DNA from: Bacillaceae bacterium IKA-2
GTDB lineage: Bacteria > Bacillota > Bacilli > Bacillales > Anaerobacillaceae
Direction: 5' to 3'
NCBI GenBank assembly: GCA_031761875.1
Contig: CP134492.1
Location: forward strand, 3,658,001 to 3,722,000
Length of the DNA: 64,000 nt
Both the position numbers and the translations under genes were made by a program. Numbering within the stretch: the stretch's first letter is position 1; each line of letters begins with the position of its first letter. Under the pieces are notes generated by a model that saw nothing but the letters and a program-made list of their open reading frames with translations, was not told where the DNA came from and did not search any database. This document shows, in pieces, positions 1 through 64,000 of the stretch.

Positions 1-1
1 A

Positions 2-97
2 CTGTACTACTTTGCGAATTTAAGTAACGGAAGAGGTGGAATAATTATGCATCATTTAAGACCACTTGTTCAATGGTTTTCATTAACAAAGCAATAA
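2..97 (+). CDS. Possible 3' end of a short unknown protein, cut by the window edge
   Basis: An open frame runs in from the left edge and stops at 95-97. Inside it an ATG at 47 follows an AAGAGGTGG-like ribosome binding site, so a 16-residue peptide starting MHHLRPLV is also possible. I recognise no family. It may be the tail of a larger gene to the left or a chance frame. Confidence 0.2.
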   Translation: MYYFANLSNGRGGIIMHHLRPLVQWFSLTKQ

Positions 98-268
98 ATT
101 AACACTTTCCGCAGGTATTTGCCTATTATTATATTTTTTTATTGCAAATATTTTAAGTATTAATGCTGTCATAGGTTTTACCTGATTTAAAATGATCCAA
201 AAAATATTTAAAGCCTCAAATGTAGTCAATATAAAACGACTCATATTCGTGAAGGGAGGAATTTTTCC

Positions 269-721
269 ATGTTTTTATTTAATAGAAAAAAGCCCAAAAA
301 GCAATTCCCTATTATTGATGTTACAATTCATGATGTTCGAAAGGCGGTAATGATATTTTCAGACAGTTTAGCAAAAGGAGTTTTTACGACAATTTTAATA
401 AACGATGATAATAGTATTGATTTTCAACAACTCGCTCGAACTTTAGGTGGTATTCCGACTAAAACTTATTACATGTCAAAAGAAACTTTTGATATTTTTG
501 AAGAAGAAGAAAAGGAAATTCCCGCGATTATGGATAAAGTTCAAAGAGCAGTCGATGCTTTTATCAAGGAATTCAAAAAACATCCTTCAATTAAATATGA
601 TCCTTATTTTCGAGTAAATTACTATTTATTGATGCAGGAAGGTTTTCTTGATTTTCGTCCAGACATTCCATTGTACATTTATAAAGATGGAATGATTACA
701 CACATTAAACCGTCTGAATAA
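269..721 (+). CDS. DUF3939-like conserved Bacillus protein
   Basis: A soluble protein of 150 residues with a basic N-terminus (MFLFNRKKPKK) and no membrane segment or signal peptide. The body (IIDVTIHDVRKAV, then GIPTKTYYMSKETFDIFEEEE, then a C-terminal DFRPDIPLYIY block) resembles what I remember of the DUF3939 family of Bacillaceae, whose function is unknown. The start is well supported by GAAGGGAGG eight bases before the ATG. It is a single gene on the plus strand, pointing towards the minus-strand ABC exporter. The family call is from memory; no function is proposed. Confidence 0.7.
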   Translation: MFLFNRKKPKKQFPIIDVTIHDVRKAVMIFSDSLAKGVFTTILINDDNSIDFQQLARTLGGIPTKTYYMSKETFDIFEEEEKEIPAIMDKVQRAVDAFIKEFKKHPSIKYDPYFRVNYYLLMQEGFLDFRPDIPLYIYKDGMITHIKPSE

Positions 722-1004
722 TCTAACTAAATGGAAAAACATTAAAATAAGCTACTACCGAAGCTATTCCATAAGCACTTGGAATGACTGACACTTTGCT
801 TTGGGACAGACTCGGTAGACAATATTTTTGAGGCTGGTTACACAGCATGGCATGTAATACATGGGACTCCACTATCGATATGTTCCCAATGGTTATCGAC
901 TAAATCCCCAGAAGGTGTTGAAAATCAATGACGTTACTAAAGAAGTGCCCATCTTCGCTACACCTAGATGTGGGGGACTTAACCCTTAATGCAATAGCTG
1001 TTTG
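722..1004. other. Gene-free stretch, apparently decayed sequence
   Basis: About 280 bases between the DUF3939-like gene and the foldase remnant. All frames are interrupted. The minus strand holds a short interrupted frame (838-924) with a CITCH motif, which alone is too little to name a cytochrome. No clear promoter, terminator or RNA is seen. Base composition is less AT-rich than typical intergenic DNA here, which suggests decayed coding sequence. Confidence 0.4.
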
Positions 1005-1172
1005 TTAAATGGATATTTCTTTTATTAGTTCTGGGAGAGTCTCTAAATAATAGGTGAGATATTTCTTATGCACCAATTCGGAAACACTCCCCTCTTTAAC
1101 TTCATCATAAGGGGTAACCTGTACACTCTCTACTTTTATAATATGATAACCGTAATCCGTTTTAACCGGTTG
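1005..1172 (-). pseudogene. C-terminal fragment of a PrsA/PpiC-type (parvulin) peptidyl-prolyl isomerase
   Basis: Directly after the stop codon of the ABC ATPase gene, and in the same reading frame, a 55-residue open stretch begins QPVKTDYGYHIIKVESV and ends at a TAA. The PVKTDYGYHIIKV block is the hallmark C-terminal strand of the parvulin domain of PrsA/SurA-like foldases, followed here by a helical tail such as PrsA proteins have. There is no start codon, ribosome binding site or N-terminal two thirds, so it is a remnant, probably left by a deletion that joined the foldase tail to the end of the exporter operon. Confidence 0.75.
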
Positions 1173-1880
1173 TCATGCACCTCCATCTACAGCAATCGCT
1201 TCTATATTGTTTTTCATTGTTACACCACCTTTAGAAAGACTCACGGTAATGTCAGAGATTTTGGCAATCTGATTATTATGTGTAACGACAATGATGCATT
1301 TATCTTCCTTATGAGCTAAGTCTTGAAATAGCCTAACTATGTCACTTGCTGTATCTTCATCTAAGTTCCCTGTAGGTTCATCCGCTACAATTAAATCGGA
1401 TTGACAACAAAGTGCTCGCGCTATTGAGATACGTTGTTGTTGTCCACCGCTCAATGTCAATACCATTTGTTTTGCTTGAGATTCGGTAATTCCGACCTTT
1501 TCTAACATCTCTAGAGCAAGTTGTTTTTTATTTTTTACAGTTGATCCTGTTATCTCCATTGCCGTTAAAATATTTTGCAACCCTGTCATATATGGAAGTA
1601 GATTAAATGACTGAAAAACAATTGAGACGTACTGGTTACGGAACTGGGATAAGCCTATTTTTTTAATGTCTTTTCCTTCGTATAAAACCTTCCCACCCTT
1701 AGGTATATCTAATGCGCTTGCAAGCGACAAAAAAGTCGTTTTTCCTGAACCTGATGGGCCAACAATTGTATAAAAATTTCCTTTATCAAAACTTACATTG
1801 ACATTTTTTAAGATTGGAAGTGTATTATTTTCCTGTTTATACCAATAGCTAACATTTTGAAATTCAAGTAAATGGTTCAT
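1173..1880 (-). CDS. ABC transporter ATP-binding protein, MacB/LolD type
   Basis: Energises the FtsX-type permease encoded 14 bases upstream; such pairs export peptides, antimicrobials or lipids, or sense them. The 235 residues carry Walker A (GPSGSGKT, about residue 41), Q-loop (FQSFNLLPYMTG), the ABC signature LSGGQQQR, Walker B (LIVADEPTGNLDE, the MacB/LolD form) and the switch His (VVTHN). The end of the protein (IEAIAVDGGA) departs from the family and lies exactly at the junction with the foldase remnant, so the natural C-terminus may have been altered. No membrane-fusion (YknX-like) gene is next to it. The transported substrate cannot be told from the sequence. Confidence 0.9.
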   Translation of the reverse strand: MNHLLEFQNVSYWYKQENNTLPILKNVNVSFDKGNFYTIVGPSGSGKTTFLSLASALDIPKGGKVLYEGKDIKKIGLSQFRNQYVSIVFQSFNLLPYMTGLQNILTAMEITGSTVKNKKQLALEMLEKVGITESQAKQMVLTLSGGQQQRISIARALCCQSDLIVADEPTGNLDEDTASDIVRLFQDLAHKEDKCIIVVTHNNQIAKISDITVSLSKGGVTMKNNIEAIAVDGGA

Positions 1881-1894
1881 AAATCCCTCGCCTC

Positions 1895-3340
1895 CTAATC
1901 TTGTTTTGTTAATATTGTTTTAGGGTGTAATCGTAAAATAGATAAGGATGGTAACAGTGCTGATAATAAGGCAATAAATAAGCCGATCACAGCAAGCATT
2001 CCTAAGTCCTCAGTTGTGATTTGTACTAACAATTCATCTATTGGTTCGACTTGCTGTGTTGCTATATTTCCTCTTCCCATTCCTGCTCCCCTTACTGATC
2101 CAAATGACTCAGGGGTTGAACTCGTTTCCTCCACTTGCAATTGTTGATTGAGTAGTTGATCACCGACTTGACTTGCCACCATATTTCCAGTAACACTTGC
2201 CAAACCTAGAGCGATAATAGCAACCACAACTATTTCAACAAGAAACTGACCGATAAGCTTAGATTTCTTTTCTCCAAGTGCTAATAGAACACCTATTTCA
2301 TATTTTCTTTCACGGATCGACATCATGACAATCAATCCAAGAATAATAGCCCCAGCCATTGTAACTAAATAAACGACATTTTCAGAAAATGATGCTACGT
2401 TATTAATTGGTCCAATCATTTGTTGATATAATCGATCGTTTGTATCTAATGAAAATACAGTGAAGTCTATACTACTCTCTGCATTTGCTCGGTCAATAAA
2501 ATTGTCGATATTGACGGGATCATCGATGTGAAAGACCGCTCTGTCAATTGTTCCTATAAACGCTTCGCCCTTCAAACCGTTAGCCAATTTATAAGGAACA
2601 TACAGTTTATTAACTGGATTTAACGCTGAAAGGGACATTCCAAAATCGTTTCCTATCGCTGTTGTTTGATAAATCCCGACAATTTCTAGATCAAATAAAC
2701 TTTCAATTTCATCTAGTGACTGTATCGTGATTGTATCGCCAACAGTTAAAGCATTTTCTTCTGCTAAGCTTTGTTCAATGATGGTAAGATTTTGATTGAT
2801 GTCTTCTTCTGTTAAATGGCGCCCTTCAACGATCGTTGATACTGCGTCCATAAATTCTTGAGCAGCATCCGAAAATACAACTCCTTCAAGGCTTATATCT
2901 CCCATAGGAGATCCGCCGCGCCCAGTATTTTCTTCCTTTATCGATTCTTCCGCGTCATCGACCTCTTCTGAACTTTCATCTTCGATAGGTTCAAAGCCAA
3001 TGGCTATCCCTGTTGCTGAAGCGAAAAAGTTATAGCCAATTACTTCTGGATATGTTAGTAATTCTTCCACTGTATCTACTGGTACTGGTTTTCTTTGCCT
3101 CCCCCTGCCACCTCCACCCTCAACGGCTCCAACCTGTTCGATTATTTTTTGCATATCCGCTTGGACAGTTACATTACTGCCTAGAGATTGTCTCGCCATA
3201 TCAGCCGATTTATTTGCTGCTGATTGAATAGCAAGTCCAGATAAAACTAATACAAAAATCACTGTAAAAATAAAAATTTGTAAGACGCTTTTTCCTTTCC
3301 GAGCTTTAACACTCAAAAGTGCTCGTTTAATAAAATTCAT
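1895..3340 (-). CDS. ABC transporter permease, MacB/FtsX family
   Basis: A membrane subunit of 481 residues. It has one N-terminal membrane segment (VLQIFIFTVIFVLVLSGLAI), a large extracytoplasmic MacB-PCD-like domain with Gly/Arg-rich and acidic stretches, then three C-terminal membrane segments of the FtsX type (from VVYLVTMAGAIILGLIVMM onwards). I place the start at the Met of MNFIKRALLS because AAGGGGGAG lies eight bases before it. An in-frame ATG 60 bases upstream has no ribosome binding site and falls within a base or two of the predicted transcription start. It is probably co-transcribed with the ATPase. Function is inferred only from family: export or sensing of an envelope-active compound. 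Confidence 0.85.
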   Translation of the reverse strand: MNFIKRALLSVKARKGKSVLQIFIFTVIFVLVLSGLAIQSAANKSADMARQSLGSNVTVQADMQKIIEQVGAVEGGGGRGRQRKPVPVDTVEELLTYPEVIGYNFFASATGIAIGFEPIEDESSEEVDDAEESIKEENTGRGGSPMGDISLEGVVFSDAAQEFMDAVSTIVEGRHLTEEDINQNLTIIEQSLAEENALTVGDTITIQSLDEIESLFDLEIVGIYQTTAIGNDFGMSLSALNPVNKLYVPYKLANGLKGEAFIGTIDRAVFHIDDPVNIDNFIDRANAESSIDFTVFSLDTNDRLYQQMIGPINNVASFSENVVYLVTMAGAIILGLIVMMSIRERKYEIGVLLALGEKKSKLIGQFLVEIVVVAIIALGLASVTGNMVASQVGDQLLNQQLQVEETSSTPESFGSVRGAGMGRGNIATQQVEPIDELLVQITTEDLGMLAVIGLFIALLSALLPSLSILRLHPKTILTKQD

Positions 3341-3408
3341 TTTCTTCGTCTCCCCCTTGATATCATTATCTGTTAGCTTGAATGTTCTTTTATCTTCCAT
3401 GCTAATTT

Positions 3409-3452
3409 ATTATAGGTTGGCCATATGAATTTTAAATGAATTTAAAGTGAAT
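3409..3452 (-). promoter_or_regulatory. Promoter of the ABC exporter with three 11-bp direct repeats
   Basis: Read on the minus strand, a perfect -10 box TATAAT lies at 3409-3414. Upstream, three repeats of TGAATTT (plus-strand starts 3426, 3437 and 3448) are spaced exactly 11 bp apart and cover the place where a -35 box should be. There is no good TTGACA. Direct repeats one helical turn apart are typical of sites for OmpR/PhoB-family response regulators, which often control this type of exporter. The regulator is not in this window. Confidence 0.55.
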
Positions 3453-3460
3453 TTCAGACG

Positions 3461-3479
3461 AAAAAAAAAGCCCTAGGCT
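3461..3479 (-). terminator. Weak terminator candidate after the heme-copper operon
   Basis: On the minus strand AGCC-TAG-GGCT is followed by nine T residues. The stem is only 4 bp, so termination would be weak. Its position between the respiratory operon and the ABC exporter promoter fits. Confidence 0.35.
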
Positions 3480-3588
3480 CAGCTAAGACTCAAATTCCTT
3501 GAAAAACATACGGGTCGTTATGAGATATAAAAGGTTTAAATCTCGAAATAATATCGCCCCGTTAACTTTGCACCCAACTTCACCATTA

Positions 3589-4146
3589 TCATTCATATTT
3601 TGACGGATCGACAAATGCGTTATAAGCCAAATAGATCATCATGCAAAACGCCATCGTCATAAATCCCCAACCAAGAGTGATTTGTTCTATTAATAAGTAA
3701 TTATTACATAATGGGTCTGGCCATTTAATGTATAACCATCCCATTGCAAAGAAAATAATCGTAAAACTAATAATTATTGCATTTTTTGCAATCGAGTTGA
3801 TTTTTTTCCAACTATCACGTAGCGGTATTCCCGCTAAAAATGGTAAACTGATAAATTTAAAAATTTGGACACTCTGCAAGGTTAAGGCATCATCCATCGT
3901 TCGTGGGATCATCCAATAAACCATGATGATCATAAATAACATAATCCCTGGGATACCATTCTGATTCCATTTTTCAAAAAAGTTAGGAAAACGTCTTAAA
4001 AAATATTTGGCGATCAGAAATCCTGAAACGACAAGTAAAGGCATTTGCATATGCATATGCATGATCATAATCGATTCTAATAAATTTGCTACAGGGGGTA
4101 GCGCTAAGAATAACAACAAAAATAATCCAATGATAAATTGGTTCAT
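3589..4146 (-). CDS. Membrane protein of the heme-copper operon, possibly CtaG/DUF1404-like assembly factor
   Basis: A very hydrophobic protein of 185 residues with about five to six membrane segments. A Met/His-rich motif MIMHMHMQM lies at about residues 27-35, which could bind copper. Its start overlaps the stop of the Sco gene (ATGA), so the two are translationally coupled, and it is the last gene of the heme-copper operon. Small membrane proteins of the CtaG or DUF1404 kind sit beside terminal oxidases. I infer a role in copper delivery or enzyme assembly from position and motif only. Confidence 0.6.
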   Translation of the reverse strand: MNQFIIGLFLLLFLALPPVANLLESIMIMHMHMQMPLLVVSGFLIAKYFLRRFPNFFEKWNQNGIPGIMLFMIIMVYWMIPRTMDDALTLQSVQIFKFISLPFLAGIPLRDSWKKINSIAKNAIIISFTIIFFAMGWLYIKWPDPLCNNYLLIEQITLGWGFMTMAFCMMIYLAYNAFVDPSKYE

Positions 4147-4781
4147 TGTTTATCCCCCCTATCACTTTCTAAAATTGTTATAACTCTTTGTGCCGCCTCA
4201 TCAATTTTAGTATAATCCATAACATCGATAAGCGCGCCTTCTCTATCAACTACATAGAACGCCGAATTGTGAACGAAATTTCCATTTCCATCTGGAATAA
4301 CAATAATACCAAACTCATCTGTTAAAGACTTTAATTCTACTGGATCGTTTATTCTGGCCATCCGCCACGTTTCTCCATCAGCATCAAAATAATTTTTGTA
4401 AGTATCTAACACCTCCGGGGTATCTCTTTCGGGATCAAAGCTGATACTCAAAAACAAGATATCTTCACCGATGTATTGATTTGGTATTTGATCATATACT
4501 TCACCCATATTTATTTCCAATTGCGGACAAACAGTCCAACAGGCTGTATAAAAAAATGTAATAAAAATATATTTATCCTTAAACTCAGAAACAGGATAGA
4601 TACGTCCATTGCTGTCTTCAAACGTTACATCAGGAAATACTGGCCTTTGCTCGACTAACTTATTCAACCTCGCTGTTTCAGCAGTATAAGCGCTAAATCC
4701 ATCAGTCCCAATATAGAACAGTCCAAATCCAAATAATAAAACAAGAAAACAAGAAAATGAAGTTTGTCGATTTTTTTTCAT
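4143..4781 (-). CDS. Sco1/SenC/PrrC family copper chaperone
   Basis: A membrane-anchored thioredoxin-fold protein that matures the CuA centre of heme-copper enzymes. One N-terminal membrane anchor is followed by the copper motif ACWTVCP (Cys81 and Cys85) and the third ligand His in NFVHNSAF (about residue 171). The SFDPERDTPE block is also typical of Sco. The ATG start is preferred over an in-frame GTG nine bases upstream, because GGAAG lies eight bases before the ATG and would overlap the GTG. It lies just downstream of the two core enzyme subunits, one of which carries a CuA site. Length is normal for the family (212 residues). Confidence 0.92.
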   Translation of the reverse strand: MKKNRQTSFSCFLVLLFGFGLFYIGTDGFSAYTAETARLNKLVEQRPVFPDVTFEDSNGRIYPVSEFKDKYIFITFFYTACWTVCPQLEINMGEVYDQIPNQYIGEDILFLSISFDPERDTPEVLDTYKNYFDADGETWRMARINDPVELKSLTDEFGIIVIPDGNGNFVHNSAFYVVDREGALIDVMDYTKIDEAAQRVITILESDRGDKQ

Positions 4782-4880
4782 CTCGATCACTTCCTATATA
4801 TAAATTAGTTTACTTTTATAAGCATCCATAATGAGTATAAAGAGATAGCGGTAATAAACTCGCTACCTCTTTATACTAAA

Positions 4881-6557
4881 TTACCAGGTTTTAAATGGTG
4901 GTGATCCTGGTGGTGCATTAACGATAAATTCAACTATTGGTATCACGTAACCCATTGCAACAAGCAACAACATGACTACGATGATCATACCCCAACGCTC
5001 AGTCCAATATGGCGTTTTCACAGCATCATCCTCTGCTTTTGCAATCGGAAATTCAGTTTCACCTTTTGGAGCAAAGAACATCATATTAAAGACGGCATAA
5101 ACTTGGATAATAACACCGATCATTAATAACGTTCCTCCGATAGCTAAAAACATCAAATACGGATCCCAGCTCAATGCTGTTGCATTGTCAGAATATGTTG
5201 TATAGGATGTTCGACGTGGTGATCCTAAAAGACCAACCCAGTGCATTGATCCTGACATAAATATCATACCAACTGTCCAGAAAATCGTTTGGATAACTCC
5301 TAATTTATTCATTTTAGGTGTCAGTACGCGGCCTGATATATAAGGAACTAACCAATAACAAATTCCAAAGAAGGTAAGAACCGCAGACGTTCCAAGAGTG
5401 ATATGGAAATGACCAACAACCCACATCGTATTATGAACGACTTGATTTAATTGATTCATACTTTGAACAATACCGCCTGCTCCACCTGGAATAAAAGCAA
5501 TCATGGCAATCATTGGTGCGAGGAAGCGAACATCACCCCATGGTAATTTTTTAAACCAACTGAATATTCCAGTTCCGCCTTTTTTTCTTGCCGTTTTTTC
5601 AAACACGGAAAACATTGCATATGCAGTCATTAATGAAGGAAAACCAATTGCTAGACTCATAAATACATGTAAATACTTCACTGATTCTGCAATCCCTGGG
5701 TCAACGATTTGATGGTGAAACCCTCCAGGAATATTCATTACTACTAAAAGCATAATGACGACACGAGTTAACGTATCACTAAATCGTCTTCCACCGATAA
5801 TTTTTGGTACAACGACATACCAAGCTGATACCGCTACTAAATACCAAATGTTTACTAATGTATGCCCAAAAGCCCAAAATAATGTTCGAGCAAGCATGAC
5901 ATTGATTGTCTCTACCCAACCTAGTGCCCAAGGAATAATCATTAAAACTTCAATTGTTACTGGGATACTACCGAAGAATAATAAAACAAATACACCAGTA
6001 GCAAAGTAGGCAAGGATTGGAACATGCTGGCCTTTATTATTTTTTCTCCAGTTAGCAACTTGAAGAAATGCCCCAAATGCCAACATCCATACACCCAATA
6101 CAATAAATACTAAACCAAAGTAGAAAATAGGTGATGCTGCCATTGGTGGATAAAATGTAAACATTACCGTTGCTTCATTCATAATTATCGGAATGACTGC
6201 TAATACAAAACCGAAAATTTTCATTCCAAAACCGATCCAAGCCATCTTTCTAACTTTTGGAAGAAGCCCTCCTAAGCAATGCGAAAGTACTGCATAGAAA
6301 TATCCAATCGTAAAGAATGCTGTAAACACAAGAATTAAAAGTATGCCATGTGCTGTTAGAACTTGATAGTAGTTAAACCATGATGGCAATTCCAAAAGAC
6401 CTGCGCGGTTTAAACCTTGTAATAAACCTAAAAGTCCGCCTAGAAGTAATGCTGTAAACGATACAATTAGATATGATTTCGAGATAAGAGCATCTTCTGG
6501 ACTTATACCTAGTGCTTTATTTGCTTTTTCTTTAAATGTTGTTTTTGCTGTTTCCAC
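4881..6557 (-). CDS. Heme-copper oxidoreductase subunit I, ba3 (B) family, lacking the cross-linked Tyr; possible nitric oxide reductase
   Basis: The catalytic membrane subunit (558 residues, 12 or more membrane segments). Heme and CuB ligands are all present: His70 and His385 (low-spin heme), His383 (high-spin heme), and His232, His281 and His282 (CuB). The segment FWAFGHTLVNIWYLVAV aligns without gaps to the Thermus ba3 segment FWWSGHPIVYFWLLPAY as I remember it. The Tyr that is cross-linked to the CuB His in oxygen reductases is Asn236 here. Of the K-channel residues, the Thermus Tyr244 position is Val and the Thr315 position is Ala, while Tyr248, Ser309 and Thr312 equivalents are kept. 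Lack of this Tyr is the mark of NO-reducing members of the superfamily. Databases would normally call it cytochrome c oxidase subunit I (CbaA). The reaction is therefore open: 2 NO to N2O, or O2 reduction. Confidence 0.93.
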   Translation of the reverse strand: METAKTTFKEKANKALGISPEDALISKSYLIVSFTALLLGGLLGLLQGLNRAGLLELPSWFNYYQVLTAHGILLILVFTAFFTIGYFYAVLSHCLGGLLPKVRKMAWIGFGMKIFGFVLAVIPIIMNEATVMFTFYPPMAASPIFYFGLVFIVLGVWMLAFGAFLQVANWRKNNKGQHVPILAYFATGVFVLLFFGSIPVTIEVLMIIPWALGWVETINVMLARTLFWAFGHTLVNIWYLVAVSAWYVVVPKIIGGRRFSDTLTRVVIMLLVVMNIPGGFHHQIVDPGIAESVKYLHVFMSLAIGFPSLMTAYAMFSVFEKTARKKGGTGIFSWFKKLPWGDVRFLAPMIAMIAFIPGGAGGIVQSMNQLNQVVHNTMWVVGHFHITLGTSAVLTFFGICYWLVPYISGRVLTPKMNKLGVIQTIFWTVGMIFMSGSMHWVGLLGSPRRTSYTTYSDNATALSWDPYLMFLAIGGTLLMIGVIIQVYAVFNMMFFAPKGETEFPIAKAEDDAVKTPYWTERWGMIIVVMLLLVAMGYVIPIVEFIVNAPPGSPPFKTW

Positions 6558-6571
6558 TTTTGTATCCCCCC

Positions 6572-7039
6572 TTATTTAACCGTTATCGTAGTTGCCATAA
6601 ATTGATGACCGGTTCCGCAATATTCATTACATAAGACTAAATATTCACCTGGTTTATCGAATTTTTGCGTGATTTTTTGAATATGTCCGGGTGTAACCAT
6701 TGCATTTATATTTGTTCCTGCAACTTGGATACCGTGGATCACATCTTTTGAAGTCAATGTGAAATGGACAGTTGCCCCCGCAGGAATTTCAATATTACTA
6801 GGATTAAAACTAAATACCGCTAACGTCATGACAACTTCATATTCATTTTCTCCAATTTGAGTAATTCCTGGATTATCAAATGGAGCGGTTTCATCGACCT
6901 TTTGTGGATCAATTGTTTCCATATGACTTGGCGGCCCCATTCCTAAGACAAATGTCTGATAGCCAGTAATTAGCATAAATCCCATTATCAAACCGAAGCT
7001 TAAGATCAGCCATATTTTTTCATCAAGGTGCATTTTCAT
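6572..7039 (-). CDS. Heme-copper oxidoreductase subunit II with CuA site
   Basis: Receives electrons from cytochrome c (or another donor) and passes them to subunit I. The 155 residues hold one N-terminal membrane helix (WLILSFGLIMGFMLITGY) and a cupredoxin domain with a complete CuA site: His102, Cys137, Glu139, Cys141, His145 and Met148 (CNEYCGTGHQFM). Length and single helix match the short subunit II of ba3-type enzymes and of the CuANOR enzymes of bacilli. GGGGGG lies seven bases before the ATG. It is 14 bases upstream of subunit I and 12 bases downstream of the small subunit, in one operon. Confidence 0.93.
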   Translation of the reverse strand: MKMHLDEKIWLILSFGLIMGFMLITGYQTFVLGMGPPSHMETIDPQKVDETAPFDNPGITQIGENEYEVVMTLAVFSFNPSNIEIPAGATVHFTLTSKDVIHGIQVAGTNINAMVTPGHIQKITQKFDKPGEYLVLCNEYCGTGHQFMATTITVK

Positions 7040-7051
7040 AACTCTTCCCCC

Positions 7052-7210
7052 CTATACTCTAGATAAAAATATCGAAAACATTAAAACAAACGTTCCCGCA
7101 ATTACTGCCAATAGTATTCCTAACGAAAACCACGTTCCTATTAATGGTTTATTATCTTCTTCTACCGTTTCAACCTCTTCACGTACGTTTTCACTTTGGT
7201 TATTTAACAT
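7052..7210 (-). CDS. Small single-helix subunit of the heme-copper enzyme (CbaD/subunit IIa-like)
   Basis: A 52-residue protein whose first half is acidic and soluble (MLNNQSENVREEVETVEEDN). Its second half is one membrane helix (GTWFSLGILLAVIAGTFVLM) with a basic end. An ideal AAGGAGG nine bases before the ATG and tight spacing to subunit II show that it is a real gene, though short enough to be missed by automatic annotation. ba3-type enzymes have a comparable one-helix subunit (IIa in Thermus, CbaD in bacilli). It is the first gene of the operon, about 40 bases downstream of the predicted transcription start. Confidence 0.8.
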   Translation of the reverse strand: MLNNQSENVREEVETVEEDNKPLIGTWFSLGILLAVIAGTFVLMFSIFLSRV

Positions 7211-7254
7211 TAATAACAACCTCCTTATTGAGTTATTTGTAAGTTCTTACTAAC

Positions 7255-7296
7255 ATCTTAATTGAGAATTCATATTGAGGCAGTGATTTTAGTCAC
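7255..7296 (-). promoter_or_regulatory. FNR/CRP-type box and promoter of the heme-copper operon
   Basis: GTGA-N6-TCAC lies at 7283-7296, the half-site pattern of FNR/CRP-family regulators (B. subtilis Fnr: TGTGA-N6-TCACA). A -10-like TAAGAT on the minus strand at 7255-7260 would put transcription start near 7248 and the centre of the box at about -41.5, the usual place for activation. No good -35 box is present, as expected for an activator-dependent promoter. Suggests induction under low oxygen or by NO. Confidence 0.55.
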
Positions 7297-7415
7297 CTTT
7301 ATATACTAAAAAGTTTATAATGTTTAATAAAGTCCTTATCCCCTTTAGTGACCACTTTCCTTTTTTTCGGCTGATTACGAGCCCTATACGTCATCTACTT
7401 ACTTCCTCCAATAAA

Positions 7416-7465
7416 AAAGAGAAGTAACCGATCCACTCAAACAAGTGGATCGGTTACTTCTCTTT
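7416..7465 (-). terminator. Strong terminator of ctaB
   Basis: A perfect 22-bp stem (7416-7437 with 7444-7465) and a 6-base loop, followed on the minus strand by a T-rich run. It lies just downstream of the ctaB stop. Because the stem is perfect it may also stop plus-strand transcription. Confidence 0.9.
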
Positions 7466-7500
7466 AGATTATCAAACAATTATACTAGTTCAATCCGATC

Positions 7501-8436
7501 TTAAATTGGCAATGTAACAATGATCATCATCAGAAACAGAATCATTATATAATTTACAGAAAACAAAAAAACAATACGTGCCCATTTTAGATTATCTTTT
7601 GTAAAAAATCCATAGATACTAACAGCTAACCAAGCAACATTAAGTCCTGTTGCAATGATAACAAAGGTTGTCCCGAGCGAAAATAAATAAAGAGGTAATG
7701 GTAATAAACAAAATACATAAACAACAATTTGCCGTTTTGTCATTTCTAAACCGTGTACAACTGGAAGCATGGCAACTCTGGCCAATTTATATTCTTCAGA
7801 TTTTTTTATCGCAATAGCAAATGTATGGGGCATTTGCCAAATAAATAAAATTAGAAACAAAACAATCGGGACAATATGAGCAGCCGACTCTATCGCTGCC
7901 CAGCCTATCAAAGGAGTCACTGCACCAGAGACACTTCCGATCACCGTATTTAATGTAAAACGTCGTTTTGACCACATTGTATATAGGACAACATAGGTAA
8001 ACCACCCTATAAATGCATAAATGGTTGCCTCAATGCTTGTAAAAAGTAAACAAATAAAACCAATAATTGTAAAAATAATTCCCATCGTTAATACAACGTT
8101 CAATGAAATAGCACCTGTTACCGTCGGGCGATTTTGTGTTCTTTCCATAACTCTATCTATATCAACGTCATACCAGTTATTGATGATCAGTGCACCGGCC
8201 ATCACAAATGTACTTCCAATTATCGTTAGCAAAAATACATCCAAGTAATCAATAAAGGATCCATTTGTAAAATATATCGCTAACCAAAAACCAGTAAAAA
8301 CAGGTAATACATTAGAAATCAAAACAGGCGCTTTAATAAGTGACCTTAGATCAGAAAAAATGTTAGATTTTTTTTGTTTCGTTACTAAAGCTTGATCTGC
8401 TTCATTCTCTCTAAAAGGTTTTTCGTCTTTACGCAT
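7501..8436 (-). CDS. ctaB: Protoheme IX farnesyltransferase (heme O synthase)
   Basis: Adds a farnesyl chain to heme b to make heme O, the precursor of heme A for heme-copper enzymes; an integral membrane enzyme of the UbiA family. The 311 residues have about nine membrane segments. The family's first Asp-rich motif is NNWYDVDIDRVMERTQNRP (about residues 106-124) and the second lies around KKSEEYKLARVAMLP. AAGGTGGTG precedes the ATG. It sits upstream of the heme-copper operon on the same strand but has its own strong terminator, so it is a separate transcription unit serving the same enzyme. Confidence 0.95.
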   Translation of the reverse strand: MRKDEKPFRENEADQALVTKQKKSNIFSDLRSLIKAPVLISNVLPVFTGFWLAIYFTNGSFIDYLDVFLLTIIGSTFVMAGALIINNWYDVDIDRVMERTQNRPTVTGAISLNVVLTMGIIFTIIGFICLLFTSIEATIYAFIGWFTYVVLYTMWSKRRFTLNTVIGSVSGAVTPLIGWAAIESAAHIVPIVLFLILFIWQMPHTFAIAIKKSEEYKLARVAMLPVVHGLEMTKRQIVVYVFCLLPLPLYLFSLGTTFVIIATGLNVAWLAVSIYGFFTKDNLKWARIVFLFSVNYIMILFLMMIIVTLPI

Positions 8437-8557
8437 TTAGTTCACCACCTTCACATATTAAAAGAATTAACCTGATTACGCTCAGCCCTCTTCACTTTGT
8501 AAAGTGCTTTATCTGAATTTTTAAAAAGAAACAGTAGTAACCTGTTAACATTAGCGT

Positions 8558-8582
8558 CTAGTAAAAAAGTCCTTTTTACTAG
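8558..8582. repeat. Short AT-rich inverted repeat
   Basis: Two 10-base arms (CTAGTAAAAA and its complement) flank AGTCC, downstream of the MATE gene on its coding strand. It could be a weak terminator, but no T-run follows. Confidence 0.3.
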
Positions 8583-8641
8583 AATATCATAAAAATTCGT
8601 CGACACTAACAAACTTATTAAATAATTAGCAGATAGTTATG

Positions 8642-10018
8642 TTATTTAGATTCAGTTTGAGAATTAGCTTGTAATTCTGCCCGCCGCTGAACAATTTGGA
8701 GTCGAACAAAAAAACCGATCGCAGCACATGTGAGTCCTAAGGTAATTCCAACCCATAGGCCAAATGGTCCAAATTCCGTAAATGATGCAAGGTAATAACC
8801 TACTGGAATCCCAATAATCCAGTAGGAAATAAATGCAGTTATAAACGGAACTTGGACATCTTTATACCCTCTCAGTACTCCTTGCAATCCTGATTGAGCA
8901 GCATCTGATAGTTGATAAAAGATCGCCAGAATAAAGAATTGACCTGCCATCATAACAACTTCCTGATCATCTGTGTAAAGGTATGCGATTTTCTCCCTGA
9001 AAAAGTAGAGGAATACTGCACCTACTGCCAGAATTGCAATCCCTCCAAGTACGCCAAGTCGAGCATATTGCTTTGCAGCTTCGATCTTTTTACCACCAAC
9101 AGAAAAGCCTACAACGATCGTTAAGGCCATCGAGATGCTTAACGGAATCATGAAGATCAGTGAAGTGAAACTCAGCGCAATCTGATGGGCCGCTATTGTT
9201 ACTGTCGCAAACATCATCGCCATAAGTAACGTAACGACTGAAAAAATACTAGCCTCAAAGAAAATTGAAAGCCCGATTGGAACCCCAATTGAAAGCTGCT
9301 CCTTCCACGTTTTCCAAGATGGCTTCATCCAACTGACAAAAAGCTTGTAGTGTCTGACCACTTCTAGCCTGAATGTCATCCAGATACTTAAAAAAAGGAT
9401 GATCCAATATGTTGCTGCCGTGGCGTATCCAGCTCCAATTCCACCTAGTGCTGGCAATCCAAAGTTCCCAAAAATAAAGCCGTAGTTTAATAAAATATTA
9501 AATGGGACAGCAGCTACCGTAATAATCATCGTTATCCGTGTAAATCCTTGTCCATCAAAGAAATTACGAAGAACAGAAGCCAAAAATAAAGGTATTATTC
9601 CAAAGGATAACCCGATCAAGTAATGAAAAGAAATATGGCTCACAGCCGCCGTTAAATTCATAAACGACAAAATTGGTTCAAGGAAAAATATTCCACTAAT
9701 TACCACAAGAATTGAGAGAACAATCGATAAGTACATTGCTTGGGTAACGGAATTTGAAATTTTATCACGCTGTCCACGGCCAATCAACTGGGCAACAATT
9801 GTCGTCACAGCTAACATTATTCCGTTGATCCCAGTAAAAACCGGCATCCAGACGCTAGAACCGATCGCAACACCTGCTAAATCGTCCGTCCCAACTCTTC
9901 CAGACATCATCGTATCAACGAGGTTCATGGAGTACAAACTAATTTGCGTCACCATAATTGGCCATAAAATCTTTACAAATAATTGGATTTTCCCTTTTCG
10001 TGTGTCTACATGCTTCAT
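8642..10018 (-). CDS. MATE family multidrug/cation efflux transporter
   Basis: A 12-helix antiporter that exports drugs or other cationic compounds using a Na+ or H+ gradient. The first half begins with the typical WPIMVTQISLYSMNLVDTMM helix, and the second-half repeat starts near WKEQLSIGVPIGLSIFFEAS. 458 residues is normal for NorM/YeeO-like members. The start chosen, MKHVDTRKGKI, has AGGTGA six bases upstream; an in-frame ATG 21 bases earlier has no ribosome binding site. It is a single gene with no local regulator, so its substrate is unknown. Confidence 0.9.
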   Translation of the reverse strand: MKHVDTRKGKIQLFVKILWPIMVTQISLYSMNLVDTMMSGRVGTDDLAGVAIGSSVWMPVFTGINGIMLAVTTIVAQLIGRGQRDKISNSVTQAMYLSIVLSILVVISGIFFLEPILSFMNLTAAVSHISFHYLIGLSFGIIPLFLASVLRNFFDGQGFTRITMIITVAAVPFNILLNYGFIFGNFGLPALGGIGAGYATAATYWIILFLSIWMTFRLEVVRHYKLFVSWMKPSWKTWKEQLSIGVPIGLSIFFEASIFSVVTLLMAMMFATVTIAAHQIALSFTSLIFMIPLSISMALTIVVGFSVGGKKIEAAKQYARLGVLGGIAILAVGAVFLYFFREKIAYLYTDDQEVVMMAGQFFILAIFYQLSDAAQSGLQGVLRGYKDVQVPFITAFISYWIIGIPVGYYLASFTEFGPFGLWVGITLGLTCAAIGFFVRLQIVQRRAELQANSQTESK

Positions 10019-10060
10019 CGTTTTCACCTGTATTTTCATCTTTAAATTTATATTTCAAAA

Positions 10061-10080
10061 CAGAAAAGCACAAGCGCCTT
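10061..10080. repeat. Copy 1 of a dispersed 'AGAAAAGCRCAA' repeat
   Basis: The start of this intergenic region (AGAAAAGCACAAGCGCCTT) resembles the widespread AGAAAAGCGCAAGCGCC repeat of Bacillaceae intergenic regions. Diverged copies occur at 18825 and 55056. The rest of the element, up to about 10130, is degenerate. Confidence 0.4.
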
Positions 10081-10138
10081 GGTAGCCACGAGTTAGTAGA
10101 AACATTCGAGAGACTAGGTGCTGAAGCTAAACAATAAG

Positions 10139-10163
10139 AAAACCCTTGTATACCAAGGGTTTT
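10139..10163. terminator. Hairpin AAAACCCTTG/CAAGGGTTTT, terminator-like in both directions
   Basis: A perfect 10-bp stem with a 5-base loop, ending in TTTT on either strand. The same arms occur at 22279-22303, and a shorter relative lies at 16442-16459. It may belong to the repeat element in front of it. Confidence 0.5.
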
Positions 10164-10235
10164 GAGTTCATATTTTCTGTGTCCCTAAAAGCAGGATCCT
10201 CGTACATTTATTATTGTAACTCGGAGTTGTAACAA

Positions 10236-10272
10236 TTAATATAATTATCATAACATATGATAATTATATTAA
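10236..10272. repeat. Perfect 16-bp AT-rich inverted repeat
   Basis: Arms at 10236-10251 and 10257-10272 are exact complements, separated by AACAT. Neither arm is followed by a T-run. It lies in the roughly 600-base gene-free gap between the MATE gene and ptsI. It could be an operator or RNA hairpin. The rest of the gap (10273-10572) shows nothing I can name. Confidence 0.45.
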
Positions 10273-10572
10273 GAAACAAAATTGTGAAACTAATGTGAAC
10301 CTCTCGACTAAAACAACTATATTTTAAAGGTCAGTGCTTCGCTTAGTTTTCTTCAATACTTATCCACATGCCGTTTATATATAAAAATGTTACCACAATG
10401 AATCAATTTCATAACTAATAAACTTGCCACATCAATCTACTAAGTTGAAAACGGTTCATTTCAACTCCCTAGTTTAAACATTTTTAATTAAACTATACTA
10501 CATGCAGTATCCTAGTGGCACAAAATCTCGATGATAATATTTATCCGTACAGCTAACTAATTTATAATAAGC

Positions 10573-10614
10573 AAAAAATCCTTACTATGTTTTCACAGCT
10601 AGTAAGGATTTTTT
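10573..10614 (-). terminator. Terminator of the fructose/PTS operon
   Basis: A 15-bp stem (10573-10587 with 10600-10614) ending in a T-run on the minus strand, 20 bases after the ptsI stop. Confidence 0.9.
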
Positions 10615-10635
10615 TACTTTTGTAATTTCCACTTA

Positions 10636-12351
10636 TTAAAGAAAAATCTCCTCAACATACAGCTTAACTTCCTCAGCTGTTTCCATATTTAAAATTGACT
10701 CGATATGACTGGTAGTTTCTTCTTTTGAAAGTCTAGAAATTTGACTTCTTGCCGGTAAAATTGAAGTCGCACTCATACTAAACTCATCTAAACCTAATCC
10801 TAGCAAGATCGGAATTGCCCATTTGTCTCCTGCCATCTCCCCGCACATACCTACCCATTTCCCTTGGTTATGCGCTGCTTTGATGACCATACTGATTAAG
10901 CGTAAAATTGCTGGGTTATGTGGTTGATATAAATAAGCGACCCTCTCGTTCATACGATCACTAGCCATCGTATATTGAATGAGATCATTCGTACCAATAC
11001 TAAAAAAATCAACTTCTTTTGCAAATAAATCAGCGCAAACTGCAGTTGATGGTATCTCTACCATGATACCAACTTCGATATTTGAAGCGACATCTATACC
11101 CTCAGCATTTAATTTGGTTTGCTCTTCCATTAATAATGATTTTGCTTGACGGAATTCATCAAGAGTTGCAATCATTGGAAACATAATTTTTAAATTGCCG
11201 AACGCACTTGCACGCAACAAAGCTCGGAGCTGTGTACGGAACATATCTTGCATTTCTAAGCATAACCGAATCGCTCGTAATCCTAAAAATGGATTCATTT
11301 CCTTAGGAAGGTCCAAATACGAGAGTTCTTTATCGCCACCAATATCAAGAGTACGAATAACAACAGGTTTATTTTCCATACGCTCTAATACTGTTTTATA
11401 GGCATCAAACTGTTCATCTTCGGTTGGAAATTGAGTTCGATCCATATATAAAAACTCAGTTCGGTACAATCCTATACCTTCACCACCATTTTCTAGTACA
11501 CTTTTTACGTCAGCAGGAGTACCGATATTCGCTGCAAGCTCGACTTGGTGGCCATCTAGTGACAGTGATTTCTCATCTTTAAGCTTTGACCATTCCAACT
11601 TTTGAGCATTATATGCCATTATTTTTTCTTCATACAATGCTACAATCTCAGCGCTTGGATTTACTATTACTAATCCATCAATTCCATCAACAATGACTAA
11701 ATCACCCGTTTCGACACTCGCAGTTATGTTTTTCGTTCCGACGACTGCTGGTATTTCCATGGTTCTAGCCATAATCGCTGAATGTGATGTTCTTCCACCA
11801 ATATTAGTAGTAAAGCCTTTTACATATCTCCTATCTAACTCAGCTGTATCAGAAGGGGTTAAATCTTCTGCAATCACAATCACTTCTTCGGATATCAAAC
11901 TAGGATTGGTCATCGTGACACCGGTAAGATGACCTAAAACTCGCTTCGTCACATCACGAATATCCGCGGATCGTTCTTTCATATATTCATTATCCATGTT
12001 TTCAAACATTGTGATAAAAAAATTAGCCACTTCGTTTAATGCATACTCAGCATTTAGTTCTTCGCTGGTAATTTTATTAATGACAGCGTCTACTAATTCT
12101 GGATCGCTCAGTACTAATAAATGAGCTGAAAATATTTCTGCTTTATCTTCGCCTAATTCAGCAAGTGCCTTTTTTCTAATTATTTCTATCTCTTGCTTAG
12201 ATTTCTGCAACGCCTCTTGAAATTTATTAATTTCCTCTTCAAAAGACGTTACATGCTTTTGTTCGATCTTGAATTCTTGATGGACTAGTTTAAACGCTTT
12301 TGCAATGACAATTCCAGGAGAAGCTGCAATGCCGTTTATTTTTTTTGACAT
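10636..12351 (-). CDS. ptsI: PTS enzyme I (phosphoenolpyruvate-protein phosphotransferase)
   Basis: Transfers phosphate from PEP to HPr, the first step for all PTS sugars; cytoplasmic dimer. 571 residues is the usual length. The active site is His190 in [13 protein letters not shown]. The PEP-binding TIM barrel follows, with the family patterns [28 protein letters not shown] and GMCGEMAGD. The ATG overlaps the ptsH stop by one base (TAATG), so translation is coupled. It is the last gene of fruR-fruK-fruA-ptsH-ptsI. In most bacilli ptsHI follows ptsG, so linkage to fructose genes is unusual and suggests that fructose is the main PTS sugar here. Confidence 0.97.
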
Positions 12352-12614
12352 TATTCTCCTAAACCGCCTTTAATAACTTCTTCTAATGCAACTAAAGCCG
12401 CTTCAGCATCAGACCCTACACATTTAATCTCAACCTCTGCTCCTTTGCCTACTCCTAAAGACATAACACCCATAATTGACTTTAAATTAACTGACTTCCC
12501 TTTATATTCTAAAGTGATTTCTGACTCGAATTGGCCTGCTTTGTTAACCAATTGTGTTGCTGGTCTAGCATGAATTCCTGTTTCACTAGTAATTTTAAAT
12601 GTTTTTTTCATCAT
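12351..12614 (-). CDS. ptsH: Phosphocarrier protein HPr
   Basis: Small PTS phosphocarrier and, when phosphorylated on Ser46, CcpA co-repressor. Starting at the ATG of MMKKTFKIT puts the catalytic His at 15 ([11 protein letters not shown]) and the regulatory Ser at 46 ([13 protein letters not shown]), both at their canonical positions. That start also has AGGAG 11 bases upstream, whereas an upstream in-frame GTG would overlap the ribosome binding site. 87 residues, normal length. It lies between fruA and ptsI. A diverged paralogue without His15 is encoded at 38507-38767. Confidence 0.96.
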
Positions 12615-12716
12615 CTTTATCTTCACTCCTAAGAAATATTTTGTCCTACCCTAAAAACTCAGATAATTTAGAGGTTGGCTATATAGCTATTAAACCATAC
12701 ATCCACTGTTTTAACA

Positions 12717-14585
12717 TTATTCTTTTACTCCCTTCTTCCAAAAACCTAACATTAATGCTGTAATTGCCGCGCCAATTAGGATCGCTACAATATACATAAA
12801 TGGATTACCACTCACTAGTGGAATGACGAACAAGCCACCGTGTGGAGCAGGTAAACCAATTCCAAACACCATTGTTAACGCTCCTGCTACTGCCGAACCG
12901 ACAACAATTGACGGGATTACTCGTCCGGGGTCAGCAGCCGCAAACGGGATCGCTCCCTCTGTAATAAAAGATGCCCCCATAATATAGTTTGTCTTTCCAG
13001 CCTCTTTTTCAGCCTTCGTAAACTTATTTTTAAAAAATGTTGTTGCGAATGCAATACCTAGCGGTGGAACCATTCCACCAGCCATAACAGCTGCATGTGG
13101 AGCTAAGTTTCCTGCATCAATCATTGCAATACCAAATGTGAATGCCGCTTTATTAATTGGACCACCCATATCAATGGCCATCATACCACCTAAAATTAAT
13201 CCTAATAATACTAAGTTACTTGTTCCCATTCCACCTAACCAGTTCTCCATTGCTGTATTTAAAGCAACTACTGGTTCCATAACAATGAACAACATGACCA
13301 TGCCTGTAATTAAAATTCCAAATAACGGATAAAGTAAAACTGGTTTAATACCTTCTAACGTCTTTGGCAGCCCACTAAATGCTTTTCTAAGTCCTAAAAC
13401 CACATATCCTGCTAAGAAACCAGCAATTAAACCTCCCAAAAATCCAGCGCCGCCGCTCGCTGCCATAAGTCCACCGACCATGCCAGGTGCAAAACCAGGA
13501 CGGTTAGCAATACTCATTGCAATAAAACCAGCTAAGACAGGGATCATTAGTCCAAAGGCATTTCCACCACCGATTGTCATTAACGCTTCTGCAATTGGAT
13601 GATACGACGAATGTTCAGGGTCAAAAGCCTCAATACCAAAAATAAACGATAGTGCTATTAAAATACCACCACCAACAACAAATGGCAACATGTTTGAAAC
13701 ACCGTTCATGATGTGCTTGTAGAAGCCTGATTTCCCTTTACTACCATCTTCACTAGAACTATTCGAACTACCTGAACCGCGATAAATTGGTGCATCTTGT
13801 TTACTAGCTCTTTCGATTAGTTCTTGAGGTTTACGGATACCATCAGCTACTGGAACTTGAATGACATGCTTACCATCAAAACGGTCCATTTCAACCGCAG
13901 TATCAGCGGCGACGATAATTGCAATTGCCTCTTTTATTTCCGAAGCCGTAAGTTCATTTTCAACGCCACCAGAACCATTCGTTTCTACCTTGATGTCAAA
14001 ACCTAATTCTTTACCCTTGGCTTTCAACGAGTCGGCGGCCATAAAAGTATGGGCGATGCCTGTGGGACAAGCGGTTACAGCTAAAATTTTTGCTTTTTTC
14101 TTAGTATTAATTTTCTCTTCTTTTTCTTTTTCTGCCTCTTTTTCGTTGATCGCACTTACTACTTCATCAATCGTTGTAGCATTTTCTAATTTTTTACGAA
14201 ATTCCTTATCCATCAAAAAGCTAGATAGACGGGACAGCGTTTGTAAATGAGCATTATTTGCTCCTTCACTAGCCGCGATCATAAAAAACAAGTGACTTGG
14301 TTGTCCATCAAGTGCTTCATAATCAATTCCTGATTTAGAGCGTCCAAAAACAATTGCTGGTGTTTTAACGGCACTTGTTTTTGCGTGTGGAATCGCAATT
14401 CCTTCGCCAATTCCCGTTGTACTTTGTGCTTCACGAGCTAAAATATCTTCTTTAAATTTCTTAGGATCTTTAAGCTTCCCTGCTTTGTCTAGTTTTCTAA
14501 TTAACTCGTCAATGACAGCCTCTTTTGAACTAGCTTGCAAGTTTAATTCAATCGTATCAGCTGTTAATAAATCTGTTATTTTCAT
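12717..14585 (-). CDS. fruA: Fructose-specific PTS enzyme IIABC
   Basis: Imports fructose and phosphorylates it to fructose 1-phosphate. Domain order is IIA (residues 1-150, active His67 in GIAIPHAKT), IIB (about 163-260, active Cys173 in AVTACPTGIAHT) and IIC (from about 288, eight to ten membrane segments with GGGNAFGLMIP and MVPPLG motifs). The order and 622-residue length match B. subtilis FruA. GAGGAGG lies eight bases before the ATG. It starts 14 bases after fruK and is followed by ptsH, giving one continuous PTS operon. Confidence 0.96.
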   Translation of the reverse strand: MKITDLLTADTIELNLQASSKEAVIDELIRKLDKAGKLKDPKKFKEDILAREAQSTTGIGEGIAIPHAKTSAVKTPAIVFGRSKSGIDYEALDGQPSHLFFMIAASEGANNAHLQTLSRLSSFLMDKEFRKKLENATTIDEVVSAINEKEAEKEKEEKINTKKKAKILAVTACPTGIAHTFMAADSLKAKGKELGFDIKVETNGSGGVENELTASEIKEAIAIIVAADTAVEMDRFDGKHVIQVPVADGIRKPQELIERASKQDAPIYRGSGSSNSSSEDGSKGKSGFYKHIMNGVSNMLPFVVGGGILIALSFIFGIEAFDPEHSSYHPIAEALMTIGGGNAFGLMIPVLAGFIAMSIANRPGFAPGMVGGLMAASGGAGFLGGLIAGFLAGYVVLGLRKAFSGLPKTLEGIKPVLLYPLFGILITGMVMLFIVMEPVVALNTAMENWLGGMGTSNLVLLGLILGGMMAIDMGGPINKAAFTFGIAMIDAGNLAPHAAVMAGGMVPPLGIAFATTFFKNKFTKAEKEAGKTNYIMGASFITEGAIPFAAADPGRVIPSIVVGSAVAGALTMVFGIGLPAPHGGLFVIPLVSGNPFMYIVAILIGAAITALMLGFWKKGVKE

Positions 14586-14599
14586 AATTTATTCCCTCC

Positions 14600-15514
14600 T
14601 CAGTTTACGATCTCAATTTTTATTTCAGGTAAAAGTTTTTCTAAGTTGTTTTTATTGCATAAATCACTAGAAAATGCGGTTGCACTTCCAGCAGCAATTC
14701 CATATTTAAACGCTTCAAGATAATTTTCATTTTCAACGTATGAAGCGATAAAGCCTGCAACGAGTGAGTCCCCTGCACCGACTGAGTTTTTCAATTGTCC
14801 TTTAGGAACATTTGCATAAGCTGAAATCTCTTTATTTAGCAGTAGTGCACCATCTCCACCTAATGAAACAATAATGTTTTGTGGCCCATTTTCTAGCAAC
14901 TTCCGCCCATACTTAAGTGCATCTTCTACAGTAGAAATTTCTACGTTAAACAATTCACCTAGTTCATGTTGGTTTGGTTTAATTAAAAATGGTTGATATT
15001 TTAAAATTCCTGCGAGTGCCTCACCTGACGTATCGACAATAAAACGAACTTTATTTTCTTTACATTGCGAGAGAATCTTTTGATAAAACTCAGCCGAGAT
15101 ACTTGAAGGTAAACTTCCAGCTAAGATAAAATAGTCTTGCTCTGTCATCACTTGAATTTTCTCAAAAAGTTCTAGCTGTTTTTCTTTTGAAATTGTTGCC
15201 CCTTGACCGTTAATTTCTGTTTCGACAGAAGATTTCAATTTCACATTAACTCTGGTTGGTTCATCGACCCATGTGAAATCTTGAAAAACCCCCTCTTCTT
15301 TAAGTGAGTTTTTTATGAACTCACCGGTAAAACCACCAACAAAACCTAATGCAGTGGTCTTTACTCCAAGCTTCTTTAAAACTCTAGAAACATTAATTCC
15401 TTTACCGCCTGGATAAAAAGCAGTTTTATTTGCTCTATTTAAAGATCCAATCTCGACATTGTCCACCTCGACGACATAATCAATCGATGGATTTAATGTA
15501 CATGTGTAAATCAT
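14600..15514 (-). CDS. fruK: 1-phosphofructokinase
   Basis: Phosphorylates fructose 1-phosphate to fructose 1,6-bisphosphate in the cytoplasm. A PfkB-family kinase of 304 residues. It has the N-terminal substrate signature YPGGKGINVSRVLKKLG and the C-terminal signature GAGDSLVAGF with the catalytic Asp. Its start overlaps the fruR stop by four bases, indicating coupling. Confidence 0.95.
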   Translation of the reverse strand: MIYTCTLNPSIDYVVEVDNVEIGSLNRANKTAFYPGGKGINVSRVLKKLGVKTTALGFVGGFTGEFIKNSLKEEGVFQDFTWVDEPTRVNVKLKSSVETEINGQGATISKEKQLELFEKIQVMTEQDYFILAGSLPSSISAEFYQKILSQCKENKVRFIVDTSGEALAGILKYQPFLIKPNQHELGELFNVEISTVEDALKYGRKLLENGPQNIIVSLGGDGALLLNKEISAYANVPKGQLKNSVGAGDSLVAGFIASYVENENYLEAFKYGIAAGSATAFSSDLCNKNNLEKLLPEIKIEIVN

Positions 15515-16263
15515 GATGTCACTACCTTTATCGTTGTTTTTTCCATAAATGGCGCCAAAATATCTTCATCACTTTCGTTTGTAATAATAACTCCTTGCTT
15601 TAGTTCAGTTATTTGAGCAAATGTCACTTCATTAAATTTCGTATGATCACCAAGAATAAAGATTTCTTGTGATAGATTGATCGCACTCTTTTTGATCATT
15701 GCTTCCTCCGGGTCAGGCGTTGTAAAACCATATTCACTATGAATACCATTGACTCCGATAAAACATTTATCAAAATGATATTGCTTGATCGCTTCTAAAG
15801 CACCTTTTCCTATTAAAGCTCTTGTTTTTTGCTTAATAAAGCCACCAGTTAAATACGTGTCTATGCCTTGCTCTAGAAGCGCATCTAAATGAGTCAACCC
15901 ATTCGTGACAACCTTAATTTCTTTTGCGGTAATATGTGGAATCATCTGCAAGACTGTTGTTCCTGCATCTAGAAAGATACAATCACCATTTCTAATCAGT
16001 GATGCTGCAAACTTTGCAATCATTTCTTTTTCGTTGTAATTTTGCAAAGATTTTTCTGAAATACTTAGTTCTACACTTTTTTGCTTTAGTAACGAAGCTC
16101 CGCCATGGACGCGCTTAACTTTCTTTTCATCTTCAAGCTGACTTAAATCTCGACGGATCGTCGATTCAGAGGAAGCAGTAGCATCCACTAATTCTTGAAG
16201 CTTAATAACACCTTTTTCATTTATCAAATCTAAGATTATTTGGTGTCTTTCAGGAGTAAGCAT
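15511..16263 (-). CDS. fruR: DeoR-family repressor of the fructose operon
   Basis: An HTH repressor expected to be released by fructose 1-phosphate. The N-terminal winged HTH (RHQIILDLINEKGVIKLQEL, then SSESTIRRDLSQLE) is of the DeoR type. The C-terminal half is the DeoRC sugar-phosphate sensor (IFLDAGTT motif, KCFIGVNGI). 250 residues, normal. GGAGG lies seven bases before the ATG. As first gene of the operon it very probably controls itself through the repeats at 16350-16400. Confidence 0.93.
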   Translation of the reverse strand: MLTPERHQIILDLINEKGVIKLQELVDATASSESTIRRDLSQLEDEKKVKRVHGGASLLKQKSVELSISEKSLQNYNEKEMIAKFAASLIRNGDCIFLDAGTTVLQMIPHITAKEIKVVTNGLTHLDALLEQGIDTYLTGGFIKQKTRALIGKGALEAIKQYHFDKCFIGVNGIHSEYGFTTPDPEEAMIKKSAINLSQEIFILGDHTKFNEVTFAQITELKQGVIITNESDEDILAPFMEKTTIKVVTS

Positions 16264-16305
16264 TTAATCACCTCCACAAAATGTTTTGATAATTCTTATA
16301 AATTT

Positions 16306-16400
16306 ATCATAACGTAAGCCCTTACATAAATCAATCATTATCTTTCATAAACGATCAATTATTTTGTTTTATATTCATATAACGGTCAAAAACAGTCAAA
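16306..16400 (-). promoter_or_regulatory. fru operon promoter with cre-like site and FruR-type repeats
   Basis: On the minus strand a -35 TTGATT (16329-16334) and -10 TATGAT (16306-16311) are 17 bp apart. Inside the spacer, TGTAAGGGCTTACG (16313-16326) matches the CcpA cre consensus at 12 of 14 positions. Upstream are three similar 10-mers on the plus strand: AACGATCAAT (16350-16359), AACGGTCAAA (16381-16390) and AACAGTCAAA (16391-16400), the last two in direct tandem. These are good candidates for FruR (DeoR-type) sites. Confidence 0.7.
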
Positions 16401-16441
16401 TATTATCTTGCTATATCTAGTATGTTTAAAAAAAAAGAAAA

Positions 16442-16459
16442 AACCCTTATATAAGGGTT
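16442..16459. repeat. Palindrome AACCCTTATATAAGGGTT
   Basis: An 18-base perfect palindrome next to a run of A on the plus strand (T-run on the minus strand), so it can act as a terminator for minus-strand transcripts reaching it from the MFS gene. Its arms resemble the hairpins at 10139 and 22279. Confidence 0.4.
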
Positions 16460-16465
16460 CATGTT

Positions 16466-16597
16466 ATGTTTCGTAACGGTGATTTATTAAAAAGGGAAGT
16501 ACCTTCAAAATTTCCCAAATGTACTTCAGATAATTTAGGAATGATTAAATGGGGGCAAACTACATCAGATGCTAGAACTCATGCATTTGAGGATTAA
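16466..16597 (+). CDS. Short hypothetical open frame, possibly a gene remnant
   Basis: 43 codons starting MFRNGDLLKREV, with an AAGGG-like sequence eight bases upstream that is part of the palindrome before it. The second half (KWGQTTSDARTHAFED) reads like real protein, but I cannot name a family. It may be the tail of a decayed gene. Low confidence. Confidence 0.25.
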   Translation: MFRNGDLLKREVPSKFPKCTSDNLGMIKWGQTTSDARTHAFED

Positions 16598-16689
16598 TTA
16601 ATAGAGAATTTACAAAACAAAAAGTTAAAGGGGATTAAAGGCGATACGCAAATTTGACCAGACGTTTATTTGAAAGGGGGTGAATAGAA

Positions 16690-16875
16690 ATGGCTGAAAT
16701 AAAAATTTTAGATAACGGTCCATTAGTAGTTGATGGGGCTACTTTCGTTGATGGTGAAGGTAAGAAAATGGAAACCAAAGAACAGGTTTATCTCTGTCGT
16801 TGTGGTCTTTCAAGTAATAAACCCTATTGTAATGGCGCTCATAAAGGGAAATTTGAAAGTGAAGTTAGAGCTTAA
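16690..16875 (+). CDS. CDGSH iron-sulfur domain protein (mitoNEET-like)
   Basis: A 61-residue protein that binds a labile [2Fe-2S] cluster through three Cys and one His. The motif CRCGLSSNKPYCNGAHKG (about residues 37-54) gives Cys37, Cys39, Cys48 and His52. Cellular role is not established; relatives take part in redox sensing or Fe-S transfer. AAAGGGGGTG precedes the ATG at good distance. It is monocistronic with its own terminator and is one of the few plus-strand genes in the window. Confidence 0.92.
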   Translation: MAEIKILDNGPLVVDGATFVDGEGKKMETKEQVYLCRCGLSSNKPYCNGAHKGKFESEVRA

Positions 16876-16889
16876 TACTTAAATACATG

Positions 16890-16920
16890 AAAGTGGACAG
16901 TAAATGATTGTCCACTTTTT
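16890..16920 (+). terminator. Terminator of the CDGSH gene
   Basis: A 10-bp stem (AAAGTGGACA at 16890-16899 with 16909-16918), followed by TTTTTATTT on the plus strand. It starts 15 bases after the stop codon. Confidence 0.85.
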
Positions 16921-16998
16921 ATTTGATTATCACTACATCAACAAGGGATTCCCCTGTTTCGTCATCTACTTTTGTAAATATATGCGCAGTAATTTCAA

Positions 16999-18237
16999 TC
17001 AAATAGCGGTATCGGTATCCTTTATTTCATTTTTATTAACTTCGGGGTAAGTAACTAATTGTCTGCTAATGCTCGTTAGCTTCTTTTTGTGTCTAAATCT
17101 TACCCGAAATGCAAGAGCAAAAAATACAATTGCAACTAGAAACGTACTAGTCGCAAAAAACATATAAAGGAATCGAATCGTTTCATTGGCGAATAAGACA
17201 CCAACTCCATGATAAAAGAGTGGCGAAAAAAATTGCCCGAAAAATAACATGCTTGTGACAATCGCCATCGCTTGAACGGTTTGTGTTTTTGGAACTTGCC
17301 GTGACACTTGGTCAAACACCGTTGGAATAATCGAACCAAACCCGAAGCCCATAAATCCAACACCTATTCCGATAAAGAATACCTGGCTTGAATTTCCGAG
17401 TACAAAAAAACCAATTGCCATCAGTAATAGTTGGATGGCAATAAAATTAGTTTGTAATAACCGCTTAACACGACCCAATAGTAATCCAGCGAAGAAACCA
17501 GTTGCAGTTGCAACCGATATCACAGCTCCTGCATTTTTTGAATTACCAATTCCTTCTTGTTGCATAAACAGAGCCATATTTACAGGGATCGAATAAAATG
17601 CTAAGACAATTAAGAACATTGCAGTGCCATAAACATAGAGCTTTTTCGGTAGTCGTTCCAATTTCACTTTTGACAGACTACGATCCGGCTTTGTATGAGG
17701 TAAATATAAAAAAACAATAAGTGCAGCGACTATGACTAAACTATAGACGCTAAATGCCACTCGCCAGCTAATTGCCGCTAACATCCCTGACATCAGAAAC
17801 AAAACTACTCCACCAAGGTTATTTGCCGCACTTACTTGGCCCATTGTAGCTGTTCTCTCTTCATCATCAAAAAAATCTGCCACAAGTGAGGTTGAAATTG
17901 GTATCATCAGTCCTACACCAATACCTAAAATAGCACGGAAAAATAAGAGCAGTTCAATCTTTGATACCAATCCTCCTGCTAATCCACCGATTAAGTAAAA
18001 AAACATCCCAATAAAAAGAATTTGTTTCTTTGAGAAGCGTCTTGTTAAATAACTAGAAACAAATATAAAAGGGATAATCATCACTGATGGTAATGTTAAA
18101 ATTAATTTTATTGTTGTATCACTTGCATCGGGAAAGGCCAGTGCAATTGTTCCTAATGCAGGCGATATTGCAGCACCTGCCATAATGGTTAAAAGCGAAA
18201 CAGAAAGAATCGCCAATTTTAAAAGTAGTTTATTCAT
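16999..18237 (-). CDS. Major facilitator superfamily transporter (drug efflux type)
   Basis: A 12-helix transporter of 412 residues. It has the MFS loop motif between helices 2 and 3 (SSYLTRRFSKKQILFIG) and a helix-5-type pattern near AANNLGGVVLFLMSGM. It overlaps the upstream MarR gene by eight bases, the classic layout of a drug-inducible exporter with its repressor. Substrate unknown. Confidence 0.88.
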   Translation of the reverse strand: MNKLLLKLAILSVSLLTIMAGAAISPALGTIALAFPDASDTTIKLILTLPSVMIIPFIFVSSYLTRRFSKKQILFIGMFFYLIGGLAGGLVSKIELLLFFRAILGIGVGLMIPISTSLVADFFDDEERTATMGQVSAANNLGGVVLFLMSGMLAAISWRVAFSVYSLVIVAALIVFLYLPHTKPDRSLSKVKLERLPKKLYVYGTAMFLIVLAFYSIPVNMALFMQQEGIGNSKNAGAVISVATATGFFAGLLLGRVKRLLQTNFIAIQLLLMAIGFFVLGNSSQVFFIGIGVGFMGFGFGSIIPTVFDQVSRQVPKTQTVQAMAIVTSMLFFGQFFSPLFYHGVGVLFANETIRFLYMFFATSTFLVAIVFFALAFRVRFRHKKKLTSISRQLVTYPEVNKNEIKDTDTAI

Positions 18238-18715
18238 CCTCAGCCAACTTTCTGTCTGACTTTTTAGTCGTCCAGTTTGTCGCTAAATTTTTCGAGGCAA
18301 TCATTTTAAGAACACGCTTCGTTGTCGCAACATCTTCTTTTGATATTCCTTCTGTCGCCTCAACTAATGTCTTTTGGACAAGATTCATTAACTTTCCTTG
18401 CTGTTCTTTGCCTACTTCTGTTAAGTAAATCCGTTTACAGCGGTTATCAACAGGATCTTTCTTTCTATAGATAAGCTCTCGAATCAACATATTCTGGATA
18501 AGTCGAGACACACTGGCTTGATCTTTCCCTGTACGTTCAGCAAGCTCAAGTTGAGTAAGTCCATTTTCGTTCCATAACAAAACCAAAATCGTCCAATGTT
18601 CTGTTGTTACATTGAGGTCATGCTCACAAAAAGTCCGTTGCACACTTTTTGATAAAGACCGACCAGCCCTACTTATAAGAAAACCAAGTGAATCTTCTAA
18701 CCGATATTCAGACAA
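18230..18715 (-). CDS. MarR-family transcriptional regulator
   Basis: A winged-HTH dimer expected to repress the MFS gene. It has the typical core with LTQLELAERTGKDQASVSRLI as recognition helix and DPVDNRCKRIYLTEVGKE as the wing. I prefer a TTG start (MSEYRLED) because GGTGGGG lies six bases before it. The GTG 12 bases upstream overlaps that ribosome binding site. The palindrome just upstream is its likely operator. Confidence 0.88.
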   Translation of the reverse strand: MSEYRLEDSLGFLISRAGRSLSKSVQRTFCEHDLNVTTEHWTILVLLWNENGLTQLELAERTGKDQASVSRLIQNMLIRELIYRKKDPVDNRCKRIYLTEVGKEQQGKLMNLVQKTLVEATEGISKEDVATTKRVLKMIASKNLATNWTTKKSDRKLAEDE

Positions 18716-18749
18716 TGACTTCCCCACCTTTTTTCTAGCTTACTACCAA

Positions 18750-18771
18750 ATTACTTGTTTATGCAAGTAAT
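18750..18771. promoter_or_regulatory. MarR-type operator palindrome
   Basis: ATTACTTG-N6-CAAGTAAT, two perfect 8-base arms, 35 bases in front of the marR start. Size and position fit an autorepressed MarR operator. Confidence 0.6.
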
Positions 18772-18824
18772 TAACTGCAGAAAAATGCTGATCAACCAAA
18801 TCAGCAAGTGGGATGCTTGGATCA

Positions 18825-18840
18825 AGAAAAGCGCAAGACG
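18825..18840. repeat. Copy 2 of the dispersed 'AGAAAAGCRCAA' repeat
   Basis: AGAAAAGCGCAAGACG, related to the copies at 10061 and 55056. It lies in the gap between marR and the RNase J gene. Confidence 0.35.
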
Positions 18841-18910
18841 TGAAACCTTTATACTTTCCTATAACTCAAAAAAGACCTTCATTTGAATGAATTTCATAAT
18901 GCAGATTCTG

Positions 18911-18975
18911 AGCCACTAAGATACTACATATAGTTGAATTAAAAAACTTTCAACTATATGTAGCTTTATGTGGCT
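18911..18975. repeat. Long imperfect inverted repeat after the RNase J gene
   Basis: Perfect 15-base inner arms (18924-18938 with 18949-18963) extend outward imperfectly to AGCCAC/GTGGCT (18911 and 18970). It lies downstream of rnj on its strand, but no T-run follows. It could be a processed RNA hairpin or a MITE-like remnant. Confidence 0.45.
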
Positions 18976-19035
18976 AGTTTTTGGTATTATGAAGTTCATT
19001 CATTTACAAAAAAAAGTAAATAAAGATCTAATTGA

Positions 19036-20709
19036 TTATATTTCAATAATAATCGGAAGGATCATTGGTTTTTTCCTCGTATCTGAAAATAAATATTGTC
19101 CTACCGCTTTTTTTATATTTTTCTTGATACCATTCCATTCATTTTTATTCGCTTCTAGTAGCTCGTTCGTCGTTTTTACAATAAGCCGGTTTACGTTTTT
19201 CAGCAATTCTTCGGAGTTTCCAGCATGTACGAAACCACGAGAAATCGTGTCCGGCTCAGAAATGAGTTTTCTTTCCGCTTTACTTATCGTTAAAACAATG
19301 ACCAGCATTCCATCTTCAGAAAGCTGTTTACGGTCTCGCAGAATAAGGTCTCCAACATCACCAACACCCACACCATCTACATATATATTCCCTACAGGTA
19401 TTTTTCGAGTCTGACGAGCAACTTTGTTTTCAATGTCTACAACATCACCATTTTTAATGATAAATGTGTCTTCTGGTTCGACGCCAACCATTTCAGCTAA
19501 TAAACAATGGTGGTGCAGCATTCTATATTCACCGTGAATTGGAATAAAATATTTTGGTCTCATTAATGTAATCATTAGTTTCAAATCTTCCTGATAGCCG
19601 TGTCCGGAAACATGCATTCCAAATGAACTTCCTGTTCCGTAAATAACCTTTGCTCCAAGTGCAAATAAGTTGTCAATAATTCGTGAGACATTCTTTTCAT
19701 TTCCCGGTATTGGACCTGCTGCAAAAATGACTGTATCTTCTCGTGAAATTTCAACGCCTCGAAAGCTTGAGCTAGAAAGGCGAGCAAGAGCCGCCATTGG
19801 TTCCCCTTGACTGCCTGTACATAGGATAACTACCTTTTCAGAATCAATTTCGTTGATTTCATCTTGTCCGATTAACATCCCATCTGGAACTTCTAGATAT
19901 CCACGTTCCATGGCAACCGATACAACATTTACCATGCTTCTGCCGAGCAACGCAACCTTACGATTTGTTTTTTTTGCAGCATCGACTACTTGCTGAACAC
20001 GACTAATATTTGAAGCGAATGTCGAAATAAAAACTTTTTGCGTCGCCTTCATGAACGCTTCTTCAACATGTTCACCGACAATTTGTTCCGATGGCGTAAA
20101 ACCTCGTCGTTCAGCATTCGTACTTTCAGACAATAGAAGCAAGACACCTCGTTTACCGATTTCAGCCATTTTATGAATATCTGAATACTCGTTATTTACA
20201 GGTGTTAAATCAAACTTAAAGTCTCCAGTATGGACAATATTACCTTCAGGTGTGTTAAAGACAATCCCTAGGCAATCAGGAATACTATGGTTCACTTTGA
20301 AAAAATCAATATTTATTTCTGTAAAGTTTAAGGTTGAGTTTGAGTCAATTTCAATTAGTTCCGTTTCCCTAAGGAGTTTATGTTCTTTTAATTTTAACTC
20401 AATTAATCCTAGTGTAAAACGGGTTGCATAAACAGGTACATTTAATTTTTTTAAAAAGAATGGGATCCCACCTATATGATCTTCATGTCCATGCGTGAGA
20501 ATTAATGCTCTGATTTTATCTTTATTTTCTTGCAAGTAAGTAATGTCCGGAAGTATTAAATCAATTCCCAATAAACTTTCATCCGCAAACTTATTTCCAC
20601 AATCAATGATAATGATTTCATTTGCATATTGAAGTGCATACATATTTTTACCAATTTCATTCATGCCACCTAAGGCAAAAACAGCTAATTTAGTCTTTTC
20701 AGTGCTCAA
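19036..20709 (-). CDS. Ribonuclease J
   Basis: A metallo-beta-lactamase-fold RNase with 5'-3' exonuclease and endonuclease activity, central to RNA decay in bacilli. The zinc motif HGHEDHIGG (about residues 74-82) is intact, as in active RNase J1; B. subtilis J2 has HGHDENIGG. It also carries HTGDFKFD, the beta-CASP region and the C-terminal KPMILPIIIEI. Length (557) is normal. A GGAGG lies eight bases before a TTG start. Sequence is intermediate between J1 and J2, so it may be a third paralogue; I do not assign rnjA or rnjB. Confidence 0.93.
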   Translation of the reverse strand: MSTEKTKLAVFALGGMNEIGKNMYALQYANEIIIIDCGNKFADESLLGIDLILPDITYLQENKDKIRALILTHGHEDHIGGIPFFLKKLNVPVYATRFTLGLIELKLKEHKLLRETELIEIDSNSTLNFTEINIDFFKVNHSIPDCLGIVFNTPEGNIVHTGDFKFDLTPVNNEYSDIHKMAEIGKRGVLLLLSESTNAERRGFTPSEQIVGEHVEEAFMKATQKVFISTFASNISRVQQVVDAAKKTNRKVALLGRSMVNVVSVAMERGYLEVPDGMLIGQDEINEIDSEKVVILCTGSQGEPMAALARLSSSSFRGVEISREDTVIFAAGPIPGNEKNVSRIIDNLFALGAKVIYGTGSSFGMHVSGHGYQEDLKLMITLMRPKYFIPIHGEYRMLHHHCLLAEMVGVEPEDTFIIKNGDVVDIENKVARQTRKIPVGNIYVDGVGVGDVGDLILRDRKQLSEDGMLVIVLTISKAERKLISEPDTISRGFVHAGNSEELLKNVNRLIVKTTNELLEANKNEWNGIKKNIKKAVGQYLFSDTRKKPMILPIIIEI

Positions 20710-20921
20710 GTTGATACCCTCCCATAATTAATAGTAGTATTAGTATGTCTTTTTAGGATTTTGTTTATTATAATATTGGAAGCGAAAAAGGCACTCAAAA
20801 AGTTAATTGTTTTAAGTTTTAAGAAAGCGTATACTTTTTTGTGAAAGGAATTGCTGCTAACATAGAGATGGTAGCAATACACATCGACAAGTAGTCGAAT
20901 TAAAATACGAGGAGTGTTAAC

Positions 20922-21770
20922 ATGAAAAAAGTTATTGTAACAGGCGGAAGTGGTCTTCTTGGTTCTGCAGTAATAACGGAATTTTTGGAACATGGATATG
21001 ATGTTGTCAATGCAGATATTAAACATCCAGCAGAAGCTCTTTGTAAAACGGTGATTGCAGATTTAACAAACCTTGGTGAAGTATACGGAATATTAGCAGG
21101 CGCTGATGCAGTTGTACACCTTGCAGCAATTCCAGTGGCTTACTCACACCCTAACGAAGTGACTTTTCAAAACAATGTTATGTCCACTTATAATATTTTA
21201 GAAGCAGCTGGGAATTTAGGTATTAAAAAAGCTGTCATCTCATCAAGTGAATCGTCATACGGCATTTGCTTTTCAAAGCAAAATTTAACACCGCAATATG
21301 TACCAATAGATGAAGATCACCCACAATTACCAGAAGAAAGCTATGGGTTATCTAAGATTGTAAATGAAAAAACAGCTGATATGATTAATCAAAGAACTGG
21401 TTTACAAGTAGTATCAATGAGATTAGGGAATGTCATTTCTCCTGAGATGTATAAAAATTTTCCTGAGTTCATACATAAGCCTGAGATACGAAAAACGATT
21501 CTGTGGAGTTATATAGACGCAAGAGACGCTGCAACAGCTTATCGATTAGCAGTTGAGACAGACGGACTTGGTTCAGTTGTCCTTAATATTGCGGCCGATG
21601 ATACAAGTATGGATATTGAAAGCAAACAACTAATGGAAACAATCTTTCCAACAGTGAAAAATTTTCGTAAAGATTTATCGGGGTTTGAAACATTATTATG
21701 CAATCAAAAAGCTAAAAAGCTATTAAATTGGAAGCCAGTTCATCAGTGGAGAAATTATGTAAAGCTTTAA
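20922..21770 (+). CDS. NAD-dependent epimerase/dehydratase (extended SDR)
   Basis: A Rossmann enzyme of 282 residues with N-terminal GGSGLLGSAV (NAD binding), Asp at the end of strand 2 (VVNAD, favouring NAD), the SSSESSYG active Ser region and the catalytic pair in SYGLSK (Tyr/Lys). The C-terminal substrate domain is short, as in uronate dehydrogenase-like and small epimerase-like proteins. GAGGAG seven bases before the ATG. It stands alone on the plus strand with a strong terminator, divergent from RNase J. Substrate unknown; a uronate or nucleotide-sugar role is possible. Confidence 0.85.
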   Translation: MKKVIVTGGSGLLGSAVITEFLEHGYDVVNADIKHPAEALCKTVIADLTNLGEVYGILAGADAVVHLAAIPVAYSHPNEVTFQNNVMSTYNILEAAGNLGIKKAVISSSESSYGICFSKQNLTPQYVPIDEDHPQLPEESYGLSKIVNEKTADMINQRTGLQVVSMRLGNVISPEMYKNFPEFIHKPEIRKTILWSYIDARDAATAYRLAVETDGLGSVVLNIAADDTSMDIESKQLMETIFPTVKNFRKDLSGFETLLCNQKAKKLLNWKPVHQWRNYVKL

Positions 21771-21903
21771 TCGACTACTATGAATATTGCTAACTGCCAG
21801 GGGATTATATAGAGAAAAAGCGGCAGTAATGTGATGTTTTCTGATGTTTTCCTGGAATGCCTTATGATCAAGGGAACAATATAAACCTTGCAATAGTCAG
21901 CCA

Positions 21904-21947
21904 AAACGTAGATGATATTAAAGCTTATTTTAATATCATCTACGTTT
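21904..21947. terminator. Strong hairpin after the epimerase gene
   Basis: A perfect 19-bp stem (21904-21922 with 21929-21947) and a 6-base loop. TTT follows on the plus strand. Probable terminator of the epimerase gene. It is about 130 bases after the stop codon. Confidence 0.7.
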
Positions 21948-22278
21948 CTTGCTGTTCCTTTTGTTTTTAAAGCAAAATCACACTTTTAACTTTTACTAAA
22001 ATCCCCAATTTTATTAAGCTCTTTCATTAAATTCCTCTTTACTTAACCTAATTAAGTTGTTGTTTTATAGGTATAAAAATACTCGGGGTACTTTTTTGTG
22101 AGAGTAGAAAAATCTATCGACCTATTTTTGCTTAAAAACTAGCTAACAAAGATCGCGTTTACGATCGTTTTGAGGAAACTTACTTTTCGAATTGAATCCG
22201 TGGCTAGTAGGCTCAAGGTGCACCGATCAGTTACTTCGAAGGATTTCCATCATAATTCCAAACCCTCATAAACACGAA

Positions 22279-22303
22279 AAAACCCTTGTATCCCAAGGGT
22301 TTT
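22279..22303. repeat. Second copy of the AAAACCCTTG/CAAGGGTTTT hairpin
   Basis: Same 10-base arms as at 10139-10163, loop TATCC, followed by a T-rich run on the plus strand. It serves as a terminator or is part of a repeat. The rest of the gap 21948-22518 holds only a small GATCG/CGATC hairpin near 22150 and otherwise nothing I can name. Confidence 0.45.
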
Positions 22304-22518
22304 CATTTTTGCTTTCTTTTGTATTGGTGGGGATTAACTTTTGAAAATCCACTCTTCATAATTATTTATCACTAATAACTGATAGTCCTAATAGAAGTTC
22401 CCTTTATGCAAATGTTAACCACCGGAAAGAGGGATTAGGAATTCTAGTTTATATCTAAAAGAGATACAGTTAGTGGCAAGTAATCAAGGTGATCAATTGC
22501 TCTTTTAAAAATTTGCTG

Positions 22519-23985
22519 TTAACCTTTTACAAACACGGTCTTAATAGACGTATAGAATTCAATCGCTGCTTGACCTTGTTCGCGGGAATGTGAACCTGAT
22601 TGTTTCATCCCACCGAATGGAGCTTGTAGTTCTACTCCCGCACTTTCTGAGTTAATACGAACTAAACCCGCATCCATATCTTTAATAAACGAAAGCATAT
22701 TCGAGATATTTGTTGTGAAAATTGACGCGCTTAAACCATAAATCGAATCGTTGGCTACTTCAAGCGCTTCCTCAATGGTCTCAACTTTCATTAATACTAA
22801 TACGGGACCAAAGATTTCTTCTTTTACAATCACCATGTCACGAGTCACATCTTCAAATACGGTTGGTTGGACATAAAAGCCGTTTTCTAAACCTTCTGCT
22901 TCATGCTTATTTCCACCGATAAGTAATCTTGCTCCTTCTGCTTTTCCTTTTTCAATATAAGAAAGAACAGTATCGAGCTGATTTTGACTTGCGCATGGCC
23001 CCATCCAAACACCTTCAGCAAGCCCGTCTCCGACTTTAATTTGTTTTATTTTTCCTAGTAACTTTTCTTTAAACATATCATAGATTTCACCTTGAATAAT
23101 GACACGGCTCGTCGCTGTACATTTTTGACCTGTCGAACGAAGACCGCCACTAATCGTTGCTTCAACAGCTAAATCTAGATCAGCGTCATTGGCGACGATA
23201 ACTGGGTTTTTTCCGCCGACTTCTAATTGGTATTTTGCTCCACGCGCTAATGCACCTTGACCTACTCGCATTCCGACCGCATCAGAACCCGTAAATGTAA
23301 TGCCGTTCACATCAGGATGATCGATCATGCCTTGACCGATTTGAGATCCAGGACCTGCGACAAAGTTAACGACACCTTCTGGAAGTCCAGCTTCAGCAAA
23401 GCACTCTATCACTTTAGCTGCAGTCACTGTTGCTTCTTGAGCTGACTTAAGCACAACTGCATTTCCGTAAATAAGCGCCGGAGCCATTTTCCAGATTGGG
23501 ATTGCGACTGGAAAGTTCCATGGCGTTATAACTCCAACAACTCCTAATGGAGTTCTCGTCGTAAACATTAGGGCGTCACTATCTGTTGATGGAATAACAT
23601 CGCCTACTTTACGCATCCCTTCACCAGCATAATAACGTAAGATTGCTACTCCACGTGCTGTTTCACCTTTTGCTTCAGGTAACGTTTTTCCCATTTCTTT
23701 TGTCATCGTTTCAGCAATCTCAACTAAGTTCTTTTCTAAAATATTAGCAACCTTAAATAAGAAATCACCTCTTGCGGCACCAGAAAGCTTTTTCCAGCCA
23801 ATTTGTGCTTTTTTAGCAGCCGCAACAGCTTTGTCTAGATCTTCCTTTGGAGATTTTTGGACATAACCAACAATTATATTTTTGTTAGCTGGATTTATAC
23901 TTGCCTCCACTTGTTCATTTGAGCTTCCGACCCATTCGCCGTTAATGTAGTTCAAAAATGTTTTCACTTCAGTATTTACAGTCAT
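22519..23985 (-). CDS. Alpha-ketoglutarate semialdehyde (2,5-dioxovalerate) dehydrogenase
   Basis: An NAD(P)-dependent aldehyde dehydrogenase of 488 residues, close in length and N-terminus ([16 protein letters not shown]) to B. subtilis GucD/YcbD. It oxidises 2,5-dioxopentanoate to 2-oxoglutarate, the last step of the Weimberg and glucarate routes. Catalytic Cys lies in [11 protein letters not shown] and Glu in QLEVGGKNP; the cofactor motif is [14 protein letters not shown] before the ATG. It is the last gene of the pentonate cluster, separated from the dehydratase gene by a pseudogene remnant, and has a weak match to the shared operator in front of it. Confidence 0.9.
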
Positions 23986-24019
23986 TTTAAAAATCCTCTC
24001 TTTTTCTTCCTTTATAATA

Positions 24020-24032
24020 AAAGCAAAGTTCT
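24020..24032. promoter_or_regulatory. Shared IclR-type operator, weak copy
   Basis: AAAGC-AAA-GTTCT, one mismatch from AAAAC-N3-GTTCT, next to a TTTATAATA core, 35 bases in front of the semialdehyde dehydrogenase gene. Confidence 0.45.
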
Positions 24033-24050
24033 TTTTATTTTTTTAATATT

Positions 24051-24300
24051 TTAGAATGTTGTTCCAATACGCCAAATTCCAAAATCACGCTGTTTAAAAA
24101 TATCAGCTTTTGTAAGGCTTCCCACAGCTTACATTTACAATATCAGAAAAGATTCTCTCCCCAACTTGATCATCACCGCACGCTTTACTATTAATTGCCC
24201 TGCACCAATTAACACAGTTGTTTCAGCAGAAATAGCAGTTCCCCTAGGGCAGGTTAGCAGGAAAACCAGAGCAAAGATTTAAACCACCACACTTGTTCCA
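24051..24300 (-). pseudogene. Decayed C-terminal part of a UxaA/GarD-family sugar-acid dehydratase
   Basis: On the minus strand a frame ends ADIFKQRDFGIWRIGTTF and stop. In another frame just before it is VGERIFSDIVNVSCGK. Together these resemble the C-terminal pattern of altronate/galactarate dehydratases (G-E-x-I-F-x-x-I-x-x-V-A-S-G-K, then TKAE...IG-TF as I remember it). Further upstream RGTAISAET could be the family's GRGT block. Frames shift and stops interrupt, so it is a remnant. The call is by eye only. Confidence 0.35.
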
Positions 24301-24353
24301 TTGATTAGCTCACTATACTACGTGTCAAACTTTATTTAAGCAAATAATGCTCC

Positions 24354-25253
24354 TTATACAGTTGATAATGATTTAGGAACTTGACTTTTTACCGGATTGT
24401 TTAAAATTCCGATATCTGAGATTTCAACTTCAATACGGTCACCGTCTGCTAATGTGAATTCATTAGGTGGTACGATACATGTACCTGTAAGTAAAACAGT
24501 ACCATCAAAAATTGTATTGTCTTTAATTAGATAGGCTACTAATTCTTCAAATTTTCTTTTTAATTGACCGGTTGACGCCGAACCTTCAACAACTTGTTCC
24601 TCATTACGGTAAATTCGGCATTTAATTTCAAATTCATAAGGATTTTTAACAGTTTCAGCTAAACGAATAGCTGGTCCAATTGAACAAGAGTTTTTCCAAA
24701 CTTTAGCTTGTGGAAGATAAAGTGGATTTTCTCCCTCAATGTCACGACTACTCATATCGTTTCCAGCAAGATAACCAAGAATTTTACCATCCTTGTTAAT
24801 GACTAAACCAAGCTCGGGCTCAGGAATTTGCCAGTTAGAATCTGTACGAAGACATACGTCTTCGTTTGGCCCTACTGTACGAGCAGCAGTTGATTTAAAG
24901 AAAATTTCAGGACGCACTGCATCGTAAACTTTGTCATAAAAAGTTGTTGCATCTAGTTTACCATCAGTAGCTTCGTAGTTTCTAGCTTCTTTACTCTTCA
25001 AATATGTTACACCGGCTGCCCAAACTTCGGGAGCTTCAATCGGTACTAATAATCGTAAATCTTCAATTTTTTTATTTAATGGAGTACTTTTAGCGATAGT
25101 TTCTTCAACAATTTTAAGTGCAGTTGTTTCTCTTTCGTCTGCTAAATTTGTAATCTCTAAAAAGCCTTGCTGCGGCAATATATAAATACTTCCCTCATCT
25201 GTTAGTGCACCTAATACTGCTACATTTTCTTGAATAAATCGAATAATTCTCAC
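24354..25253 (-). CDS. 2-keto-3-deoxy-pentonate dehydratase, FAH family (KdaD/XylX-like)
   Basis: Dehydrates 2-keto-3-deoxy-D-arabinonate/xylonate to alpha-ketoglutarate semialdehyde. The 299 residues and the active-site pattern (AAGVTYLKSKEAR, PEIFFKSTAARTVGP, metal-binding PEPELGLVIN, GNDMSSRDIEGENPLYLPQA) match the fumarylacetoacetase-like KdaD type rather than the hydrolase type encoded at 37613. A GTG start is supported by AGGAGG eight bases upstream. It lies between the IlvD/Edd-U32 pair and the semialdehyde dehydrogenase, which completes a Weimberg pathway. Confidence 0.88.
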   Translation of the reverse strand: MRIIRFIQENVAVLGALTDEGSIYILPQQGFLEITNLADERETTALKIVEETIAKSTPLNKKIEDLRLLVPIEAPEVWAAGVTYLKSKEARNYEATDGKLDATTFYDKVYDAVRPEIFFKSTAARTVGPNEDVCLRTDSNWQIPEPELGLVINKDGKILGYLAGNDMSSRDIEGENPLYLPQAKVWKNSCSIGPAIRLAETVKNPYEFEIKCRIYRNEEQVVEGSASTGQLKRKFEELVAYLIKDNTIFDGTVLLTGTCIVPPNEFTLADGDRIEVEISDIGILNNPVKSQVPKSLSTV

Positions 25254-25282
25254 AATTAATTCCTCCTAGATTTTTATAATAT

Positions 25283-25295
25283 AAAACCGAGTTCC
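25283..25295. promoter_or_regulatory. Shared IclR-type operator
   Basis: AAAAC-CGA-GTTCC preceded by TTTTATAATAT, in the 58-base gap before the FAH-family dehydratase gene. It may give this gene its own regulated promoter inside the cluster. Confidence 0.6.
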
Positions 25296-25311
25296 TTTTC
25301 CATCTTAAAAA

Positions 25312-26256
25312 TTACTCAGTAGTTACAACCTCAACTGGAACTCCTAAACCTTTTGCCCCTTTTTCTGATGTTTTAAAATGCGGAGCATAACGCTTTAGCA
25401 TATCAAGGCCAATCTTTGCTCTACGAACACGTTCTTTACAAAGTGCAATAGAAGTATTTTCTAAATCTGTTCCCGACGGATAAATATTCGGTGAATTTCT
25501 TAAACCGAATTTAATATAAACAGGAGCTGCTACACGAATAATCTCCGGGATATCATAATGGCGAATAAACCCACCAATATCATCTGGTGCCTCAATATAA
25601 ATATCGATTGGAATATCAATTGCTTGACGAATCGAGGCAAGTCGAGCAAGAGTTAAATCAGTTGGAACATTATACGTACCTGCACCTGCTTCCTCAATTA
25701 TGCGGATTGAAACTGGATTTGATTGCGCCATTTGTACTGAAATTTTCACAACTAGCTCACTTGGTAACTCTCCAGCTTTCTTAAATTCATTTATTAACCA
25801 TAAGAGACCCTCATCTGCTACTAAAATACTACGAATTCCAAATTCACAAGCTCGCTTCACATCTTCAATCCCATATACTAATTGGTCCATTCCTTGCAAA
25901 CGTAACCCAGCTATTTTTCCTGCACTAGCCAATTGCATTGGTGTAATATCCCATGATCCACGTGGACCTACAAACAAACTAACCTCTAAATTTTCACGAC
26001 GTCCAATTTCAGCCATTTGTTTTAATTCATCATCCGTTAATAGCATAATTCCACTACCTTGAGAAATTCTATGAATATAAACATCATATTCTTTGCACGA
26101 ATCTACAACTGCTTCAAAAGATGCAACTCCTTCCACACTTGGAATTTCAACGCGGTATTGCGCCCCATCCGGAAATGTTTTTGTTGAAGTGGGAAGATCG
26201 TTACAATCTCCTCTTGGAAAACCTAATTTTTCAATAAAATCGCGAGTTTTTTCCAT
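25312..26256 (-). CDS. Conserved TIM-barrel-like protein of unknown function (U32-peptidase-like)
   Basis: I recognise no proven function. The 314 residues look cytoplasmic, with alternating strands and helices as in a TIM barrel. Striking conserved-looking stretches are VGPRGSWDI, AGAGTYNVPTDLTLARL, DIYIEAPDDIGGF and VYIKFGLRNSPNIYPSG. Similar proteins in sugar-acid operons are, as I remember, often labelled 'U32 family peptidase', but a peptidase makes little sense here. AGGAGG precedes the ATG, and only 17 bases separate it from the IlvD/Edd dehydratase gene. A role in the pentonate pathway (epimerase, aldolase or accessory protein) is inferred from context only. Confidence 0.75.
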   Translation of the reverse strand: MEKTRDFIEKLGFPRGDCNDLPTSTKTFPDGAQYRVEIPSVEGVASFEAVVDSCKEYDVYIHRISQGSGIMLLTDDELKQMAEIGRRENLEVSLFVGPRGSWDITPMQLASAGKIAGLRLQGMDQLVYGIEDVKRACEFGIRSILVADEGLLWLINEFKKAGELPSELVVKISVQMAQSNPVSIRIIEEAGAGTYNVPTDLTLARLASIRQAIDIPIDIYIEAPDDIGGFIRHYDIPEIIRVAAPVYIKFGLRNSPNIYPSGTDLENTSIALCKERVRRAKIGLDMLKRYAPHFKTSEKGAKGLGVPVEVVTTE

Positions 26257-26273
26257 AGTCTAACTTCCTCCTA

Positions 26274-28472
26274 TTAATTACTAGTTTTTTTTGTTTCAAA
26301 TAATATATTAGTTTTATAATCAAGACTTGCTTCTTCTGCAACACCAAGAGGGACGACACCGTTTGCAGCATCAGTATGCCCAATCATTCGGTTACTTGCC
26401 GCTACTTGACGTTGACGTTTCTTGATTGCTGTAAGTCTTTCTAAGGCAAGGTCTTTTCTATCTTCTCGAATATGTTCGAACTTAAACTCTAAATTACCCT
26501 TTAGGAATGCATCCTCATCTATAAACTGAATTTCTCGGTTACGTAAATTTAAGTAGAGTAAGTCACCTGTTTGAAGATATAAAATCCCCCCACCATCTAT
26601 TGCTTCAGGTGTCATATGGCCAATCGCCGCACCATAAGTTACACCTGAATAGCGACCATCACTAATTAATGTTGCTAGACGTTTTAACTTACGATTTGCA
26701 TTAATGTGTTGCATTGCTGTAAACATTTCTGGCATTCCAAATGCAATCGGACCTTGACCTGAAACGATAATAGAAATTTTTAGGATACTTTCCTCAACCA
26801 TCTTATCGAAAAGTTTATCGTAGTCATGATCCTTCCAATCTTGATAATGCTCAGGTGCATTTTCTTTAAGAAGAGCAAGCATATTTTCATGACTAAAGCT
26901 TTGTTTTTCTTTTAATTTTGGTAAAAGATTTGCATCTAGTAAACTTTGATTAGCATCAACTTCATTTTCATAGTACAGAACAAAAGCCGCTTTCTTGTCA
27001 AACTGGTCTAACTGTGTCGTTGTCATACCACTAATTTTTACAACGGCAGTTTCAAAGAAGTTTCCTGTTAATACGTCTACACCACTAAATGCTCTTTTTG
27101 GCTTTGAAAGAATCACAGGATTTTCTTTTACATTATCAGCTGATAAATTTTCCGTTTTCACTAAACGTTCACGCCACGTTTTTCCAGCTACAGTCGGTGC
27201 TTCAACATCCATCGGTACTCCATTTTCTAGTAACTCGTGGAATAACGTCTCCATACCTCTACTTTGACTATCACAACACTGTATCGCTAAAGAGAAGATA
27301 TCACGATCTTCTGTCAGACTATAGTTAAATAAATCTGGGATCGGATGTGCATGGTGAATTTCATCTAAATCCGATAGGCTAAACTTATAACCGCCGTATA
27401 ACATACCTGCAACGAGATGCATGATTAAATTCGTTGATCCGCCAGATGCACTGTGAATACGAATCCCGTTTCGAATGTTTGTTGCCATAATATTGGCAGC
27501 TCCAAAAACAGGGTTATTAATCATTGTTGCAAAACTATCAAGAGATTTATTTACTTGTGATTGATTAGGAGATTCCGTCAGAAGTTCCACAGCCGGATGT
27601 ACTAATCCTAAACCAGCGACAAGATGTCGTGAACTGTTTCCTGTACCGTTAAAGGCACAGACTCCGCCTTGTCCATCACAAGTCGCTACCGCTAAGCGCT
27701 TTTCATAATCTTTATGAGCTTCTTTCGTTATAATTCCTCGTTCTGTTGCACGTTCAAGCACACCCTGGAAAGCTGTATTTGACGAGCATTGTAAAATATA
27801 AGCCATTGCATCTTTAAGATCATCGGCAATATCACCAGCACCTTGGCTTTCAGCAGAGGCCGCAACTTCCCCTAACTCTTTAAAAAGTTCTTCTGGAATC
27901 GTTCCACCTTGTAATACGTGAGCCGGAGCAAATGTTGCAAAGAAAGGTGCTTCACCTCGGTATTGACGAATTCTGTCAAGATGAGCCATTGCACTAACTA
28001 CGCCAAGTGGTTGTTTATCACAACCTTGAATAACAAAAGCACCGTGGTAACTATGGGCTTCGATTTGATTTACAACCATTTGCGCTACAGCATTACGGCT
28101 TTGAAGTGAATAACTCATGCCTTGATTGCTTTGCGCAGTTCCATCACACATAACAGGGGTCGAAAAATAAAACGGAACTCCTCCATTTTGCCAAATACGT
28201 ATCGCTGCATGAGCAGAGGTTTTGAAATCCATAATATGCGCTGGATGATCGGAAGATCCCCCAATAATTGCAATACGCGGCGCGTTTTCTTCTAAGCGAT
28301 TATAAATTTCCTCAAGAGTCCAATCTGGTACCCCCCCTTCGTACCCAGAACCTAATATTTGTTTTGAACGATCAAGTAACCCAGCAACAGTAATCGGTTC
28401 ATTTGCTTTCCCTTGAACATTGTCTCGATATGGATTTACTTGGTTGGTGATATTAGGATATTGTACAGACAT
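26274..28472 (-). CDS. IlvD/Edd-family sugar-acid dehydratase
   Basis: An Fe-S dehydratase (732 residues, longer than the usual 550-660) that removes water from an aldonate to give the 2-keto-3-deoxy acid. Cluster ligands are likely the Cys in PVMCDGTAQSN, in IQGCDKQPLGV and in CDGQGGVCAFNGTGN. The SASGGSTNLIMHL and C-terminal SDGRYSGVTYGAAIGH blocks are family hallmarks. It differs clearly from the YjhG/YagF-type enzyme at 47230. The context (2-keto-3-deoxy-pentonate dehydratase and semialdehyde dehydrogenase downstream) points to a pentonate such as D-xylonate or L-/D-arabinonate. AAGGAG nine bases before the ATG. Confidence 0.88.
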   Translation of the reverse strand: MSVQYPNITNQVNPYRDNVQGKANEPITVAGLLDRSKQILGSGYEGGVPDWTLEEIYNRLEENAPRIAIIGGSSDHPAHIMDFKTSAHAAIRIWQNGGVPFYFSTPVMCDGTAQSNQGMSYSLQSRNAVAQMVVNQIEAHSYHGAFVIQGCDKQPLGVVSAMAHLDRIRQYRGEAPFFATFAPAHVLQGGTIPEELFKELGEVAASAESQGAGDIADDLKDAMAYILQCSSNTAFQGVLERATERGIITKEAHKDYEKRLAVATCDGQGGVCAFNGTGNSSRHLVAGLGLVHPAVELLTESPNQSQVNKSLDSFATMINNPVFGAANIMATNIRNGIRIHSASGGSTNLIMHLVAGMLYGGYKFSLSDLDEIHHAHPIPDLFNYSLTEDRDIFSLAIQCCDSQSRGMETLFHELLENGVPMDVEAPTVAGKTWRERLVKTENLSADNVKENPVILSKPKRAFSGVDVLTGNFFETAVVKISGMTTTQLDQFDKKAAFVLYYENEVDANQSLLDANLLPKLKEKQSFSHENMLALLKENAPEHYQDWKDHDYDKLFDKMVEESILKISIIVSGQGPIAFGMPEMFTAMQHINANRKLKRLATLISDGRYSGVTYGAAIGHMTPEAIDGGGILYLQTGDLLYLNLRNREIQFIDEDAFLKGNLEFKFEHIREDRKDLALERLTAIKKRQRQVAASNRMIGHTDAANGVVPLGVAEEASLDYKTNILFETKKTSN

Positions 28473-28530
28473 TTCATCATCTCCTTAAATTTACTTACTC
28501 TGATAAATTAACAATTATTTAGTAAGCACA

Positions 28531-28556
28531 AGTTATTAATACTATAATTAATAACT
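28531..28556. repeat. Perfect inverted repeat before the IlvD/Edd gene
   Basis: AGTTATTAAT and its complement flank ACTATA, 60-85 bases in front of the dehydratase start. No T-run. Possible operator or mRNA hairpin between larA homologue 1 and the dehydratase. Confidence 0.35.
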
Positions 28557-28651
28557 GACTTAAATCGCCTAATCGACATTGTCCAAGCAAGTCAATAAGC
28601 AACTATAAGAAATAACTGATCTACTATATAAAATGAGTATCTTTGATTCTA

Positions 28652-29899
28652 CTAATAGCTCATGATAGTAGGTTGACTAAGAATTTCAAATTCATTTCTA
28701 TCCTTTATCTCTTCTATAAGAGCTTCAGATACCCATATTTCTTTAATATCTAATGTGTTTTTAATTCGAACAATTCTTACTTTTTTCATATCCAATGTAT
28801 TGCATGTCTTAACACCTGCTTTGACCGCTAACTCACTTGTTTCCATGAACATCGGCACTTTTACTACGTTAGTTACTGTACTCGTCAGTGAATTGGCATA
28901 GCCTTTATGCCATTCAATCGAATCAAACACATCTTTTGTTGTAATATCAGCCAGCCCTAAACCATTCGCATTTCCATGCGTTTTCTTTGTTAAGCCTAAT
29001 ACAACAATTTTCCTCACATCAGGTCCTCCTGTAGCGTAGGGCGTTGCGTATCGACCTGTTATATTTGGGTCCATACCATCACCAGAAATATCTTTACCAA
29101 TTTCATCTACAACAAGCACATCAATCTTCTTAAACATCAACTTTGCCATTAAATCTTTTGCCTCAAGTAATAGATCTGGTTCTTCCGCTATGATTCTTTC
29201 GGCTGGAAGGGCAACTATTTTGGCAATGTGGTCGTATGCATTTTCTATTGATCCTAATCCAAATAAGAAATTAACTTTTTTTAAAATTATTTTTGCCATT
29301 TCAGGAACATGATTGGCCATATGCTCAAATCCATATAAATGAGCAGCCTCTGCTCCCTTTTGCTTTCCTAAACCTATTGTGAGCATTTTCAATAAGCCAC
29401 TTTCCACTGGTCCTCGAAAAGCAGTATGGGCTTTAATTCTGTTAATAATTATAACTTGGTCTGCCTCATAGGCATGCTTATCTACATATACGGGTAATCC
29501 ATTTGGCAATTTTCCTATTTTTACTACTTCCATACTAGAAATGATCGGCGCATCAACAAATTCCTCTGTAATCCCTAAATCTTCCAATACTTCCTTTTGC
29601 CCTTCACCACTTGCACCACCATGGCTTCCCATTGCGGGTACTATAAATGGGTTGGCGCCAACAGATTTTACTACCTTGACTACTTCCCTAACTAAAATTT
29701 CAATATCCGCAACTCCGCGACTGCCTACAGCAATCGCAACACGATCACCTTTTGTTATCCGATCTAGTACATTTGCTTGAACGATCACTTTATGAACTTC
29801 ACTTGCAACACAGGCTAATTCGGGTGCATGAAATTTTTGTTCAACTTTTACCATTATTGGTAAAGGTATATCTTTAAGCATTTTTTTTATAATATCCAC
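28652..29899 (-). CDS. LarA homologue 1 (nickel-pincer-dependent racemase/epimerase family, DUF2088)
   Basis: Family members use the nickel-pincer nucleotide (NPN) cofactor to move a hydride at the C2 hydroxyl of 2-hydroxyacids; known activities include lactate, malate and gluconate epimerisation. The 415 residues show the signature AMGSHGGAS with His93 and the second active region RIKAHTAFRG (His158), with Lys171 as a possible cofactor-binding Lys. The N-terminal AVGSRGVADIE is typical. A GTG start has AAGGGGG at good distance. It lies between TRAP transporter 1 and the IlvD/Edd dehydratase, so C2 epimerisation of an imported aldonate is the best inference; lactate racemisation is unlikely here. 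Confidence 0.9.
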   Translation of the reverse strand: MDIIKKMLKDIPLPIMVKVEQKFHAPELACVASEVHKVIVQANVLDRITKGDRVAIAVGSRGVADIEILVREVVKVVKSVGANPFIVPAMGSHGGASGEGQKEVLEDLGITEEFVDAPIISSMEVVKIGKLPNGLPVYVDKHAYEADQVIIINRIKAHTAFRGPVESGLLKMLTIGLGKQKGAEAAHLYGFEHMANHVPEMAKIILKKVNFLFGLGSIENAYDHIAKIVALPAERIIAEEPDLLLEAKDLMAKLMFKKIDVLVVDEIGKDISGDGMDPNITGRYATPYATGGPDVRKIVVLGLTKKTHGNANGLGLADITTKDVFDSIEWHKGYANSLTSTVTNVVKVPMFMETSELAVKAGVKTCNTLDMKKVRIVRIKNTLDIKEIWVSEALIEEIKDRNEFEILSQPTIMSY

Positions 29900-29978
29900 T
29901 TACGTCCCCCTTACTTATAGCAGGCTTTCTTAATTACATTCATATTCCTTATATACTTTGATAAGGAAACTATAATGC

Positions 29979-29991
29979 AAAACAGAGTTCT
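29979..29991. promoter_or_regulatory. Shared IclR-type operator before LarA homologue 1
   Basis: AAAAC-AGA-GTTCT next to CTATAATGC, 80 bases in front of the gene. Suggests a second regulated promoter between the transporter and the catabolic genes. Confidence 0.6.
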
Positions 29992-30052
29992 CGAAAATAA
30001 CTATGGTTTGAATAAAAATTTACTTATCCCCCGTACATTACTCCTACCCACA

Positions 30053-30089
30053 CTAGCTAGTTACCATTTCACTCTATATAACTAGCTAG
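30053..30089. repeat. Hairpin after dctM of TRAP transporter 1
   Basis: Arms CTAGCTAGTTA (30053-30063) and its complement (30079-30089) with a 15-base loop, right after the dctM stop. No T-run, so it is more likely an mRNA-stabilising hairpin than a terminator. Confidence 0.4.
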
Positions 30090-30095
30090 GAATGC

Positions 30096-31376
30096 TTAAG
30101 ATTTAAAGCTAAGTAAGAATAAAGAAAGCTCTGGTATTAATATTAAGATGATAAGTGTAAGTAACATCGCCACGAAAAATGGAACAATTGCTTTTGATAA
30201 TTCCTCAATCGATAAACCAGAAATACCTGAAGCGACAAATAAATTTACTCCTAATGGTGGTGTAATAAAGCCAATTGCTAAGTTAACAACCATGATAATT
30301 CCAAAGTGAATTGGGTCATAACCAATACTAATTGCAATCGGTAATAAAATTGGCGTTAAAATAATGATTGCTGCTAATGTATCCATAAAGCAACCAACAA
30401 TTAATAATAAGATTGTTATTAATAGGATAATAACAATTGGGTTTTCAGAGATAGATAACATCCACTGAGCTATTTGGTTTGGAATTTGTTTCATCGTTAA
30501 TAACTTTCCAAATGCCGTTGCAGTACCGACGATAATCAAAATTGTTGCTGTCGTTAAAGCAGCGTTAATTAATACGCTCGGTAATTCTTTAATTTTTAGC
30601 TGACGATATAATACTAATCCGGCAAATAAACCGTATACTACTGCAATAACAGCCGCTTCCGTTGGTGTGAAAATACCACCATAAATACCGCCTAAAATGA
30701 TGATTGGAATGAGGAGTGCCCATTTGGCATCCCAAGAAGCCATTACGATCTTTTTAATTGAAGTTTTTTCACCTGAACCTGTGTACCCGTGTTTGCGTGA
30801 ATATAAATAAGCATAAATCATTAATGCTAATCCTACTAATAATCCTGGGATAATCCCTGCAATAAACAAATCTCCGATTGATACACTACCTACCACACCA
30901 TAAATAACCATCGGGATACTTGGCGGGATAATAACCCCTAATGAACCTGCAGAGGCAACAACTGCAGTTGCGAATTTCTTATCGTAACCTTGGCGTATCA
31001 TTGCCGGTATCATAATTCCACCAATCGCCGCAACAGTCGCTGGTCCAGAACCGGAAATCGCTGCAAAAAACATACATGTGATAATCGTCGCTATCGCAAA
31101 TCCACCAGTCTTATTACCTACCAATGCATTTGCTACATTAAAGAGTCGGTCAGATATGCCACCTCTCCCCATAATTTCCCCTGCTAATATAAAGAACGGA
31201 ACTGCAAGTAATGGAAATGAATCAGTTCCTGTAACCAATCCCATCACTAAAAAATCAACCGGTAGTGCTCCTGTAATAAGCAGAGTAATTAATGTTGCTA
31301 ATCCAAGAGAAATCCCAATCGGGACACTTAATATTAAAAATAAAACAAACGATCCAAATAGTATTGCCGTAGTCAT
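30096..31376 (-). CDS. TRAP transporter 1, large permease (DctM)
   Basis: The Na+-coupled large membrane subunit of a tripartite transporter for organic or sugar acids. The 426 residues have 11-12 membrane segments and family motifs (PLLAVPFFILAGEIM, GSGPATVAAIGGIMIPAM, GIFTPTEAAVIAVVYG, FGIIMVVNLAIGFITPPLGVN, written here as key blocks). GGGGGTGA precedes the ATG. The dctQ stop is 11 bases upstream. The cluster continues with LarA homologue 1. Confidence 0.95.
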   Translation of the reverse strand: MTTAILFGSFVLFLILSVPIGISLGLATLITLLITGALPVDFLVMGLVTGTDSFPLLAVPFFILAGEIMGRGGISDRLFNVANALVGNKTGGFAIATIITCMFFAAISGSGPATVAAIGGIMIPAMIRQGYDKKFATAVVASAGSLGVIIPPSIPMVIYGVVGSVSIGDLFIAGIIPGLLVGLALMIYAYLYSRKHGYTGSGEKTSIKKIVMASWDAKWALLIPIIILGGIYGGIFTPTEAAVIAVVYGLFAGLVLYRQLKIKELPSVLINAALTTATILIIVGTATAFGKLLTMKQIPNQIAQWMLSISENPIVIILLITILLLIVGCFMDTLAAIIILTPILLPIAISIGYDPIHFGIIMVVNLAIGFITPPLGVNLFVASGISGLSIEELSKAIVPFFVAMLLTLIILILIPELSLFLLSFKS

Positions 31377-31387
31377 GATCTCACCCC

Positions 31388-31912
31388 CTAATCTTCTCTA
31401 AGTCGTTCTAAATCAGTTTTTACAGTGAAATCACCTTTACCGAGCAATGTTTTGAACTGATTGAATAAATTTTGAATCAGTCGAATTGCTGTTAATGCCA
31501 TCCCGAATGGAGCAGCTATATAAACGTATGCCATTGGAATTTGGTTTGCCGGTGACTTTTGTCCTAACCCTAGTAATTTCTCAATTATAGAGTATCCATA
31601 GTAGACAACAACGAGGGCAAAAACTAAAAATAATAGATTTCCAATAATGCTAATTACTAATTTTCCTCTATCTTTGAAGAGCATTAAAAAAGCGTCTACC
31701 CTAATGTGTCGTTGCTTTTTAACCCCATAGCTAATCCCGATGTAAACAAGCCAGATAAAGCTGTATCTTGCTAATTCCTCTGACCATGATAGTGAGTTTT
31801 CCATTACATAACGCATAAAAACCTGTAAAAAAATAACAATAACCATTAAAGTAGAAAAAAAGACAAGAAACACTTCTTCAAAATGTGCATCCAGCCACTT
31901 GATTATTTTCAT
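31388..31912 (-). CDS. TRAP transporter 1, small permease (DctQ)
   Basis: A four-helix membrane subunit linking binding protein and DctM. The 174 residues contain the DctQ block SLSWSEELARYSFIWLVYIG. The ATG of MKIIKWLDAHFEE is preferred because GGAGGAGG lies just upstream. A longer in-frame start 60 bases earlier has none. Confidence 0.92.
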   Translation of the reverse strand: MKIIKWLDAHFEEVFLVFFSTLMVIVIFLQVFMRYVMENSLSWSEELARYSFIWLVYIGISYGVKKQRHIRVDAFLMLFKDRGKLVISIIGNLLFLVFALVVVYYGYSIIEKLLGLGQKSPANQIPMAYVYIAAPFGMALTAIRLIQNLFNQFKTLLGKGDFTVKTDLERLRED

Positions 31913-31981
31913 CACTATACCTCCTCCCAGATGGCACATAAGCTCTATTAAAATAAATATAAAAACAGTCAATATATAATT

Positions 31982-32012
31982 AAAGGGCGAGTAAAACGAA
32001 TACTCGCCCTTT
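31982..32012 (-). terminator. Intra-operon hairpin between dctP and dctQ of TRAP 1
   Basis: A 12-bp stem (31982-31993 with 32001-32012) with 7-base loop. On the minus strand only TTTAATTAT follows, so partial termination or mRNA protection is expected, giving more binding protein than permease. Confidence 0.7.
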
Positions 32013-32033
32013 TTCCCCTTACAATTTATTACC

Positions 32034-33080
32034 TTATTGAAGTTTTTCGATTTCCGCTAAGTACTCAGCAACAATTTCTGTACCAATGCTTTCAGCGTGC
32101 TTATCGATTACTGGACGAATTTTTTCTGCAAAGCGTAGGTGTTCTTCAGGCGTAATTTCACTGAATTGCATATTTTCTTTTAATGCTTCTAAGCTTTCAT
32201 CTGCAACTTGACGATTTCTTTCACGGTTATATTGGCCAGCTTCTACTGCGGCGTTACTAAGAATTTCTTGTTGTTCAGCCGTGTATCCATCCCAAATTTC
32301 CTTACTAAACAAGAAGATAAATGGTGTATATACATGACCTGTACCAGAAACATAATCTTGAACCTCATTAAATTTACTTAATAAAATTGTCGGATATGGA
32401 TTTTCCTGCCCGTCAACAGTACCTTGTTGCATTGCCGCGAACAGTTCAGGGAAGGCCATCGGCGTAGGGTTGGCTCCTAATTCCCTCCAAGCATCTAAAT
32501 GAATTTCATTTTCCATCGTACGAATTTTTAACCCTTGTAGATCCTCCATTTTTTCTACTGGACGCGTACTGTTTGTTAAGTGACGGTAACCATTTTCCCA
32601 CCAAGCTAAACCAACAAGACCTTGGTCCTCAAGATAAGTAAACATTTTATCACCAAATGGTCCATCTAACAGTTTATCGGCTACTTCTTCACTAGGCATT
32701 GTGAATGGTAAATCAAAAACGCCATACTCTTTAACAAAGTTAACTAGTGGTGATGTTGAAGGAATTGTGATCTCCAACGTTCCAAATTGTAGCATTTCAA
32801 TTGCAGCACGGTCATCAGCTACTTGACCAGAATGGTAAACTTCAACTTCGAAATCATCTGTTTGACTCTCGACGATTTCCTTAAACTTCATCGCACCTTC
32901 ATATTCTGGATGCTTATCATTAATACCGAGACTAATACGTAAAGTTTGTGTTTCTCCAGAACCACTTGAAGCGCTTTCATTTTCATTACTATCACCTGAC
33001 GCTGGTTCGTTACTGCCACCCCCACAAGCTGCTAAAATTAGAACTAAAGCCATAAGTAAACCTAAAAGTTTTATTTTCAT
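32034..33080 (-). CDS. TRAP transporter 1, substrate-binding lipoprotein (DctP)
   Basis: An extracytoplasmic binding protein of 348 residues. A signal peptide with lipobox LILAACGG makes it a lipoprotein. The family ligand region LKIRTMENEIHLDAWRELG contains the Arg that usually holds the substrate carboxylate, followed by MQQGTVDGQENP. Sugar or sugar-acid specificity is inferred from the catabolic genes downstream. GGGGGA lies before the ATG. It is the first gene of its operon, with two strong copies of the shared operator upstream. Confidence 0.95.
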   Translation of the reverse strand: MKIKLLGLLMALVLILAACGGGSNEPASGDSNENESASSGSGETQTLRISLGINDKHPEYEGAMKFKEIVESQTDDFEVEVYHSGQVADDRAAIEMLQFGTLEITIPSTSPLVNFVKEYGVFDLPFTMPSEEVADKLLDGPFGDKMFTYLEDQGLVGLAWWENGYRHLTNSTRPVEKMEDLQGLKIRTMENEIHLDAWRELGANPTPMAFPELFAAMQQGTVDGQENPYPTILLSKFNEVQDYVSGTGHVYTPFIFLFSKEIWDGYTAEQQEILSNAAVEAGQYNRERNRQVADESLEALKENMQFSEITPEEHLRFAEKIRPVIDKHAESIGTEIVAEYLAEIEKLQ

Positions 33081-33173
33081 TATTTTTCCCCCTGATTTTT
33101 TATTTTACATTTGCAACTACAGTAAACAAAGAATTTTTTCTAAACATCCCCCCTTTTACTTAGTTTACATCGA

Positions 33174-33304
33174 CGGTTTTATAATATAAAACCGTGTTCG
33201 GATAAGGCTTTACAGTTTTCTTGTTGAAATCTATTAAACTACAAAGTTCTGTAAAATTATAAAACTATAAGATTATATAGTTTTATAATATAAAACAGAG
33301 TTCT
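33174..33304. promoter_or_regulatory. Operator region of TRAP 1 with two shared IclR-type sites
   Basis: Site 1: AAAAC-CGT-GTTCG (33188-33200), at the end of a perfect 21-bp palindrome 33174-33194 (CGGTTTTATA-A-TATAAAACCG). Site 2: AAAAC-AGA-GTTCT (33292-33304), again next to GTTTTATAATAT. A half-site ACAAAGTTCT occurs at 33241. The remaining bases up to 33495 are AT-rich; a weak cre-like TGTAAAGGCTTTAA lies at 33423-33436. Confidence 0.65.
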
Positions 33305-33495
33305 TTTATATAAACAAAAAGAAAACTGTTCAAAACTTCTAACTTTTCTAAGTATACTAAATGTTCAATTATTTATCAAGGCAATTTTAATAAAATATAT
33401 TATAATTTTTTCTATCATAATATGTAAAGGCTTTAACTAAGCAACTTATCATTCTTTATCATGTAAAAAAAGTTTGTTAAGTTACTCATTTATAA

Positions 33496-34488
33496 CTATT
33501 TTTCTTTCAAACTTACTTTTTCTTTTACTTCTTTATTAAAAAGGTATGTTGGATAGTAGCCAGCTAATACGTCTGCAACATTTTGAGCTGTTTTACGTTT
33601 CAGTTCCAGTTGTGCCTCTTCTGAATACCAAGCAACATGAGGGTTAATAATGACATTTTCCATCTTTAATAATGGATTATCTTTTTGAATTGGTTCTTCC
33701 TCCGTTACATCTAAACCAGCACCTGCAATTTTACCTACTTCCAACGCATGAATTAATGCCTTTTCATCAATAATAGGTCCTCTAGCAGTATTAATAATAA
33801 ATGCCTCTTTTTTCATTAAATCAAACTGCTCGTCACCGATCATGCCATGTGTAGCTTCAATAAGTGGTGCATGAACGGAAATGAAATCAGACTGTTTACA
33901 CAATTCATTAAGTTCTACTAATTCAACATCTAAATCCTTTGCCACTTCCTCTGGAACAAAGGGATCATAAGCAACAACTTTAATCCCAAAAGCTTGAGCT
34001 TTTTCCGCTAATGTTTGCGGAATCCGGCCAAGTCCAACAAGACCTAATACACGCCCGCGCAGACGATATATCGGCACACTTACTTTATAATCCCAATTCC
34101 CTGCTTTTACCTCATTATTTAAACGAACAACTTTTCGTGCACATGCGATAATTAATGCAAAAGCGTGGTCAGAAACTTCATCCATACAATAGTCTGTAAC
34201 ATTTCCGACGATTATTCCATTTTCAGTAGCGGCATCAATATCAATTGTATTAACACCAACTCCATATCTTGATACTACTTTAAGATTCGGATGAGATTCC
34301 AACACTTTTCGTGAAATAGGTGCATATTGATTTATAAGCGCATCTGCCCCTTTAGCTACTTTAATTACTTCTTCCTCTGTTTTACATTGCGCTCGAATAA
34401 GCTCTGCATCAACAGTTGCTAGCACTTCCTCCTCAGGTGCTAATGTTGAAAACTCATAATCTGTAATAACCACTTTAAATTTACTCAT
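33496..34488 (-). CDS. D-isomer-specific 2-hydroxyacid dehydrogenase family protein
   Basis: An NAD-dependent oxidoreductase of 330 residues. The Rossmann motif is GLVGLGRIPQTLAEKAQAFG, and the catalytic Arg (NTARGPIID), Glu (VTEEEP) and His (INPHVAWYSE) are present. It resembles the C-terminal-binding-protein-like branch. The second Met is preferred as start, with GAGGG eight bases upstream. It is the last gene after dgoD, KDG kinase and KDPG aldolase. It could reduce a 2-keto acid such as pyruvate or hydroxypyruvate made by the pathway; substrate not proven. Confidence 0.88.
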   Translation of the reverse strand: MSKFKVVITDYEFSTLAPEEEVLATVDAELIRAQCKTEEEVIKVAKGADALINQYAPISRKVLESHPNLKVVSRYGVGVNTIDIDAATENGIIVGNVTDYCMDEVSDHAFALIIACARKVVRLNNEVKAGNWDYKVSVPIYRLRGRVLGLVGLGRIPQTLAEKAQAFGIKVVAYDPFVPEEVAKDLDVELVELNELCKQSDFISVHAPLIEATHGMIGDEQFDLMKKEAFIINTARGPIIDEKALIHALEVGKIAGAGLDVTEEEPIQKDNPLLKMENVIINPHVAWYSEEAQLELKRKTAQNVADVLAGYYPTYLFNKEVKEKVSLKEK

Positions 34489-34566
34489 ACTCATCGCCCT
34501 CTCTCTCTAATATGTTTTATCAATCTATTTTCATAAAAATGATTAATACCAAATAAAGTTTATTTA

Positions 34567-35205
34567 TTAAGCTCTCGCTTTCATTACTTCTTCAATAAAT
34601 TTTAACGACTTTTCAGTTATTTTCGTTAATGCTTGTTGATCCATTACACCTTTCGTGTTCACTAAAGTACTTCCTACACCAACAGCTACCGCTCCTGCTT
34701 TCATGTATTCACCTACATTATCAAGATCAATTCCTCCTGTTGGCATAAGCGGAATTTGTGGTAGTGGTCCATGAATAGCTTTTAAGTACCCTGGACCAAA
34801 CGCATTAGCAGGAAACACCTTTATTATATCTGCACCACTTTCATATGCTCTAAGGATTTCAGTAGGTGTTAATGCTCCAGGAATACTAATTACACCATAT
34901 CGTTTTGTCAATTTAATCGTTTCTTCATCAACGATTGGCGAAAAAATAAACTTTGCTCCAGCCATGATTGCGGCCCTAGCGGTTTCTGAATCAAGTACAG
35001 TTCCCGCACCAACGATCACATCATTACCAAGTTTCGATGTAACCTCTTCAATTAATGTTAGAACCTTTGGCGTTTCAACAGTAATTTCTAATGTTTTCAC
35101 TCCACCTGCATAAAGTGCTTTTGCAATAGGTAAAATATTTTCTGAATTAGCTCCACGAATAACTGCAACAATACCATTTTCTTTAATTTGTTGTAATAAA
35201 TCCAT
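34567..35205 (-). CDS. 2-keto-3-deoxy-6-phosphogluconate/galactonate aldolase (KDPG/KHG aldolase)
   Basis: A class I aldolase cleaving KDPG or KDPGal to pyruvate and glyceraldehyde 3-phosphate. 212 residues after choosing the start MDLLQQIKENG, which has GGAGG five bases before it. The Schiff-base Lys is in DIIKVFPANAFGP; other family blocks are IVAVIRG, LEITVETP and GAGTVLDSETA. It lies downstream of the kinase of the same pathway. Confidence 0.93.
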   Translation of the reverse strand: MDLLQQIKENGIVAVIRGANSENILPIAKALYAGGVKTLEITVETPKVLTLIEEVTSKLGNDVIVGAGTVLDSETARAAIMAGAKFIFSPIVDEETIKLTKRYGVISIPGALTPTEILRAYESGADIIKVFPANAFGPGYLKAIHGPLPQIPLMPTGGIDLDNVGEYMKAGAVAVGVGSTLVNTKGVMDQQALTKITEKSLKFIEEVMKARA

Positions 35206-35221
35206 TTTATCCTCCATTTCT

Positions 35222-36172
35222 TTAGCGACTAACATCCTCGGTAGGGGCGTTAATAAAGCGTTCAACCTCGTCTTCTTCAGGAAGTCCTTCTACATCACCG
35301 CTCACCATCGTAACCATCGCTCCAACTGCATTCCCTCGTTGAACAGCTTTTTCAATACTAAAGCCATTTAATAGTCCCGATGTAAATCCTGCCGCAAACC
35401 CATCCCCCGCACCTATAGGATCGACCACCTGTTTCACTTCAAACCCAGGAACTAGTTTACTTTCTTCTTTCGTGAAGTAGTGAGCCCCTTTTGCTCCAAC
35501 TTTTAGTACGACGATTGATGGCCCATGTTGTAAAAACAGTTCCCCTAGCTTTTCTGGGTCAGTTTCGCCGAACATGAAAGTTCCCTCATCAAGTCCCGGT
35601 AAAATGATATCTACTTGAGCGGCAATCTCTAATAATACTTTCCGTGCTTTTTCCTCAGACCAAAGCTTTCTTCTTAAGTTTGGATCAAAAATAATCTGTA
35701 CTGAATGTTCTTTAGCAATTTTTATTGCTTCTAGAACCATTTCATAACAGCTATCACTCAAAGCAGGGGTAATTCCAGAAATATGTAGATATTTTGCTTT
35801 TGAGATGTACTCTGGAATTAAGTCCGCTTTACTCATCTGACTAGCCGCTGAACCTTTTCGGTAATATTCCACCCTTACTTCAGTGGGACTTCTTAATTCT
35901 TTAAAGTAAAGACCCGTCGGTGCTGTCGCATCAAATTTCACTTGACTAACATCGACCCCTTCACCACGAATAAAAGAGAGCATCGCTTTACCTAATTCAT
36001 CGTTCCCTACGCGGCTGATCCACCCAGCTTCGTGCCCTAAACGTGTCAATCCAATCGCATAATTAGATTCAGCACCTCCAAATTTTCTCGTATAGGTATT
36101 TGCATACCTCATTAATCCAGTTGTATCTGGAGTAAAAAGCACCATCGTTTCTCCAAATGTGACAATATCCAT
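35222..36172 (-). CDS. kdgK: 2-keto-3-deoxygluconate/galactonate kinase (PfkB family)
   Basis: Phosphorylates 2-keto-3-deoxygluconate or -galactonate at C6. The 316 residues have the N-terminal FGETMVLFTP and GGAESNYAIGLTRLG blocks, and the C-terminal DPIGAGDGFAAGF with catalytic Asp. The ATG of MDIVTFGE is chosen for the GGAGG eight bases upstream. It lies between dgoD and the aldolase, completing galactonate to pyruvate plus triose phosphate. Confidence 0.93.
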   Translation of the reverse strand: MDIVTFGETMVLFTPDTTGLMRYANTYTRKFGGAESNYAIGLTRLGHEAGWISRVGNDELGKAMLSFIRGEGVDVSQVKFDATAPTGLYFKELRSPTEVRVEYYRKGSAASQMSKADLIPEYISKAKYLHISGITPALSDSCYEMVLEAIKIAKEHSVQIIFDPNLRRKLWSEEKARKVLLEIAAQVDIILPGLDEGTFMFGETDPEKLGELFLQHGPSIVVLKVGAKGAHYFTKEESKLVPGFEVKQVVDPIGAGDGFAAGFTSGLLNGFSIEKAVQRGNAVGAMVTMVSGDVEGLPEEDEVERFINAPTEDVSR

Positions 36173-36191
36173 ACTTAAGTCCTCCATCCTA

Positions 36192-37340
36192 TTACCACTC
36201 AGCTACTGTCCCGTCACGGTGTCGCCATACCGGATTTTTCCAATTATGTCCTACTTTAGCCATTTTACGAACTTTTTCCTCATCAATTGTAATACCTAAA
36301 CCTGGTCCTTGTGGAATTTTGACATGACCATCTTTATACGTAAATACTGAAGGATCAGTAATATAATCTAGGAGATCATTCCCCTTGTTATAATGTATCC
36401 CTAGGCTTTGCTCTTGAATAAAAGCATTATGCGCGGTTGCATCAAGCTGCAATGCTGAAGCTAGTGCAATTGGACCTAATGGACAGTGTGGGGCAAGAGC
36501 AACATCATATGCTTCAGCCATCGAAGCAATTTTCTTACATTCTGTAATACCACCAGCATGCGACAAATCTGGTTGGATAATATCTACATAACCATCAGAA
36601 AGCAGTCCTTTAAAATCCCATCTTGAGAACATCCGCTCACCAGTAGCAATTGGAATATTCGTATTTCTAGCTATCTCTTTTAAGGCTTCATTATTTTCTG
36701 GTAGTACTGGCTCTTCGATAAACATTGGCCGATATGGTTCTAATTCTTTGACAAGAATTTTTGCCATTGGTTTATGCACTCGCCCATGAAAGTCAATCCC
36801 AATACCAACATAATCCCCTACTGCCTCACGTACAGCAGCGATTCTAGAAATTGCTTGATCAATTTTCTCGTAAGAATCAATATACTGTAATTCTTCAGTG
36901 GCATTCATTTTAACTGCTGTAAAACCTGCATCGACAACTTCTTTTGCAGCCTTTCCTACATCATTTGGTCTATCTCCACCAATCCAAGAGTAGACACGGA
37001 TTGAATCACGACACGCCCCACCTAAAAGTTGATATACTGGTGCGTTAAAATATTTCCCCTTAATATCCCATAGAGCCTGGTCAATACCTGCAATCGCACT
37101 CATTAATATTGGCCCACCTCGATAAAAACCTGATCGATACATGACATTCCAATGGTCTTCAATTCTTAACGGGTCTTTCCCAATTAAATAATCTGCCATT
37201 TCAGTTACAGCTTCTTTAACCGTACTTGCACGACCTTCCACAACAGGCTCTCCCCAGCCTACAATCCCTTCATCAGTTTCAATTTTCAAAAAGCACCAAC
37301 GAGGTGGAACAATAAAACATTCTAAACTTGTTATTTTCAT
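36192..37340 (-). CDS. dgoD: D-galactonate dehydratase
   Basis: An enolase-superfamily enzyme converting D-galactonate to 2-keto-3-deoxygalactonate. The 382 residues equal the length of E. coli DgoD. Metal and catalytic residues are visible: [11 protein letters not shown] (Asp and His), [23 protein letters not shown] and the His of [13 protein letters not shown]. The C-terminal [16 protein letters not shown] is also DgoD-like. GAGGGTG precedes the ATG. It is the first gene of a galactonate operon with promoter and shared operator upstream. Confidence 0.94.
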
Positions 37341-37481
37341 TTCATAACACCCTCTTTAAATTAATATTTATTCACGTCTACTGATAGCAATTAAATTTAA
37401 ATGAGTCAATGTAATCCTTTTGAAATTTTGATTATAAAACCGTCTTTACTCCCTCTTGCCCTTAGAATAGTTTTATAATAC

Positions 37482-37507
37482 AAAACTAAGTTTTTGTAAA
37501 ATGTCAA
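37482..37507 (-). promoter_or_regulatory. dgoD promoter with shared IclR-type operator
   Basis: A minus-strand -35 TTGACA lies at 37502-37507, directly followed by the operator AAAAC-TAA-GTTTT (37482-37494, perfect 5-base arms). A repressor bound here would block RNA polymerase. A weaker AAAAC-CGT-CTTTA occurs at 37436-37448. The rest of the gap 37341-37612 shows nothing else. Confidence 0.65.
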
Positions 37508-37612
37508 AAATAAAATTTCTGAAAATTCAATTAAGTTAATCATACTAACCTGTTTTTTATTTTTCAAGTACTTTTTGTCTTATTTAGAAAATAGGGACGC
37601 AGTACTAGTTTC

Positions 37613-38494
37613 CTATTGTGAAATAAAATGATTTGTTAAGCGACCTAATTTTTCAATTTCAACTGAAACTATATCGCCTGATTTAATCCAAACTCTTTTT
37701 TCCTCAGAATAACCGACAATAACCCCCTCAGGCGTCCCTGTTAAAATTATATCACCTGGCTTTAACGTCATATGTTTAGAAGCATAACTTACGACTTCGT
37801 GACAATTAAATATCATATCAGATGTATTTGAATCTTGTCTTAATTCCTCATTTAGCCACGTTTTTATCTTCAAATTATTTGGTTCGTCGATCTCATCTTT
37901 ACTTACTAAATATGGGCCCGCTGGACAAAAGTCGTCACAAGATTTCCCAATTAACCACTGCGAACTTTTAAATTGCAACTCTCTTGCTGACACATCATTA
38001 GCTACACAATATCCAAAAATGTACTCATCCGCTTGTTCTGGGTTAATATCCTTCGCTTCTTTTCCAATAACGATGGCAAGTTCAGCCTCATAATCTACCT
38101 GTGTAGAATTTTCAGGAATTTTAATCGTACTTCCTGCACCGGTTAGACTATTATTGAATTTACTAAATAATATCGGTTCTTTCGGATGCGTCAACCCACA
38201 TTCATCAGCATGTCTGCGGTAGTTTAAACCTACACAAATAATTTTTTCTGGTTTTGATACACAGGGACCAAAAGTAAGTTCTGACTCGTCTATAAATAAT
38301 CTATCTTCTTCACTAGTCTCTTCTAATAATTGTCTTAACAAATTCATACCGCCGTTTGTTAAGAGTTCATCGATCGTTACCGGTGCTTTAACATTTGTGC
38401 TTTTAACCGCATTTTGAACATCAAAAATCCCCTGCTCTGTTTTTATCCCTAAACAAAGCTTATTTTCTTTATAAAAATTAACTAAATACATCAT
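37613..38494 (-). CDS. Fumarylacetoacetate hydrolase family protein (2,4-diketo-3-deoxy-sugar-acid hydrolase-like)
   Basis: A metal-dependent C-C hydrolase or decarboxylase of 293 residues. Family blocks are ICVGLNYRRHADE, EPILFSKFNNSLTG, YEAELAIVIGKEA (metal ligands), VANDVSARELQ and GDIILTGTPEGV. It is of the hydrolase type, unlike the KdaD-like dehydratase at 24354. Next to an SDR it recalls the L-fuconate/L-rhamnonate routes, in which an SDR makes 2,4-diketo-3-deoxy acids and this family cleaves them to pyruvate plus lactate or another acid. Two ATGs compete for one GGAGG; either may start. Substrate inferred. Confidence 0.85.
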   Translation of the reverse strand: MMYLVNFYKENKLCLGIKTEQGIFDVQNAVKSTNVKAPVTIDELLTNGGMNLLRQLLEETSEEDRLFIDESELTFGPCVSKPEKIICVGLNYRRHADECGLTHPKEPILFSKFNNSLTGAGSTIKIPENSTQVDYEAELAIVIGKEAKDINPEQADEYIFGYCVANDVSARELQFKSSQWLIGKSCDDFCPAGPYLVSKDEIDEPNNLKIKTWLNEELRQDSNTSDMIFNCHEVVSYASKHMTLKPGDIILTGTPEGVIVGYSEEKRVWIKSGDIVSVEIEKLGRLTNHFISQ

Positions 38495-38506
38495 TTTACC
38501 TCCATA

Positions 38507-38767
38507 TTAAGTTAAAAACTCGATAACTTTTTCTAACGCTGCTTCACAATCTTTCCCAACAACTCTAACTGTTATCTGGTCATTATTTTTTAATTGAAGT
38601 GTTATTAACCCTAAAAAACTCTTAAGATTTATTTCTATGATATTTCCATTGAGAATTTTTTTTAAAAAGATTTCTGATGCGAAAGGTTGAACTAATTTAC
38701 TTAACTCAATAATCGTTTGCTCTTCGGAGATACTAATGATAATTTCCTTAAAGGCTGTTTTCTCCAT
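38507..38767 (-). CDS. HPr/Crh-like protein lacking the catalytic His
   Basis: An 86-residue protein whose C-terminal half, EINLKSFLGLITLQLK and VGKDCEAALEKVIEFL, follows HPr ([28 protein letters not shown]) closely, including the Ser at the Ser46 position. The N-terminal GIHARPA motif is gone, and no His exists in the protein. It therefore cannot carry phosphate in the PTS but could be a target of HPr kinase, like Crh. AAAGGAG precedes the ATG. It lies between an FAH hydrolase and an SDR gene in a sugar-acid operon, an unusual place. A regulatory role, or allosteric partner of a pathway enzyme, is inferred. Confidence 0.8.
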   Translation of the reverse strand: MEKTAFKEIIISISEEQTIIELSKLVQPFASEIFLKKILNGNIIEINLKSFLGLITLQLKNNDQITVRVVGKDCEAALEKVIEFLT

Positions 38768-38800
38768 TTTTTATCCACTCCTTTTCATAAAATAATCTTG

Positions 38801-39559
38801 CTAATCCATTAACATACCACCATTAACTTCAATGATTTCTCCGACAATATAATCTGAATATTCAGATGCCAGAAAAAGTAATGATCCCACCGTTTCTTTT
38901 GGGGTTCCTTCTCTACCCAATGGGATGTTAGTTACTTGTTTTTTTCTGATTTCCATAGGAGAGAAACGGTCATGAAAAGGTGTACTTATGACCCCAGGCG
39001 CAATTCCGTTAACAATTATCCCATACTCAATCAAATCTTTTGCTAAAGCTCTTGTGAGAGTACTAACTCCTCCTTTAGCCGCCGCATATGCGATGGAACC
39101 GTATCCACCACCATTCCTTGCCGCAACCGAAGTAACATTAATAATTTTTCCCTTTTGTTGTTTCTTCATCATCGGTAAAACTGCTTTTGTAACTAAATAG
39201 ACAGATTTTAGATTAATATCGATAACTTGGTCCCAGAGTTCTTCATCTAAATCAACTAGTCTACTTCTTTTAATTAAACTGCCTGCATTATTGATTAATA
39301 CATCGATTTTACTAAAATGAATGTTAATAGCCTTCATCATTTCATCAATATCACCTTTACTTGAGACATCGCCGTGAACAGCAATCGCTTTTCTACCCTT
39401 TTTCTTAATATCAGCAACGACTTCTAATGCCTCACTTTGACTGCTGTTATAATGAACAATTACATCGGCTCCAAAATCAGCAAAGGCTAGCGCCGCCGCT
39501 CGACCTATGCCAGTACTACTTCCGGTAATAAAAACTACTTTATCTTCAAATGAATACAT
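38801..39559 (-). CDS. Short-chain dehydrogenase/reductase, sugar-acid type
   Basis: A classical SDR of 252 residues: TGSSTGIGRAAALA (cofactor), NNAG, catalytic Ser in NVTSVAARNGG, and Tyr/Lys in YAAAKGG. The family includes KduD, gluconate 5-dehydrogenase and 2-keto-3-deoxy-L-fuconate dehydrogenase. The neighbouring FAH hydrolase favours the last type, oxidation of a 2-keto-3-deoxy acid at C4. AGGAG nine bases before the ATG. It is the first gene of the SDR, HPr-like, FAH operon, with the best operator palindrome of the window in front. Confidence 0.88.
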   Translation of the reverse strand: MYSFEDKVVFITGSSTGIGRAAALAFADFGADVIVHYNSSQSEALEVVADIKKKGRKAIAVHGDVSSKGDIDEMMKAINIHFSKIDVLINNAGSLIKRSRLVDLDEELWDQVIDINLKSVYLVTKAVLPMMKKQQKGKIINVTSVAARNGGGYGSIAYAAAKGGVSTLTRALAKDLIEYGIIVNGIAPGVISTPFHDRFSPMEIRKKQVTNIPLGREGTPKETVGSLLFLASEYSDYIVGEIIEVNGGMLMD

Positions 39560-39627
39560 CCACTACCACTCCTAGTAAATTTTAAAAATTCTCTATGAAC
39601 ATATACTTCTCCATTTACAACCACTTG

Positions 39628-39666
39628 ATATCTATAATATAAAACTTAGTTTTATATTATAGATAT
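39628..39666. promoter_or_regulatory. Perfect 39-bp palindrome containing the shared IclR-type operator
   Basis: Two exact 18-base arms flank TTA. The core is AAAAC-TTA-GTTTT (39641-39653), and the arms continue as TATATTATAGATAT, so TATAAT boxes lie on both strands. It is 69 bases in front of the SDR gene and just after the iclR stop; it could also act as an RNA hairpin at the end of the iclR message. Confidence 0.75.
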
Positions 39667-39692
39667 GTTTCAAGATAGTAATTACGACATTA

Positions 39693-40454
39693 CTATCCCA
39701 ACCCATAACCTAATTTTCCAGATAATTCGTTACTTGCTAACGTTAATAATTCAATATTTTCCTTCATTTTTTCTTCATTAATTTTCATTACTGGTGCGGA
39801 GATACTAATCGAAGCGACAACATCTCCTGTATAATTTCTAATTGGCAAAGCAATACAATAAACACCAGGCTCGTTCTCTTGATTATCGATAGAATATCCC
39901 CTTTCTCTTATAGCTTCCAACTCACGTAAAAAATCTTCTTTATTGGTTAGTGTATTTTCAGTGCGTTTTATGTACTGATAATCCTCAAGCAATTTCTCTA
40001 ATTCTGAATGAGACTTATTAGCTACTAACGCCTTGCCTACCGCACTACAATGAATAGGTATACGTCTACCAATTCTAGAATAAAGAACTGATGCAGAGGA
40101 ACTTTCAACCTTATCGATGTACACCCCTTCTTTTCCATCTAAAATAACAAGGTGAACTGTTAAGTCTGTTTTTTGAGAAAGAGAAATTAAATATTCCTTA
40201 GCTAATGTTCTAATATCTAAACTATGCATAACAAAGTTACCACGTTCAAATAATTTCAGTCCTAATTTATACTTACTATTTTCCAAATCTTGTTCAATGT
40301 AATGATGCTTTTTAAGCGTTTTTAAAAGTGAATGAACTGTACTTTTATGTAACATCATTCTTTCACTAATTTCAGTAATTTTTAATTCAGTATTATGCTC
40401 GTCAAATAAATCTAATATTTTCAATGCTCTATCGACAGATTGTATAATTGGCAA
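39693..40454 (-). CDS. IclR-family transcriptional regulator (KdgR-like)
   Basis: Probable local repressor of the sugar-acid island. The 253 residues contain an N-terminal winged HTH (SVDRALKILDLF, then HKSTVHSLLKTLKKH) and the IclR effector domain (SRIGRRIPIHCSAVGKALVA, YSIDNQENEPGVYCIALPI). A TTG start is well supported by AGGGAGG nine bases upstream. IclR proteins related to KdgR bind AAAAC-N3-GTTTT-type palindromes and are released by 2-keto-3-deoxy acids; the same motif recurs before at least eight transcription units here, so I infer this is the regulator. Confidence 0.9.
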   Translation of the reverse strand: MPIIQSVDRALKILDLFDEHNTELKITEISERMMLHKSTVHSLLKTLKKHHYIEQDLENSKYKLGLKLFERGNFVMHSLDIRTLAKEYLISLSQKTDLTVHLVILDGKEGVYIDKVESSSASVLYSRIGRRIPIHCSAVGKALVANKSHSELEKLLEDYQYIKRTENTLTNKEDFLRELEAIRERGYSIDNQENEPGVYCIALPIRNYTGDVVASISISAPVMKINEEKMKENIELLTLASNELSGKLGYGLG

Positions 40455-40471
40455 AAAAACTTACCTCCCTT

Positions 40472-40484
40472 ATAACAAAGTTAA
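40472..40484. promoter_or_regulatory. Possible autoregulatory IclR site
   Basis: ATAAC-AAA-GTTAA, a weaker relative of the shared operator, 18 bases in front of the iclR start. Confidence 0.3.
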
Positions 40485-40551
40485 CTTTTCCTTTATGATA
40501 ACATTAAATCGGTAATTTTATAACTTTTCGAAATAGTTATTTTTCAATCAT

Positions 40552-41457
40552 TCACACTAATTTTGCTTTACTTAAAATTTGAAATAATTCATCCTTTTTA
40601 CCTTGATCTAGAGGATATGCTGGGCGTCTTGCATGTGAAGATATTTTAAGCCCTCGCATTACCATCGCTTCTTTTAATACATTTACAAACGGGCTATCTA
40701 GTTTATACATTAACGGTAGGTACGCTAACCTTTGATGTAGCGCAACTGCAGTCAAGAGATCATTTTTTTTAAATGCTTTATAAATCCCTACTTGAAGTTC
40801 TGGTGCGAAGTTTACACTTGCAGATATAGCACCATCTCCACCTAAACAAAGATTATTCAATAAATGATCATCGTAGCCTGTTAATACGACAAAGTCAGGA
40901 CGAATTTCTTTAACCTTGAGGATCGTCTCCCGAATCGGTGCTAACAAATCTACTGTTTGTTTAATACCAACTATGTTTTCATTCTCCTGTACTAGAGTTA
41001 CAATCATATCTGGAGTTAAATCTTGACCCGTAACTCCTGGGAAATTGTACAAAATAATTGGTAAATCCACTGCTTGAGCAATATCACGATAATGTTTTTG
41101 AAGATTTCCTTCAGATAAACCCCAGTAGTTTGGATTAATAACAACAATCCCATCTGCTCCGATACTTTCACTATGTTTGGATAACATAATTACTTCATCA
41201 GTACTGTTGCTTCCTGTACCAATTAAAGTCTTCGTTCTTCCATTTACGTACTTGACACAAAATTCGGCAATTTCCATACGTTCCTCGGCACTCATTTGCG
41301 TAAATTCGCCACTACTACCTAGGAAGAATAGGCCATCTACGTCACTATCAAGTAAATGATCAATAAGTTTCCCCATACCTTCTTGATCAAATGAGGCATC
41401 CTCATTGAAAATTGTTAATACCGGGGGAATAATACCTGTAAACTTTTTACTTTTCAT
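40552..41457 (-). CDS. DapA-family 2-keto-3-deoxy-sugar-acid aldolase (YagE/YjhH-like)
   Basis: A class I (Schiff-base) aldolase that splits 2-keto-3-deoxy-gluconate or -xylonate into pyruvate and an aldehyde. The 301 residues show catalytic Tyr137 (ILYNFPG) and Lys166 (VGIKQT); the substrate motif GSSGEFTQMSAEER is typical. E. coli pairs YagE/YjhH with YagF/YjhG; the YjhG-like dehydratase of this window (47230) is about 6 kb away under the same operator, giving a Dahms-type route. It lies upstream of iclR. Confidence 0.9.
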   Translation of the reverse strand: MKSKKFTGIIPPVLTIFNEDASFDQEGMGKLIDHLLDSDVDGLFFLGSSGEFTQMSAEERMEIAEFCVKYVNGRTKTLIGTGSNSTDEVIMLSKHSESIGADGIVVINPNYWGLSEGNLQKHYRDIAQAVDLPIILYNFPGVTGQDLTPDMIVTLVQENENIVGIKQTVDLLAPIRETILKVKEIRPDFVVLTGYDDHLLNNLCLGGDGAISASVNFAPELQVGIYKAFKKNDLLTAVALHQRLAYLPLMYKLDSPFVNVLKEAMVMRGLKISSHARRPAYPLDQGKKDELFQILSKAKLV

Positions 41458-41685
41458 AAAACTCCAGCCTCTTTTCTTTTATTTCGTAAACAACTTTAAA
41501 GGTACAAGTACAATTTAAATTGAACCTATACCTCAGGACAACATTTTAAAAAACGATTATAACAATCGCTGCACAAAAACAGTGATCATAGTTGTTACTA
41601 TCACATCGACTATTTTCAAAAAAATAGGTTTCATGTTAAATTTAAATAGGAAAAAATACTACCGACGCTTTTTGTTTTGTATTAT

Positions 41686-41698
41686 AAAACCACGTTTT
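41686..41698. promoter_or_regulatory. Shared IclR-type operator before the DapA-family aldolase
   Basis: AAAAC-CAC-GTTTT (perfect 5-base arms) next to GTATTATA, 230 bases before the gene. The 367-base gap 41458-41824 is otherwise AT-rich without recognisable features. Confidence 0.6.
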
Positions 41699-41824
41699 GG
41701 AAAATTGATTATAATGAATATTTTAAATGTCATTTCTAACATTGTCAACAGATATTATTATCTTTTTAAAATTTTCAAAATAAAGTAGCAATAAGGAAAA
41801 CTATTAAGCTGCGAAAGCTATACC

Positions 41825-42955
41825 TTACTTAAAACTTTCAAGATTTCTAGTCCTTAATATCGAGCTGTTTATACGATAGGGTTCTAGTTTAATTTCGTTG
41901 AAAATAACTCCATGGCCTGGCATTTGGGGCGGTTGGGCTATACCATTTTTGACTGTAATCGGAAATTCTAATACACCCATTTCAGTTAGAGAGCCACCTT
42001 TAACGTTTTCTAATATCATTCCATTTGGTACTGCACATAACAAAGAGACTGAAAGCTCCATTAAAAAATGAGGTGCAACAGGCCGGAAAAATGAATCTGC
42101 TAGATGGGCAATCTTTATCCACTCTGTTATTCCGCCTACTCTTCCGACATCCGCTTGGACAATGTCGACGGCATCTGCTTTTAAATAATCCGCAAATTGA
42201 TACTTTGTATACAGGCTTTCACCAATAGCTAAAGGTGTCTTAATACTTCGTTTTAGTTTAGCATGACCGGCAATATCATCAGCGGAGATCGGCTCCTCAA
42301 TCCAACCTAATAGTAAATGGTCATAGGCTGCTGCAGCTTGGATCGCCTGGTGTGAATTCCACTTTTGGTTAATATCGACTAGCAGTTTACGTTTACCAAT
42401 TCTTTCTTTAACACGACGAATACGTTCAATGTCTTCCTCAATATGATCATAGCCAACCTTTATTTTTATAGTTTCGTAGCCAGTCTCGATAAATTCATCG
42501 ATCATTTCAAATAAAGAATCATAAGAGTAATTATAATCAATTCCACTTCCATAAGCTGGAATTGATTCTCTCGCCCCGCCAAGCAATTTGTATAATGGTT
42601 GCTGATGATATTTCGCTACAATATCCCATAAAGCAATATCAATGGAAGCAAGCGCAAATGTATTTATTCCACCAGTTCCACAGCGATGAATTTGATTATA
42701 AAGAAAAGACCAATTCGCCTCAATATTTCTAGGATCTTTCCCTACCAGCATATTTGCAAGGTAATCGTTAATTAATGCTTCAATAGAAGTTCCACCTATC
42801 CCTGTTGTATAACTAAATCCTACCCCTGTTATTCCAAGGTTTGTTTTTACTGTAGTAATAACGAATTCTATTCCAGTAACAACGTGAGTCGCATCCTCCC
42901 AAGGGACACTAGGTGGGATGCGATAAGTGACCGCTTCAACATGCTCAATTCTCAT
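41825..42955 (-). CDS. Enolase-superfamily (mandelate racemase/muconate lactonizing type) sugar-acid enzyme 1
   Basis: 376 residues. Catalytic features: KIKVG (KxK base), metal ligands in VDINQKW, WIEEPI and IGESLYTK, and the His-containing VAPHFLMELS. The family dehydrates or epimerises sugar acids, but the exact substrate cannot be read. The start MRIEHVEA is favoured because other members begin this way; the ribosome binding site (GTGTGGTG) is weak, and in-frame TTG/ATG codons lie 24 and 21 bases upstream. It is 58 bases after the next enolase-family gene. Confidence 0.85.
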   Translation of the reverse strand: MRIEHVEAVTYRIPPSVPWEDATHVVTGIEFVITTVKTNLGITGVGFSYTTGIGGTSIEALINDYLANMLVGKDPRNIEANWSFLYNQIHRCGTGGINTFALASIDIALWDIVAKYHQQPLYKLLGGARESIPAYGSGIDYNYSYDSLFEMIDEFIETGYETIKIKVGYDHIEEDIERIRRVKERIGKRKLLVDINQKWNSHQAIQAAAAYDHLLLGWIEEPISADDIAGHAKLKRSIKTPLAIGESLYTKYQFADYLKADAVDIVQADVGRVGGITEWIKIAHLADSFFRPVAPHFLMELSVSLLCAVPNGMILENVKGGSLTEMGVLEFPITVKNGIAQPPQMPGHGVIFNEIKLEPYRINSSILRTRNLESFK

Positions 42956-43013
42956 TTGATAACACCACACTTTCATCAATTTAAATTTTCGAACAGCTTA
43001 GAAAACTGGAAAT

Positions 43014-44216
43014 TTAGAAGTTATCGCCTAAATCATCCTTCCACGGATCACCTGCCGACCAGTGCGAACCACCTGAGGATTTTTCAGAACGTTCCCGAAT
43101 AATATCAGTACGGGATAGAATTTCTGGACGTAATTCTGCTCCCATGCCAACACCTTCAGGCAATTGCATCATCCCTTTCTTTACTTGAATTGGCTGAGTT
43201 ACTAGCTTTTCAAAATAGGTGTGATAGAAAGAACGGACACTTTCACACATAAATAAATTTGGTATATGTGCAGATAAGTGTGCATTTGCGAGATTCATAA
43301 TTGGTCCACCACAATTATGTGGCGCAATTGGCAACTGATAAGTGGAGGCTAAAACCGCTATTTTTCTTGTTTCAGTAAAACCACCTGTCCAAGTAATATC
43401 AGGCATAATAATATCAGCTGCCTTTTTTTCCATTAACGGGTGGAATTGTGACCTTGAAAATAATCGCTCACTTGCGCAAATTGGTGTTTTGGTAGCTTGT
43501 CGCAGTTGAACTAATCCATCAGTGTGGTCAGCTGGAATCATATCTTCAAGCCACATTAGATCATATTCATCTAGAGCTCTTGCAATTTTTATCGCTGCTG
43601 GAACATTCCAACAAGCATGCCCTTCCATTGCTATTTCCATCTCATTACCAACGGCGTTACGAATTTCTTTAACAATATTTACTCCTTTTTGCAGTAACTC
43701 ATTCGATATCGATTGTCCAAGAGTAGCTACACTTAATTCATCAAACGGCCAAATCTTCATTGCTTTAATGTCGTTCTTTAATAAGTCTTCCGCTAATTTC
43801 CCTGGATTTTCGAGAAACATTTCTCTGTCCTTATATTTACCATGGCTTACACATGTATTGTAAACAGGAATTTCATCTCGGCATTTCCCGCCCAAAAGTT
43901 GGTAAATTGGCTGATTCGTTACTTTTCCAAAAATATCCCATAACGCAAGATCAATGGCACTTAACGCCCGCATTTCTGCTCCCCCAAAGCCATGGTAATG
44001 AATAGCTTGGAAGATATCTAAATAAATTCTTTCGATTTCCATTGGGTTTCTTCCAATTATGATGTCAGCACAAACATCATGGATGATTCGACGAGATGAA
44101 TCAGGTCTGGGGAATGTTTCCCCTAATCCCGTAATTCCTTCATCAGTATGAATTTGAACCCATAATAAATGTGGATGCTCTGGAAGTTGAATCGTTTCGA
44201 TTGATGTAATTTTCAT
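43014..44216 (-). CDS. Enolase-superfamily sugar-acid dehydratase 2
   Basis: 400 residues of the mandelate racemase subgroup. Ligand blocks are EIAMEGHACWN, LMWLEDMIPADH and ICASERLFSRSQF, with PIAPHNCGGP near the C-terminus. The Glu-Gly-His pattern is that of acid-sugar dehydratases related to, but distinct from, DgoD at 36192. AAAGG nine bases before the chosen ATG. Together with enzyme 1 and the GntR regulator upstream it forms a small operon without the IclR-type operator. Confidence 0.86.
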   Translation of the reverse strand: MKITSIETIQLPEHPHLLWVQIHTDEGITGLGETFPRPDSSRRIIHDVCADIIIGRNPMEIERIYLDIFQAIHYHGFGGAEMRALSAIDLALWDIFGKVTNQPIYQLLGGKCRDEIPVYNTCVSHGKYKDREMFLENPGKLAEDLLKNDIKAMKIWPFDELSVATLGQSISNELLQKGVNIVKEIRNAVGNEMEIAMEGHACWNVPAAIKIARALDEYDLMWLEDMIPADHTDGLVQLRQATKTPICASERLFSRSQFHPLMEKKAADIIMPDITWTGGFTETRKIAVLASTYQLPIAPHNCGGPIMNLANAHLSAHIPNLFMCESVRSFYHTYFEKLVTQPIQVKKGMMQLPEGVGMGAELRPEILSRTDIIRERSEKSSGGSHWSAGDPWKDDLGDNF

Positions 44217-44261
44217 CGTAATCAACCTTTCTTTTTTTAGAATATTATTATCTTGACTATT

Positions 44262-44897
44262 TTAAGTTATCTTTTGGATAATTGGTTCAACGTTTAAGTG
44301 TTCAGAAAATATTTTTTTAGCTTCATCTAAGTTTTTTTGCTTTAAAACATGAAGTAGTGGTTCATGTTTTAAAGCAATTTCTTCTAAATCTTCAAAATAT
44401 TTAGAGTGGACTGATGCAATAAATCTGCTGATGTGTATATCGAGTTTTTTCCAAATGTTTAAACTCATTTTTCTTTGCGCTTTTTCAATCACCTTTCGAT
44501 GAAATAGCATTTCACAAGAAATTAATGTAGACAACTCTTTTTGTTTGCCGGCTTCTTTCATATCTATAATGATTTTTTCCAAAGAAAGAAAATCCTGTGT
44601 AGTTAATAAATAGATCCCATTTTTAAGATCATTTAGCTCAATTATTCGCCTATATTCAAATAATTCTTTGATTTCGTCAAAGCTTATCTCGGATACAAAA
44701 GCTACTGTGAAAGGAATTAATTCAACTAAGCCATCTTCTTGAAGCTTTAGTAAAGCTTCTCTTATTGGAGCTTGGCTTGAGTTAAATTTTTCAGCAATTG
44801 CAAGCTCAATGATTCTATCTCTAGGTTGCAATGTACCAAGAATAATTTCATTTTTTAACTCTTCATAAATGAATTCTTTTTTTGATTTCTTAATCAT
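44262..44897 (-). CDS. GntR-family regulator with FCD domain
   Basis: A winged-HTH protein of 211 residues (YEELKNEIILGTLQPRDRI, then SSQAPIREALLKLQEDGLV) with the all-helical FCD effector domain (LFEYRRIIEL, HRKVIEKAQ, HEPLLHVL). FCD-type GntR proteins answer to sugar acids or organic acids. The internal ATG of MIKKSKKEF is chosen for GGGGGG nine bases before it. It is first in the operon with the two enolase-family genes and probably controls them. Confidence 0.9.
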   Translation of the reverse strand: MIKKSKKEFIYEELKNEIILGTLQPRDRIIELAIAEKFNSSQAPIREALLKLQEDGLVELIPFTVAFVSEISFDEIKELFEYRRIIELNDLKNGIYLLTTQDFLSLEKIIIDMKEAGKQKELSTLISCEMLFHRKVIEKAQRKMSLNIWKKLDIHISRFIASVHSKYFEDLEEIALKHEPLLHVLKQKNLDEAKKIFSEHLNVEPIIQKIT

Positions 44898-45021
44898 ATT
44901 GATATTCCCCCCACTTCTTACAGTCACTAGGAGTGGAGGGATTGAAATCTGTAGTTCACTCATCGCGCGGTAAGTGAACCCATTGCCATCACATATTGAA
45001 CAGACTTTTTAAGGATGTTCA

Positions 45022-45150
45022 CTATAAATGCCAGTGGCAGTGAAGGTGACCCTTAGTCAGTTGCCACGTCAAGTCAATACCGCTGGCAAAACATTCTACA
45101 TCGAAGGTGACCGCGGACAGAGCTGCAAATGTCATCGGCTTATTAGTATC
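45022..45150. other. Less AT-rich unexplained segment between GntR and the membrane-protein pair
   Basis: A locally GC-richer stretch in the 354-base gap 44898-45251. It contains GAAGGTGACC twice (45042 and 45103) and TGCCAG/CTGGCA arms. Short frames exist on both strands, none with a convincing ribosome binding site. It looks like a remnant of an inserted element; I cannot identify it. Confidence 0.3.
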
Positions 45151-45251
45151 TGACTCTCCCTCATATAATGCATGTACTTCGATAAATATTGATGGTAGTA
45201 AGTGAAAAACTTTATAGAGAGAAGAACAAACAACCCGTCCCTTTGTACGTG

Positions 45252-45974
45252 CTAATCTAGCATTTCTGCTTCACGAGCGATATCTGGTATAGAGGGAAAC
45301 TCTTGATCAACCAATATAAAAAAGTGCAAATCGTATTTTAATACCTCTGGATATTTTTCGAATATACCTACTTTTCCATGTTTCTCTGGTTTCATATTGA
45401 TGAGTAACGATTGAGCTTCATTTTTGTCGAATGTCATCGTAACTGTGGTCTCTAATTGGTCTATTAACAAGTATCCCAAGAAGTCATAGTTAGTAAAGCT
45501 GTGAAACACTGCGACAAACGTAGTAATCTCTCCCTGCTTTTCATAGTGGATTTCATCTGCTTCCGCTAAGATATCCTTCGTCCATGCAAAAGGATGATCT
45601 AGAGGGGACATCTCATTAATGAAAGTGTGGGAACTCGTTGTCTGTCTCCATACTCCACCACTATCTATAAAAAGCTGCTCACCTTCTAAATAGATATCAA
45701 AACTAAATTGGGTATCGTCAGATACAGGGATAGACATGCTATATTTTGAAATATCTTCTGACCAAAAGCCTTCGCTTATTAAAGCGATTTCATCATCAAA
45801 ATAATACGTGCTCTCGACTTGATAATCATCTAAACTGACGTCATCTAACAACTTGAGCCAACTATTATAATGGGCTTCTTGTGAGCTTGGAAAAAAAGAC
45901 AATCCTATACTTAACCCTAATATTACAGCTAATAAAGGGATCAACCACTTTTTTATCGGCCTATAAATAACCAT
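45252..45974 (-). CDS. Membrane-anchored extracytoplasmic protein of unknown function
   Basis: 240 residues. One N-terminal signal/anchor helix (WLIPLLAVILGLSIGLSFF), then a soluble domain with alternating short strands that looks like a LolA/LppX-type or other beta-rich fold. No Cys and no recognised catalytic motif. It overlaps the molybdopterin oxidoreductase gene by 14 bases, so it is probably a partner of that enzyme outside the membrane. Start uncertain: several codons compete for one GGGGGG. Confidence 0.7.
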   Translation of the reverse strand: MVIYRPIKKWLIPLLAVILGLSIGLSFFPSSQEAHYNSWLKLLDDVSLDDYQVESTYYFDDEIALISEGFWSEDISKYSMSIPVSDDTQFSFDIYLEGEQLFIDSGGVWRQTTSSHTFINEMSPLDHPFAWTKDILAEADEIHYEKQGEITTFVAVFHSFTNYDFLGYLLIDQLETTVTMTFDKNEAQSLLINMKPEKHGKVGIFEKYPEVLKYDLHFFILVDQEFPSIPDIAREAEMLD

Positions 45975-47061
45975 CAAGATCATAGCCCCCCATCACCTGC
46001 CAATATCCTTCTGCTCTTTCCTCAGTAAACTCTAATCGTTCGATCCACTTTACCGATTTATATCCATACATCCCGGGATGATACAGGCGACATGGGTAGC
46101 CTTGAGGAATGACTAATTGTAATCCATCGAACTCAAATACTAGCATCATCCCTTCATCCACTATCTGTGATAGCCTAAACGAGTCATAATATACTTGGTC
46201 CCCTGAAAAAGCTGTGGCATAGGGACCTAAGGGGGTAATAAGATGGGCTTCAATAATATCTTTTATCAGAATTCCCTTCATTTCAACATTTCGAACACTC
46301 CACCCAGTGACACAGTGAAAATCATCTACGATCGTTAAAGAGGGGAGACGAATCATATCATTCATTGTTAGTGTAATCGAATTTTCCACTAGGCCATCGA
46401 TGGTAAAACTCCAGTCTGATTCTTTATATCTGGGATAATCACTCGTTACATTATAGATGCGAAAATAGCCTCTTCTTTTAGCTGATGTATCTTCGGTATC
46501 AAGGATAGGAAGAAGCCATTTAATTCCAGCACCAATAAAAATAAACAAGATTCCTAAAGTAGTAAATTTAACAAAATCTCTTTTTTCTAAATGGTTTTCT
46601 GTAATCGCTTCTGGTACCGGAGTTTTCCCCCTCCACCAGTTTGGCCAGGGTATTTTCTTCCCTATTAAATGACCAAAACTATGAAAGAGAACCCATGGTA
46701 AAAATAAAAACGTAAACCAACTATGTACAGATACAGCAATATTACTGATACCAGCTGACACAGACGCTTGAAAATACATGATCAATCCAGAGAAAACCCA
46801 AACAATAATAAAGGAAACATTGAAGTAAACATTAAAGGATTTAAGATAAGGTTTATTGATAATATTCTGAAACACAGATTTTAGACTGAATATGATAACA
46901 ACTGCGTATATAAATGCCACCCAAAGATGAAACGAAACTAACGGGAAATGTAGTTCATTAGACCATGTCCGAGTTTGTGGGAAATACAGAAACAAACCGG
47001 AGCTCAGAAGCAAAATAAACAAAAGCCCATGTACGTGATGAATCCAGTTAAGACGTATCAT
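45961..47061 (-). CDS. Membrane cytochrome b-type domain fused to a sulfite oxidase-like molybdopterin domain
   Basis: Residues 1-135 form four to five membrane helices with well-placed His (8, 11, 45, 113, 127, 131), like b561-type dihaem domains. A further helix (about 167-184) leads to a molybdopterin-binding domain of the sulfite oxidase/YedY type (about 200-366), with the molybdenum-ligand Cys250 in DDFHCVTGWSVRNVEMKG. In E. coli the comparable MsrP and MsrQ are two proteins; here both parts are one chain of 366 residues. Reaction unknown (sulfoxide or other oxyanion reduction, or oxidation). AAGGAG before the ATG. It is not obviously part of sugar-acid metabolism. Confidence 0.85.
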   Translation of the reverse strand: MIRLNWIHHVHGLLFILLLSSGLFLYFPQTRTWSNELHFPLVSFHLWVAFIYAVVIIFSLKSVFQNIINKPYLKSFNVYFNVSFIIVWVFSGLIMYFQASVSAGISNIAVSVHSWFTFLFLPWVLFHSFGHLIGKKIPWPNWWRGKTPVPEAITENHLEKRDFVKFTTLGILFIFIGAGIKWLLPILDTEDTSAKRRGYFRIYNVTSDYPRYKESDWSFTIDGLVENSITLTMNDMIRLPSLTIVDDFHCVTGWSVRNVEMKGILIKDIIEAHLITPLGPYATAFSGDQVYYDSFRLSQIVDEGMMLVFEFDGLQLVIPQGYPCRLYHPGMYGYKSVKWIERLEFTEERAEGYWQVMGGYDLDGYL

Positions 47062-47108
47062 TATTCACACTCCTTTATTCTAGGCGCCACTCGAGAAATT
47101 ATCAACAA

Positions 47109-47152
47109 AGCAGCGTAAAATCCCTTTTTTAGATATGGGGTTTTACGCTGCT
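47109..47152 (-). terminator. Terminator of the YjhG-like dehydratase gene
   Basis: A 16-bp stem with one G-T mismatch (47109-47124 with 47137-47152). It lies 78 bases after the gene on its strand. Confidence 0.75.
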
Positions 47153-47229
47153 TTTTGCTGCTCCATTTAAAAGAAATTTCTCTGTTTTTTCAGTGTGATT
47201 TCATACAAGATAAATAATCTATTACCTAG

Positions 47230-49218
47230 TTATTTTTTATCAGATTTTCCGTTTAAAGCTTTTGTCCCTGCTTCTAAAGTTTCAATAATACGGTCTACAT
47301 CATAAACGCTACCTTTCCAAATCCCACCGCTTACTGATTGTAATGCTGCCCAAAGACGGGTATCATCAGGTAAATCTGGATCGGGCATTAACCCTGGATG
47401 TGGCTCACGTTCAGCAAGAACTTTTGCACCTTCCTCAGGGGTGAAGGTCTCATTGCCTTGTCCGATAAAATTAATGCTTCCATTTAATCCAATACGGTCA
47501 ATGCTGATCTGAATAAGATCACCTGTACGAAGCTTACCTACCGGGCCACCGGCGAGTGCCTCAGGTCCGATATGCCCGATACATGCTCCAGTTGAAACAC
47601 CAGAGAAACGCGCATCAGTAATCAGTGAAACGTATTTTCCATAAGGTAAATATTTTAATGCCGAAGTCAGCTGGTACGTTTCTTCCATACCGGTACCCGA
47701 TGGACCGCGGCCAATAACCGCCATAATATCGCCCTTTTCAATCCCACCGGTTTTAATCGCGTGGATCGCATCCTTCTCGGCTGTAAATACCTTCACTTTA
47801 CCTGTATGACGATAAACACCGTCCTCATCAACCACTGACGGATCAATAGCTGTTGATTTAATAACTGCGCCTTCTGGTGAAATATTTCCAACTGGGAAGG
47901 TAACTGTTGATGTAAGGCCGCGACTTTTCGCCTTTTCTGGGCTCATAATGACATCTTCCGGATCAACGCCGTCAACCTCTAGCAAGTGCTTTTTGACTTC
48001 AGCTCTGCGCTCAGACGTTTCCCACCAATCAAGAACAGTGGATAGTTTTTCACCTGTTACTGTTAAAACATCTTCTTTTAACACTCCAAGCTTACGTAGG
48101 TGAAGCATTACTTCTGGAACACCACCTGCTAAAAAGGCACGAACTGTCGGATGGTGAGTCGGTCCGTTTGGAAGAACGCTGACAATTCTCGGCACTTGTC
48201 GATTTATTCGATTCCAGTCTTCAACAGTAGGTATTTTACATTTTGCTGCATGAGCAATTGCCGGGATATGAAGCAGTAGGTTTGTAGAACCCCCAAAAGC
48301 TGCATGGATAACCATTGCGTTATGAATCGCATCATCGGTTAAGATATCCTTTGTTGTAATCCCTGCTTCTTCCATCTTAATAGCGGCTCGAGCTGCTTGC
48401 CGCGCCATTTCCGTCCAAATTGGCTGTCCTGATGGGGCAAGTGCAGAATGTGGCATGGACAAGCCTAGTGCTTCGGCTACAACCTGGGCAGTAGCAGCAG
48501 TACCAAGAAACTGACAGCCCCCGCCTGGTGTTCCGCAAGCTCGGCAGCCAAGATCTGATGCCTCTTCAAGAGAAAGTTCTCCGCTAGAATAGCGCGCACC
48601 AATTGTTTGAACTTTACCTGCATCTTCACCTGTTGTAGGTGGTAATGTGACACCGCCCGGTACAATAACTGTCGGCAGATCATGCATCGCCGACAGAGCA
48701 AGCAACATTGCTGGCATTCCTTTGTCACATGTAGCAATACCAATAACTGCTTTTCTAGTTGGAAGAGAGCGAATCAGGCGGCGGTAAACGATTGCTGCAT
48801 CATTACGAAATGGGAAGGAATCAAACATTCCTGTTGTTCCTTGCGACCTACCATCACACGGATCACTAACAAAACCAGCAAAAGGGACACCACCCGACTC
48901 TTTTATCTCTTCAGCTGCAGCTTTCATAAGAAGTCCTACTTCCCAATGTCCAGTATGGTAACCTAAGGCAATTGGTGTTCCGTCTTCTCCACGCATTCCG
49001 CCTTGCGTGCTTAAAATTAATACCTGTTTCCCATTGAGCGAATCCGGCTTCCAGCCCATTCCGACATTTTGTGTCAAACCGAATAGATCCCCACTCGGTG
49101 AATTTAACAGCATCTCATGTGTCAATGGAAGAGAACCTTCAGGCCCTGACGCATGTGTCTTTATTTTATAAAGTTCATCCCGCGACTCTCCCATAATATA
49201 TTGTAGATTATTACTCAA
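47230..49218 (-). CDS. YjhG/YagF-type D-xylonate dehydratase
   Basis: An IlvD/Edd-family Fe-S dehydratase of 662 residues that is very close to E. coli YagF/YjhG over its whole length as I remember it (for example [40 protein letters not shown], and the end [13 protein letters not shown]). Cluster Cys are in [15 protein letters not shown] and PGGGCQFLG. It makes 2-keto-3-deoxy-xylonate, the substrate of the DapA-type aldolase encoded at 40552. A TTG start has GAGGAG eight bases upstream. It is monocistronic with its own promoter and operator. Confidence 0.93.
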
Positions 49219-49252
49219 ATGATCGACTCCTCATCTTTTTGTTTTATAATAT

Positions 49253-49279
49253 AAAACACAGTTCTTGTATATTATTATA
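49253..49279 (-). promoter_or_regulatory. Promoter and shared IclR-type operator of the xylonate dehydratase
   Basis: A minus-strand -10 TATAAT lies at 49274-49279. The operator AAAAC-ACA-GTTCT (49253-49265) follows exactly at the expected transcription start, so a bound repressor would block initiation. GTTTTATAATATAAAAC (49241-49257) is a perfect palindrome overlapping it. Confidence 0.65.
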
Positions 49280-49404
49280 ACACAATTCGGTTAATAGTTA
49301 ATCGAAAACGGATTTCCCAATTATACCAATCATCAAAATACCAACAAGAAAATAAGTTGGATCTGATTCTCTTCATCCTTTAATAAAAGTGTCTCTCATG
49401 AAGT

Positions 49405-49893
49405 TTATAGCTTTCTCCAAACATCTGTATAAACGTCTTTTAAAGGAATGCCTACTTCATTAGAAATCCTTTTACAATCTTCATATTCGGGGGAACGTTG
49501 GACAACCTCACCTTGAAATAATCCTTCTTTAATTGTGACTGGTCCCCATTTGGTATTTACTGAAATAAATCGTCTTTCTAGTCTATGTACTTCAAGAGGA
49601 AAGTAGCGAAGTCCAAAAGTTGTTGTCTCTAAAAAAATAATTTCTTTCATCTTATCAAGCTCATTTTCTGCACACAAAACTTGTAACATAATAGCAGGAC
49701 GGTTTTTTTTCATGTGAATTGAAGTGTAAAAAACGTCATTTGCACCTTCGCTAATAAGTTTATCCATTAAATACCCTAAAATCTCAGCTGACATATCATC
49801 AATGTTAACTTCAATTTTTATTGTTTTTGTATCAATATGTTCATTTTTATGATTAGAAAAATTCATTCTAGTCCTCCAGTTATTCTCATTCAC
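49405..49893 (-). CDS. larC2: LarC2, C-terminal part of nickel insertase LarC
   Basis: LarC inserts nickel into the pincer cofactor (CTP-dependent cyclometallation). This frame carries the C-terminal domain: IEVNIDDMSAEILGYLMDKL, the MKKNRPAIMLQVLC block, FLETTTFGLRYFP and SPEYEDCKRISNEVG. The frame opens with a GTG inside the last codons of larC1, offset by +1. An ATG at 49866 with GGAGG six bases upstream could start a separate LarC2. In Lactobacillus plantarum full LarC is made from larC1 and larC2 by ribosomal frameshifting, so both modes are possible here. Confidence 0.88.
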   Translation of the reverse strand: MNENNWRTRMNFSNHKNEHIDTKTIKIEVNIDDMSAEILGYLMDKLISEGANDVFYTSIHMKKNRPAIMLQVLCAENELDKMKEIIFLETTTFGLRYFPLEVHRLERRFISVNTKWGPVTIKEGLFQGEVVQRSPEYEDCKRISNEVGIPLKDVYTDVWRKL

Positions 49894-50632
49894 CTACCAA
49901 AACACGCAAAACATTAGGATGGTCAGCGAAATTTTTCGTTCCTGCTCCGTAGCCAATCGCTTCTATTTTAAAAGACGGGATAGGCCCATAGCTATCTACA
50001 AGGACTGCTAAAATCCCTGCACCTGTTGGGGTTGTTAATTCTCCGATTATGCTACTTTCCTTAATCGGTATTCCCTTTAATATTTCAAGTGTCGCTGGTG
50101 CAGGAACTGGGTACATCCCATGGGCAATTTGAATATAACCATTCCCAACTGGAACTGGGGATGAAATGATTTTTGAAATTTGGAGGCCATCTAGTAAAAT
50201 ACTTGTCCCAACGATATCGATAATTGAATCAATCCCACCGACTTCATGAAAATGAACTTTTTCAAATGGAATGTTATGAATTTTTGCTTCGGCTCTGCCG
50301 ATTACCTCAAAAATCTGCAAAGCCACTGTTTTAACTTTTTCATTAAAGTCCGCACCTTCAATCATTTTTACAATGTCACTGTAATGCCGATGAGGATGAT
50401 GACTATGATCGTGGTGGTGATCATTACAATTTTCTGCAACAATTACATCAAACTTTGTTGAAGAAACTCCTTTTTTAACAACTTTTTCCCACTTAAGTTT
50501 GTATTCCGAGTTGATATTCAATTTACGTAATTCAGTTTCTAAATAGACGGGATCTGCGCCTAAGTCTACTAATGCACCTATCGTCATATCGCCACTAATT
50601 CCCGAGAAACAATCAAAGTATAATGTTTTCAT
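49886..50632 (-). CDS. larC1: LarC1, N-terminal part of nickel insertase LarC
   Basis: 248 residues starting with the family hallmark YFDCFSGISGDM. A His-rich stretch HHHDHSHHPHRH (about residues 73-84) is a likely nickel-binding site. The HFHEVGGIDSIIDIVG and TPTGAGILA blocks are typical. It ends in LRVLVGE and TGA inside the larC2 frame (8-base overlap). GGAAGGTGA precedes the ATG. It lies 12 bases after larB. Confidence 0.9.
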   Translation of the reverse strand: MKTLYFDCFSGISGDMTIGALVDLGADPVYLETELRKLNINSEYKLKWEKVVKKGVSSTKFDVIVAENCNDHHHDHSHHPHRHYSDIVKMIEGADFNEKVKTVALQIFEVIGRAEAKIHNIPFEKVHFHEVGGIDSIIDIVGTSILLDGLQISKIISSPVPVGNGYIQIAHGMYPVPAPATLEILKGIPIKESSIIGELTTPTGAGILAVLVDSYGPIPSFKIEAIGYGAGTKNFADHPNVLRVLVGE

Positions 50633-50644
50633 TCTCTCACCTTC

Positions 50645-51409
50645 CTATGCTTTTGTATGACGATGATTTTTATGAATCATCGTCGCAAAATAACCCGCAC
50701 CAAAACCATTATCAATATTCATCACACTAACTCCCGATGCACAAGAATTTAACATTGTTAATAGAGCTGATAATCCTTGGAAGTTAGCGCCATAACCAAC
50801 GCTTGTTGGAACTGCTACAATTGGGTTACTAATTAGCCCGCCGATGACACTTGGAAGAGCACCTTCCATACCAGCAACAACAATTGTTACAGTTGCCTGC
50901 TCGATTTCCTCTAGGTGGTGGAACAATCGATGAATACCAGCAACTCCTACATCATAAATGCGTCTGACGTTAACTCCAAACGCTTCAGCCGTTACTGCCG
51001 CTTCCTCGGCAACCTCTATGTCAGAAGTACCTGCACAGACAACGGCAATATATCCTTTATAAAGCAGAACGGGTTCAGTTTCATTTTTCCAATAAACTGT
51101 TTTTGCCTTTGAATTATAGATGAGCTCAGGAATGGCTTCTTTAATTTGATCCGCTTTTTCTTGATCAACTCTTGTAGCTAATACTCGATTTGTATTTTGT
51201 TGTAAAGAACGAATAATCTCAATCATTTGCGCTGCATCTTTTCCTTCACCGTAAATAATTTCAGGAAATCCCGTTCGGTGCTCTCGGCGATGGTCGATTT
51301 TAGCAAAGCCCAAATCTTCAAAGGACGCTAACATCCCTTTCGCTTTGTCGACCGTTAATGTCCCATCGCTCACTTGTGTTAATATCTCATCTAAACGGTT
51401 ATTTTCCAC
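50645..51409 (-). CDS. larB: LarB, nicotinate adenine dinucleotide carboxylase/hydrolase
   Basis: First enzyme of nickel-pincer cofactor synthesis: carboxylates NaAD at C5 of the pyridinium and hydrolyses it. The 254 residues show a C-terminal PurE-like domain (VVCAGTSDIEVAEEAAV, VVAGMEGALPSVIGGL, VPTSVGYGANFQG) after an N-terminal helical domain (FAKIDHRREHRTGFPE). GTG at the fourth codon of the longest frame is preferred because AAAGGTGA then has normal spacing. It lies between larE and larC1. Confidence 0.92.
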   Translation of the reverse strand: MENNRLDEILTQVSDGTLTVDKAKGMLASFEDLGFAKIDHRREHRTGFPEIIYGEGKDAAQMIEIIRSLQQNTNRVLATRVDQEKADQIKEAIPELIYNSKAKTVYWKNETEPVLLYKGYIAVVCAGTSDIEVAEEAAVTAEAFGVNVRRIYDVGVAGIHRLFHHLEEIEQATVTIVVAGMEGALPSVIGGLISNPIVAVPTSVGYGANFQGLSALLTMLNSCASGVSVMNIDNGFGAGYFATMIHKNHRHTKA

Positions 51410-51548
51410 TTTTGTCACCTTTTCTTTTTAGATTAATTAAAATTTCACTTTGCTTAGATAGATAATATGAGCTTAAATCTATCATTACGTGCCAGAGGAA
51501 AACCACTTTAAAAGCTAGCATTAAGTAGTTATTCATACCCACTATAAA

Positions 51549-52361
51549 CTATTCAATTTCCGATACAAGAACTTTATTCATACTCCCACTTTGGTAACCA
51601 ATAAGATCAATGGTGACATATTTATATCCAAAAGACAGAAGCTTTTCGGTAATGACTTTCTGATTAATGATTATGATCTCCATATCTTTAGGTTCAACTT
51701 CAATTCTAGCAATTTCTCCATGTGTTCGTACACGAACTTGTTTAATACCTAATTCCTTGATGCACGCTTCTGATTTTTCTACTTTTGTTAATTTTTCTAA
51801 TGTGATTTCCTCTCCATAGGCAATTCGTGAGGATAGGCAAGCAAGAGCTGGTTTGTCCCATGTTGGTAAGTGTAATTGTTTTGAAAGCTCACGAATTTCT
51901 TCTTTATAAAGATTAGCTTCTTGAAGTGGACCGCGGACACCATGTTCGTTTGCAGCTCTAACTCCTGGACGATGTTCACTTAAATCGTCTGCAATTAATC
52001 CATAGACGACATTACGAAATTGTTTTTGTACCATAATAGGGATAATTTCTTCAAATAAGCCATTTTTACAATAATAACAACGATCGCGATCATTTTCAGT
52101 ATATCCAGGAATGCCTAATTCTGAAGTCTCAATGATTTGATGCGGGGCTCCAATTAAGTTAGCATATCGCTTCGCTTCTTCTAATTCACTTAGAGGATAC
52201 GTTTCAGAATTTGCCGTAACCGCTAGGACGTTCTCTGGGCCCAGAACATCTAAGGCTACCTTTAATAAGAGCGTACTATCAACCCCTCCGGAATAGGCAA
52301 CAACGACACTGCCCATTTCTTGTACTATATCTTTTAAGCGTTCATATTTTTCATGTACCAT
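51549..52361 (-). CDS. larE: LarE, sulfur transferase of nickel-pincer cofactor synthesis (three-Cys type)
   Basis: An ATP-pyrophosphatase-fold enzyme that adenylates the pyridinium dicarboxylate and puts in sulfur. The PP-loop is AYSGGVDSTLLLK (about residues 22-34). The 270 residues contain Cys95 and Cys98 (RCYYCK) plus Cys175 (PALACLSSR). This three-Cys set marks enzymes that carry a [4Fe-4S] cluster, in contrast to the single sacrificial Cys176 of the Lactobacillus enzyme. GAGGTGA precedes the ATG. It is the first gene of larE-larB-larC1-larC2. Confidence 0.92.
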   Translation of the reverse strand: MVHEKYERLKDIVQEMGSVVVAYSGGVDSTLLLKVALDVLGPENVLAVTANSETYPLSELEEAKRYANLIGAPHQIIETSELGIPGYTENDRDRCYYCKNGLFEEIIPIMVQKQFRNVVYGLIADDLSEHRPGVRAANEHGVRGPLQEANLYKEEIRELSKQLHLPTWDKPALACLSSRIAYGEEITLEKLTKVEKSEACIKELGIKQVRVRTHGEIARIEVEPKDMEIIIINQKVITEKLLSFGYKYVTIDLIGYQSGSMNKVLVSEIE

Positions 52362-52407
52362 TTTTTATCACCTCAATTTAAGACTTCGCTTATCCATTTA
52401 CATGTAT

Positions 52408-52484
52408 ACCGTCTAAAGACGGTGGAGTTTGACCACGCACTTATAAAAAAATCCCCTGAAAATAAAGTGGCCTCGCGGGGGATT
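52408..52484 (-). promoter_or_regulatory. Leader of the lar operon with terminator-like hairpin (possible attenuator)
   Basis: On the minus strand AATCCCC (52478-52484) pairs with GGGGATT (52450-52456), followed by seven T. A second small hairpin ACCGTC-N4-GACGGT (52408-52423) lies between it and the larE ribosome binding site. A terminator of larA homologue 2 already exists at 52615-52654, so this second one lies in the lar leader and could control read-through. No known riboswitch consensus is recognised. Confidence 0.4.
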
Positions 52485-52614
52485 GGGCACGTTCAAGATT
52501 TTAATTATCTGGATTTAGGAGATTTTGAGGATTCCTTATTCTAGTTTACCCTCAATTCCTTTTCTTCTTTACTAATTAGTCTCCAGCTTGCTAGTTCGAA
52601 AAAATTATCATTTA

Positions 52615-52654
52615 AAAGGGCACTCTTACATTTTTTTTTGTGAGAGTGCCCTTT
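52615..52654 (-). terminator. Terminator of LarA homologue 2
   Basis: A 16-bp stem with one mismatch (52615-52630 with 52639-52654), loop of T/A run, 28 bases after the gene. Confidence 0.8.
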
Positions 52655-52681
52655 AGAATTATATGGATTTAATAAGGTCAT

Positions 52682-53932
52682 TTAAAAGCGTGCAAAATAA
52701 CCGTTACTTTCAAACTCCATGTCCTCTAACTCTTTAAGCACTTCAATGTCATCATTGTTTTTGATTTCATTGTACACGACTTCAGATACATAGAGCTCAC
52801 CAATATGTAATGTGTTAGCAATACGAGCTATTCGTGCTTGTTCTACTGTGACTCCCCAATTCGCACGCAACGCCGCTATTAATGCTTCTTGATCGTTATC
52901 AAGAATAATTGGAATTTTTGCCCGATCTAAAAATGTACTTGTTACGACGTTTTCATTCATCTTTTGAAAGTCTATTTTATCAAATAAACGTTTTGTCGTT
53001 AAATCTGCTAAGCCAATTCCTAATGCATTCCCATGGCTTGCTTCACTTAAGTTAGATGCGATTAAGTATTTAATACTAGGGGTTGCCGGTTCTTTAACTC
53101 CTAGTACCCGAATTCTGCCGATAATGTTTGTGTCCATACCAGTACCACTATAATTTTTTCCGATTTCATCTACCACTAAAATGTCTAACTCCTTGAATGG
53201 TAAGCTAGGCATTAGCTGAAATGCTTCTCTAAGAAGTTGTCTTTCACGAAACTCTACTTGCTGTGGCTCAATCGCTTCAATAATTGCCGTTTCTTCATGA
53301 GCGTTCTCAACTATGCCAATAGCAAATAATGTATTAGATTTTTCAATTGCAACTTTACCAACCTCTGGCATCATGTCGCGAATTCCTTCAATACCAAACG
53401 TATGTAATGCAAGTGCTTGCTTATGCTTACCCATCCCAATTGAAGCCATTTTTAAAATGCCGCTTTCAATATCCTTTTTAAAATCAGTATGCGGTTTAAT
53501 CCGTCCCATTACAATAATTCCATCTGCATTGTAGGCATGTTTATCGATATATACCGGAATACCTGCTGAGGTATCGCCAATGTGCACTACATCCATTGAA
53601 GAACGAATTTCACAGCCAGTTGACTCTTTAGTTACGCCAAGTCCTTCTAACACTTCAATTTGACCTTCTGCTGTAGCACCACCATGACTACCCATTGCAG
53701 GAATAATAAATGGTGTCGCCCCTCTTTTTTTAATTTCATCTGCAACACATTTAGTAATTAACGGAATATTAGCAATCCCCCTACTCCCAACCGTAATTGC
53801 AATTTCCATGCCAGTCTTAATCTTTTCATCAGCTTTCACTTGTTGAAATTGCTCTTCCACTGTTAATTGAATATTTTCTACACTACTAGCATGGAAATTC
53901 TGTCTTACTTTTGCCATTTTAGGAAATTTCAT
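52682..53932 (-). CDS. LarA homologue 2 (nickel-pincer-dependent racemase/epimerase family, DUF2088)
   Basis: 416 residues, clearly paralogous to homologue 1 (shared VGSRGIAN, PAMGSHGGATAEGQ, RIKPHTDFK, VDEIGKNYSGTGMD). Active residues by pattern: His83, His148 and Lys161. It stands directly upstream of the cofactor genes larEBC and downstream of the PdxA2/kinase/TRAP module for four-carbon acids, so C2 epimerisation of threonate/erythronate-type acids is a fair guess. Lactate or malate racemisation cannot be excluded. The third-codon ATG is preferred (AAGGAG eight bases upstream). Confidence 0.9.
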   Translation of the reverse strand: MKFPKMAKVRQNFHASSVENIQLTVEEQFQQVKADEKIKTGMEIAITVGSRGIANIPLITKCVADEIKKRGATPFIIPAMGSHGGATAEGQIEVLEGLGVTKESTGCEIRSSMDVVHIGDTSAGIPVYIDKHAYNADGIIVMGRIKPHTDFKKDIESGILKMASIGMGKHKQALALHTFGIEGIRDMMPEVGKVAIEKSNTLFAIGIVENAHEETAIIEAIEPQQVEFRERQLLREAFQLMPSLPFKELDILVVDEIGKNYSGTGMDTNIIGRIRVLGVKEPATPSIKYLIASNLSEASHGNALGIGLADLTTKRLFDKIDFQKMNENVVTSTFLDRAKIPIILDNDQEALIAALRANWGVTVEQARIARIANTLHIGELYVSEVVYNEIKNNDDIEVLKELEDMEFESNGYFARF

Positions 53933-53961
53933 GTCCACTACTCCTTTTCACGATAATATAC

Positions 53962-54000
53962 AAAGTAAGCAAGAGATAAAAGTTATCTCTTGCTTACTTT
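53962..54000 (-). terminator. Terminator of the pdxA2 operon
   Basis: A perfect 18-bp stem (53962-53979 with 53983-54000) with a 3-base loop, 21 bases after the pdxA2 stop. It separates this operon from LarA homologue 2. Confidence 0.85.
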
Positions 54001-54020
54001 TACAAAATATCAATTTTAGT

Positions 54021-55022
54021 TTACCCGTTTTTAGGAGCTAACTCAACCGCCATCCGAATGGCTTCTTTTAATGATAACTCATCGGCGATATCCTTACCCG
54101 CAATATCAAATGCTGTACCATGGTCAACACTCGTACGGATAATAGGTAAACCTACAGTTATATTTACGCCTGCTTCAAGTCCTAATACTTTTACAGGCCC
54201 ATGGCCTTGATCATGATATTGAGCGACAATAATATCAAAATCCCCTCGTTTTGCTCTAAAAAATAATGTATCCGCTGGTAATGGACCAACAACGTTCATG
54301 CCTTCTGCGACAGCTTTATTAACAGCTGGAATGATTTTTTCTGCTTCCTCACCATTTCCGAAAAGTCCATTTTCACCTGCATGAGGATTAATACCACAAA
54401 CAGCAATACGAGGATTTACAATTCCTGCTTTTTTTAATGTATCATTGGCTAGCTTTATAACCTTGTATTGTCTTGTCACATCAATTTTGTTTATGGCATC
54501 AATAATTCCGATATGTGTTGTGACATGAATAACACGTAATCCAGGTGCCGATAACATCATTGCAAAGTCTTTGGTATTTGTTAATTCAGCTAAAATTTCC
54601 GTGTGACCTGGATAAATATGCCCTGCTTTATGAAGTGCTTCCTTATTTAGTGGTGCCGTACATATCCCTTGTATTTTGTTTTCATTTGCCAGCCCAATTG
54701 CCTTTTCTAAATAACGAAAAGCAGCATTTCCAGCTTCAGCAGACACGATCCCCCAAGGTAAACTATGAGAAACTAAATTTAAATCTAACACATCAATCGT
54801 GCCATACTCAAATAATCCTTCTTCAACTACTGAAATCGTATTTATTTTTAAGTTTGAATTCGTTACAGCTAATGCTTTCTCGACTATCTTCAAGTCTCCA
54901 ATAACAAATGGTTTGCAACTACTATAAACAGCTTTATCTTGTAAAGACTTGACAATAATTTCAGGACCTACTCCCGATGGATCTCCCATTGTAATTGCTA
55001 AAATTGGTTTTTTTATCGACAT
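54021..55022 (-). CDS. pdxA2: PdxA2-type 4-phospho-threonate/erythronate dehydrogenase
   Basis: An NAD-dependent, metal-dependent dehydrogenase of 333 residues related to PdxA. It oxidises 4-phospho-D-threonate or -erythronate, and the product loses CO2 to give dihydroxyacetone phosphate. Metal His residues lie in YPGHTEILAEL, YHDQGHGPVK and TSVDHGTAFDIAG; the N-terminus GDPSGVGPEII is typical. The DUF1537 kinase gene in the same cluster separates it from vitamin B6 synthesis. GGAG seven bases before the third-codon ATG. Confidence 0.9.
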   Translation of the reverse strand: MSIKKPILAITMGDPSGVGPEIIVKSLQDKAVYSSCKPFVIGDLKIVEKALAVTNSNLKINTISVVEEGLFEYGTIDVLDLNLVSHSLPWGIVSAEAGNAAFRYLEKAIGLANENKIQGICTAPLNKEALHKAGHIYPGHTEILAELTNTKDFAMMLSAPGLRVIHVTTHIGIIDAINKIDVTRQYKVIKLANDTLKKAGIVNPRIAVCGINPHAGENGLFGNGEEAEKIIPAVNKAVAEGMNVVGPLPADTLFFRAKRGDFDIIVAQYHDQGHGPVKVLGLEAGVNITVGLPIIRTSVDHGTAFDIAGKDIADELSLKEAIRMAVELAPKNG

Positions 55023-55055
55023 ATTCAAACTCCTTTTGTATGCTTATTTAATTCA

Positions 55056-55073
55056 AGAAAAGCACAAATCGGC
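55056..55073. repeat. Copy 3 of the dispersed 'AGAAAAGCRCAA' repeat
   Basis: AGAAAAGCACAAATCGGC between pdxA2 and dctM2, related to copies at 10061 and 18825. Confidence 0.35.
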
Positions 55074-55144
55074 ATGGATGTAACTCAGAGCAGTAGCTAT
55101 CTGAAGTGTTAGATCAATGGAGCCTGCGCTTATATAGATAAAAT

Positions 55145-56422
55145 TTATTTCTTAAAGTAATCAACTAAGAAAGTTGAGATTTCAGGAACAAAGCTAATTA
55201 ACAATACATTAAAAATTAACACAAATAGAAATGGTAAAGCAGCCTTTGAGATTTTTTCTAGCCTTACATTTGAAATCTGCATCGCAACAAACAAATTTAC
55301 ACCTAATGGTGGAGTAACCATGCCGATCGCTAAATTGACAACCATAACAATGCCAAAGTGTATAGGATCGATTCCTAATTGAATGGCAATAGGAGCTAAA
55401 ATTGGTGCGAGAATAATAACAGAAGCTGATGTTTCAAAGAACATTCCGACAATTAGTAAAAACATATTAATAATTAACAAGAAAACTATTGGATTATCTG
55501 AAAAATTAATAAACGATTGTGCTACTGTTTGTGGAATTCTCTCACGAGTCAGTAGCCATCCTAACAATCCAGCATTACCAATAATAAGCATAATTATCGC
55601 AGTAGTTTTACCCGACTTAACAAGAATTGGTACTAAATCTTTTATTTTAATTTCCTTATAAATAAATAATCCAACTATTAAGGCATAAAAAACTGCAACT
55701 ACCGCCGCCTCAGTTGGTGTGAATATTCCACCATAAATACCACCGAGAATAATCGTTGGCATTAATAAGGCAAATATAGCATTTTTAAATGCAAACCATC
55801 TTTCTCTCCAGGTAAAACTATCAACTCCTTTATAACCCCTTCTCTTAGAAATTATTACAGCAGTCAAAATTAACGAAAAACCAATTAACATTCCAGGAAT
55901 TATACCTGCTATGAATAAGTCCCCGATCGAAACACCAACAACTACACCGTATAAAATCATTGGTATACTCGGTGGAATAATAACCCCTAGTGCTCCTGAT
56001 ACAGCTTGAACGGCTGAAGCAAAGTTGACGTCATATTGTTTGGCAACCATTGCTGGGATCATAATTGAACCTATTGCAGCGACTGTTGCTGGACTCGAAC
56101 CTGAAAGAGCCGCAAAAAACATTGATGTGATAACAGTAACCCCTGCTAACCCGCCTGTCATTGCACCAGCAAGCGTGTTCGCAAAATGCACGAGTCTTTT
56201 TGAAATTCCGCCAGATTCCATTAATGATCCAGCAATAATGAAAAACGGAATGGCCATTAACGGAAATGAATCTAATGATGTGAACATCCTTTGTACAAGT
56301 ACAATTAAAGGTATTTCACCACTCCACCATAATGCAATCATTGAAGCTAGACCAATAGAAAAGGCGATCGGAACTGTTAATATGAAAAATATGAGCATTG
56401 TTATTAATAGTATTGGTGTCAT
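55145..56422 (-). CDS. TRAP transporter 2, large permease (DctM)
   Basis: 425 residues with 11-12 membrane segments; family blocks PLMAIPFFIIAGSLM, GSSPATVAAIGSIMIPAM, GIFTPTEAAVVAVFY and AIGMVTPPLGVNLF. Its ATG overlaps the dctQ stop (ATGA). It belongs to the four-carbon acid module with DUF1537 kinase, dctP, dctQ and pdxA2. Confidence 0.95.
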   Translation of the reverse strand: MTPILLITMLIFFILTVPIAFSIGLASMIALWWSGEIPLIVLVQRMFTSLDSFPLMAIPFFIIAGSLMESGGISKRLVHFANTLAGAMTGGLAGVTVITSMFFAALSGSSPATVAAIGSIMIPAMVAKQYDVNFASAVQAVSGALGVIIPPSIPMILYGVVVGVSIGDLFIAGIIPGMLIGFSLILTAVIISKRRGYKGVDSFTWRERWFAFKNAIFALLMPTIILGGIYGGIFTPTEAAVVAVFYALIVGLFIYKEIKIKDLVPILVKSGKTTAIIMLIIGNAGLLGWLLTRERIPQTVAQSFINFSDNPIVFLLIINMFLLIVGMFFETSASVIILAPILAPIAIQLGIDPIHFGIVMVVNLAIGMVTPPLGVNLFVAMQISNVRLEKISKAALPFLFVLIFNVLLISFVPEISTFLVDYFKK

Positions 56423-56910
56423 AGCTCATTCCGCCCTTTTAACTTCAAAATATTATTTATAATAACTGCAAAACAGTTAATAATCATAAAAATAGAACCG
56501 ACAGGAATTGCCGCATATGCCCACCCCATTGAAATATTCATGGCTGGTGACGTCTGCCTTATTACGTTTGTGACCATTTCGAATCCATAAACAACCAGTA
56601 CTGATAAAAGCACAATGCTTATAGTATAGACAAAAATAATTAAAATCGATTTGCTTTTCTCGGAAAGTAATTCTTTAATTGCATCAACTGAAATTAATTC
56701 CATTTTCCGTATAGCTATTGCCCCTCCGATAAAAACACTCCAAATCATTAAATATCTGGCAAGCTCTTCGGACCATCTTAAGGAATCTTTTAAAACAAAC
56801 CTCGAAAACACTTGATAAAAAATAACAAGTGACATGATTGTTAAAAAGAGCGCTAAAAAATAACCAAGTACTTTATTTATCTTATCTACTACTCTTATGA
56901 TAGTTACCAT
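56419..56910 (-). CDS. TRAP transporter 2, small permease (DctQ)
   Basis: 163 residues, four membrane helices, with the family block SLRWSEELARYLMIWSVFIGG. GGAGGAG precedes the ATG. Translationally coupled to dctM. Confidence 0.93.
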   Translation of the reverse strand: MVTIIRVVDKINKVLGYFLALFLTIMSLVIFYQVFSRFVLKDSLRWSEELARYLMIWSVFIGGAIAIRKMELISVDAIKELLSEKSKSILIIFVYTISIVLLSVLVVYGFEMVTNVIRQTSPAMNISMGWAYAAIPVGSIFMIINCFAVIINNILKLKGRNEL

Positions 56911-57002
56911 ATTTACTCCTCCATAAAGGAAACTCCCATCAGTAAAAAGGTACTGCTTCTCGACCAGTAACTGCAGGAGCTCGAAAGTATAAAAGAAGAC
57001 GA

Positions 57003-57020
57003 CGGGGGAATGCCCCCCCG
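57003..57020 (-). terminator. Intra-operon hairpin between dctP and dctQ of TRAP 2
   Basis: CGGGGG (57003-57008) pairs with CCCCCG (57015-57020); a T-rich sequence follows on the minus strand. Likely partial terminator or stabiliser, as in the other two TRAP operons. Confidence 0.6.
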
Positions 57021-57037
57021 ACTTCTAGAAGTTTAAA

Positions 57038-58084
57038 CTATTTTGCTGCATTTTGAATACTTTCAATTAAATCTGTACCAAATTGATCGCCGTATTTTTC
57101 ATAAATTTCTGCTGTCGCCTCTTGGAATAATGTCTTGTCAACAATTTCAACAATTTCCATACCTTCTTCTTTTAACTGTTTTATCATTTCCGCTTCCATT
57201 TCAGCTACTAATTGACGCTCATTTTGTGCTCCTTCGTGAGCAGCTTCTAAGAGAACTTGTTGTTGCGCTTCTGTTAACCCATCAAAAACTTGTTGACTAA
57301 TTAATAGCGCTGCTGGTGAATAAAAATGACCCGTTAATGTTAAGTAATCTTGTACTTCATAAAAACGCGAAGTATAAATTAGTGGAATTGGATTTTCTTG
57401 ACCATCGACTACTTTTTGTTGAAGAGCTGTAAATAATTCTGTAAATGACATCGGTGTTGGTGATGCACCCATCGCATCGAACGAATCCATGTGAACGTTA
57501 TTTTCCATTGTACGAATTTTCAAACCAGCTAAATCTTCTGGGGTTTCGATTGGTCCGCTTGAGTTTGTAATGTGGCGGTAACCATTTTCCCACCAAGAAA
57601 GACCTTTAATCTTCTCATCACTAAGTAGATCTAATAAACCGCGACCGATTTCACCGTCTAATACTTCATAGGCGTGTTCACTAGTTTCAAATAAGAAAGG
57701 TAAATCAACTACATTCATTTCTGGTGCAAAACTTCCTAATGGACCAGTTGAACTTAAAACCATATCCAATGTTCCAATTTGTAAACTTTCAACCATGTCA
57801 CGCTCTCCACCTAATGAACCGTTAGGGAAAATTTCTAGTGTTAACTCACCATTAGACTTTTCTTCTAATATTTCACCAAAATATTCTAATCCTTTGTAGT
57901 AATGAGAATCTTCAGCTAATGTAATCCCAACTTGTAATACTTTTGCTTCAACAACTTGTGTTGGTGTGTCTTCTGGGGCTTGTTCATCACTTGCATTATC
58001 TTCAGTCCCACCACCACATGCTACTAATAAACTTAAAGTTACTATCGAGAATACTCCTAGAAATTTCTTTTTAAAATTTTTCAT
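57038..58084 (-). CDS. TRAP transporter 2, substrate-binding lipoprotein (DctP)
   Basis: 348 residues with lipobox LLVACGGG. Ligand region LKIRTMENNVHMDSFDAMG with the conserved Arg, and LQQKVVDGQENP. By context the substrate is probably a four-carbon sugar acid (threonate or erythronate). GGGGGA before the ATG. 54 bases after the kinase gene. Confidence 0.94.
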   Translation of the reverse strand: MKNFKKKFLGVFSIVTLSLLVACGGGTEDNASDEQAPEDTPTQVVEAKVLQVGITLAEDSHYYKGLEYFGEILEEKSNGELTLEIFPNGSLGGERDMVESLQIGTLDMVLSSTGPLGSFAPEMNVVDLPFLFETSEHAYEVLDGEIGRGLLDLLSDEKIKGLSWWENGYRHITNSSGPIETPEDLAGLKIRTMENNVHMDSFDAMGASPTPMSFTELFTALQQKVVDGQENPIPLIYTSRFYEVQDYLTLTGHFYSPAALLISQQVFDGLTEAQQQVLLEAAHEGAQNERQLVAEMEAEMIKQLKEEGMEIVEIVDKTLFQEATAEIYEKYGDQFGTDLIESIQNAAK

Positions 58085-58138
58085 TTTAATCCCCCTATTT
58101 TTTATAAAAATATAATATTATTTTTTATCATTATTTCT

Positions 58139-59443
58139 TTACTTATTGTTATTTAGTTCTATTATTTTCTTAACAGCTTTTATAAGTGCTTCATTTGTAC
58201 CAAACGCTCCAGCTTTTGTCACGAGTGGTAAGTGATCAAATCGGCCACCAAGTAACCGCCCAAATGGAATGCCATCTTCGACTTCTCCGATTACACGAAT
58301 ACCCTTTCCACTCAACCTGTTACAAGTTGCTGCTGCAATGTCTCCACCCGTCAATACAACTCCTGAGAGAAAATTGGTTTCAATTAATTGACCAGCAATT
58401 TCTCCAAGTGCATGTGAAATTGTTTGACTAATTTTTATACTCGGCATTCCCCTTAATCTTTGGATTACCTTCACCTTTTCTATTGCCTCTGCACTGCGGT
58501 TCGTTGAAAGCACAACATTGCCTTGCTTTAGTAAACGGTTTCCAACTTCAACTGCGCGATTAATTTCTATTTCCCTATCACCTTCTTTAAAGAACTTTTC
58601 AGGTGAAATCATAATCTCTTCTATAGCAGTGTTATTTTTTAAAACCTGCACTTGCTGTTCTGTCACAGAGTTCACACTTCCCGCGACAACTAACACTGGT
58701 AATTGTTTTTTGTTACTTTCTTGGCTTATCACCATTTCCCTTTCCAAACTATTGTAAAGGTGAAAAGCAATTCCTGCCGAGCCTGCAATAAGAACCTTTT
58801 CTTTTAAATTTTGTATCGCTTCGATGATTGTTTCTAATTCCTCATCTGTCGTTGCATCAATAACCACTATTTTAGAAGAATGATCTGAGACAAGATTTTG
58901 CATGTAGTTAGCTAAGTAATCCTTGCCAGATCTAACATGATCTAGTTCTATTAAGTCAACTTCTCTGTTGCATTGTTTTTTTAGCAATCTAGGTAAATTC
59001 CCATCAGTGACAGGACATGAAGGATCTTTAGCTATGTCTGTTTTTTCAAGTGGTATTTCGTGTACATAATGATGGCCATTTATCGTAACTCTGCCATTCT
59101 TCGGAAATGCCGCAATAACAAATGAAGTTTTATATCCCATGACATCCATTACAGCTTCGATCTCATGGCCAATATTGCCTCGCATCGTTGAATCTATTTT
59201 TTTAAACACACTTGTAACTCCTATTTCCTTTAACTCCTTTGAAAGTGATGCAACATTTTTGTATGCACTTTCAAAATCTAGCGCACGACTATCAGAATTT
59301 AATACAATCACTTCTCCTGATAAGTATGAGGGCTTTAATTCCGTATTAGAAAATAATACAGTTGTAGAAAATCCTTTTTTTGAAAATTGAACTCCAGTAT
59401 CAGTTGCTCCCGTTAAATCATCTGCAATAATTGCTAGCTTAAT
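58139..59443 (-). CDS. DUF1537-family four-carbon acid sugar kinase (threonate/erythronate kinase type)
   Basis: Phosphorylates C4 of a four-carbon acid sugar; PdxA2 then oxidises the product. The N-terminal LAIIADDLTGATDTGVQF is the substrate-domain hallmark, and the C-terminal nucleotide domain has VVLTGGDIAAATC. About 434 residues. Start is unusual: the family normally begins one residue before KLAIIADD, where the DNA reads ATT, with GGGGGGTG ten bases upstream. The only in-frame GTG (59461) lies inside that ribosome binding site and has none of its own. Confidence 0.9.
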   Translation of the reverse strand: MKLAIIADDLTGATDTGVQFSKKGFSTTVLFSNTELKPSYLSGEVIVLNSDSRALDFESAYKNVASLSKELKEIGVTSVFKKIDSTMRGNIGHEIEAVMDVMGYKTSFVIAAFPKNGRVTINGHHYVHEIPLEKTDIAKDPSCPVTDGNLPRLLKKQCNREVDLIELDHVRSGKDYLANYMQNLVSDHSSKIVVIDATTDEELETIIEAIQNLKEKVLIAGSAGIAFHLYNSLEREMVISQESNKKQLPVLVVAGSVNSVTEQQVQVLKNNTAIEEIMISPEKFFKEGDREIEINRAVEVGNRLLKQGNVVLSTNRSAEAIEKVKVIQRLRGMPSIKISQTISHALGEIAGQLIETNFLSGVVLTGGDIAAATCNRLSGKGIRVIGEVEDGIPFGRLLGGRFDHLPLVTKAGAFGTNEALIKAVKKIIELNNNK

Positions 59444-59507
59444 AATAATTTCACCCCCCACTTAATCTATTTCATAAGTTAACTATTAATTGTAGTTAAT
59501 TCAAACA

Positions 59508-59621
59508 ATAAAACGCTTACAAGATTTATAATAATATATAATGTTGCAAATAGCAATGAGTTTTTTCTAATAAAAATTAAATAAAACTTTTAACACACAT
59601 AAGAGATGCAATTCGCAACGA
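59508..59621 (-). promoter_or_regulatory. Control region of the four-carbon acid operon: cre-like site and two TTGC-N5-GCAA-type palindromes
   Basis: TGTAAGCGTTTTAT on the minus strand (59508-59521) matches the CcpA cre consensus at 12 of 14 positions. Further upstream TTGC-AAATA-GCAA (59544-59556) and ATGC-AATTC-GCAA (59606-59618) are centred 62 bp apart, about six helical turns. They are candidate sites for the PrpR-like regulator. No -24/-12 (sigma-54) promoter pattern is seen. Confidence 0.45.
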
Positions 59622-59753
59622 AAATTAATGCATTTTAGATTTCCATGTTGAATTGCGTGTATATTTTTGTGTTAAAGTTCTTATCCAACGAGTTTAGAGA
59701 ATAGATAATTCCTAGTTCAAAAAAATTTCGTTTTCCTTTTCTACCTAAAAAAA

Positions 59754-59778
59754 CTGACACTCATTGATGGAGTGTCAG
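59754..59778 (-). terminator. Terminator of the PrpR-like regulator gene
   Basis: CTGACACTC (59754-59762) pairs with GAGTGTCAG (59770-59778), followed by seven T on the minus strand. Confidence 0.9.
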
Positions 59779-59842
59779 CCTAACATAGATTTTAATCATA
59801 TATTTATGTATATTGTGTTAATAGAAACGTTTTCAGCACTGA

Positions 59843-61606
59843 TTACTTTAACTTTCTCCACAAAGTAGATCGATTAACGCCTAATCTTTTCGCTGCTTTT
59901 GATTGATTCATTTCTTCTTCCTCCAGCACATGACTAATGACCTGCTTTTCAATTTCAGCCAATGTTCCACTCAAGTTTATGTTGCATTTAGAAACAATTT
60001 CAGTTGTTTTTGTTAAAGTCTGCTCTACTTCTTCTAATTCAATATAATAAAATTTCGATTGAACAACTAGTTGTTCAACTACTTTCCTCAGTTGTTTACC
60101 ATTCCCTGGCCAGTCGTATTCCATTAGTTTTGTTAATGCATCTTTTCGAATTCCAACAACTTGTTTTCCATATTTCACATGGGCTTCAGATATGAATACA
60201 TGAACTAACTGCTCAATATCTTCACTTCTATCACGAAGTGGTGAAATATGGATGGTAAAACTAGATAGCACATGAAAAAGGTCTTTATTAAATATTCCAT
60301 CTCTCACTCTATATTCAATCGTTTCATCAGAAGAAGATATAAAGCGTGGTATTTGATCTTTTTTATTGGATTTTAGTAAATGATATAGCTCTTTTTGCAA
60401 TGACGGATCTAATCGGTCGACTGCTTTCAAATAAACTAACGCATGTTTATTTTTCGTGAAAAACCGTTCAGCTACAAAAAAATTCCATTGTTTATTCGTC
60501 AACAACTCACAATCCAATGTAATCAGGAACTCGTTTTCTTTTTTCCATTTTGAATAAATCAATTGAGCAACAATCCCTTTACCGTTCCCACTTTCTCCAG
60601 TAATCCATACCGATTCTTCAATCTTGCTGTACATTTCAACTTGATGTAACACCGCTTTAATTTCTTTACTTTTTCCATGTAAAACTGCATAGGGAATCGA
60701 CGTTTCAAATCCAATTGAATGAAATTTCGAAATGTCATCGTTATTATTTTTAACATGATCGAATTCCATTTTTACATATAATCCAACCATTTCATTTAAT
60801 GGGACCCCTCTGACGCTCCACATCTGATCAAGATGATAAATCATTCGTGATTGTTCTTCTTGATTTAGGGTGACATGTTCGATCATTTCAAAAATACCAC
60901 TATTATCTTCAAAAAAACGATTAGGAATTTCTTTTTGGAATTGATCATTTTTAAATAGAATGTCATGATCATTATTCACAATAACGATTGCATTTTTATC
61001 ATAACGAAGTATTGATTGGTACATGAGAACATTATTTTTCAACTTCAAAAACAAACGAAAAACTCTTCGCGCTTCTTCTAGCGCTAGCAATATCGCTTCT
61101 CTTCCTGAAGTAATTAAAACACCATTCAGTCCAAGTTCTTTCGCTGCTTGAACGGTTATGACGTCACCAATAATAATTTCATAATTGCTTTCTTTAAGAT
61201 TCAATAGTTTTTCTTTAACATTAGTACTCTTTTCAAGTGTAATCGTTTTGATATTAATATCTAAAAGGCTACAAATCATCGTTGCCCCTTTTGTAATGTT
61301 AGGATAACCAACAATAGCTGCATTACCTGCTAAACCTTTAAAAAGCGTTATGATACTTAACACATCGTAACCAGAAACTTGGATATTAATGACCGGAATC
61401 GAGACAATTTCTTCGATCATAGAGGCAGTACCACCACGACTAATAATGACATCATACCCCTGCATTTCCGCAAGCTTTGCAATTTTAATCGCATCGTCCA
61501 AATTTCCTAACTTAGTGTCTATTGCTATGTCATTGATTTCCTCAGCTATTTCCTTTGTCAACTCTAATAGACCTTCGTAAGGGGCTATTACTAGCACTTT
61601 TATCAT
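59843..61606 (-). CDS. PrpR-like transcriptional regulator with degenerate AAA+ domain
   Basis: 587 residues. Order: PrpR-N sensory domain (about 1-165, ISRGGTASMIEEI), a PAS-like segment (about 195-290), an AAA+ domain (about 310-510) and a Fis-type HTH (MNQSKAAKRLGVNRSTLWRKL). Walker A is kept (GESGNGKG). The GAFTGA loop that contacts sigma-54 is missing, and the Walker B region (HALVYLKAVDRL instead of TLFLDEIG) lacks its acidic residues. It therefore probably works at sigma-A promoters as a DNA-binding switch. The internal ATG MIKVLVIAP has AAGG eight bases upstream. It lies upstream of the kinase operon, which it likely controls. Confidence 0.9.
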   Translation of the reverse strand: MIKVLVIAPYEGLLELTKEIAEEINDIAIDTKLGNLDDAIKIAKLAEMQGYDVIISRGGTASMIEEIVSIPVINIQVSGYDVLSIITLFKGLAGNAAIVGYPNITKGATMICSLLDINIKTITLEKSTNVKEKLLNLKESNYEIIIGDVITVQAAKELGLNGVLITSGREAILLALEEARRVFRLFLKLKNNVLMYQSILRYDKNAIVIVNNDHDILFKNDQFQKEIPNRFFEDNSGIFEMIEHVTLNQEEQSRMIYHLDQMWSVRGVPLNEMVGLYVKMEFDHVKNNNDDISKFHSIGFETSIPYAVLHGKSKEIKAVLHQVEMYSKIEESVWITGESGNGKGIVAQLIYSKWKKENEFLITLDCELLTNKQWNFFVAERFFTKNKHALVYLKAVDRLDPSLQKELYHLLKSNKKDQIPRFISSSDETIEYRVRDGIFNKDLFHVLSSFTIHISPLRDRSEDIEQLVHVFISEAHVKYGKQVVGIRKDALTKLMEYDWPGNGKQLRKVVEQLVVQSKFYYIELEEVEQTLTKTTEIVSKCNINLSGTLAEIEKQVISHVLEEEEMNQSKAAKRLGVNRSTLWRKLK

Positions 61607-61773
61607 TGTCATCACCTTCTGTTGCAATATTCAACACATCTTTATTTATCATACCACACTTTTTTTCATTTAAAAATAATTCCTAAAAATGTTTGTTGCT
61701 TAATCAGATGTCCATCACTTGGACTTCCTGAAATCAGTTACATCGCACTCCGCTCATCCTTTATTTATCAATA

Positions 61774-61819
61774 AATAAAAATCCTTACTTAAGCCAATCT
61801 TTAAGTAAGGATTTTTATT
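61774..61819 (-). terminator. Terminator of TRAP operon 3
   Basis: A perfect 19-bp stem (61774-61792 with 61801-61819) with T-rich flank on the minus strand. It lies about 100 bases after dctM3. Arms resemble the ptsI terminator. Confidence 0.85.
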
Positions 61820-61917
61820 GTTAATTCCACAATCACGTTACTACTCTTTTTAAAAATACTCCTAACGCTCTAAAGTCTATCTAATTGTCCACAGTATTAA
61901 CATATTAAGTCGGTTCA

Positions 61918-63183
61918 CTAATCTAGAAAAAACAAGCTTAAAATTGGTAGATAAGAAATAATTAGGACATTAACAATCATGATAATAATAAAAGGTACGA
62001 TTGCCCTTAATAGACCTTCCAATTTCGTATTACCGATTTTAGCAGCGACGAATAGGTTAAGACCTACTGGTGGAGTAATAAAACCAATCGCTAAATTAAC
62101 GATCATAATTATCCCAAAATGAACTAGGTCAATACCGAGAGCTTGGGCAATTGGTACGAGAATTGGTGTTAAAATGATAATCGCCGCCGCTGTTTCAAGG
62201 AATATACCGACAACTAAAAGAAGTAAGTTAATAAGTAACAAGGCAACAATCCAATTATCCGTGAACCCGAGCATCGCTTCTGTTAATTGAGCAGGGATAC
62301 GCTGTCGTGTCAAATAGTAGCCAAAAGCTGAGGCGCCAGCAATTATGAACATAATGACCGCTGATATAATTACAGCTGAATGTAGAGTTTCAATAAGCTG
62401 TTTCCAACTAATTTCACGATAAATGAATACTCCAACAATTAAACCATACACAACAGCAACAACGGCAGCTTCGGTCGGTGTAAATATACCGCCATAAATA
62501 CCCCCTAAAATGATCACTGGCATAAGTAGGGCTAAAAAAGCATCTTTAAACGCGAAAATAAACTCCCTAAAAGTATGACTTTCACCACCACCATACCCTT
62601 TTATTATTGAAACAACATAAACGAAAATAATTAAAGTAACAACAACGAAAAGACCGGGGATAATTCCAGCAATAAATAAATCACTTATCGAAACACCTGC
62701 TGCTACACCAAATAAAATCAGCGGTACACTGGGTGGAATCATAATTCCGATCGTTCCACCAGTTGCCTGAATCGCAGTTGCAAAATTTCGGTCATAACCT
62801 TTTTTCACCATAACTGGAATTAACAGCGCTCCAACAGCAGCTGTCGTTGCTACGGCAGAACCAGAAATCGCTGCAAAAAAAGCACAAGAAACAACCGAAA
62901 CAATTGCTAAACCTCCACGAACCCTTCCCACCATAACCTCAGCTAAGTGTATTAGTCGTTTAGATATGCCACCTGTTTCCATTAGTTTTCCTGCTAAAAT
63001 AAAAAATGGAATGGCCAAAAGCGGAAATGAATCTACTGAGTTAAACATTCTCTGAATGATTGCAACTAATGGTACGGAATCTTCAATCATAAAAACAAAT
63101 GAAGCTGATACTCCTAATGCAATCGCTATAGGTACGTTTATAAAAAACAAAATCATGATAGCTAAAAAAATGAATAAACCCAT
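61918..63183 (-). CDS. TRAP transporter 3, large permease (DctM)
   Basis: 421 residues, 11-12 membrane segments, blocks PLLAIPFFILAGKLM, GSAVATTAAVGALLIPVM, GIFTPTEAAVVAVVYG and AIGFITPPVGLNLF. AAGGAGG precedes the ATG, which overlaps the dctQ stop by one base. Paralogous to the DctM at 55145. Substrate probably another sugar or organic acid. Confidence 0.95.
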   Translation of the reverse strand: MGLFIFLAIMILFFINVPIAIALGVSASFVFMIEDSVPLVAIIQRMFNSVDSFPLLAIPFFILAGKLMETGGISKRLIHLAEVMVGRVRGGLAIVSVVSCAFFAAISGSAVATTAAVGALLIPVMVKKGYDRNFATAIQATGGTIGIMIPPSVPLILFGVAAGVSISDLFIAGIIPGLFVVVTLIIFVYVVSIIKGYGGGESHTFREFIFAFKDAFLALLMPVIILGGIYGGIFTPTEAAVVAVVYGLIVGVFIYREISWKQLIETLHSAVIISAVIMFIIAGASAFGYYLTRQRIPAQLTEAMLGFTDNWIVALLLINLLLLVVGIFLETAAAIIILTPILVPIAQALGIDLVHFGIIMIVNLAIGFITPPVGLNLFVAAKIGNTKLEGLLRAIVPFIIIMIVNVLIISYLPILSLFFLD

Positions 63184-63659
63184 TACATTTCCTCCTTACC
63201 AATTACAAACAAGTACGTATGATAGATGTAATTTAACGTAAGTAAAAATCCACTTATTGGAATAACACTGTAAACATACCCCATTGGTAACCGCAGAACA
63301 GGAGAAAGTTGTGTCATAGATTGGCGTGCTAAGGCCATTCCTTCACTCATTAATATGTAAAAAAAATAAAAACAAATAATAGCGACAATAATCATAACCC
63401 CTTTTTGCAATATTAGAGGTAGTTTTTTCACAAAAAAATCAATACTTATGTGTCCCTTAAGCGAAGCAGCATAAGCCGCTCCTAAAAATGTTAACCAAAC
63501 GAGACTATATCGAGACAATTCTTCTGTCCATGCTAACGGTTGATTAATCACAAAACGAAACAACACTTGGCAAAAAACAGAAATTACGATTGTTACCATG
63601 AAAAGGATCAATACGTATTTAACAAAGCTGTTGATATAAAACAAGCCTTTACTTACCAT
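63183..63659 (-). CDS. TRAP transporter 3, small permease (DctQ)
   Basis: 158 residues, four membrane helices, family block PLAWTEELSRYSLVWLTFLG. GGGGAGG seven bases before the ATG. Coupled to dctM. Confidence 0.93.
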   Translation of the reverse strand: MVSKGLFYINSFVKYVLILFMVTIVISVFCQVLFRFVINQPLAWTEELSRYSLVWLTFLGAAYAASLKGHISIDFFVKKLPLILQKGVMIIVAIICFYFFYILMSEGMALARQSMTQLSPVLRLPMGYVYSVIPISGFLLTLNYIYHTYLFVIGKEEM

Positions 63660-63700
63660 TTCAAGACCTCCCCACCATACTTCTTTATGTATAAATGATT

Positions 63701-63726
63701 GTAGAGAAGAGTCTCCTCTTCTCTAC
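63701..63726 (-). terminator. Intra-operon hairpin between dctP and dctQ of TRAP 3
   Basis: GTAGAGAAGA (63701-63710) pairs with TCTTCTCTAC (63717-63726), loop of 6. No T-run on the minus strand, so an mRNA-protecting or partially terminating hairpin. Confidence 0.6.
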
Positions 63727-63733
63727 ATCTTAA

Positions 63734-64000
63734 TTACTGTGCATCCAAAATACGGTTTAAAAATTCTTGATTTTCATAGCTGTCAAACACTGTAGAAATA
63801 GCGTTTCTAAACGGTTCAACATCGACGTCTTCAATAATTTCCATTCCTTGATCGCGAAGATTTTGTAATGATTCTTTTTCCATTTCGACGATAAGATCAC
63901 GTTCATAGGCACCAATTTTTTGACCTTCTTCAACGACGATATCAGCTAATTCTTTTGGTAACTTATCATATGTTGCTTGACTCATCATATAGATCGCAAC
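63734..64000 (-). CDS. TRAP transporter 3, substrate-binding protein (DctP), C-terminal part
   Basis: Only the last 88 residues are inside the window; the frame runs out through the right edge (VAIYMMSQATYDKLP...). The helical C-terminus (ELADIVVEEGQKIGAYERDL, DQGMEIIEDVDVEPFRNA) matches the same part of the other two DctP proteins of this window. The gene's start, signal peptide and promoter are beyond 64000. Confidence 0.9.
   Translation of the reverse strand, partial: VAIYMMSQATYDKLPKELADIVVEEGQKIGAYERDLIVEMEKESLQNLRDQGMEIIEDVDVEPFRNAISTVFDSYENQEFLNRILDAQ

Follow-up and report, generated by a model that had tools for sequence, protein, structure and literature searches.

The window, i.e., the whole stretch of 64,000 nucleotides of the genome of Bacillaceae bacterium IKA-2 that was analysed, carries on its minus strand, at exactly 38507-38767, an open reading frame with an ATG start that encodes a protein of 86 residues without a single His. 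This His-less HPr-like protein, named HPrL here, belongs to a sugar-acid catabolic cluster, where it is flanked, as described in the initial annotation, by SDR and FAH-family genes, located 33 nt upstream and 12 nt downstream, respectively. The genes and features are the following:

12351-12626, minus strand: ordinary HPr (motif GIHARPAT), a comparison paralogue outside the system, with genes for enzyme I and a fructose-type PTS next to it (named from their sequences)
26274-28472: large IlvD/EDD-type dehydratase, after the TRAP genes
28652-29899: nickel-pincer-cofactor-dependent isomerase group 22, after the TRAP genes (NF052515, 553 bits)
30096-31376, minus strand: TRAP large permease DctM (PF06808, E 1.2e-128)
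31388-31972, minus strand: TRAP small permease DctQ (PF04290, E 4.2e-39)
32034-33080, minus strand: TRAP solute-binding protein DctP (PF03480, E 5.5e-87)
33496-34494, minus strand: D-2-hydroxyacid dehydrogenase, PGDH-like (PF02826, E 5.4e-63)
34567-35265, minus strand: KDPG/KHG aldolase, KdgA-like (PF01081, E 1e-45)
35222-36187, minus strand: PfkB-family kinase, KdgK-like, the name KdgK coming from the context (PF00294, E 4.6e-64)
36192-37340, minus strand: galactonate dehydratase-like enzyme of the enolase superfamily, DgoD (NF010624, 720 bits for a cut-off of 311)
37613-38494, minus strand: FAH-family hydrolase, a window-specific neighbour (Pfam FAA_hydrolase, E 1.2e-76)
38507-38767, minus strand: HPrL, 86 residues (Pfam PTS-HPr, E 1.3e-11)
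about 38778-38783, minus strand: Shine-Dalgarno-like AAGGAG before HPrL (read from sequence)
38801-39559, minus strand: SDR-family dehydrogenase, a window-specific neighbour (Pfam adh_short_C2, E 3.6e-61)
39693-40454, minus strand: IclR-family regulator of the cluster (PF01614, E 1.1e-54)
45252-45983: neighbour of the molybdopterin-binding oxidoreductase, with no Pfam match
45961-47061: molybdopterin-binding oxidoreductase, at the far end of the cluster (PF00174)

The nearest NCBIfam family of the FAH-family hydrolase is 2,4-didehydro-3-deoxy-L-rhamnonate hydrolase, under the cut-off, and the dctP gene of the window is situated about 5.4 kb from HPrL.

HPrL passes the curated Pfam threshold of PTS-HPr (PF00381; 44.8 bits for a cut-off of 23) and stays below that of TIGR01003, the stricter HPr subfamily of NCBIfam (35.1 for 47.9). 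Among PDB sequences, Crh chains match it best (E 3e-4). The protein is predicted to adopt the open-faced beta-sandwich HPr fold, according to an AlphaFold2 model obtained from an input of three sequences (pLDDT 86.7, pTM 0.77). When this model is compared to known structures with VIA-align, the best match is HPr 3ihs (Z 11.7 over 79 residues, 2.2 A), with Crh 1zvv at Z 11.3; among the best 50 rows, the top 34 (Z 7.3-11.7) are all HPr, Crh or NPr, and the rows beyond HPr (NiaR, RCK domains), which start at Z 6.3, are taken as a common arrangement. With Foldseek, 13 rows reach a probability of 1.00 and all are HPr or Crh, even if their E-values are weak (6e-4 to 3e-2), one of the 838 matches being at E ≤0.001. 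The initial assignment of this open reading frame as HPr/Crh-like is thus upheld at the levels of both family and predicted fold.

Relationship of HPrL to HPr and Crh

The complete loss of His15 and the conservation of the Ser46 region, which had both been noticed in the window protein, are found again throughout the family. In the window protein, MAFFT alignment places Glu15 at the His15 site and Gln17 at the Arg17 site, and the Ser46 motif INLKSFLGL is intact, Ser50 of HPrL being the equivalent of HPr Ser46. Among 51 aligned HPrL sequences, the His15 equivalent is Glu in 45, Asp in 5 and Ser in 1, i.e., acidic in 50 and never His, and position 17 is Gln in 40. Lys49, Ser50, Leu52, Gly53, Leu54 and Thr18 are, among others, invariant, and the b2-b3 hairpin is extended by four residues, with Gly41 in 50/51. 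The HPrL gene of Oceanobacillus caeni (L037, about 9960-10222) was left out of this alignment; its reading is split over two frames, because the gene is broken or because of an error in the sequence.

With HPr (PtsH), HPrL shares the fold, the Ser46 region and PF00381, but it differs by its placement in a separate clade and by its lack of the His15 and Arg17 pair that defines a PTS phosphocarrier. With an acidic residue in place of His15, HPrL cannot carry the PTS phosphate, and the absence of the His15/Arg17 active site implies that it takes no part in PTS phosphotransfer.

The host genome encodes three PTS-HPr proteins: ordinary HPr, Crh and HPrL. The host Crh, with its motif GLQARPAALF, has Gln15 and Arg17, and its locus reads yvcK-whiA-crh next to clpP (names of WhiA, YvcK and ClpP read from sequence), in the WhiA/YvcK neighbourhood known for Crh from B. 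subtilis; the HPrL gene is outside such a neighbourhood. If Crh is defined by a residue other than His at position 15 with Arg17 kept, HPrL is set apart by its Gln17. HPrL and Crh of Bacillus have in common the HPr fold, the absence of His15, the Ser46 motif and their occurrence in Bacilli, whereas HPrL differs by the acidic residue at position 15, Gln17, a b2-b3 hairpin longer by four residues, and its sugar-acid/TRAP clusters. The initial parallel with Crh is therefore appropriate for a His-less, HPr-like protein in family and fold, but it goes no further, since HPrL is not the host Crh and has lost Arg17. That HPrL could be the Crh orthologue was considered and is ruled out by the separate host Crh gene at its whiA-like locus and by the supported clade that HPrL forms on its own.

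This clade is recovered in a tree of 90 rows, in which a long stem branch, supported at 97/97, separates the 53 HPrL rows from all others; the alignment is short, with few columns, so that the deeper branching is uncertain. The other rows were labelled by motif (16 Crh, 15 HPr and 6 other), and as the motif used for HPr and Crh contains Arg17, these labels cannot show that Arg17 is kept, for which the host's own HPr and Crh are cited instead. The tree was built without L037, L038 and L128-L130 (similar rows) and without L012 and L133 (repeats of other rows).

HPrL orthologues are present in all of the seven genomes that were examined in the host family (the host's own and six others, of one genus), in 48 among 397 of the order (49 matches were listed, and a Crh-like one, L087 of G201, was dropped) and in 8 of 398 genomes sampled across the class, of which six fall outside the order. 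In this class scan, the eight HPrL rows score at least 91 bits, and the 13 other rows, at 51 bits or less, were not counted as HPrL. Among 398 genomes spread over the phylum, the host's own alone passes 1e-12. A contig scan adds three loci, in two Oceanobacillus species and in Geomicrobium halophilum; the latter and Oceanobacillus caeni belong to the class Bacilli. By sequence, HPrL thus appears as a distinct clade, met so far in Bacilli only.

HPrL is under purifying selection in close pairs, with dN/dS values of 0.01-0.10 in the eight pairs that could be computed among 13 listed, some of which share a locus (two pairs gave no dS estimate and three were of unequal length). This selection and the orthologues in the host family indicate that the reading frame did not arise by chance.

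The 54 genomes containing HPrL have from 2 to 17 PTS-HPr matches each. In one of them, G119 (99% complete), there are just two matches at E 1e-5, HPrL (L079) and a gene of Crh type (L144), so that this search gave no HPr of the ordinary, His-bearing kind. In G006, two HPr genes are located about 2 kb apart (L142).

Conserved neighbourhood, HPr kinase and cre-like sites

The neighbourhood of HPrL was compared at 58 loci, i.e., the window, the three loci of the contig scan (possibly of the same species as some other genomes counted), and 48 and six loci of the order and class scans, respectively. Homologues of the neighbouring genes were defined as tblastn matches to single reference proteins (E ≤1e-10, with 40% coverage or more). 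Within 9 kb of HPrL, DctQ is found at 56 loci, DctM at 55 and DctP at 50, and dctM is on the same strand as HPrL at 54. The other genes are less constant: an AEC-type carrier at 35 loci, DgoD at 31, KdgA at 30, KdgK at 29, PGDH-like at 28, GntK at 23, RpiR at 22 and a 6-phosphogluconate dehydrogenase-like gene at 20. At least one of DgoD, KdgK, KdgA, PGDH-like, GntK and GntZ is nevertheless present at 50 loci, in line with the placement of HPrL in a sugar-acid catabolic cluster, and seven of the eight loci devoid of these six enzymes retain TRAP genes within 9 kb. The conserved neighbour of HPrL is thus a TRAP transporter, usually together with sugar-acid genes.

The SDR and FAH genes that flank HPrL in the window do not provide this conserved context. 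The same gene had been proposed to be sought in other SDR-FAH operons; among the loci read, the order SDR-HPrL-FAH occurs in the window alone. SDR homologues are within 9 kb at 10/58 loci on any strand and at 7/58 on the same strand, and FAH at 2/58, so that an SDR-FAH context was rejected. The expectation of a linkage conserved in other genomes is hence verified, but for TRAP genes instead of SDR and FAH.

The gene directly upstream of HPrL (same strand, within 400 bp) is DctM at 22 loci, AEC at 12, PGDH-like at 12, DHDPS at 4, DgoD at 2 and SDR at 1, with no reference gene at 5; at 28 of the 58 loci, it is thus AEC, PGDH-like or DHDPS, not dctM, that directly precedes HPrL. Homologues of the molybdopterin-binding oxidoreductase come directly after HPrL at seven loci. 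A same-strand dctM is missing at four loci, which are diverse. TRAP genes are on the opposite strand at L038 and also at L069, where the HPrL cluster has regulators of the DeoR and LacI types (read from sequence); L085 has the order DgoD-HPrL-AEC, with a split DgoD, and at L127 HPrL precedes a ribose-5-phosphate isomerase-like gene (name read from sequence).

The window itself is particular in its TRAP genes. Its DctP is 28-57% identical to that of other HPrL loci (49 loci) and 65-76% identical to that of L108, L110-L112, L116 and L118, which have this TRAP type and no HPrL nearby. As it is closer to the latter, the window seems, from these identities, to pair an enzyme cluster of the HPrL type with a different type of TRAP.

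In the converse approach, a dctM search at 1e-150 gave matches in 67 of 397 genomes, and twenty dctM regions without a nearby HPrL match were read; a profile search found HPrL in none of the twenty. Among the dctM relatives of at least 70% identity, L107, L109, L113 and L117 resemble sugar-acid TRAP clusters and have no HPrL. The existence of such clusters indicates that HPrL is neither needed for transport nor essential for a cluster of this kind.

The availability of an HPr kinase, on which the initial annotation relied, is established for the host genome, which has two copies. More generally, HprK (TIGR00679) is found in 52 of the 54 genomes containing HPrL, above the curated cut-off in 51, and in all 49 well-assembled ones. 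The match of G001 (79.9 bits) is below the cut-off and contains internal stops, and G003 and G005, which are 80% and 62% complete, have no match. B. subtilis has hprK, and as the control of this search matched Lactococcus lactis only, its misses say little. The second host HPr kinase (L154:6908-7867; genome 2274928-2275830) scores 332.9 bits, with the N and C domains of Pfam Hpr_kinase; genes in its vicinity read, by sequence, as a short-chain reductase and a MaoC-like gene. This kinase gene is distant from HPrL, HPr and Crh, and a second HprK beside HPrL was for this reason rejected. At least two HprK are also present in G025, G128, G376 and G554.

Sites resembling cre, which differ at one position at most from WTGNNARCGNWWWCAW (the consensus as given in an excerpt of PMC4591507), occur in the roughly 400 bp that precede dctP at 19 of 42 loci, while 1.6 are expected from mononucleotide shuffles; these 42 are the usable ones among 57, the rest having no same-strand dctP or too little DNA. 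A stricter pattern, without mismatch, is found at 8/48 loci. Judging from these sites, many HPrL operons are probably under the control of CcpA, by whatever co-effector.

Proposed role of HPrL

We propose, as a reading with an even chance of being right, that HPrL would be a cluster-dedicated, PTS-independent regulator of the HPr-Ser-P type, coupling sugar-acid uptake to the glycolytic state. The sugar acids concerned would be of the aldonate type, in gene clusters of Bacilli. The proposal builds on the predicted fold, the residue pattern, the separate clade, the purifying selection, the TRAP linkage, the presence of a kinase gene and the cre-like sites in front of many dctP genes. The parts of this proposal differ in strength: HPrL is quite probably a cluster-dedicated HPr-type regulator, its action through Ser phosphorylation is somewhat favoured, and the TRAP permease is put forward tentatively as its partner. 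HPr kinase/phosphorylase would phosphorylate Ser50 when fructose-1,6-bisphosphate is high, and the Ser-P and unmodified forms would then differ in their binding to a protein of their own cluster. This protein could be the TRAP permease DctQM, the most constant one of the cluster. Sugar-acid uptake would then go down, in the direction that we infer, in glycolytic plenty, as an inducer exclusion built into the operon.

The serine and its adjoining hydrophobic patch are kept, in genomes with HprK, which is most simply interpreted as a second reader of the HPr-kinase signal, dedicated to the cluster. Ser46 may be kept for structural reasons, and E. coli HPr has Ser46 without HprK. As for the partner, not only the enzymes but also the regulators vary by locus (RpiR by family search, IclR/GntR in the window and, as judged by sequence, types such as LacI or DeoR), while TRAP genes are almost always present, which makes the permease the most economical choice. 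The permease is nevertheless not singled out, given the similar operons without HPrL and the co-divergence values (rho 0.54 for HPrL-DctM, compared to 0.77 for both DctQ-DctM and, at 31 loci, HPrL-DgoD, the sets of pairs being different). No DctQ tail or motif marking the HPrL-positive systems was seen by eye in the C-terminal part, and no gene fusion naming a partner was noticed, the open frames around the listed HPrL matches being of 142 residues at most. The four loci lacking a same-strand dctM, the 28 loci at which HPrL follows an AEC, PGDH-like or DHDPS gene, and, in the window, the DctP type and the distance of dctP from HPrL also count against the proposal. With this rho of 0.54 and no such DctQ feature, the permease stays tentative, and control of an enzyme and a CcpA co-effector role are live rivals.

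Inducer exclusion by HPr-Ser-P acting on a transporter is known in lactic acid bacteria, but with ordinary HPr and other transporter classes. To our knowledge, no control of TRAP transporters by HPr-kinase signalling is known. According to excerpts of PMC9006882, TeaD, a universal stress protein of Halomonas elongata, modulates the TRAP transporter TeaABC and is, like HPrL, encoded with it; it belongs, however, to an unrelated, ATP-binding family and not to the HPr type, and is an analogy only. Each half of the proposal thereby has a precedent, in TeaD for the TRAP transporter and, for direct action on a protein by Ser46 state, in the effect of Crh on an enzyme, which is described below. That HPrL would be an HPr-type regulatory subunit of TRAP transporters, gating them by the glycolytic state through a phosphoserine switch, is a doubtful, though conceivable, extension.

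One of the two live rivals is a Crh-like function, in which HPrL-Ser-P would bind CcpA and repress its own operon at cre sites. The cre-like sites before dctP, the conserved Ser motif and the rank of Crh as best PDB sequence match are in line with it. Arg17, present in the host HPr and Crh, is however Gln in most HPrL, the N-terminal half of the known CcpA-binding face is changed, and the host already has HPr and Crh, HPrL genomes in general having at least two PTS-HPr matches. A freely diffusing co-effector would, moreover, need no operon linkage, and the window shows no overall excess of cre-like sites (17 for 13.05 expected), the sole single-mismatch site of the regions scanned there (39734) being inside the IclR gene. 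We therefore consider this function unlikely. That HPrL directly regulates an enzyme of the pathway, be it the dehydratase, a kinase or a dehydrogenase, is similarly unlikely. It has a precedent in Crh, which acts directly on the methylglyoxal synthase MgsA according to its Ser46 state (excerpt of PMC9631020), and DgoD is the protein with which HPrL co-diverges best. No enzyme is constant, however, the commonest, DgoD, being present at about half of the loci and none of the six at eight, even if some absences are possibly due to the flanks of about 8 kb and to contig ends.

Still less probable is a phosphorylation-independent adaptor, in which the acidic residue at position 15, almost always present, would permanently substitute for phosphohistidine and Ser46 would be only a helix cap; Glu and Asp are poor replacements for phosphohistidine, several residues besides Ser can cap a helix, and this serine is invariant (51/51). 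Finally, the idea that HPrL is a functionless copy of HPr, decaying or selfish, which the split frame of L037 could evoke, can be practically discarded in view of the low dN/dS, the invariant motifs and the conserved linkage.

The HPr fold and the signalling logic of the proposed cluster-dedicated regulator are already known, and so are HPr and Crh as the carriers, in Bacilli, of the HPr-kinase signal. The HPrL clade and its TRAP linkage appear new, although such an absence is unproven: a full-text literature search, with subscription papers mostly outside its reach, retrieved no description of the clade, of its acidic position 15 or of the linkage to TRAP sugar-acid genes, and nothing joining HPr, a TRAP transporter and Crh. 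If the proposal is true, HPrL would be a third carrier of this signal, deeply separate, conserved, maintained by selection and bound to a single kind of uptake system, meaning that catabolite signalling has cluster-dedicated readers, and TRAP transporters would gain a candidate regulator of 86 residues. Other His-less HPr-like proteins exist in the same class (L133:7971-8255, L103, L106 and L151-L153); they have no supported grouping with HPrL and, where read, are located in other contexts.
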